A DNA stretch of 27,005 nucleotides from a virus (IMGVR_UViG_3300005511_000863:1-27005); one strand, 5' to 3'. Counted from the first letter of the stretch, positions 1-27,005 are shown. Made by a program: numbers and translations. The notes: generated from the sequence alone by a model not told the origin.

Positions 1-720
1 ATGCAAGACCAGGGTGCGCGGCCCGAAACCGAGTGGGGTGGCGGCAACAAGATCAACAGGAACACGATCGAGCTGGAGGTCGCTGAGCCTGACAGCATGG
101 AGCTGGGAGATGACGACGAGCCATCATCCGAGAATTGGGAATCACGTGCCGGGAGACCGGCCGGCGATGAGGTCGCCCGCCGGGCACGCGCGCGGATTGC
201 GTGCGATCTGCTGCTGGCGCGGCTTTACAAATATCATCCCGACCACGCGCTTGTGCATCTGAGGGGCATCGAGCCGCGCGTCGCTGATCTGGATGTGCCG
301 ATCGCACCGGAAATCATGTGTGCGCAAGACGATGAAAAGCAGGACGACAAAGAGACGACAGTGCAGCAGCTCCGCGGTACGCCGGATATTTCGTTGATCC
401 TGCAGAAGGTCGCAAATTTCTACAGCATATCGGTCGCAGAGCTCTGCTCGCACGAGCGCACCGCAACTCTCGCCGAGTCGCGTCATGTGGCGATGTATCT
501 CGCCCGGAGCATGACTCAATGTTCGCTCAAAGTGATCGGCGCGAGGATGGGGGGACGCGATCACACCACCGTGCATCATTCTCTTCGGAAGGTCGACCGG
601 CTGGTCGCCGCGAAGGCGAGTGCGAAAGCGGAGATCGAGGCGATCGCAAGTCAGATCCGCGCCGCGTTGCAGCTGAAGGCTCACGCGACGGCAAGTGCGT
701 CAGACGGCATCGGGCGGTGA
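1..720 (+). CDS. DnaA domain IV-like DNA-binding protein
   Basis: The C-terminal half (about residues 128-200) reads as the origin-binding domain of DnaA. It has the helix-turn-helix and the signature GGRDHTTVHHS (residues 184-194), close to the DnaA motif GGRDHTTV, preceded by a helix-rich stretch with SRHVAMYLAR. There is no Walker A/B AAA+ domain. The first ~125 residues are acidic and unrecognised, so this is not host DnaA (about 450-500 aa). In DnaA this domain binds DnaA boxes in double-stranded DNA; a stand-alone copy could bind the phage origin, compete with host DnaA, or act as a transcription regulator. The ATG is the first base of the window, so the true start may lie further upstream. 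The next gene follows closely, suggesting one early operon. The domain call is good; the role is inference. Confidence 0.8.
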   Translation: MQDQGARPETEWGGGNKINRNTIELEVAEPDSMELGDDDEPSSENWESRAGRPAGDEVARRARARIACDLLLARLYKYHPDHALVHLRGIEPRVADLDVPIAPEIMCAQDDEKQDDKETTVQQLRGTPDISLILQKVANFYSISVAELCSHERTATLAESRHVAMYLARSMTQCSLKVIGARMGGRDHTTVHHSLRKVDRLVAAKASAKAEIEAIASQIRAALQLKAHATASASDGIGR

Positions 721-773
721 AGATGAAATTCGAGCGGCGCCAAATCGCAACTCCAAGAGGAACGAGGATCCTG

Positions 774-1367
774 ATGGTCGGGCGGAAGCGAAAGATAGAC
801 GCATTGCGAAATGCCTCAGGCGTTTCGATCGATCACAAGCGGGCACAACGGCTCGACTACGAAGCGCGGCTCGCGCGCCGGGCGCGCGATCTGGTTGCTG
901 ATGGTGTCAATCCTGCGAATGCGCCCGATCGATTGTCCGGCTTCACGCTTGGGCGGCTGCTGCTGCGCTGGCGCGCCTGCAAAAGCGACCCGAGCGGCCT
1001 GTCGCAGAAGCAGTATGATACCGGGCAGCGGCTTGCCGGCATCATCTGCCGTCATGCCGCCCTGCATGGCTACAGCCTCAATGTCCGGTCGCCGGCCTTC
1101 GTCATCCTCGGAGGCCAGGATTGCTCTCCGTCGCCGGACGAGGAGCGCATCGCGCAGATTCGGGCTGAATTCACGGTTTGCTACGACGCGATCATGCGGG
1201 TCTGCCGCGAGCACGATCTCCGCGCTCGCGATCTGGTCTACGGCGTGTGCGTGCAGAACTGGCCGGTCGGGATGATCACCGATCAATTCGGGCTGCTGCG
1301 ATTGGTGTTGAACGAGGTCGGCGGCGCGCTGCGGGCCATGGACAAGGAGCGGGGCAGGGGCGGATGA
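774..1367 (+). CDS. hypothetical phage protein, early operon
   Basis: A 197-residue protein of unknown function. The start at 774 is chosen because GAGGA lies five bases upstream. An in-frame ATG at 723, three bases after the stop of the DnaA-like gene, would add 17 residues but has only a weak ribosome binding site. The N-terminus is strongly basic (MVGRKRKIDALR and several later Arg-rich stretches), followed by a helical segment with LGRLLLRWR and a C-terminal half with alternating hydrophobic positions, ending in Arg and Gly. The charge pattern and its position after a DNA-binding protein hint at a DNA-related role, but no motif confirms it. It ends in an ATGA overlap with a possible 50-residue ORF. 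Confidence 0.6.
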   Translation: MVGRKRKIDALRNASGVSIDHKRAQRLDYEARLARRARDLVADGVNPANAPDRLSGFTLGRLLLRWRACKSDPSGLSQKQYDTGQRLAGIICRHAALHGYSLNVRSPAFVILGGQDCSPSPDEERIAQIRAEFTVCYDAIMRVCREHDLRARDLVYGVCVQNWPVGMITDQFGLLRLVLNEVGGALRAMDKERGRGG

Positions 1368-1516
1368 GCGCCTCGTCGCTGTCATCGCCGTCGCACGGAC
1401 CGGTATCATCGTCCGTTCTTGTTGGGAGAAGCACAGGATACGTCTGTGCTTCCGTGCGCTTCACTCCACTGCGCAGCGGCTTCCATGTGAATGTGGCGAG
1501 ACGGTTTCCACATTGA
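1364..1516 (+). CDS. possible 50-residue ORF
   Basis: A short frame beginning at an ATG that overlaps the previous stop (ATGA), with a G-rich stretch (GGGGCAGGGGCGG) directly upstream that could act as a ribosome binding site. The peptide is Ser- and Val-rich at the start (MSASSLSSPSHGPVSSS) with no recognisable domain. Its stop overlaps the TTG start of the next frame (TTGA). The overlaps suit phage gene packing, but the composition is weakly protein-like and this could be a chance frame. Confidence 0.25.
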   Translation: MSASSLSSPSHGPVSSSVLVGRSTGYVCASVRFTPLRSGFHVNVARRFPH

Positions 1517-1896
1517 GCCTGGTGGGTTCCAGATCGCCAAAATTCTGCCTCATCCACGGCCACGATCATACATTCAAGACATGGGGACGTGGCGTGCTTG
1601 ATCGATCCAATGCGCGGGCAAACCAACCAGGCCCGCGGGATGTACCTCATCTGCTGGAATGGCATTCCTGGCATTGCGTCGGCCTTGCCGATGCCTGCGA
1701 GAATGCCCGCGTGAAGAAGATCCTGCGTCTTCTCGCGGCCGATCTTGCGATCGAGGCCGAAACGCTCCGCCGGCAATGGCAGGAGCGTGATATGGCCGAG
1801 CTGATGCCTGACGGCGAGCGGTTGCATTTCTTGAGGATCGATATGCGCGGCGATCGCCCGGCGTCGCGGTTGCGGTTTGCGGCTGATCGCGCGTAG
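1513..1896 (+). CDS. hypothetical protein, TTG start
   Basis: A 127-residue frame from a TTG; no in-frame ATG exists before the helical part. The first ~45 residues look irregular. The second half reads as a genuine helical protein: LLEWHSWHCVGLADACENAR, then a Leu/Ala-rich helix KKILRLLAADLAIEAETL. No function is recognised. The start is uncertain, because the frame is open further upstream without a good start codon. The first copy of the repeated element begins about 50 bases after its stop. Confidence 0.45.
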   Translation: MSLVGSRSPKFCLIHGHDHTFKTWGRGVLDRSNARANQPGPRDVPHLLEWHSWHCVGLADACENARVKKILRLLAADLAIEAETLRRQWQERDMAELMPDGERLHFLRIDMRGDRPASRLRFAADRA

Positions 1897-1944
1897 CAGT
1901 GGTTGGCGATCTGTCCCGACGACGCGCCTTGGGGCGAGCGCGAG

Positions 1945-2061
1945 GCAGTGTTGACAGACCTTGCAAACAGCCCACCTCTATTTGACTCCGCGTCCTCGCT
2001 ACGCGATGAACTAATGCAGCATGCGACTTTGTGCCCCGGCCTAAGCGGCCGGGTTTTTCTT
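1945..2061 (+). repeat. repeated promoter/hairpin element, copy A
   Basis: First of four copies. The conserved block TTGACAGACCTTGCAAA begins at 1951 and a second TTGAC at 1982 (31 bases later). TAATGCAGCATGCG follows with its ATG at 2014 (32 bases later). Then comes a hairpin CCCGGCC/GGCCGGG (2035-2041 and 2047-2053, loop TAAGC) with a T-tract, the shape of an intrinsic terminator. The ATG opens a 43-codon frame (2014-2145) starting MQHATLCPG. Its remainder is Cys-rich and unconvincing as a protein. No long gene follows; the next copy begins about 115 bases further on. Confidence 0.85.
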
Positions 2062-2174
2062 TCGGCATGCTGCGAATGCTTGTGCGGCACCGGGCGCTGC
2101 TGGGCCGCTCATGAATTGGAGAGCATCGAACAACATCGCGCATAACACTCGGGCGGCGAATGCCGCAACGGAAA

Positions 2175-2299
2175 GAAAACCGCGCAATGTTGACAGACCT
2201 TGCAAATGGGCCTCGGTGTTTGACATCCAGCGCCCGATGCACGATGGATAAATGCAGCATGCGCTTTTGCGCCCCGGCCCAGCGGCCGGGTTTTATTTT
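2175..2299 (+). repeat. repeated promoter/hairpin element, copy B
   Basis: Second copy. TTGACAGACCTTGCAAA begins at 2190, TTTGACA at 2219, and TAAATGCAGCATGCG has its ATG at 2252. The hairpin CCCGGCC/GGCCGGG (2273-2279 and 2284-2290) is followed by TTTTATTTT. Upstream it shares a short GAAA...GCGCA tract with copy C. The ATG is in frame with the ADP-ribosyltransferase-like gene, so the hairpin would lie within its first 13 codons. Confidence 0.88.
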
Positions 2300-3247
2300 G
2301 CTCGCACGCAAACTGCCGCGGGGCTTCTGCCGTCTCGGCAAACCGCAACGAATCCCAATCCATTTCCGCCACCGAGCCCGCCCGGTTCATCAAGACTGTT
2401 CATGCCTGTTGTGTCTGATGGTGAGCCGGATCGCATCGATCCCTCACAGGAAGCGGAATTGGCACGTATAAAGGCGGCCCGGAGGACGGCCGATACAGTG
2501 CGGCCATTTGGAGGTCGTCGTGAAGGTGAACTGACGCAACTGCAGGAAGATTTAATAGTCCCGAAAACGCCGCTCGATTTTGCGCTGCTCTTTGCCGGCG
2601 GTCCGTTTGGACGTGGCGTCAAGCTTGGTGCTTTGACTCTCGGTGCTTTGCTAAACTCTACTTCCGATGCCCAGGCCGGGCCGCTTACCCGATTCATCGG
2701 AGCGAATTGGGCAGGCCAAGTTGCCAAGGCTCGCCGCGCCGGATTTCATCCCGATCTGTATAGCGCTCATGGTACAGATCACACTCCGATCAGCGCATTT
2801 GATCCAGCGATGCTCGGCACTGGAACCAGAGCACCGCCCGCGCACAAGGGCTTTTGGATGGCGCCCATCGTAGACAATGATGCGGCGATAGCGAATTTCT
2901 TTGCCAAGCTTGCAGCGAATAGAACAGGCGGCCGCCCAGCTATGGTGCCGATTTGGCCCAGGGCCGACAAGCTCCACCGACTGAATTTGGAAGGTCAAGG
3001 ACCGCACGAGATTGCTGAAAATATCGCAGAGTACTGGGACAAAGGCTATGACGCATTGCTTATGGAAAACCACCGTATCAGGCGCGGCCTTAAAGGGCAG
3101 ACTCTCATAGTAAAAACCGCCCCGCAGTTGCGCTTTCCTTGGGCGGAGTTTGACTTGGCGAAACGTCATCTGCCAAATCTTGCTGCCAGTCTGGCGGGCC
3201 TCGACTATTTCGGCGCAAACTATCCTGGCGGCGATTACTTCGAGTAG
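2252..3247 (+). CDS. ADP-ribosyltransferase-like polyvalent-type protein
   Basis: The C-terminal ~160 residues resemble ADP-ribosyltransferase domains found in phage 'polyvalent' proteins. An H-G-T motif (SAHGTDH, His173 from the ATG at 2252) is followed by SAFDPAMLGTG, then HKGFWMA and an Ala/Phe-rich helix. After that comes GYDALLMENH and a terminal strand/FD-type segment ending LAASLAG, which in related domains closes the fold. ARTs move ADP-ribose from NAD+ to a target; a phage could use this against host proteins. An internal hydrophobic patch (GALTLGALL) precedes the domain. The frame starts at the ATG inside repeat copy B (MQHALLRPG). A second ATG at 2402 (MPVVSDGEPDR) may be the real start, although neither has a clear Shine-Dalgarno. 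The domain assignment is from pattern only, and active-site residues other than the His are not certain. Confidence 0.6.
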   Translation: MQHALLRPGPAAGFYFARTQTAAGLLPSRQTATNPNPFPPPSPPGSSRLFMPVVSDGEPDRIDPSQEAELARIKAARRTADTVRPFGGRREGELTQLQEDLIVPKTPLDFALLFAGGPFGRGVKLGALTLGALLNSTSDAQAGPLTRFIGANWAGQVAKARRAGFHPDLYSAHGTDHTPISAFDPAMLGTGTRAPPAHKGFWMAPIVDNDAAIANFFAKLAANRTGGRPAMVPIWPRADKLHRLNLEGQGPHEIAENIAEYWDKGYDALLMENHRIRRGLKGQTLIVKTAPQLRFPWAEFDLAKRHLPNLAASLAGLDYFGANYPGGDYFE

Positions 3248-3303
3248 GATGGCACAACTCTCAACACCGCTTACGCGTGCGGCATAAAGCCCACGCTGGT
3301 TTC

Positions 3304-3636
3304 CTAGGATTCAGTTTTCTTTTCTGGATCCTCGGACTGTGCCAGAGATGTTGCGTGACTGTTTTCCTCGGCTGTCTTTGGTAGCGGGTTCTGTTCTGCC
3401 CATTCCCAATAGTTCTCAATTTCTGAAAGGGGAACGTCCTGGCCTGGGGCCAGTTTGAGGGGAGGATCGTTCGGGCCGCGCGGCGGCGGGTGCTGCAGAA
3501 AGTCGGGAAAAACCCACCGGGGCTGCGGCGCCAATTCTGACGAATCGTTGTTCTGATCAGCTGTTTCGATTTGCTCCAAAAATGTGAGACTTGCGATCAG
3601 TGAAGCTAGGTCTGGGTCTGGGGTTTTCTGTGACAT
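3304..3636 (-). CDS. hypothetical acidic protein on the reverse strand
   Basis: A 110-residue acidic, Pro-rich protein (MSQKTPDPDLASLIASL at the start, LSEIENYWEWAEQNPLP near the end). The residue make-up is natural and unlike the antisense shadows elsewhere. It has no transmembrane segment, signal peptide or recognised domain. It is convergent with the ART-like gene and is one of few reverse-strand genes before 24 kb, so it probably has its own promoter. The ribosome binding site is weak (GGAC, several bases upstream). It may be an independently expressed cargo gene, or a partner of the neighbouring ART-like protein. No function is assigned. Confidence 0.55.
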   Translation of the reverse strand: MSQKTPDPDLASLIASLTFLEQIETADQNNDSSELAPQPRWVFPDFLQHPPPRGPNDPPLKLAPGQDVPLSEIENYWEWAEQNPLPKTAEENSHATSLAQSEDPEKKTES

Positions 3637-3723
3637 GCTATTGTCCGCTGGGCGGCGCTGATTCAGATGCGGTATCCGCTCCGATTGTTTTTAAATATAG
3701 CATGGAAGGCTCAGAGAATCGAT

Positions 3724-3749
3724 CCCTCGCGCCGCTTATGCCGCGAGGG
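3724..3749. repeat. 8-bp inverted repeat before copy C
   Basis: CCCTCGCG (3724-3731) and CGCGAGGG (3742-3749) form a perfect 8-bp stem with a 10-base loop. No T-tract follows on either strand, so it is not a standard intrinsic terminator. It could be an operator or a structural element between the reverse-strand gene and repeat copy C. Confidence 0.45.
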
Positions 3750-3759
3750 TAATCGGGAG

Positions 3760-3886
3760 AAAATTGCGCAGTGTTGACGGACCTTGCAAAGGCAGCTCGG
3801 GCGTTTGACATCCAGCGCCGGATGCGCGACGTATAAATGCAGCATGCGGTTTTGCGCCCCGGCCTAACGAGCCGGGGTTTTGCTTT
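3760..3886 (+). repeat. repeated promoter/hairpin element, copy C
   Basis: Third copy. TTGACGGACCTTGCAAA begins at 3774, TTTGACA at 3804, and TATAAATGCAGCATGCGG has its ATG at 3837. The hairpin uses a shifted stem, CCCCGGC/GCCGGGG (3857-3863 and 3871-3877), with loop CTAACGA, then TTTTGCTTTT. The stem differs from copies A and B but stays fully paired, which points to selection on structure. It lies directly upstream of the portal gene and is the only candidate promoter region close to it. Confidence 0.88.
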
Positions 3887-3974
3887 TCGGCCTGCGCCTC
3901 CACCGCCATCTGCGCCCAGAACTCTATCGCTTCCTGCTCATCAACAGGTTGACCACCACCCATGCCCAAAATGA
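3837..3974 (+). CDS. possible leader peptide coupled to the portal gene
   Basis: A 45-codon frame opening at the ATG of repeat copy C (MQHAVLRPG). It reads through the hairpin and a Pro-rich tail and stops at TGA 3972-3974. That stop overlaps an in-frame portal ATG at 3971 (ATGA). The portal gene has no visible Shine-Dalgarno, so translational coupling from this leader is a possible explanation. The peptide has no recognisable fold, so any function would be regulatory. It may be a chance frame, since the opposite strand also reads openly here. Confidence 0.3.
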   Translation: MQHAVLRPGLTSRGFAFRPAPPPPSAPRTLSLPAHQQVDHHPCPK

Positions 3975-6124
3975 CCGAGCTTGAACTCAAGGCGCTGCTC
4001 GACGCCGAGAAAGCTTCAGCGCTGTCGGCGCCGCAAGCGTCGCGGCTCAGCTCCGACCGCGAGCAAGCGCAGCGCTATTACATCGGCGACATGAGCCGCG
4101 ATATGCCCTCGCTCGAAGGCCGCTCGTCGGCGGTCTCGACCGATGTCGCCGACACCATCGAAGGCCTGATGCCGACCCTGATGGACATTTTCTGCGGCGG
4201 CGACGAGGTGGTGCGGTTCGATCCGGTCGGGCCGGAGGATGTCAAGGCCGCCGAGCAGGAGACCGATTTCGTCAATCACGTCTTCATGCAGAAGAATCCG
4301 GGTTTTCTGATCCTCTACACGTTCATCAAGGATGCGCTGCTTTCCAAGACCGGTATCGTCAAGATCTGGACCGAGGAGGAGGTCAGCGAGGCCCGCGAGA
4401 CCTATTACGACCAGCCCGAGGACATGGCGGCGTTGATCGTCGCCAATCCCGAGCTGGAGGTGGTCGCGCACACTGAACACGACGGCCTGCATGACATCAC
4501 GGTGGTTCAGCGCAAGACCGTCAAGCATCACCGGGTTGCGCCGGTGCCGCCCGAGGAATTCGGCATCTCGCGCAACGCGCGAAGCATCAGGGACGCCGGC
4601 TACGTCTTTCACGAGGTCGAGCGCACCGAAGCCGATCTCATTGCCGAGGGCTATGACGCCGATCAGGTGAAAGACTTGCCGAGTTATACCGCGATCGCGA
4701 CCGGCGAGCGCTGGGCGCGAGACTCTGTAGAGGAGGGCGAGCTCCAGCGCGGCGATAGCGGCCTCAACCGTGCCAACCGCGTCATCCGGGTCACCGAGCA
4801 CTATGTGCGGATGGACTATGACGGGACTGGTCGCGCCAAGCTCTTTCGCGTGACGACGGCCGGGGAGGCTGGCGACATCCTGGTGAAGCAGGGTGAGCCG
4901 CAGGTGGTCGAGATCAACCGCATCCCGATGGCGGCCATGACGCCGATCATCGTGACGCATCGGTTCTTCGGCCGATCGGTCGCCGACCTGGTGATGGATA
5001 TCCAGCGCATCAAGACCGCGCTGATCCGGGGGATGCTCGACAGCTCTTATCTGTCGGTGAACCCGCGAGTCGAGATCGCGGAGTCGCACGCGACTGAGAC
5101 GACACTCGACGACATCCTCACCATGCGGCCCGGTATGCCGATCCGCACCAAGCAGCCAGGTGGGCTGATCTGGCAGCAGGTGCCGTTCGTCGGCGCCGAT
5201 ATGTTGCCGATCATCCAGTTCATGGACACGACGCGGGAATGGCGCACGGGCGTCAGCCGGCAGGGACAGGGCCTCGATCCGGGTGCCTTGCAGAACCAGG
5301 TGGCGACGATCGCCAACCAGATGTTCAACGCCGCCCAGGCCAAGGTGAAGCTCATTGCCCGGATCTTTGCCGAGACCGGCATGCGTGATCTGTTCTCACT
5401 GCTGCATGCCGAGGTTCGCGAGAACGGCGATGCGGCGCAGACAATCCGCTTGCGCAACCAATGGGTGATGGTCGATCCGACCGACTGGCGCGAGCGCAAC
5501 GATCTCACCATCAACGTCGGTCTCGGCAACGGCTCGAAGGCCGAACAGCTTGCACATCTGCAGCTGATCATCGGCGCGCAGAAGGAAGCAATCGCCGCCG
5601 GCATGGTTAGCCCGAAGAATCTTTACGAGTCGGCGAAACAGCTGGTGCGGCTTGCCGGCTACAAGGACGCCGACGTCTACTTCACAGCGCCCGGACGTCC
5701 GCCCGATCCAAACGATCCGACGAGCGCGCCGGTTTCGCCTCCGGCCAATCATCAGGTTCAGGAAGTCCAGCTCAAGGCGCAGCTCGATCGAACTGCCGCC
5801 GAGCATCGGGCCGAGATCGAGAAGATTCAGGCACAGGCCGACATCGCAACGCAGGACCGCAAGACACAGGCCGAACTGGCGCTGATGGAGAAGAAGTTCG
5901 CACTCGAGAGCCAGATCGCGCTGATCGAGGCGCAGCTCAAGCGAGAGGATCATCAGCTCAAGATGCAGGCCCGGCAGCAGACGCATGATGCCGAGATGTC
6001 GCGGACGCAAGACAAGCATCGCGTTGCAATGGCTCAGGCGGACAGGACGGAAAGCCAATCATCCGACGGTCGGACGAGCGACCGCATGAACGACCAGGCA
6101 CATCACAACACGGGGCAGCTATAA
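3962..6124 (+). CDS. portal protein, podovirus head-tail connector type
   Basis: About 720 residues, the size of podovirus portals. The portal forms the dodecameric ring at one capsid vertex through which DNA is packaged and ejected. The N-terminal part has SDREQAQRYYIGDMSRDMPS and a VADTIEGLMPTLMDIF helix typical of this portal type. The middle carries the long core with GRSVADLVMDIQRIKTAL and TGVSRQGQGLDPGALQNQVA. The last ~120 residues are a charged Gln/Lys/Glu-rich coiled coil that fits the portal barrel. Two starts are possible: 3962 (MPKMTEL) and 3971 (MTEL). The second forms an ATGA overlap with the leader frame from repeat copy C, and neither has a ribosome binding site. The stop overlaps the next start (TAATG). 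The terminase gene often found just upstream is absent. Confidence 0.88.
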   Translation: MPKMTELELKALLDAEKASALSAPQASRLSSDREQAQRYYIGDMSRDMPSLEGRSSAVSTDVADTIEGLMPTLMDIFCGGDEVVRFDPVGPEDVKAAEQETDFVNHVFMQKNPGFLILYTFIKDALLSKTGIVKIWTEEEVSEARETYYDQPEDMAALIVANPELEVVAHTEHDGLHDITVVQRKTVKHHRVAPVPPEEFGISRNARSIRDAGYVFHEVERTEADLIAEGYDADQVKDLPSYTAIATGERWARDSVEEGELQRGDSGLNRANRVIRVTEHYVRMDYDGTGRAKLFRVTTAGEAGDILVKQGEPQVVEINRIPMAAMTPIIVTHRFFGRSVADLVMDIQRIKTALIRGMLDSSYLSVNPRVEIAESHATETTLDDILTMRPGMPIRTKQPGGLIWQQVPFVGADMLPIIQFMDTTREWRTGVSRQGQGLDPGALQNQVATIANQMFNAAQAKVKLIARIFAETGMRDLFSLLHAEVRENGDAAQTIRLRNQWVMVDPTDWRERNDLTINVGLGNGSKAEQLAHLQLIIGAQKEAIAAGMVSPKNLYESAKQLVRLAGYKDADVYFTAPGRPPDPNDPTSAPVSPPANHQVQEVQLKAQLDRTAAEHRAEIEKIQAQADIATQDRKTQAELALMEKKFALESQIALIEAQLKREDHQLKMQARQQTHDAEMSRTQDKHRVAMAQADRTESQSSDGRTSDRMNDQAHHNTGQL

Positions 6125-6405
6125 TGCAGTACTTCGGAACCGGCCGGCTTGGCACGCATCAGAGCGCGGCCTATACCACCACCGCAGGAACGATCACCTC
6201 CGCGGTCGGATCACAGACCTACAAGGTTCGTATCGTCTGCACGACAGACGCCTTCGTGAAGGTCGGCGACGCTCCGACGGCGACCGCCTCCGACCCGCTG
6301 TTCCCGGCAAATTCGGTGGAATACGTCACCATCACGCCAGGGCAGAAGGTCTCGGCAGTGCAATCCGCTGCAGGCGGCACGCTCCACGTGACAGAGGTGG
6401 TCTGA
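6124..6405 (+). CDS. small beta-rich virion-type protein
   Basis: A 93-residue protein with alternating hydrophobic and small residues, reading as an all-beta fold: TYKVRIVCTTDAFVKVG, then VEYVTITPGQKVSAVQSA and TLHVTEVV. Small proteins of this look are common in phage structural operons beside portal or capsid genes; the exact role is not known here. It overlaps the portal stop by one base and the SGNH gene start by one base (TGATG), so the three are co-translated. It could be a minor head or decoration-type component. Confidence 0.65.
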   Translation: MQYFGTGRLGTHQSAAYTTTAGTITSAVGSQTYKVRIVCTTDAFVKVGDAPTATASDPLFPANSVEYVTITPGQKVSAVQSAAGGTLHVTEVV

Positions 6406-7550
6406 TGCCACGGTTCGGCGGCCTCGGCAGAAATTTCAATCGTCTGGGAGGCCCAGGAACGCCGGGGCCATTTGGATACGCTAATCTTGGTGCCGGGTTT
6501 CTCTCGAGTTGGAAGACAAAATTAGATCAGGTCAGGGCAGGCACGTCTCATGCGGTGGTGCTATGCCTTGGCGGCAGCACCATGCGCGGTGTCGGCGTCG
6601 GAACGGGCGCAAACTTCGATACCGGCGCCGATCCATTCGCCACTCCAAAGCTTCTGGCGGACGCGCTTGTCGCCAATGGCATTACCGCCATCCACAATGG
6701 CGCATGCGGAGGCAATCTCGGGCCGACCGGCACCGATAGCCGTGTTGTCCAGAACTCCGGCTGGAATCACGACTCAGGCTTTATCACGGTTGGCGGCTGT
6801 AACGGTGGAACATGTTATAACAACACGACTACGACCAATGCCTTGTCGTTTGCGCCGACTGGACAATTCGACACCATCGTAACTTGGTATGTCAGGGCAT
6901 CGGGTCGCGCCACCTTCACGGTTGACGTGGACGGCGGCGCTCCGCTTGGTTCGATTAATTCAGACGGCACTCCCACGGCATTTCTGTCAAACACGCAAAC
7001 CTGTGCCCTCGGAACGCATACGGTCAACTACAAGCGCACCGGAGTCGGGGGCGGCGCAAACGTCGCCATGATCGATACCTACAATTCCTCGGTCAAGGCC
7101 GTAAGAGTCCTCAACTGCGGCGCGTCCAGCGCGACGGTTAGCGATATTGCCACCGCGACGGCCGTGTACTCATCTCTAAATGCCATTGCGGCCATGGCCC
7201 CGGATCTCGTGGTCTGTGCGGTCGGCGGCAACGACTGCTTGGCATCGACCTCTGAGAGCTCCTACAAAACCGATCTTCAGTCCATCGTGACTGCGGTTGG
7301 GCCGGGCAAAATCATCCTGGCGTCCCATACGCCGGTTAATGCAAGCGGAGCCGGCGGTGAGGCTGCGCGGCAGACATATACGCGATATACGCGGGATGTT
7401 GCAGTCACAAACAATGTGCCGTTCGTGGACTTGACGGCACTGCAAGGCACCTTTTCCGACAATAACGCGGCCGGTCTCATGGCGAACGGCAACCACATGA
7501 ACGACTACCACAGCATCACCAATTATCTGGCGCGGGCGGTGATCGTCTAA
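6405..7550 (+). CDS. SGNH/GDSL-type hydrolase, possible esterase
   Basis: 381 residues with the blocks of SGNH hydrolases. Block I is LCLGGSTMRG with candidate nucleophile Ser58 (GGS in place of GDS). Block II is HNGACGGN (97-104) and block III is VGGNDC (Asn276). Block V is NGNHMNDYH with His364. The Asp normally three residues before the His is Asn361. Between blocks II and III lies an insertion of about 100 residues (130-230) rich in Thr, Gly and Val, resembling a beta-sandwich. Such enzymes remove acyl groups, often acetyl from sugars. The first 30 residues are Gly/Pro-rich and could be a virion anchor. It is joined by overlaps to the portal operon and to the methyltransferase that follows. 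It could be a virion-borne glycan esterase; activity is uncertain because of the Asn. Confidence 0.7.
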   Translation: MPRFGGLGRNFNRLGGPGTPGPFGYANLGAGFLSSWKTKLDQVRAGTSHAVVLCLGGSTMRGVGVGTGANFDTGADPFATPKLLADALVANGITAIHNGACGGNLGPTGTDSRVVQNSGWNHDSGFITVGGCNGGTCYNNTTTTNALSFAPTGQFDTIVTWYVRASGRATFTVDVDGGAPLGSINSDGTPTAFLSNTQTCALGTHTVNYKRTGVGGGANVAMIDTYNSSVKAVRVLNCGASSATVSDIATATAVYSSLNAIAAMAPDLVVCAVGGNDCLASTSESSYKTDLQSIVTAVGPGKIILASHTPVNASGAGGEAARQTYTRYTRDVAVTNNVPFVDLTALQGTFSDNNAAGLMANGNHMNDYHSITNYLARAVIV

Positions 7551-8338
7551 TGACCATCGCATTTGTTCTCGCTAGCTCGGATTGCGGTCCGATCATCGTC
7601 AATCGTCTGGACTATAACACGTCGTTCAATGGTCGAATGTATGGTGTTGGCTATCAGATTATGGAGAAGGGCGCCTACGACCCGGACGAGGTCGAGACTA
7701 TCCTGGCCCTGCTTCCTTGGCTGAGGAAATATCGGGGCGATGGGGTCGTTGCGCTGGATTGCGGCGCCAATATCGGTGTTCATACGCTCAACTGGTCCGC
7801 GCTAATGAAGGGATGGGGCAGCGTTATCGCTGTCGAAGCACAAGAGCGGATATTCTATGCATTGGCCGGCAACATCACGCTGCACAACGCGTTCAACGCC
7901 CGCGCTATCTGGGCTGCGGTGAGCAACGTAGATGGATTTGTCGATATTCCAGAGCCGGACTATCGTAAGCCGTCGAGCTTCGGCAGTTTCGAACTGAAGG
8001 AGCGGCTTGGGAACGAGAATATCGGCCAGCCGATCGACTACAGCAGACCCCAGTCCCGGGTTCGGAGCATGGCGATCGATTCGGCCGGGCTCGATCGCGT
8101 TGATCTGATCAAGCTGGATATCGAGGGCATGGAGCTCGAGGCGCTCGCAGGCGCCGCGAATATCATCAAAGCGCATCGCCCGGTGCTCTTCATCGAGACC
8201 ATCAAAGTTGACAAGGTTCACCTTGAGAGGATCCTGCGCGATCTCGGCTATCGTTGCTACGCGCACGGTATGAGCGTGCTCTGCGTTCACGCCGACGATC
8301 CTATTGTCGATCACGTGCGAATGGAGAAGGGAACATGA
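7550..8338 (+). CDS. FkbM family methyltransferase
   Basis: 262 residues with the SAM-binding fold of FkbM methyltransferases. Motif I is VVALDCGANIGVHT (about residues 66-79), an acidic strand end follows in VIAVEAQ, and VDLIKLDIEGMELEALAG (about 184-201) is the family hallmark. The end VLFIETIK is also typical. These enzymes add methyl groups to hydroxyls, usually on sugars or glycosylated products, using S-adenosylmethionine in the cytoplasm. The start overlaps the SGNH stop (TAATG) and the end overlaps the TPR-glycosyltransferase start (ATGA). The trio therefore looks like a glycan-modifying cassette inside the virion operon. The target, whether a phage structural glycan or host polysaccharide, is unknown. 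Confidence 0.85.
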   Translation: MTIAFVLASSDCGPIIVNRLDYNTSFNGRMYGVGYQIMEKGAYDPDEVETILALLPWLRKYRGDGVVALDCGANIGVHTLNWSALMKGWGSVIAVEAQERIFYALAGNITLHNAFNARAIWAAVSNVDGFVDIPEPDYRKPSSFGSFELKERLGNENIGQPIDYSRPQSRVRSMAIDSAGLDRVDLIKLDIEGMELEALAGAANIIKAHRPVLFIETIKVDKVHLERILRDLGYRCYAHGMSVLCVHADDPIVDHVRMEKGT

Positions 8339-9741
8339 TCGACACCGTCGCGCGATACAAGTCATTAGCCGAGGCACTACTGCGCGAGCCCGATAATCCC
8401 GAGCATCTGGTCAGCCAGTTCGCGTTGCTGTCCGACGACGGTGATCGGTCCAATGCAGCGCACTACCTCTACCTGGCGCAACGGGCCTACAGTGAGGCGC
8501 CGGACAATATCAATATCGCGTTCAACTATGGCTCGGCGTTGCAAAGAGCGGGCAAATTCGCCGACGCCAAAGATATCTATCGCTGGTGTGTTGCCCACGC
8601 ACCGGAAGAGTGGCTGACGCGGTGTCTGCATCATCTCGGCGTCGCGTATCGGGCGCTCGGCCAGAATGAACGCGCCATCGAGTACTACGATCGAGCGATT
8701 TTGCGAGATCCTGATCCCAACTATCGGAAGGACCGCGCTCTGGCCAAGATGGCGAATGGCAGGCTCCGCGAAGGGCTGGAAGAGTTCGAGTGCCGGCGCG
8801 AGATCGCCGAGCTGCGGCTTGCCGCGAACAATGGAGAGCTGGTCGCGCAGCAGCGTCTGCCGGACGGCGTAGTCCATTGGCGCGGCGAGGATCTCACCGG
8901 CAAAACACTCGTCGTCTATCACGAGGAAGGGACCGGCGACTTCATTCAGTTCTGCCGGTTCATTCCACGACTCCGCGACACAGGCGTTGCGAGGATATTG
9001 CTGACGGGTCCGGTATCGGGAGCTCTTGAATTGGTAGCAGACCAGATCGCGGTGGACGGCATTGTTCCGCTTGCGGGACCTCTTGGAGGCGACTACGTCA
9101 CGGGCTCGATGTCGTTCCCGTGGCGGCTCGGTATCGACTATAGAGATGTCTTGGGCAGCCGGTACATGGACGCTATACCGGCCACGTTTCCTCGCCGCGG
9201 GCGCCTTAACGTTGGTCTGGTGTGGCGCGGCAATCCGGCTTACGGGATGGACGTCCATCGTTCGATGCCGTTCAGCGAACTATGCCCGTTGTTCGATCTG
9301 AACGGCGCGGCTTTCTATTCGCTGCAAGTTGGGCCTGCGTCGGCGGAGTTTGGTCGCCTCGGTTTTGATGGCTTTGTCGCCGACCTTGCGCCCTTTGCCC
9401 GAAATTGGCGAGCGACAGCGCGGCTAATCAAGCGCCTCGATGTGGTCGTGACAGTCGATACGGCCGTGGCGCATCTGGCGGGTGCGCTCGGCGTTCCGGT
9501 CCTGATGATGGTCACTAAGGCCAGCGATTGGCGTTGGGATCGCAATAGTGAAAAGACGATCTGGTACGATTCGATGCGGGTCTACCGTCAGAACGACCAG
9601 GACGATTGGCGCCCTTGCGTGCAGCGGGTGCGAAAGCGTTTGAAGGAGATTCTCGATGAGCCAGGACGAGATTCAAGAGACCGGGCAGGACAAGATACAG
9701 GTGACAATAAATCGCGGGCTTCGAGCCACTCAGTTGCTTGA
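8335..9741 (+). CDS. TPR protein with GT9/GT41-like glycosyltransferase domain
   Basis: The N-terminal ~170 residues contain tetratricopeptide repeats (NYGSALQRAGKFADAKDIY; HLGVAYRALGQNERAIEYY). The C-terminal half ends in the motif VVTVDTAVAHLAGALGVPVL (about residue 370), characteristic of heptosyltransferase/GT9-like and TPR-glycosyltransferase proteins, with LNVGLVWRGNPAYGMD before it as the start of the second Rossmann half. TPRs probably recognise the acceptor; the enzyme would transfer a sugar from a nucleotide sugar. The ATG at 8335 is chosen for its ATGA overlap with the methyltransferase and the GGAGAAGGG upstream; the frame is open further 5'. The last ~28 residues (after KEILDE) are low-complexity and overlap the next gene by 86 bases, so the original stop may have been lost. 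Confidence 0.8.
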   Translation: MIDTVARYKSLAEALLREPDNPEHLVSQFALLSDDGDRSNAAHYLYLAQRAYSEAPDNINIAFNYGSALQRAGKFADAKDIYRWCVAHAPEEWLTRCLHHLGVAYRALGQNERAIEYYDRAILRDPDPNYRKDRALAKMANGRLREGLEEFECRREIAELRLAANNGELVAQQRLPDGVVHWRGEDLTGKTLVVYHEEGTGDFIQFCRFIPRLRDTGVARILLTGPVSGALELVADQIAVDGIVPLAGPLGGDYVTGSMSFPWRLGIDYRDVLGSRYMDAIPATFPRRGRLNVGLVWRGNPAYGMDVHRSMPFSELCPLFDLNGAAFYSLQVGPASAEFGRLGFDGFVADLAPFARNWRATARLIKRLDVVVTVDTAVAHLAGALGVPVLMMVTKASDWRWDRNSEKTIWYDSMRVYRQNDQDDWRPCVQRVRKRLKEILDEPGRDSRDRAGQDTGDNKSRASSHSVA

Positions 9742-9964
9742 AAACGAGGCTTTTAAAGATGCGACTGGCGCGCTCGCCGAGCAACTGATGGACCGCTGGC
9801 GGGTTTCAAGCGATCCGGTCGAGCGAGAACGAATTTGGCTATCGGTGAACCTGCTTGACCAGATCAAAGCCAAGCTCGCGATTGCTGCCAACAACGGCAA
9901 GCTTGCCAAGAAGGAGCTCGACGAGCTGGTCACCGGGCGGCGATCGCGTTTTGGACTGGCCTGA
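9656..9964 (+). CDS. hypothetical small helical phage protein
   Basis: A 102-residue, mostly helical protein with a strong ribosome binding site (AAGGAG, seven bases before the ATG). The core LAEQLMDRWRVSSDPVERER and the Lys/Ala-rich helix after it read as a compact helical bundle. No function is recognised. It sits just before the scaffold and capsid genes, where phages often encode small head-assembly factors. The clear ribosome binding site and natural composition show that this gene, not the C-terminal tail of the glycosyltransferase, is the real coding frame in the 86-base overlap. Repeat copy D starts right after its stop. Confidence 0.65.
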   Translation: MSQDEIQETGQDKIQVTINRGLRATQLLENEAFKDATGALAEQLMDRWRVSSDPVERERIWLSVNLLDQIKAKLAIAANNGKLAKKELDELVTGRRSRFGLA

Positions 9965-9971
9965 GGTTCCG

Positions 9972-10086
9972 AGCATGTTGATGGACCTTGTAAACACCTG
10001 CTCCGTCTTTGACAGAGATCGGCAAATCGGTCAGTAATAAATGCAGCATGAGGTTTTGCGTCCCGGTCCAGGCGGCCGGGATTTTG
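9972..10086 (+). repeat. repeated promoter/hairpin element, copy D
   Basis: Fourth copy, the most diverged, 6 kb from copy C. TTGATGGACCTTGTAAA begins at 9978, TTTGACA at 10008, and TAATAAATGCAGCATGAGG has its ATG at 10041. The hairpin is CCCGGTC/GGCCGGG (10062-10068 and 10074-10080), with a G-T wobble keeping the stem, followed by ATTTT. The spacing between blocks (31 and 32) matches the other copies. The ATG is the only plausible start of the scaffold-like gene. Confidence 0.85.
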
Positions 10087-11111
10087 TTACCAGCACTGAC
10101 AGCACTCCGCAGGACGTGTGCGCTGCGACGGCGCCCCCTGCAAGACAATCCGAGCCGCAAGGCGAAGACGCCACCCTCCCGCAGGAGATCACCACTCACG
10201 CGGAAGCCCCTGGCGAGACGCACGAGGCGGGCCCGGCCGCGAGGCCGTCCATCCCGCCTCCGAGGTCTTGGACGAAGGACGCAAGAGCGCACTGGCAGAC
10301 CTTGCCTCACGAGACGCAAACCTATGTTGCGGCTCGCGAACAGGAACGCGAGCGCGAATTGCGCCGGAGCCAAAATGAGGTTGCTGCGAAGCTCAAGAGC
10401 TTGGCAAGTGAAGAGCAAGCGGCCGAACAGGCAAGGCGACGGTACGAGGCCGCACTACCGGCCTTTCTGCGAGCACTGCAGAGTCTCCATGCGACCGCAT
10501 TCGCGGACATCGCTTCTGTGGTAGATGCGAACAAACTCGCAGTGGAAGACCCGCAGCGGTTCAAGCAATGGCGAGCCCATCGAGAGCAGATGGAAACGCT
10601 GGAGCTTGAGTTGCGACAGGCGACGCAGCGTCAGGCACAAGACAGCCAGGCAAGATGGGCCGCGTTCACGACCGAACAGGACCGGCTTTTCCTGCTGAAA
10701 GCGCCCGAGCTGTCAGATCCTGCGCGTATGCGGAAAGCAATTGTTGCTATTGTTGGCGCTCTCAAGAACATTGGATTTGACGAAAACGAGCTGGAGCAGG
10801 CGTGGACAGGAGAGCGGTCTGTCTCTCTTCGCGACCATCGCATCCAGAGGCTGGTTTTCGAGAGCGTTCGATACCGCGAGCAGATCGACGTCACGGCAGC
10901 CGCAAATGGCAACGTGCTCGATTTTCCGTCGCCTGTCCGGCGGCTCGCTGCAGCCTCCGCTCAAAAGGCCCTCGCGCTCGACAAGGGCGCGATGGCGTTC
11001 ATCCGAACCATCGAACAGCAACTCGCAACTGCAAGCGGGCTTGCCGCGGTGAAGCTCGGTGCAATTCTCGCCGCGCTGAAGCAGCACGTCCCGCCAGCTG
11101 TAAAGGCTTAA
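10041..11111 (+). CDS. scaffold-like head assembly protein
   Basis: 356 residues, strongly helical and charged, placed just before the major capsid gene as scaffolds are. After a disordered, Pro/Ala/Thr-rich N-terminus comes PPRSWTKDARAHWQTLP (about 74-90), the Trp/Leu pattern seen before the coiled coil in several phage scaffold-like proteins. A long Glu/Arg/Gln-rich coiled coil runs to about residue 220, and the C-terminus is Ala/Lys-rich. Scaffolds guide capsid assembly and leave before packaging. The only ATG before the conserved part is the one in repeat copy D, giving MQHEVLRPG at the N-terminus and an internal hairpin with T-tract in codons 8-15. A GTG at 10116 is possible but has AGGA too close. 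The gene ends two bases before the capsid start. Confidence 0.7.
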   Translation: MQHEVLRPGPGGRDFVTSTDSTPQDVCAATAPPARQSEPQGEDATLPQEITTHAEAPGETHEAGPAARPSIPPPRSWTKDARAHWQTLPHETQTYVAAREQERERELRRSQNEVAAKLKSLASEEQAAEQARRRYEAALPAFLRALQSLHATAFADIASVVDANKLAVEDPQRFKQWRAHREQMETLELELRQATQRQAQDSQARWAAFTTEQDRLFLLKAPELSDPARMRKAIVAIVGALKNIGFDENELEQAWTGERSVSLRDHRIQRLVFESVRYREQIDVTAAANGNVLDFPSPVRRLAAASAQKALALDKGAMAFIRTIEQQLATASGLAAVKLGAILAALKQHVPPAVKA

Positions 11112-11113
11112 TC

Positions 11114-12082
11114 ATGGCACTCGCCACCTCTGCCTTCACGACCTACGCCGCATTCGGCAATCGTGAAGATCTGTCCGATACCATCTGGAGAATTGATCCG
11201 ACCGATACTCCATTCTATTCCGGCCTCGAGCGTGAGAAGGCCGTTGCCGTGAACCACGAATGGCAGACTCAAGCGCTCGCTCCGGCTGCGAGCAACGCCC
11301 AGCTTGAGGGCGATGACAACGTGACGCCGAACTTGGTGACGCCGACATCGCGCCTTGGCAATGTCACGCAAATCCAGACCAAGATCGCGCGAGTCACCGG
11401 CACCCAGATCGCAGTCGAGCACGCCGGTCGCGACGATGAAATGGATTATCAGGTCATGCTAAAGGGCCTTGAGCTCAAGCGTGACGCAGAGCTCGCCTTT
11501 GTCGGGTCCAACCAGGCAAGGACGGCAGGTTCCGCCACTACGGCGCGCACGCTTGCTTCAGTGTTGTCCTGGATCAGGAGCAACACGGACAAGGGAGCGG
11601 GCGGCGCAGATCCGGTACCGCCGCCGACATCGACAGAGGGAAGCACTGCGCGAACGGATGGCACGCAACGCGCATTCACTGAGGCGCAGCTTAAAGCCGT
11701 GATCCAGAAATGCTGGACGGCGGGTGGTAAGCCGGAAACCATCATGCTGGGTGCTTTTAACAAGCAGGCGTTCTCGACCTTTGTCGGCCGAGGTACACCG
11801 ATGCAGGATCAGAGCCAGAAGAAGATCACGGCGGCGGCCGACGTCTATGAATCCGATTTCGGACGTCTGAAGACCGTACCGAATCGCTTCATGCGGCCCC
11901 GTGACTGCTTGGTATTGCAGATGGACTTGTGGGCTTCGGCCGCCATTCCGGGACGTAACTTTGTGACGTTCCCGTTGTCGAAGACCGGCGATACCGAGCG
12001 CAAGCAGATCCTGGTTGAACACACGCTGGTGTCCCGCCAGGAAGCGGGTTCCGGCGGGGTCTTCGATCTGACCACGTCGTAA
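11114..12082 (+). CDS. major capsid protein, DUF5309/SU10 type
   Basis: 322 residues matching the SU10-like (DUF5309) capsid family by pattern. The start MALATSAFTTYAAFGNRE, then DTPFYSGLEREKAVAVNHEWQ, the long helix region DYQVMLKGLELKRDAELAF, and a C-terminal LVEHTLVSRQEAGSGGVFDL are typical of this HK97-fold family. It assembles the icosahedral shell. The start is at 11114, because residues encoded before it belong to another frame of the scaffold gene. An intrinsic terminator 20 bases after its stop fits the need for strong, separately ended capsid transcripts. Confidence 0.88.
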   Translation: MALATSAFTTYAAFGNREDLSDTIWRIDPTDTPFYSGLEREKAVAVNHEWQTQALAPAASNAQLEGDDNVTPNLVTPTSRLGNVTQIQTKIARVTGTQIAVEHAGRDDEMDYQVMLKGLELKRDAELAFVGSNQARTAGSATTARTLASVLSWIRSNTDKGAGGADPVPPPTSTEGSTARTDGTQRAFTEAQLKAVIQKCWTAGGKPETIMLGAFNKQAFSTFVGRGTPMQDQSQKKITAAADVYESDFGRLKTVPNRFMRPRDCLVLQMDLWASAAIPGRNFVTFPLSKTGDTERKQILVEHTLVSRQEAGSGGVFDLTTS

Positions 12083-12103
12083 CGGGTAGCGTCATCGGGT
12101 CTT

Positions 12104-12134
12104 GAGGCCGCCTTTGGGCGGCCTCTTTCTTTTC
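12104..12134 (+). terminator. intrinsic terminator after the capsid gene
   Basis: A 9-bp perfect stem GAGGCCGCC/GGCGGCCTC (12104-12112 and 12117-12125) with a four-base loop TTTG, followed by TTTCTTTTC. It lies between the capsid stop and the Shine-Dalgarno of the next gene. Confidence 0.9.
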
Positions 12135-12145
12135 AGGAGAAAGCA

Positions 12146-12511
12146 ATGGCTCTTCCCGTCACTCACCGCTTTGACGAACGTATCATTCAGACCACCGCAG
12201 CGAGCGTGACGAACGGCGTCGCAGGCGTCGCGCGTGCGCCGTGCCGTGGTCAGATCACTGAAGTCGGAACCGTGATCGGCTCGGTGGTTTCAACCGCGGA
12301 CGCGACTTGTACCACCAGCATCGCCGGCCTCAGTATCACCGGAGGTTCGTTCGTGATCACGCAAGCGGGTTCCACGACTGGCGATCTGGACAATGCGCTG
12401 CCGACAGCAGCGAACGTTTGTAATGAAGGTGACGCGATCAAGTTTGCCTTCAGTGGCACCGGGACAGCGGGCGGACATGTCTACTGCTACGCCGTTTTGA
12501 GGCCGATCTGA
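12146..12511 (+). CDS. small beta-rich protein next to capsid, decoration candidate
   Basis: A 121-residue protein with a strong ribosome binding site (CAGGAGAAAGCA before ATG). The pattern of Thr, Val, Gly and Ser alternation (TADATCTTSIAGLSITGGSF; IKFAFSGTGTAGGHVYCYAV) suggests an all-beta fold. Its place right after the capsid gene, flanked by its own terminators on both sides, is where head decoration or stabilising proteins often occur. No family is recognised, so decoration is inference from position only. Confidence 0.65.
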   Translation: MALPVTHRFDERIIQTTAASVTNGVAGVARAPCRGQITEVGTVIGSVVSTADATCTTSIAGLSITGGSFVITQAGSTTGDLDNALPTAANVCNEGDAIKFAFSGTGTAGGHVYCYAVLRPI

Positions 12512-12517
12512 CACTGA

Positions 12518-12547
12518 CGGCCGGTCCGCGAGGGCCGGCCGACTTTC
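12518..12547 (+). terminator. intrinsic terminator after the decoration candidate
   Basis: A 10-bp stem CGGCCGGTCC/GGGCCGGCCG (12518-12527 and 12532-12541) with one G-T wobble and a GCGA loop, then ACTTTCTT. The T-tract is short, so termination may be partial and let transcription continue into the adaptor genes. Confidence 0.75.
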
Positions 12548-12570
12548 TTGGATTGCTGTTTGGGAACTCC

Positions 12571-12867
12571 ATGAGCGACGTCATCACCGTTCCACATATC
12601 GATCGTTCCGAAAAATTGATCCACTTTGCGCGGTGGCAAGATGTCGAAGGAATCATTGAAAACAACAAGCGCCTGCAAACGATGCCGCAGAAATGCGACT
12701 GGGGCCGGCATGTTGCGTCGATTCCCAATGTCATTCTTGAGCAGTGGCTTAACGAAGAGTACCGACGCGGCAACATCAGTCTCCGGCCGTATACCAAGGA
12801 TTTCGACGCGGTCATCGAGAAGAAGTTGCAAGATCCAGACTGGCGCTGGCTGAGAACCGACAAATGA
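12571..12867 (+). CDS. hypothetical small virion-operon protein
   Basis: 98 residues from the ATG at 12571, with GGGA six bases upstream; a TTG at 12553 would add six residues. The sequence FARWQDVEGIIENNKRLQ, then IPNVILEQWLNEE and a C-terminal DPDWRWLRTDK reads as a compact, mixed helical protein. No function is assigned. Its stop overlaps the start of the adaptor gene (ATGA), so the two are probably made together. Small proteins in this place may act in head completion. Confidence 0.65.
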   Translation: MSDVITVPHIDRSEKLIHFARWQDVEGIIENNKRLQTMPQKCDWGRHVASIPNVILEQWLNEEYRRGNISLRPYTKDFDAVIEKKLQDPDWRWLRTDK

Positions 12868-13463
12868 GCATCAGCACTTACAACGAATTGAAGGCCGCAA
12901 TCGCGAGTTGGCTTGCCCGCGATGACTTGACCGCATTCGTCCCGGACTTCATTACGCTATTCGAGGCCTCGGCGTGCCGCGAGCTCCGTGTGCGTCCGGC
13001 CGAAGCCGCGGCAACTATAACGCCATCGTCCGGGACGGCGGCGCTACCAGCAGATTTCCTGGCCGTGCGGCGGCTGACCTGGACCGGGTCGCTAAATCGC
13101 GACCTGGAATATGTGCATCCGGTTTGGCTTGCGCAGAATTATCCCACGTCGGCCGCCGGCACGCCCGCTGTCTACACCATCGAAGGCGGCACGCTGAGGG
13201 TACGGCCCGTCAGCGACAATCCGCTTGAAATTCTTTATCGCGCCAAGACTCCTGCGGTCAGCAGCGCGCTGAATTGGCTCTTCACCAATCACCCCGACGT
13301 CTATCTCTTTGGGGCACTCGCTGAGGCTTCCATGTTCAACAAGGATCCTGAGAACGCTGCGCTGTGGGAAGGCCGCCGCGATAAGGTCTACCAGAGCATC
13401 AAGGGCGCAGACTTTCACTACCGCGAGCTGGGCGCGCCGCGGGTGATAGGGTGGACGCCCTGA
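12864..13463 (+). CDS. phage head-tail adaptor protein, SU10 adaptor-like
   Basis: 199 residues resembling podovirus adaptor proteins that bind beneath the portal ring. It begins with a helical segment (MSISTYNELKAAIASWL, then FITLFEASACREL) and continues into a beta-rich part with ALPADFLAVRRLTW and GTLRVRPV. It ends with the helix PDVYLFGALAEASMF, typical of these adaptors, where an Asp-Val-Tyr-Leu-Phe helix packs against neighbours. Start and stop overlap the genes on both sides (ATGA and TGATG). The family assignment is by pattern and position before the nozzle gene. Confidence 0.75.
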   Translation: MSISTYNELKAAIASWLARDDLTAFVPDFITLFEASACRELRVRPAEAAATITPSSGTAALPADFLAVRRLTWTGSLNRDLEYVHPVWLAQNYPTSAAGTPAVYTIEGGTLRVRPVSDNPLEILYRAKTPAVSSALNWLFTNHPDVYLFGALAEASMFNKDPENAALWEGRRDKVYQSIKGADFHYRELGAPRVIGWTP

Positions 13464-14932
13464 TGCCGCTTGTCAGTTTTGGGCCCTATCGCCCTGACGT
13501 TTCGGACTATCAGGGCGCGCACACCAGGACCGTCCTAAACGTCGTCCCCCGTGGCGATGGATATGGACCGTTCCTGGATTTCGTAGACTTCACTTCCGCT
13601 GTGCCATCGGGCTGTCGTGGCTATTTCTATGCTCGGAAAGCGAATGGAACGGTTTCGGTCTTCGCTGGTACGTCGAGCAAGCTTTATAACCTGAACAATA
13701 CGACCGGCGCATGGACCGACGTAAGCAAAGGCGGCAGTCCTTACGCAGCGTTATCCAACGACGCCCAATGGCAATTCGCCCAGTTCAACAACTTTGTGTT
13801 CGCCGTTCAGGCTAACACGCCGCCTCAGGTCTTCGATCTTACGTTATCGAGCGCATTTTCCGATCTGAGCGGATCGCCTCCGCAGGCTGCATATGTGACG
13901 ATCGTCAATCGCTTTCTTGTGCTGTCGGGCATGGCGTCGCCGAACGTATACCGCATCCAATGGTCGGGCCTCAACGATACGACGCAATGGACGCCCGGCG
14001 TCAACCAATCCGACTTTCAGGACTTGGCTGACGGCGGGATCGTGCGTGGGGTAGCCGGCGGCGAATTCGGCATGATATTGCAAGACGCTTCGATCCGCCG
14101 GATGACCTACGCCCCGGGCTCGCCCTACGTATTTGGCATCTCGCGAGTTGCACAGGATGACGGGCTGTTCGCGCCATACTCTCTCGTCAATGCGGGAGAC
14201 CGCATCTTTTTCTGCTCCCCGCAGGGTTTCAAAACCCTTCTGCCAGGCGGCAATCCGCAGCCGATCGGCAAGGAACGCATCGATACCACGTTCTTTGCTG
14301 ACCTCGACCAGGCCAATCTGCAGATGTTTATTGGTGCCAATGATCCGCGTACCACACGAGTCTATTGGGCCTATAAATCTCTGACCGGTGTCAGTGGCAG
14401 ATTCGACAAGCTCTTAATCTATGATTGGGCGCTGGACAACTGGAGCAGAGTGTCGATTTCGGGTGACTACATCGCCTCGCTCTCAAGGCCCGGTGTGACG
14501 CTCGAAGCGATTGATACGGTTTACGGCGCTAACCTCGACACACTGCCCCTGTCATCCTTGGACGACATTTCAAATGCTGCGCTGTCAAAAATCTCCGCGA
14601 TCTCAACTTCGCATAAAATGGGATTCTACACCGGTCCGGCATTGGAGGCGACGCTGGACACCCCGGAGCAGGGGCTTGATGGCCGGCGCATGTTCATTCG
14701 TGGGTTCCGCCCTGTGACGGACGCCGCAACAGCTTATGGCTCCGTTGTCTCTCGAGAGACTGTCCAAGCATCGGCAGCAACCAGCGCAGAATCGCTGGTG
14801 AACGCGATGGGCATTTGTCCGCAACGGGTTTCGACGCGATATGCGCGTGGGCGCCTTCGCATTCCGGCGGGAACGTCCTGGACATTCGCTGCCGGTATCG
14901 AACCGGACACCGGCCAGGAGGGGGGACGATGA
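13463..14932 (+). CDS. tail nozzle/stabilisation protein
   Basis: 489 residues from the ATG overlapping the adaptor stop (TGATG); a GTG at 13451 is less likely. The start MPLVSFGPYRPDVSDYQG and the repeated beta-strand blocks resemble podovirus nozzle proteins (P22 gp10 / SU10 nozzle type). The blocks include GCRGYFYARKANGTVSVFAG, WQFAQFNNFVFAVQ, VTIVNRFLVLSG and YRIQWSGLNDTTQW, and look propeller-like. Such proteins form a hexameric ring closing the short tail below the adaptor. The last ~100 residues form a separate beta-rich part (MFIRGFRPVTDA to SWTFAAGIEPDTG). It follows the adaptor and precedes small tail proteins, as expected in this phage group. Confidence 0.75.
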   Translation: MPLVSFGPYRPDVSDYQGAHTRTVLNVVPRGDGYGPFLDFVDFTSAVPSGCRGYFYARKANGTVSVFAGTSSKLYNLNNTTGAWTDVSKGGSPYAALSNDAQWQFAQFNNFVFAVQANTPPQVFDLTLSSAFSDLSGSPPQAAYVTIVNRFLVLSGMASPNVYRIQWSGLNDTTQWTPGVNQSDFQDLADGGIVRGVAGGEFGMILQDASIRRMTYAPGSPYVFGISRVAQDDGLFAPYSLVNAGDRIFFCSPQGFKTLLPGGNPQPIGKERIDTTFFADLDQANLQMFIGANDPRTTRVYWAYKSLTGVSGRFDKLLIYDWALDNWSRVSISGDYIASLSRPGVTLEAIDTVYGANLDTLPLSSLDDISNAALSKISAISTSHKMGFYTGPALEATLDTPEQGLDGRRMFIRGFRPVTDAATAYGSVVSRETVQASAATSAESLVNAMGICPQRVSTRYARGRLRIPAGTSWTFAAGIEPDTGQEGGR

Positions 14933-15246
14933 CGGTTGGCTCTGGCCTGTCGATTTCTGAACAAGAACAGGATCAACAACGGCAAAACATCATCCTCCGG
15001 CAGTTGATCGAGGGCCGCTCCAATGCGGTCGGCCAATGTACGCTCGCCGCCAACGCGACCAGCACCACGGTTTCTGCGATCAATTGCGGTGCGAACTCGG
15101 CGGTGCTTCTTTTTCCCAAGACCGCACACGCTGCTGCCATCTCTGCGTCAACCTATGTTTCCGGCGTGTCGGCGCGGCAGTTCGTGGTGGTGCACCCGAG
15201 CAACGCCAACACTGACAAGGATTTTTACTTTGTCTGTCTTGGCTGA
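14929..15246 (+). CDS. small virion-type protein
   Basis: 105 residues; the ATG overlaps the nozzle stop (ATGA) and has a strong AGGAGGGGGG just upstream. The N-terminus is Gln/Glu-rich and helical (ISEQEQDQQRQNIILRQL). The rest is a beta-type stretch with many Ala, Thr and Ser residues (TSTTVSAINCGANSAVLLF; ARQFVVVHPSNANTDKDF). It is similar in style to the small proteins at 6.1 and 12.1 kb. No function is recognised; position suggests a minor tail component. It overlaps the next gene by 17 bases. Confidence 0.6.
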   Translation: MTVGSGLSISEQEQDQQRQNIILRQLIEGRSNAVGQCTLAANATSTTVSAINCGANSAVLLFPKTAHAAAISASTYVSGVSARQFVVVHPSNANTDKDFYFVCLG

Positions 15247-15640
15247 AGCAGTCTGCGTCGATCCACGGCAAGTCACCTGCATCTGGGAATGCGTGAAGCA
15301 CTGGATCAGACGCGCCATGGAGCGCGGCGACCTCGGCATATTCGATGAAGTCGAAGACGATGTAATGACCGGCCAGGCGCTGCTTTGGCTTATTTGGAAG
15401 AAGCCGGAGATTCTGGGCGCCGCTGTGACGCAGATCGTCGCGACCCAGCGGAGCAGGATCTGCATCATCGTCGCGTGCGGCGGAAAGAACATGCGGCTCT
15501 GGCTGCCGCTCGTTGAGAAAATTGAGAGCTACGCGCGGAGTGAGGGCTGCGACGCAGTCCGCATTCTCGGGCGCAAGGGCTGGATGCGTATGTTGAAAGG
15601 CTACAACGCGCCGGCAGTCATCCTGGAGAGGCGGTTTTAA
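15230..15640 (+). CDS. GNAT-like protein of the tail module
   Basis: 136 residues from a TTG with AAGGA eight bases upstream; no earlier in-frame start fits and the frame continues 5' only as a shadow. The sequence ICIIVACGGKNMRLWLPLV, then a helix and GCDAVRILGRKGWMRMLKGY resembles the small GNAT-like proteins often found in podovirus tail modules. There a Gly-Arg-x-Gly-Trp stretch follows a Cys-Asp-x-Val-Arg strand. Whether it acetylates anything is unknown, since the acetyl-CoA loop is not obvious. It ends two bases before the next gene. Confidence 0.6.
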   Translation: MSVLAEAVCVDPRQVTCIWECVKHWIRRAMERGDLGIFDEVEDDVMTGQALLWLIWKKPEILGAAVTQIVATQRSRICIIVACGGKNMRLWLPLVEKIESYARSEGCDAVRILGRKGWMRMLKGYNAPAVILERRF

Positions 15641-15641
15641 A

Positions 15642-16514
15642 ATGGGCGGTACATCGAAGACTACGCAGCAGACGCAGCAATCGTCGACCACCAACCCTTG
15701 GGAACCGACACAAGGCATCCTCAAGGACATTCTGAATGGTGTACAGGGCCAAGTCGGAAACTACCAGCCGACCTCGGCGGAGACGAGCGCGATCCGCCAA
15801 CTCGAAGCCAATGCGCAAAACCTGCCGAACTACACGCCGCAGGCGACGAGCCTTGCGAATGACTACCTGACTGGCGGTCCGGACCGCACCGGCATTGTCG
15901 GGGATGCGTACAGCGCGTCGAAGGCTGCCCTCAGCCCCTATCTCAGTCCGGACTGGCTCGATCCGACCAAGGTGCCCGGCATCGCAGCGGCGCTCGACAC
16001 CGTCCGCAACGACGTGACGAATTCGGTCAACAGCACCTTTGCAGGCGCAGGGCGCGATCTTTCGGGGTTGAACATGCAGTCGCTCGCGCGCGGCATTGCG
16101 CAGGGCGAGGCGCCGGTTCTGCTCGACGCGTACTATAAGAACGCCGGATTGCAGCAGAATGCCGCGACCGCGCTGCCGGGTATCGCCAATTCCACCGCCA
16201 CGACGCAATCTGGCCTCGATCAGGCAAGCCTTGCCAATCGCACGCAAGGCTTGAATATCGGAATCAACACTGTGCCGCAGGCGGCGAATGCCAGCGCGAC
16301 CGGCGTTCTGAGCGCCGAAAACCTGCTACGGACGCTGCCGTTGCAGAACCTGCAGGCGCTCGCGAGCCTCGTCGTTCCGATCGCGGGGCTTGGCGGACAG
16401 TCCTCCGGCACCAGCAACACCGTTGGCACGCAAACGCTGTCGCCGGTGGAAACCGCGCTGAAGTGGACCAGCGCGATCCGAAATCTCCTGCCCGGGTCTT
16501 ACACAAAAGGTTGA
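15642..16514 (+). CDS. Gly/Ser/Asn-rich virion protein, possible ejection or tail component
   Basis: 290 residues of small and polar amino acids: a Thr/Gln-rich start (SKTTQQTQQSSTTNPWEPTQ), helical segments rich in Ala and Asn, and repeated Gly-Ile-Ala patterns. No enzymatic motif is visible. Proteins of this composition after the nozzle gene in podoviruses are often internal or ejected virion proteins, or tail-tip parts. The N-terminal Asn-Pro-Trp-(Glu/Gln)-Pro followed by a Leu-rich helix is common in such proteins. It is followed by a strong terminator, so it probably ends this transcript segment. Function is inferred from place and composition only. Confidence 0.6.
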   Translation: MGGTSKTTQQTQQSSTTNPWEPTQGILKDILNGVQGQVGNYQPTSAETSAIRQLEANAQNLPNYTPQATSLANDYLTGGPDRTGIVGDAYSASKAALSPYLSPDWLDPTKVPGIAAALDTVRNDVTNSVNSTFAGAGRDLSGLNMQSLARGIAQGEAPVLLDAYYKNAGLQQNAATALPGIANSTATTQSGLDQASLANRTQGLNIGINTVPQAANASATGVLSAENLLRTLPLQNLQALASLVVPIAGLGGQSSGTSNTVGTQTLSPVETALKWTSAIRNLLPGSYTKG

Positions 16515-16554
16515 GACTGGGCTTACTAACCCTCCTAATCGACTAACGTCCTAA

Positions 16555-16582
16555 CCCCGGCCAAGCCGGGGTGCTTTTTTTT
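16555..16582 (+). terminator. intrinsic terminator before the tail fibre gene
   Basis: A 7-bp perfect stem CCCCGGC/GCCGGGG (16555-16561 and 16565-16571), three-base loop CAA, then TGC and eight Ts. The stem is the same as in repeat copy C, but no TTGAC boxes or ATG-CAG-CAT are present here, so this is a plain terminator. Confidence 0.9.
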
Positions 16583-16596
16583 GAGGAGCTGTCTTC

Positions 16597-18150
16597 ATGG
16601 CCACCGCCGGTGTCCCACTCTGGTCAACCACCGCTGCGACCAATGCGACCGCCGATCCAGCGGTGAACTGGGCCGAAGGCATGGCCCCGTCCGCGGTGAA
16701 TGATTCTGCTCGCGCCATGATGGCGTCGGTCGCGAAATGGCGTGATGACTTGTCTGGCATCACTACTACAGGATCGTCGACAGCCTATGCTGTGACGACA
16801 GGCGCCACGTTTGCGTCGGCAGCCGATATGTCCGGGATGATCTTTTCTATGATCCCGCATACCACCTCGGGTGCGTCCCCCACGCTATCCGTGGATGGTC
16901 TCACGGCTCGTGCCATAAATGAATCGACAGGCGTTGCCATGACCGCCGGCGCGTTGCTCGCCGGCACGCCATACCTTGTCAAATATATCCATTCGTCAAC
17001 AGAGTTCATCCTGCTCGGCCGTACCAATATCTTCACAACGATCAAGGCGACCAGCAACATCATTGCTGCGCCTGGAACGACAGCCGGGCGTCCGAGCGCA
17101 GTTGCGGGCGGCTTTCGCTTTAACACGGATACAGGCCTTCCTGAGTTCAGCGACGGAGCAAGCTGGTTCCCGTTGATCACGACACTAGCTGGTGCTCAGA
17201 CGCCCTATGGCGCTATCATCAACGGAACGATCACTGCGACCGCGAACAGTCCAGTTTCGAATGCCATCAAGTTTGAGCTGAAAACGCTGGCAGGCAATAC
17301 GCCATCTGCGTCTGATCCGGTGCTGATTGCATTCCGGAACTCAACGGCAGGAATCGGAAGTTACGTCTATAAAACTGTGACCGCAGCTGTATCCCTCACG
17401 ATTTCGTCGGGCTCCCAACTTGGAGTGAGCACCAATAACGTTGCATTCAAGCTTTGGCTTGTTCTCTTCAACGACGCCGGGACCGTGAAGCTTGGCGTCA
17501 TCAACTGTGTTTCAGGAACTAACATATATCCGCTTGGGAAACTCCCGGTCGCCCAGGCGACTGCAGAAGGCGGAGCTGGGGCCGCCGACAGCACTCAGAC
17601 GTTTTACACTGATGTCGCCATTTTATCTGACACACCATACGCTATTCTTGGATATATATCCTACGAATCCGGCTTGGCGTCGGCCGGTGCATGGGCCGTA
17701 GTTCCTACGCGCATTCAGCTTTTTGGCGCCGGCATTCCCCTGCCTGGAACAACTATTCAAACAGTAACATCGTCCACAACTAGCAACACGTCTACCAACA
17801 CTGGCTCATATGTTGCGACGGCTCTCACGGCGAGCATTTCACCGACGAGTGCCGCAAATCTCGTAGATGTTCGTGCTTTTGGATCATCGGGCAGCAACGG
17901 CTCAACAGACGCAGCAGTGATCCAGCTCAGGCGAGGCACTTCGACAGCATTCGGCCCTGAGATTGCCTTCAGGAACTCAAACAACGTGACGGGCTATGCA
18001 TCTGCCGCTGTCGAGGCTTGGGATGCACCAGGGACTACATCGTCAACCCTCTATACGGTCTATCTGAAAAGCTCCGGAACTTCGAATACTGCTCAGTTCC
18101 CTCAGAGCACCTTCGGAGCCTATATGACGGTACAAGAAGTGATGACCTAA
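16597..18150 (+). CDS. tail fibre protein
   Basis: 517 residues with an N-terminal region typical of podovirus and siphovirus fibres: TTAATNATADPAVNWAEGMA, then PSAVNDSARAMMA (about residues 9-41). A long beta-rich shaft follows, dominated by Thr, Ser, Ala, Gly and Asn, and a C-terminal part (STSNTSTNTGSYVATALTAS onward) probably forms the receptor-binding tip. The ribosome binding site GAGGAG is nine bases before the ATG, just after a terminator, so the gene may have its own promoter. It shows more A/T-rich and mixed codon use than the capsid genes, as is common for exchanged host-range genes. Confidence 0.8.
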   Translation: MATAGVPLWSTTAATNATADPAVNWAEGMAPSAVNDSARAMMASVAKWRDDLSGITTTGSSTAYAVTTGATFASAADMSGMIFSMIPHTTSGASPTLSVDGLTARAINESTGVAMTAGALLAGTPYLVKYIHSSTEFILLGRTNIFTTIKATSNIIAAPGTTAGRPSAVAGGFRFNTDTGLPEFSDGASWFPLITTLAGAQTPYGAIINGTITATANSPVSNAIKFELKTLAGNTPSASDPVLIAFRNSTAGIGSYVYKTVTAAVSLTISSGSQLGVSTNNVAFKLWLVLFNDAGTVKLGVINCVSGTNIYPLGKLPVAQATAEGGAGAADSTQTFYTDVAILSDTPYAILGYISYESGLASAGAWAVVPTRIQLFGAGIPLPGTTIQTVTSSTTSNTSTNTGSYVATALTASISPTSAANLVDVRAFGSSGSNGSTDAAVIQLRRGTSTAFGPEIAFRNSNNVTGYASAAVEAWDAPGTTSSTLYTVYLKSSGTSNTAQFPQSTFGAYMTVQEVMT

Positions 18151-18715
18151 CCGTGCACGCTGTCGGTAGTGCCTTCTGTCGTGATGGGAAGCCAGTTCTG
18201 GACGTGAATGCCATCGATGATGGTCGCTGCGGTTACCCCGGGGTTGGTGCAAATGCTCAAAGGCGGCTCGGCCGACGGTGTCGTAAGGGACAGAATTCTC
18301 AAAATCCATCGTGACGTTGAGGCTCCCAAATAGGCCCTTTGCGGTCGCGACGACAGCGTAACTCGTCCTCGAAATCTCGGATGACGGCTTTCCCGGTCAA
18401 TCCGAGCACGAGTGCGCCTGCGCACAACCGCGCCCAATGTATATCCGGCTTCCAAGCCTGCGAAAGTGGTTCTGAAGGATCAGGGGCGGATTCAGGAATT
18501 AGTATTTTCCAACAACACGATCGCTTGACGCTCCCAAGCAAGTTCTGACCCACGAGCAGCTTGCTCGCAACCGCACTGAGATCAAGGCCGTGCCAGGTGA
18601 CCACCCAAAAGTCCGAATAAATTGATTCCTCACGAAGAGGGCTAGGGGCTATTGGCGCTGCCAATGCGGGTGGTCGACGGCAATACTTCTTCCCACCAAT
18701 GCAAGGGAGCTGAAT
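18151..18715. other. 565-base stretch without a clear gene
   Basis: No frame here has a ribosome binding site and a natural composition over its full length. Two overlapping reverse-strand frames (18664 to 18299 and 18455 to 18147) each contain protein-like segments, for instance LVLGLTGKAVIRDFEDEL and then TAATIIDGIHVQNWLPITTE. A reverse-strand gene broken by frameshifts is therefore possible. The first of these would start at TTG with no Shine-Dalgarno. The stretch separates the tail fibre gene from the lysis genes and may be a remnant of exchanged fibre-associated DNA. Confidence 0.35.
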
Positions 18716-18865
18716 ATGACCGTGTTTATTGAATTCCTAGCGTTCGCTTGCGGCTATGCCGCTTCGGTCTACACGTGGGCCAAGGTCAAGGAATGGCTCA
18801 ACGGCGCCGAGGCCGAAGTTGAAACTCTCAAAACCAAGATCGAAAACCTGAAAGGGAGGCTCTGA
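18716..18865 (+). CDS. small membrane protein with coiled-coil tail, lysis block
   Basis: 49 residues, with a strong ribosome binding site (AAGGGAG six bases before the ATG). One hydrophobic segment (IEFLAFACGYAASVYTW, about residues 5-21) is followed by a charged heptad-like helix ending EVETLKTKIENLKGRL. The stop overlaps the endolysin start (TGATG). Position and topology suggest a lysis-related role such as a pinholin-like or spanin-like accessory protein, but the size is too small for a firm family call. Confidence 0.6.
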   Translation: MTVFIEFLAFACGYAASVYTWAKVKEWLNGAEAEVETLKTKIENLKGRL

Positions 18866-19620
18866 TGCAGGCGAATTTCGATGAAGCGCTGCGCCGCGTT
18901 CTGGCTCACGAGGGCGGCTACACCAATCATCCTTCGGATCCGGGTGGTCCGACCAATTGGGGCATTACGATCCATGACGCGCGCGCTTATTGGAAGCGCG
19001 ATGCGGACATCGACGATGTCCGCGCTATGCCCAAGGATGTCGCCAAGCGCATCTACAAATCCAAGTACTGGGACGTCATGCGCTGCGATGAGCTGCCGTC
19101 CGGTGTGGACTATGCGGTCCTGGATTTCGGCGTCAACTCGGGTATCTCGCGCTCGCTCAAGTTTCTCGAGGCGATTGCTGGTGTTCCGACGGACGGCAAG
19201 CCGGACGACACGCTGATCCGCACCATTGCAAACATGCCGGCAAAGCCGATCATTTCCGAGCTTTGCAACAAGCGTCTGGTCTTTCTCAAAGGCCTCAAAA
19301 CCTGGCCGGTGTTCGGCAACGGCTGGGGCAGGCGTGTCTCGGAGGTGAAAGACGCGGCGCTGAAGATGGCCGACAATGTCCGAGTGCCATCGCCGTCGCC
19401 GCTGGAAGTGCCGAAGGGCAAGAGCGAGAGGCCCAATACGACGACCAAAGCGGCGGTTCGGTCGACGACGATCTGGGCGCAGATCGCGACCGTGTTGACG
19501 GCGCTCGGCGGCGCGTTGACCGATTGGCGCGCGCTGGCCGTGATCGTGGTGGCGGCGCTCGCCGGCTATGTGATCTGGGAGCGGATGAAGCGGCCCGACA
19601 TCAGCGGAGTGTTCCAATGA
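18865..19620 (+). CDS. GH108 endolysin (N-acetylmuramidase) with hydrophobic tail
   Basis: 251 residues. The GH108 catalytic signature is at the start: LAHEGGYTNHPSDPGGPTNW, with Glu16 as the likely acid, followed by GITIHDARAYW. A peptidoglycan-binding-like helical domain runs to about residue 167 (VDYAVLDFGVNSG; GNGWGRRVSEVKDAALKM). The enzyme cuts the glycan strands of peptidoglycan at lysis. After a Pro/Lys-rich linker (175-200) the C-terminus has two hydrophobic stretches, about 202-218 and 222-237 (AVIVVAALAGYVIW), suggesting a membrane anchor that most members lack. It overlaps the preceding small gene and the next gene (ATGA), forming a coupled lysis cassette. Confidence 0.88.
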   Translation: MQANFDEALRRVLAHEGGYTNHPSDPGGPTNWGITIHDARAYWKRDADIDDVRAMPKDVAKRIYKSKYWDVMRCDELPSGVDYAVLDFGVNSGISRSLKFLEAIAGVPTDGKPDDTLIRTIANMPAKPIISELCNKRLVFLKGLKTWPVFGNGWGRRVSEVKDAALKMADNVRVPSPSPLEVPKGKSERPNTTTKAAVRSTTIWAQIATVLTALGGALTDWRALAVIVVAALAGYVIWERMKRPDISGVFQ

Positions 19621-19961
19621 TGTGGCTGTCGCTGATCACCCCGATCCTCAACGGCCTGGTCACGGCCTACAACAAGTCCAAGGACGTGACGATCGCGACG
19701 GTGCAGGCCTCGGTCGGCATCGCCGGCGCGCAGGCGCAATACATGACGGCGGTGCTCGGCCATCCGTTGTCGCCGGCGAGCATCTGCTGCTATGCGCTGG
19801 CGATCTGGTTCTTCAAGGCGGTGGCCTGTGACAAGGTGATCGGCCCCGCGTTCGGTTATCAATGGTCGACGGATGCGCTGACCGGCGGCACCAAGGAAAT
19901 GGCGATGATCGTCGCCTCCGGCATGTTCTTCAGCGGCATCGCCAACATCCTGAAGCGTTGA
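19617..19961 (+). CDS. putative holin, 3-TM type
   Basis: 114 residues (MMWLS...), with the start overlapping the endolysin stop (ATGA) and GGAG upstream. Hydrophobic segments include SASVGIAG-adjacent residues, ASICCYALAIWFFKAVA and MAMIVASGMFFSGIANIL, and the C-terminus is basic (LKR). The pattern and position agree with the '3TMs' holin family of alphaproteobacterial phages, which makes membrane lesions that release or activate the endolysin. It is very GC-rich with host-like codon use. The third segment is weaker, so the topology is uncertain. Confidence 0.7.
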   Translation: MMWLSLITPILNGLVTAYNKSKDVTIATVQASVGIAGAQAQYMTAVLGHPLSPASICCYALAIWFFKAVACDKVIGPAFGYQWSTDALTGGTKEMAMIVASGMFFSGIANILKR

Positions 19962-19965
19962 CGTC

Positions 19966-20187
19966 ATGAGCCCCGACCTCGGCGAGCGCGTCGCCGTGCT
20001 CGAAACCAGCATCAAGTATCTCACCGAGCAGCTCGAGGACACGCATCGCAAGGTCGAGGAGATGCATGCGGTGCTGCTGCAGGCCAAGGGCGCGAAGTGG
20101 GTGCTCGTCGGCACCGCGGGCATCATCGGTTTTCTGGCCGCGCTGACGGCGAAGCTTCTGCCGTTGAACGGTATCTTGCCGAAATGA
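19966..20187 (+). CDS. XhlA/hemolysin-like lysis accessory protein
   Basis: 73 residues: a heptad-patterned helix (LGERVAVLETSIKYLTEQLE, about 5-24, continuing to ~40) followed by one transmembrane segment (WVLVGTAGIIGFLAALTA, about 45-62). This layout is that of XhlA-type proteins, which accompany holins, and it also resembles phage proteins that anchor a coiled coil to the membrane. It follows the holin by four bases and probably belongs to the same transcript. No signal peptide is present. It could also serve as an inner spanin-like part, since no other spanin is visible. Confidence 0.65.
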   Translation: MSPDLGERVAVLETSIKYLTEQLEDTHRKVEEMHAVLLQAKGAKWVLVGTAGIIGFLAALTAKLLPLNGILPK

Positions 20188-20232
20188 GGTGCTGAGCCGG
20201 CGAGCACGCGCTGTAAATATGGAGAACAGGCG

Positions 20233-20403
20233 ATGCTTCGCGCCAGGTATCGACGAGAAAAATTCAGAACGAAATGGCTGGCGCCGCGTGTGAGGCTCTT
20301 CACCGTTGTCAGACGCCTCGATTGCGACGAGGAAGACTGGGATCCGGACATCGGCCAGCCGAATGAGCGTGTCGAGGCGGTGCAAGGCCGGCCTCAAAGC
20401 TAG
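20233..20403 (+). CDS. small basic protein, hypothetical
   Basis: 56 residues with GGAG eight bases before the ATG. The N-terminal half is very basic (MLRARYRREKFRTKWLAPRV), the second half acidic (DCDEEDWDPDIGQPNE). No domain is recognised. The opposite strand also reads openly here, as often in GC-rich DNA, so this rests mainly on the ribosome binding site. Confidence 0.4.
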   Translation: MLRARYRREKFRTKWLAPRVRLFTVVRRLDCDEEDWDPDIGQPNERVEAVQGRPQS

Positions 20404-20494
20404 GCATCGGTGCGTCTGGCGCGTCTGCTGTGTCCCCAATCCCTCCGGTATCATCGTCTTCGTTCCGGCGGCACGGCCGCGTGTCCAGTCGCGC

Positions 20495-20992
20495 GCCGTC
20501 TGTGCCCGCCTTTTCATTGAAAACTGCGTATCCAGCAAAGGAGCAGCCACATGGCTGGCCGTAACTCGCGGACGCTGCCGGGCAGCGGAATTCTCGGTGG
20601 GGTTACAATTAGCACTGACGATGCGAATTCGGGTGCCCCCGAAACTGAATTCGAGTCGCCGTGGGGCCGAGCGCTGCGTGAAGCAGTTGAGCGGCACACA
20701 GGCGTTAGTGCCAGTAGTCTCAGGCTTTGACCGACCGGTGGCGGCAGCCGCCTGCGCCGCCGTAGATGTCGCAGAAGCGGACGATCGGGCCTGAGCCATA
20801 TTATGCGTTGCATCCCGACGACATGTATCCGGCCGTCAGAATCGGTCGCGCGCTCATCAACCACTACGCCGACTACTTCGATCCGTGGACCTACGACGCG
20901 CAAGGCCGCCGCGTGGCCGATACGCCTGCGGCTTATACGCCGAACGCCGCCGGGAAATTGCCGCCGACGCGCAAGCCGGAATGGTGGCCGCT
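20495..20992 (+). pseudogene. degenerate upstream copy of the metallopeptidase gene start
   Basis: This stretch repeats the 5' part of the gene that begins at 21066, including its ribosome binding region (CAAAGGAGCAGCC before the ATG). The first frame, from 20551, matches at MAGRNSRTLPGSGILGG and ALREAVER but ends at TGA 20728-20730. After a shortened spacer and a TAG, homology resumes at 20766 (MSQKRTIGPEPYYAL; NHYADYFDPWTYDAQGRR) and continues to about 20992. The downstream copy has 58 more bases in between. From 20766 the frame stays open into the second copy, so a fused 581-residue reading is possible, but there is no ribosome binding site at 20766. Best seen as a tandem duplication with the first copy decaying. 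Confidence 0.7.
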
Positions 20993-21065
20993 TGTCCGCC
21001 GCGTACGGCGCCAGCCGTCTGTGCGCCTTTCATCGAAACAGTGCATCAAACAAAGGAGCAGCCCC

Positions 21066-22511
21066 ATGGCCGGCCCCAACTCATGGATATTGCCCGGTAA
21101 CGGCATTCTCGGCGGCGTGTACGTTGGACCACCAAGACCTGACGATCGCAATTCGGAGCCTGAAACGCCTTGGGCGAGGGCTCTGCGTGAGGCGATGGAA
21201 AGGCAGCCGCCCGGTGAAGCCGAGCGCCTGGGGACGGTGGCCGAGCAGATTCGCGCAGGTGCGAATTCCGGCAATCCGTTGGCGCGTCCGGCACAGGCTT
21301 TGGTCAACTGGATGCGGCAGCCGTCTCCGCCACCGCAAATGTCGCAGAAGCAGATGATCGGGCCAGCGCCATACTACGCGCTGGATATCGACGACCGGTA
21401 TCCGAATGCGAAAATCGGGCGCGCGATCATCAACCACTACGCCGACTACTTGGACCCATGGACCTATGACGCGCAGGGGCGTCGCGTGATCGACACGCCT
21501 GCGGCCTATACGCCGAACAACGTCGGAAAACTGCCAGAGACTGAGAAGCCGTGGTGGTGGCCGATGGTCGGGGGCGTCGATCTCGGCTCGAATTTTGTCG
21601 GGCTGGGAGCGGGGACCAATCTGGCCAAAGCGGCGACGGTTGGCGGAAGGGCGGCTTTCGCCGCGCCAAAGGCTGCAGTTGCCGAAGCCGGGATGACCGG
21701 CAAGCTGCTCAACGCGGTCCGTGAAGGTCGGCTTGCGGAGCTTGCGAGCGAAGGCGCCGAAACGTTGGCAAGCAGGTGGGCGAGCATGTATAATCCTCCA
21801 GCCAAAACGCCTCGACCGTTCGAGGCTGATTATCCGCGGGGAGCGCCTGCCGATGCCGAAGGACGACTCATCCAAGACATCGAAGGCCGACCCCTCACAG
21901 CCCGGCACGTCGTGGGTCGACAAGTTTATGGCGGAACAGACGTTGCCTTACCGCAAGCGGAACTTCCCGCAGTGGCGGAGGGATCGGCTGGCGCGGTCAT
22001 TACGGACGTTGCGCCGCGAACGCTCGGAAAAGACCTCGGCCGAGTCGTAAAAACAACAGATCGGCGCTCCGGTAATTCGGAGTATGAAATTTGGGTGCGC
22101 CGCGGCTTGAGCGCACGCGATGTGCCTTTGGTTACTGCGCATGAAGTGTCTCATTTGATTGATGACTTGGCCGGAAAAATTCCAACGGACGGCCTTTCTC
22201 GCGAACTCTACCAAGTCTACAACACCCTCAACACCGGCAAAGAGCGGACGCGGAATCTGACGAGGCCGCGAGATATTGGCTATAGCGAAAGCGAAGAGCC
22301 GGGTGAATTGATGGCCGAAGCGGTCCGCGCCTATATGTGGGACCCGAACTACCTCAAGACTGTTGCGCCCAAGACCGCGGCGAGGATTCGCGAGTTTGTA
22401 AATGCGAACCCGCAGCTTTCGAAGGTTATTCAGTTCAACGCGATCGGAGGCGCGGTCCCGTTCATACAAGGGCAGCAACGGAATGCGAGCGGCGTCGAGG
22501 ATAGGCAGTGA
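21066..22511 (+). CDS. HExxH metallopeptidase-like polyvalent protein
   Basis: 481 residues from the ATG at 21066, which has AAAGGAG nearby. The N-terminal third carries LPGNGILGG, ALREAMER and NHYADYLDPWTYDAQGRR, also present in the decayed upstream copy. A Gly/Ala-rich hydrophobic stretch (about 175-220) could insert in a membrane. The C-terminal domain has a zinc-peptidase motif AHEVSHLIDD (His359, Glu360, His363) and a candidate third ligand in GELMAEAVRAYMWDP (Glu414 or Glu418). It ends in the Arg/Asn-rich helix typical of metallopeptidase-like domains in phage polyvalent proteins. Such proteins may be ejected with DNA and act in the host. Substrate unknown. Small ORFs follow at once and could encode partners. 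Confidence 0.65.
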   Translation: MAGPNSWILPGNGILGGVYVGPPRPDDRNSEPETPWARALREAMERQPPGEAERLGTVAEQIRAGANSGNPLARPAQALVNWMRQPSPPPQMSQKQMIGPAPYYALDIDDRYPNAKIGRAIINHYADYLDPWTYDAQGRRVIDTPAAYTPNNVGKLPETEKPWWWPMVGGVDLGSNFVGLGAGTNLAKAATVGGRAAFAAPKAAVAEAGMTGKLLNAVREGRLAELASEGAETLASRWASMYNPPAKTPRPFEADYPRGAPADAEGRLIQDIEGRPLTARHVVGRQVYGGTDVALPQAELPAVAEGSAGAVITDVAPRTLGKDLGRVVKTTDRRSGNSEYEIWVRRGLSARDVPLVTAHEVSHLIDDLAGKIPTDGLSRELYQVYNTLNTGKERTRNLTRPRDIGYSESEEPGELMAEAVRAYMWDPNYLKTVAPKTAARIREFVNANPQLSKVIQFNAIGGAVPFIQGQQRNASGVEDRQ

Positions 22512-22641
22512 CCGGTCTCCGAAGCTTCCCCCTGGATCTGTGATATTCGATCACGATCCTCCAGGTCACGTCAGTGTCCGGGGATTGTCACCAGAGCAGC
22601 TCATGAATTTGGTGCGCCAGGTTAAGAAGTTTGAAAAATGA
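22483..22641 (+). CDS. small protein overlapping the metallopeptidase gene end
   Basis: 52 residues in another frame, overlapping the last 29 bases of the metallopeptidase-like gene. The second half reads as genuine protein: PPGSVIFDHDPPGHVSVRGL then a helix PEQLMNLVRQVKKFEK. The ribosome binding region (AAGGGCAGCAACGGA) is weak. The stop overlaps the next ATG (ATGA at 22638). It could be a small partner of the upstream protein; no family is recognised. Confidence 0.4.
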   Translation: MRAASRIGSDRSPKLPPGSVIFDHDPPGHVSVRGLSPEQLMNLVRQVKKFEK

Positions 22642-22711
22642 CATCCAGCACAAGCAACGAGGCAGACGTCACCCCTGAGGCGGTCATTGTCTTGCTTGCA
22701 AGCATGACACC

Positions 22712-22915
22712 ATGTCGGAAATCCGGAAGATATTGTCCTCCAAACCAGCGGTCGACAAAGCGACGTGGGGTTGTGAGGTTTGGAAATATCCAGGGGGAGA
22801 ATGGGCAATTCCGGACCGCTTGTCCTTTGAGGCATATGTGGAGGCCGAGACGAAAACTGGCGATGTGTTTTACTGGTCGTTGACCTTACGCTCCAATCGG
22901 GAAAGTGGACGTTGA
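22712..22915 (+). CDS. small protein or middle part of a frameshifted gene
   Basis: 67 residues with natural composition (ATWGCEVWKYPGGEWAIPDR, then LSFEAYVEAETKTGDVFYWS). The ATG has no Shine-Dalgarno. Just upstream, a frame from 22638 (MTSSTSNEADVTPEAVIVLL) reads well for ~23 residues and then degrades, and just downstream a frame from 22912 takes over. The three pieces change frame by -1 each time and add up to about 144 residues. They may therefore be fragments of one gene with two single-base lesions, or separate tiny genes. The beta-rich look (Trp, Tyr, Val strands) resembles immunity-type proteins; this is only an impression. Confidence 0.4.
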   Translation: MSEIRKILSSKPAVDKATWGCEVWKYPGGEWAIPDRLSFEAYVEAETKTGDVFYWSLTLRSNRESGR

Positions 22916-23070
22916 GCCGGGATATCGAAAGACAGGAAAAGTACGGGCCGGGTTCAATACGTGACTTCGAATCTGTCACGTATGAGAGCTTCAGCGCATT
23001 GCAGGACGGATACGTCCCTTTGATGAGCGAGTTTGTCCGCTCGGCAGAGAATTTCGCGTTCCCGTCTTAA
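22912..23070 (+). CDS. small protein or 3' part of a frameshifted gene
   Basis: 52 residues from a TTG whose last two bases overlap the previous stop (TTGA), with GGGAAAG upstream. The sequence SIRDFESVTYESFSALQDGY followed by VPLMSEFVRSAENFAFP is acidic and protein-like. Read with the preceding frame it would be the C-terminus of a ~144-residue protein. It ends about 50 bases before the VapE-type gene. Confidence 0.35.
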   Translation: MSRDIERQEKYGPGSIRDFESVTYESFSALQDGYVPLMSEFVRSAENFAFPS

Positions 23071-23118
23071 AGATCGTCGACGGCACCCATCGCCCTGAGA
23101 AGAGACTGCAAGGTGTCA

Positions 23119-24324
23119 ATGACCACAGCGCTACTTCCGCAGAACACGAACAACGACTGGCCAAACCTCTACATCACCGACGACCGCGGCAAGCTGCTTG
23201 CCAATCTCGCCAATGCGCGGACCATGCTGCGCACCGATGCGGGCCTCTTCCACGCGCTCGCCTATGACGAGATGCTGCGCATGCCGATGCTGCTGCATCC
23301 GATCGGCCTGCCGCTCACCGAGATGACCCCGCGGCCGCTGATCGACAAGGACATCGCCGACATTCAGGACCATCTGCAGCGTACCGGCCTGAAGCGGATC
23401 GGGCGCGACGATGTGCGTCACGCGGTCGAATCGCACGCGATGGAGCATTCGTTCCATCCGGTGCGCGACTATCTCGAGGCGCTGAAGTGGGACGGGCAGC
23501 CGCGGCTGAACGTCTGGACGGTGACCAGGCTCGGTGCGGAGCTGACCGACTACAATGAGGAGGTCGGCAGGATGTTCCTGATCTCCATGGTGGCCCGCAT
23601 CTTCGAGCCAGGCTGCAAGGCCGATCACATGCTGGTGCTGGAAGGAGCGCAGGGTGCGCTCAAGTCGTCGGTTTGCGCGGCGCTGGCCGGGGAGTGGTTT
23701 TCCGACGGCCTGCCGGACATCGGCTCCGCCAAAGATGTGAGCCAGCACCTGCGCGGCAAGTGGCTGATTGAAGTGGCCGAGATGCACGCCGTCAGCAAGG
23801 CCGATGCGTCGTTGCTCAAGTCGTTCATCTCGCGCACCGTGGAGCGCTACCGGCCGAGTTACGGCCGGCTCGAGGTGATCGAGCCGCGGCAATGCATCTT
23901 CATCGGCACGACCAACAAGCAGGCCTATCTGCGCGACGAGACCGGCGGCCGGCGGTTCTGGCCGATCAAGACCGGCCGCATCGACCTCGACGGCCTCGTT
24001 GCAGACCGCGACCAGCTGTTCGCCGAGGCGGTCGTGCTGTACCACGCCGGCGTGCCGTGGTGGCCCGACAAGTGTCTCGAGCGTGAGCTTATCGCGCCCG
24101 AGCAGGCGGCCCGCTACGAGAGCGACGCCTGGGAGGAGCCGATCCGGACTTATCTTGCGGGTGTCGAGCGGACGACCACCGCGAGCGTGGCAACCAGTGC
24201 AATCGGTTTGAACCTCGGCCGCACGACGATCCCTGAGCAGCGGCGTATCGCTTCCATCATGACGGCACTCGGTTGGCAGCCGCGAAGGGATCGGAACGGC
24301 CGGTGGTGGGCGAGGCCGGCGTGA
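23119..24324 (+). CDS. VapE-type P-loop ATPase (virulence-associated E family)
   Basis: 401 residues with the VapE/DUF of phage and island helicase-primases. Walker A is LEGAQGALKSS (Gly176, Gly179, Lys182, Ser183). A Walker B-like strand is WLIEVAEM, sensor-1-like residues are CIFIGTTNK, and an Arg-finger candidate is TGGRRFWP. It begins with a helical segment and lacks the N-terminal primase-type domain found in ~750-residue relatives, so only the ATPase/helicase-like half is encoded. The ATG at 23119 is preferred (AAGG five bases upstream); a GTG at 23113 is possible. Strong host-like GC bias contrasts with the A/T-richer DNA on both sides. A symmetric array of TGAC sites follows its stop. 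A role in element replication is likely. Confidence 0.85.
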   Translation: MTTALLPQNTNNDWPNLYITDDRGKLLANLANARTMLRTDAGLFHALAYDEMLRMPMLLHPIGLPLTEMTPRPLIDKDIADIQDHLQRTGLKRIGRDDVRHAVESHAMEHSFHPVRDYLEALKWDGQPRLNVWTVTRLGAELTDYNEEVGRMFLISMVARIFEPGCKADHMLVLEGAQGALKSSVCAALAGEWFSDGLPDIGSAKDVSQHLRGKWLIEVAEMHAVSKADASLLKSFISRTVERYRPSYGRLEVIEPRQCIFIGTTNKQAYLRDETGGRRFWPIKTGRIDLDGLVADRDQLFAEAVVLYHAGVPWWPDKCLERELIAPEQAARYESDAWEEPIRTYLAGVERTTTASVATSAIGLNLGRTTIPEQRRIASIMTALGWQPRRDRNGRWWARPA

Positions 24325-24420
24325 CGCCGTGACACCGCGTGACACCATTTCTCAATAGATTCCTTCTGAAGGCTGAGAGGGGCTCTGTGGGAAAATGGTG
24401 TCATCCAGTGTCATCTGTCA
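24322..24420. promoter_or_regulatory. symmetric array of TGAC/GTCA sites after the VapE gene
   Basis: Three TGAC boxes on the left (24322, 24330 and 24340, the last two within GTGACACC) face three GTCA boxes on the right (24400, 24410 and 24417, within GGTGTCA, AGTGTCA and CTGTCA). The arms GTGACACCATTT and AAATGGTGTCA are close inverted matches separated by about 40 bases. The spacings mirror each other (8 and 10 left, 10 and 7 right). This could be a binding array for a replication or regulatory protein, or a large hairpin. The left arm overlaps the VapE stop codon. Confidence 0.6.
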
Positions 24421-24487
24421 TGGGGCAGCTCGATCGTGGTGGGACAGGTCAGGCGCTTGGCGCGACGGGCTATATCTCGACGAGATT

Positions 24488-25387
24488 TCAGGGGTCAAAG
24501 ACAACGCGAATTCCAAGCTGATGTCGCGCGACAATGCTGTCGACTTCACGTTGGCTTCGAGGATAAGAATCAAAGGATATCTTTGATTTGAAGTGGTCGC
24601 CGTAGTTTTTTGGATTCCACATCCATAAAATTTTTGCCGGGTCTGTTTCTTTCATCAAGGCAGAGCGCACCTTCTGCTTGGTGTAAGACGTTTGGGGCGC
24701 GTTGATGTACCGGCCGTCAAGCTCTCTTGCCTGGAAGAACGTTCTGTTCAATTCGTCCAATGCGCAAAAGGAATCCACCACCGGTTCTTTGGCAGGCGCC
24801 CCGTTCTGATCGAATCGTTTCCGGGACTCCTGCTGCTGGCCAGAGCCACGACACCAAGGGTTCACAGCCTTTCCGAGAAGCGTATCCCGGCCGCGCCACG
24901 CGACGATTGTGTCCTTCCGGACAACTGTCCGGTTTGCGACGAAGACGTAATCCGCGCAGGCTCCCAGGCAATAGCCATGGAGGACGACATCGACGTTCTT
25001 CTCACGCAGGATGTCCGACAACTGCATGGCGATGAAGGGGCTTCCTCCTTCGCTCCGCATAATGACACGGTCGCCCGCACTCAAGCGGCGAAAAGCGGAA
25101 AGGTCCAGGTTTGGTCCGATGGGCCCATCAAAGCACCAGGTCGCATGACTTATAAAGTCCACCCAATATGACCGAGTTCCTCCTCCGCAATTAACCAGGG
25201 GTGTCCTGTCGTCATCGGATTGCGCGCCTGCTTGAGTGGCAAGCGGAATCATCAGGATTACCATGGCAAAAGCGAAAACGATTGTGGAGGCGGCTTGTCG
25301 AGCAAGTATTTGGTGAGCGCCGAGCTTGTAATACGAGCGGAGCGGGAATTTGCGACAGGCATCAGTGCGCGTCCAATATTCCGTCAT
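24488..25387 (-). CDS. exported ClpP/crotonase-like family protein, paralog 1
   Basis: A secreted protein of about 300 residues. The hydrophobic stretch STIVFAFAMVILMIPLATQA followed by AGAQS looks like a signal peptide or anchor. The mature part resembles periplasmic ClpP-like proteins (COG3904 style). DRVIMRSEGGSPFIAMQLSD is followed by VDVVLHGYCLGACADYVFVA, where relatives carry Cys-x-Ser-x-Cys with Ser as nucleophile; here it is Gly, so catalysis may be lost. A conserved C-terminus ends GIRVVFDP. Starts are uncertain: GTG at 25480, ATG at 25387 (used here) or ATG at 25264, the last leaving a very short signal. A close paralog lies at 26.2-27.0 kb. It is convergent with VapE and divergent from the proline-rich gene. 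Its role is unknown. Confidence 0.65.
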   Translation of the reverse strand: MTEYWTRTDACRKFPLRSYYKLGAHQILARQAASTIVFAFAMVILMIPLATQAGAQSDDDRTPLVNCGGGTRSYWVDFISHATWCFDGPIGPNLDLSAFRRLSAGDRVIMRSEGGSPFIAMQLSDILREKNVDVVLHGYCLGACADYVFVANRTVVRKDTIVAWRGRDTLLGKAVNPWCRGSGQQQESRKRFDQNGAPAKEPVVDSFCALDELNRTFFQARELDGRYINAPQTSYTKQKVRSALMKETDPAKILWMWNPKNYGDHFKSKISFDSYPRSQREVDSIVARHQLGIRVVFDP

Positions 25388-25470
25388 GTCCTTCTGTGCC
25401 AAATCTTGCTGCATCGTGTTCGCGCTTTTCACCGGGTCCCTCCTGACTTGAGCTTTCATCGGAGCTTCAA

Positions 25471-25863
25471 ATGAAAACACGTAATTCTGTTCGCGATCTG
25501 GTGCCTCAATCGCCGGATGTTTCGGAAAGAATTCCGGATTTAGGTGAAGTCCTAGATCCGTATTTTAGGCAAAGATCGCGGAATAAATCTGGAACACCGT
25601 TGCCTGATCCACCGCCTGACATTCCTGTGCCGCGCCCGCGACCGTACGTTCCTGTATTGCCCGGATATAATCCATACGTTCCTGAGCGTGATTATCTCTT
25701 TGATCCGAACCAGCCTCTACATCCAGAATTTAATCCGTTCATACCCCGAAAACCTCCGTCGTTTCCGTCTGTCCCGAATCGTCAACCTCCGAGCGTTCCT
25801 GACGGCGTACCCGTAGGCGTTTCCGATCGTCTGCCGACGTTGCCGGGGCAGAGCCATCGGTAA
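25471..25863 (+). CDS. proline-rich hypothetical protein
   Basis: 130 residues with GGAGC six bases before the ATG. After a polar N-terminus (MKTRNSVRDLVPQSPDVSER) the protein is dominated by Pro-x motifs (LPDPPPDIPVPRPRPYVPVL; FIPRKPPSFPSVPNRQPPSV), a likely extended, disordered chain. The end is abrupt (LPTLPGQSHR). In the frame one base back, the DNA continues as a protein-like stretch (TPASSFADSAPHWLASLASL) to a stop near 26014, so a frameshift at the GGGG near 25848 may have shortened it. No function is recognised. It lies between the two reverse-strand paralogs and may be part of the same duplicated unit. Confidence 0.55.
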   Translation: MKTRNSVRDLVPQSPDVSERIPDLGEVLDPYFRQRSRNKSGTPLPDPPPDIPVPRPRPYVPVLPGYNPYVPERDYLFDPNQPLHPEFNPFIPRKPPSFPSVPNRQPPSVPDGVPVGVSDRLPTLPGQSHR

Positions 25864-26225
25864 CCCCGGCGTCTTCGTTTGCTGACAGCGCACCGCATTG
25901 GCTCGCATCGTTGGCATCTCTACCGCCGCCTGCATCCACATCGAACGCACCGCCTTGGCGTGATCGGGGTCCGGTCGGCAAAAGCCTTCGACGTCTTCTG
26001 GGCATTCCGGAGTGAGTTGCTGGACGAGCCGGCGCGGTGTGGAGCGGCAACGGCTGAGAGAAGCCGATCGCACTTGTCTTTCGGGCGTCGCACGAACGGC
26101 CATCATCAGCGCGGTCGGCTTGAATCCCGACCGCGTCGGCATTCTGAAGCCCATTTGATGCGTCGAGCATAAAGGAAACCCGCGATGGGAAAAGATACGG
26201 TAAAATTGATACATCCCGACAGGAC
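25864..26225. other. 362-base stretch between the proline-rich gene and paralog 2
   Basis: The first ~150 bases hold the frame that would extend the proline-rich gene after a one-base shift. The rest shows no convincing gene. A short 26-codon frame at 26185 (MGKDTVKLIH...) has AGGA eight bases before its ATG but runs into the 3' end of paralog 2 and stops. No terminator-like hairpin was found. Confidence 0.35.
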
Positions 26226-27005
26226 TCATGGATCAAAAACGACGCGAACTCCCAGCTTGTATTGAGCGACAAGGCGATCGACCTCCCGCTGGCTTTGCGG
26301 GTAGTCCTGGAACGACACTTTTGATTTGAAATAGTCGCCGTAGTTTTTCGGATTCCACATCCAGAAAACCTTTTTCCGATCTGGTTCTTTCATCAACGCC
26401 GATTGCACCTTCTTGTTGGTGTAATCGGTCTGGGGTTTATGGATGTATCCGCCGTCCAGCCCTCTTGACTGGAAGAACTCCTTGATCAGCTCGGTCCACT
26501 GACACCAGGGACTCATCGGCTCCTTCGTGGGCACGCCGTTCTCGTCGAATAGTTTCCGAGGTTCCCGCTTCGGATCTGGGCTGTGACACGAGACATACGA
26601 CACCATTCCGAAGCGCGGGTCCAGGCCGCCGTTCCATGCGACAATCGTGTTCCTCTTCACAAACGTCCGGTTTGCGGCAAAGACGTAGTCGGCGCAGGCT
26701 CCCAGGCAATAATCGTAGAGGATGACCGTTACGCGTCTCTCGCGCAGGATGTCCGATAATCGCAACGCGGTGCCTGGATCTCCTCCCTTGCTTCGCATGA
26801 CAACATAGGCGCCGGGATTCAGCGCGCTAAAAACGGAAAGGTCCAGGCCTCGTTCGATAGGACCGTCGAAGCATACGACGGCGCGGTGGTGGCCCAGCAA
26901 CGCTGATATGTTGCTTCCTCGGCATCGAATCGTGAACCAATCTTCGTCGGATTGCGCACGCGTCTCCCCGGCAGGCGGTATGATCAGAATAACCAACGAA
27001 AAAAA
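26226..27005 (-). CDS. exported ClpP-like family protein, paralog 2, partial
   Basis: At least 260 residues; the frame is open to the right edge of the window, so the N-terminus is missing. The visible start (SLVILIIPPAGETRAQSDED) is the end of a signal-type hydrophobic segment. It parallels paralog 1 along its whole length: AYVVMRSKGGDPGTALRLSD, VTVILYDYCLGACADYVFAA, and the end GVRVVFDP. The C-terminal 40 residues are nearly the same in both. The candidate nucleophile position in CLGAC is again Gly, so both copies share the same change. Five Cys residues in the mature part suggest disulfides in an exported protein. It would be read toward paralog 1, with the proline-rich gene in between. 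Confidence 0.65.
   Translation of the reverse strand, partial: FFSLVILIIPPAGETRAQSDEDWFTIRCRGSNISALLGHHRAVVCFDGPIERGLDLSVFSALNPGAYVVMRSKGGDPGTALRLSDILRERRVTVILYDYCLGACADYVFAANRTFVKRNTIVAWNGGLDPRFGMVSYVSCHSPDPKREPRKLFDENGVPTKEPMSPWCQWTELIKEFFQSRGLDGGYIHKPQTDYTNKKVQSALMKEPDRKKVFWMWNPKNYGDYFKSKVSFQDYPQSQREVDRLVAQYKLGVRVVFDP

Follow-up and report, generated by a model that had tools for sequence, protein, structure and literature searches.

Multicopy promoter-terminator-like elements before late genes of an SU10-portal phage, and a candidate GafYZ-like regulator pair

What does an element do that recurs four times, in one orientation, ahead of the late genes of a single soil phage genome? To our knowledge, late control has been worked out in few phages beyond the enterobacterial models, and the element considered here was originally suggested to be either a phage-specific promoter/attenuator or a family of short terminated RNAs. 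The whole stretch of DNA analysed, a single virus record from IMG/VR with a length of 27,005 bases, is referred to below as the window. The features on which the argument rests are as follows.

1..720, plus strand: GafY-like protein with a C-terminal DnaA domain IV helix-turn-helix (PF08299, E 3.5e-24)
774..1367, plus strand: candidate antiterminator, a protein remotely similar to DUF6456/GafZ (hmmsearch with a DUF6456 profile, E 7.6e-5)
1579..1896, plus strand: small conserved protein directly 5' of copy A (present in L127 and L128, tblastn 88% and 73%)
1945..2063, plus strand: element copy A (box 1 1951-1967, TTTGAC 1981-1986, AATGCAGCATG 2013-2023, hairpin 2035-2053; nhmmer E 8e-34)
2184..2301, plus strand: element copy B, 5' of the moron-like gene (box 1 2190-2206, TTTGAC 2219-2224, AATGCAGCATG 2251-2261, hairpin 2273-2290; nhmmer E 7.5e-35)
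2402..3247, plus strand: moron-like gene flanked by copies B and C (another gene in its place in L127 and L128)
3769..3886, plus strand: element copy C, 5' of the portal gene (box 1 3774-3790, TTTGAC 3804-3809, AATGCAGCATG 3836-3846, hairpin 3857-3877; nhmmer E 1.5e-35)
3962..6124, plus strand: portal protein, SU10 type (PF23899, E 1.2e-185)
9974..10090, plus strand: element copy D, overlapping the scaffold gene start (box 1 9978-9994, TTTGAC 10008-10013, AATGCAGCATG 10040-10050, hairpin 10060-10082; nhmmer E 2.7e-33)
10041..11111, plus strand: head scaffolding protein (phrog_3927, E 9e-13), its frame opening at the copy D ATG

The four-copy repeat is real and far beyond chance, and another seven copies are present in two related phages. 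These were the only close relatives, L128 (93%) and L127 (85%), among 258 viral loci related through the portal gene, and they carry three and four copies, respectively, which the window's profile recovered at E 2e-23 to 5e-33. Because that nhmmer profile was built from the same four window copies, the E-values listed above show the coherence of the set and the absence of a fifth copy from the 27,005-base window, and nothing more. All 11 copies have the same order, namely TTGA..GA..TTGcAA, 12-13 bases, TTTGAC, 26 bases, AATGCAGCATG, a GC hairpin and a T tract, and all are oriented like the late genes. At a pairwise identity of 59-89%, the 26-base gap is exact in 11 of 11 copies, and the blocks GTTGA, GA, TTG.AA, TTTGAC, AATGCAGCATG, TTTG and the hairpin core, as well as the ATG, are without variation.

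Most of what had been noted about this anatomy was borne out. The four positions were recovered, with copy B starting approximately 9 bases later than previously given; the distances from TTGAC to TTGAC (31, 30, 31 and 31 in copies A to D) and the second spacing of 26 bases hold; and the shared layout stands with two corrections, the first box of copy D being TTGATGGACCTTGTAAA instead of TTGAC and copy A containing CTAATGCAGCATG instead of TAAATGCAGCATG. The spacing of about three helical turns between the boxes is consistent with putative protein contacts. Three of the copies were also said to head ART-like, portal and scaffold genes, which is correct for their positions. The ART-like label of the gene that follows copy B has little behind it (E 0.14 for Pfam ART-PolyVal, which misses the cut-off). 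Box 1 appears to be an imperfect TTG-N10-CAA dyad and is a candidate activator site about 30 bp upstream, with half-site matches at 49 of 88 positions versus 23.5 expected, counted over copies that are not independent. For the 26-base spacer, tested at a single centre for a dyad of the kind bound by the antiterminator GafZ between -35 and -10, the matches were 43 versus 36.4 expected (fraction 0.11), which is not significant. Box 1 reads TTGAA in all four L127 copies and mostly TTGAC in the window phage and L128, which hints at concerted change.

When viral contigs were scanned with patterns, the matches inspected revealed the full layout in no further phages, and a pattern for the downstream half matched L127 and L128 only. 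The same layout was absent from the 385 alphaproteobacterial genomes sampled, and single copies used as queries against plasmids and phage records retrieved no element; a general rhizobial repeat was rejected on the basis of these absences. A pattern search of genome contigs, with a pattern blind to the TTGAA boxes of the L127 type, gave three chance matches, and in an exact scan of viral contigs for TTGAYNGACCTTGNAAA the checked ones among the matches listed were likewise due to chance. No match at the Rfam gathering score was obtained in the window. Copies A, B and C gave sub-threshold matches to RF02837 anti-hemB (16.7-23.4 bits versus a gathering score of 49.5), which we rejected, as they came from the GC-rich stem-loop with its T tract and the rest of the model fits poorly. 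The earlier statement that no named family has this layout is thus right for Rfam, but the layout matches a type of device already described, in which an antiterminator serves a late promoter that has a promoter-proximal terminator, as in lambda Q and the Caulobacter gene-transfer-agent regulators GafYZ.

A promoter search detected no canonical sigma-70 promoter in any of the four copies, and the two TTGAC boxes should therefore not be taken as two -35 boxes: box 1 lacks a -10 at 16-18 bases, and the second box has a weak one. A GATGTA-like sequence lies 17 bases past TTGACA and a better -10 candidate, TATMAA, at 21 bases, neither of which is decisive. A sigma-54 promoter, considered for its resemblance to TTGnC-N5-TTGCA, was rejected by eye because of its spacing and a -24 GG mismatch. 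The element hairpins are the top four of 14 terminator-like sites in the region 1380-10300, for which shuffled sequences gave 6.9 +/- 2.6 sites. As originally noted, the stems differ between copies yet pair, with another 7-bp stem in copy C and a G-T wobble in copy D, which also has a compensatory U-A pair. In the 11-copy alignment, two-sided changes affect two of eight stem pairs (C-G to U-A in copy D, and G-C to A-U in one of the L127 copies), 93% of stem cells are paired, and 10 of 500 shuffles equalled this result; the covariation is real and supports a kept stem, but it is thin.

Three more multicopy modules, with unrelated sequences, lie before terminase, portal or scaffold genes in phages of the same portal family, and in a two-strand scan all genuine matches were on the late-gene strand. 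Their copy numbers and positions are plain facts, while the common plan described here is an interpretation, as the classes were recognised by eye and by pattern. Class II (L149-L163) consists of TTGACG, N17 and TAGGAG, also written TTGACG, 17 bases, TAGGAGAAAATCCACAGTTGGAATT, followed by a leader and a hairpin, and in L163 it is found 5' of the terminase large-subunit gene (phrog_2). Class III (L146) reads TTTGACA...GATAATTCGG...AATTGCGCCCGGCC, then a hairpin. Class IV (L132-L142, L188-L193 and L164) reads TTGACT-TGTAAC-GAATCTT-TATAAA, a good promoter with -35 and -10 boxes 17 bases apart and a conserved motif between them; a structured leader comes after it, and its modules are situated 5' of the portal and between the portal and scaffold blocks. 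In classes I-III, class I being the element of the window, the hairpin starts 43-46 bases from TTGAC by hand count.

Two well-known late-control systems offer a comparison. In lambda, Q acts at a single site, where pR' is a good promoter accompanied by the Q binding element, and about 190 bases separate it from tR'. The element resembles this arrangement in what would be a late promoter, a short terminated leader RNA and an antiterminator loading at promoter DNA, but it has four sites, a poor promoter and a hairpin that starts no more than about 20 bases past the likely start. In P2 and Mu, Ogr and C serve several late promoters per phage, which have a common upstream activator box and poor core elements. 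The element would share these properties, whereas its predicted built-in terminator is absent from those promoters, and no Ogr/C protein was seen here.

A third system matches in its regulators too. The gene-transfer-agent cluster of Caulobacter crescentus is activated by GafY and GafZ (PMC11150451, PMC9632790). GafY is homologous to DnaA domain IV (PMC9632790), binds upstream and contacts RpoD (PMC11150451, PMC9632790), and GafZ acts as an antiterminator from a binding element situated between -35 and -10 (PMC11150451). GafA of Rhodobacter, a fused GafY/GafZ form, retrieves proteins annotated as DUF6456 (PMC9638019). The window likewise has a DnaA-domain-IV gene, next to which comes a gene with remote similarity to DUF6456; its likely targets are virus-structure genes, its core promoter is poor, and its terminator-like hairpins would have to be bypassed. 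It differs in having several compact cassettes, with the predicted terminator right behind the promoter rather than behind the first gene, and with box 1 near -35 rather than at about -120.

The GafY-like protein (1-720) is a candidate activator at box 1, and a DnaA-domain gene near the late region is also present in L128, L145, L175 and OP596614. For the protein at 774-1367, a profile built from DUF6456 proteins of phages and alphaproteobacteria gave the E-value listed above, with the next window protein at 0.26. An hhalign comparison gave E 2.3e-4, with 20 shuffles at 0.14 or above and six other window proteins at 0.15 or worse, and BLASTP against the DUF6456-like protein of L166 gave E 2e-4, both proteins starting with VGRKRK. 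Smaller DUF6456 profiles scored it more weakly (E 0.0087 and 0.03) and the Pfam DUF6456 model did not match it, so that the proposed homology to GafZ rests on custom profiles and is remote, not certain. Its AlphaFold model was unusable (pLDDT 43). Close homologues were found only in L128 among viral contigs, and none in phage records or the 385 genomes. DUF6456-like genes occur in ten portal-bearing relatives (L144, L145, L166, L167, L170, L172, L173, L191, L196 and OP596614), upstream of the portal gene and on the same strand in nine, and on the opposite strand in L144. The product of 774-1367 and those of the other upstream genes included no Q-family protein (PHROGs, Pfam and NCBIfam).

From these copies, positions, hairpins and regulator genes we infer promoter activity, protein binding, termination and antitermination, and we consider it somewhat probable that the elements are late promoters present in several copies, each with a promoter-proximal terminator, and that a GafYZ-like pair provides both their activation and their antitermination. 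Each cassette would comprise an activator site (box 1), a promoter with TTTGAC as -35 and a non-canonical -10, AATGCAGCATG as a conserved initial transcribed stretch, and an intrinsic terminator beginning about 10-20 bases past the likely start. When the phage regulators are absent, RNA polymerase would not start or would make an RNA of about 40-50 bases. The GafY-like protein would bind box 1 and the GafZ-like protein would load onto polymerase at the promoter, so that with both present polymerase would pass the hairpin into the late genes. With copies heading the moron, portal and scaffold genes, one regulator pair could turn on every late block.

Of the two functions originally proposed, the phage-specific promoter/attenuator fits best and is partly supported, its activity being predicted from copies that all point one way and stand at operon heads, from the constant spacing of their DNA, from hairpins that are the region's strongest terminator-like sites, and from the same set in two relatives. 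This is supported by 11 co-directional copies in three phages with an exact 26-base spacing before the portal and scaffold blocks, by top-ranked hairpins with two compensatory stem changes, by unrelated multicopy modules at equivalent places in portal relatives, and by DnaA-domain and DUF6456-like genes upstream, together with the GafYZ precedent of activation plus antitermination. Counting against it are the lack of a canonical sigma-70 promoter in any copy, the missed Pfam DUF6456 model, the lack of a DUF6456 gene in the class II and III contig fragments searched, and the copy D hairpin, which lies within apparent coding sequence and is weaker in L127 and L128.

We regard the element as a real, phage-specific, multicopy regulatory element; late promoter/antitermination sites are known as a kind, this variant is new, and the link to GafYZ is testable. 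More tentatively, and with considerable doubt, GafYZ-type activation plus antitermination could be a general late switch of alphaproteobacterial SU10-portal phages rather than something confined to gene transfer agents. The DNA target of this switch would be a compact promoter-terminator cassette, copied to several late operon heads and exchanged, along with its regulator, for an entirely different sequence from one phage lineage to the next, the copy D cassette now being the scaffold coding start. If true, this would link gene-transfer-agent regulation to ordinary phages. The cassettes are defined, repeated candidate sites for testing the GafYZ-like pair in a simple reporter, and the several unrelated cassettes that occupy equivalent genomic places would offer a natural series for following change in antiterminator specificity.

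The main rival, which we consider unlikely but ahead of the others, holds that these are activator-dependent late promoters without antitermination, in the style of P2 Ogr and Mu C, with the hairpin serving only to pause polymerase weakly, to insulate, or to stabilise the RNA as a 5' structure. Box 1 lies about 50-66 bases 5' of the likely start, the usual place for an activator site, and its partial dyad and the poor core promoter suit this reading, as do the interrupted T tracts of class II and the lack of a simple terminator in class IV. However, a strong hairpin is kept at the same distance from TTGAC in classes I-III despite unrelated sequences, and the T tracts of class I are good.

The other original proposal, a family of short terminated, trans-acting regulatory RNAs of about 40-50 bases in intergenic gaps, is improbable. 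An sRNA gene would likewise consist of a promoter-like box and a terminator, and AATGCAGCATG is unchanged in 11 copies; however, the copies are always co-directional and before late operon heads, the best conserved parts include DNA 5' of any transcript, Rfam gave no match at threshold, and separate functions are unlikely where one phage has as many as four near-identical copies. We find it very improbable that the repeats are cassette borders flanking moron genes, distributed through homologous recombination and without a regulatory role of their own. Copies B and C do bracket a gene swapped in relatives, terminator-only remnants lie 5' of the portal gene in both L127 and L128, and the L146 modules flank opposite-strand genes. 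Yet recombination needs no exact spacing, invariant blocks or orientation, copy D holds its place before the scaffold gene in all three phages, and unrelated sequences occupy the same places in other phages. As moron genes between copies are exchanged among relatives, the repeats may also serve recombination, a role that may coexist with late promoters controlled by a GafYZ-like pair.

Least credible is a leader-peptide attenuator, in which the element ATG would start a peptide (MQHxxLxPG...) whose translation blocks the hairpin: the invariant ATG, which in copy D appears to be the scaffold gene start in three phages, speaks for it, but no Shine-Dalgarno sequence is present, the predicted peptides vary in length and sequence past the hairpin, and it was rejected as a general function because class II and III modules have no such ATG.

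In copy D, the scaffold frame opens at the element ATG, which lacks a preceding Shine-Dalgarno sequence, and crosses the hairpin without a stop or frameshift in all three phages, so that this copy seems to double as control element and coding start. A stop codon lies directly or one codon 5' of that ATG in the three phages, and the sole other early scaffold start common to them is a TTG inside the element. The moron-like gene has no relatives by tblastn, and its frame can be extended 5' to the copy B ATG at 2252.

The ATG of copy D of the element, a cassette of about 115 bases with a terminator-like hairpin, appears to be the start of the scaffold gene, and the reading frame crosses the hairpin in three phages (window 10041-10120); this start lacks a Shine-Dalgarno sequence. 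The portal/scaffold interval is occupied by a moron-like block encoding a GDSL hydrolase, an FkbM methyltransferase and a TPR/glycosyltransferase (window 6405-9741), of which the GDSL gene is missing in the relatives. Further features of the window are listed below; the two hairpins among them do not belong to the element.

12104-12125: terminator-like hairpin with T tract, 3' of the capsid gene
16554-16572: terminator-like hairpin with T tract, ahead of 16597
20721-21004 and 21294-21577: direct repeat, 284 bases, 78% identity
20521 and 21036: second repeat, 83 bases
24330-24413: imperfect 38-base inverted repeat (TGACACCG...TGGTGTCA), in the gap separating adjacent open frames
24488-25480 and 26226-26996, minus strand: two paralogous open frames with repeats of 268 and 246 bases in common (72-75% identity)

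The 284- and 83-base repeats (20521-21577) apparently represent duplicated genes.

Phages related through the SU10-type portal gene carry three more late-promoter-like multicopy modules of unrelated sequence, classes II-IV (L149-L163, L146, L132-L142, L188-L193 and L164); in class IV, the stretch separating -35 from -10 holds a conserved GTAAC..GAATCTT motif. Genes are duplicated between modules in two of these loci, as moron-like cassettes copied jointly with the module.

L162, 628-1566 and 3456-4400, minus strand: duplicated genes
L146, 5638-6030 and 6454-6849, minus strand: duplicated genes

Many SU10-portal phages also encode DUF6456 (GafZ/GafA-like) proteins, the domain family associated with these gene-transfer-agent regulators (L144, L145, L166, L167, L170, L172, L173, L191, L196 and OP596614). 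The OP596614 protein (16651-17184) is annotated only as hypothetical.
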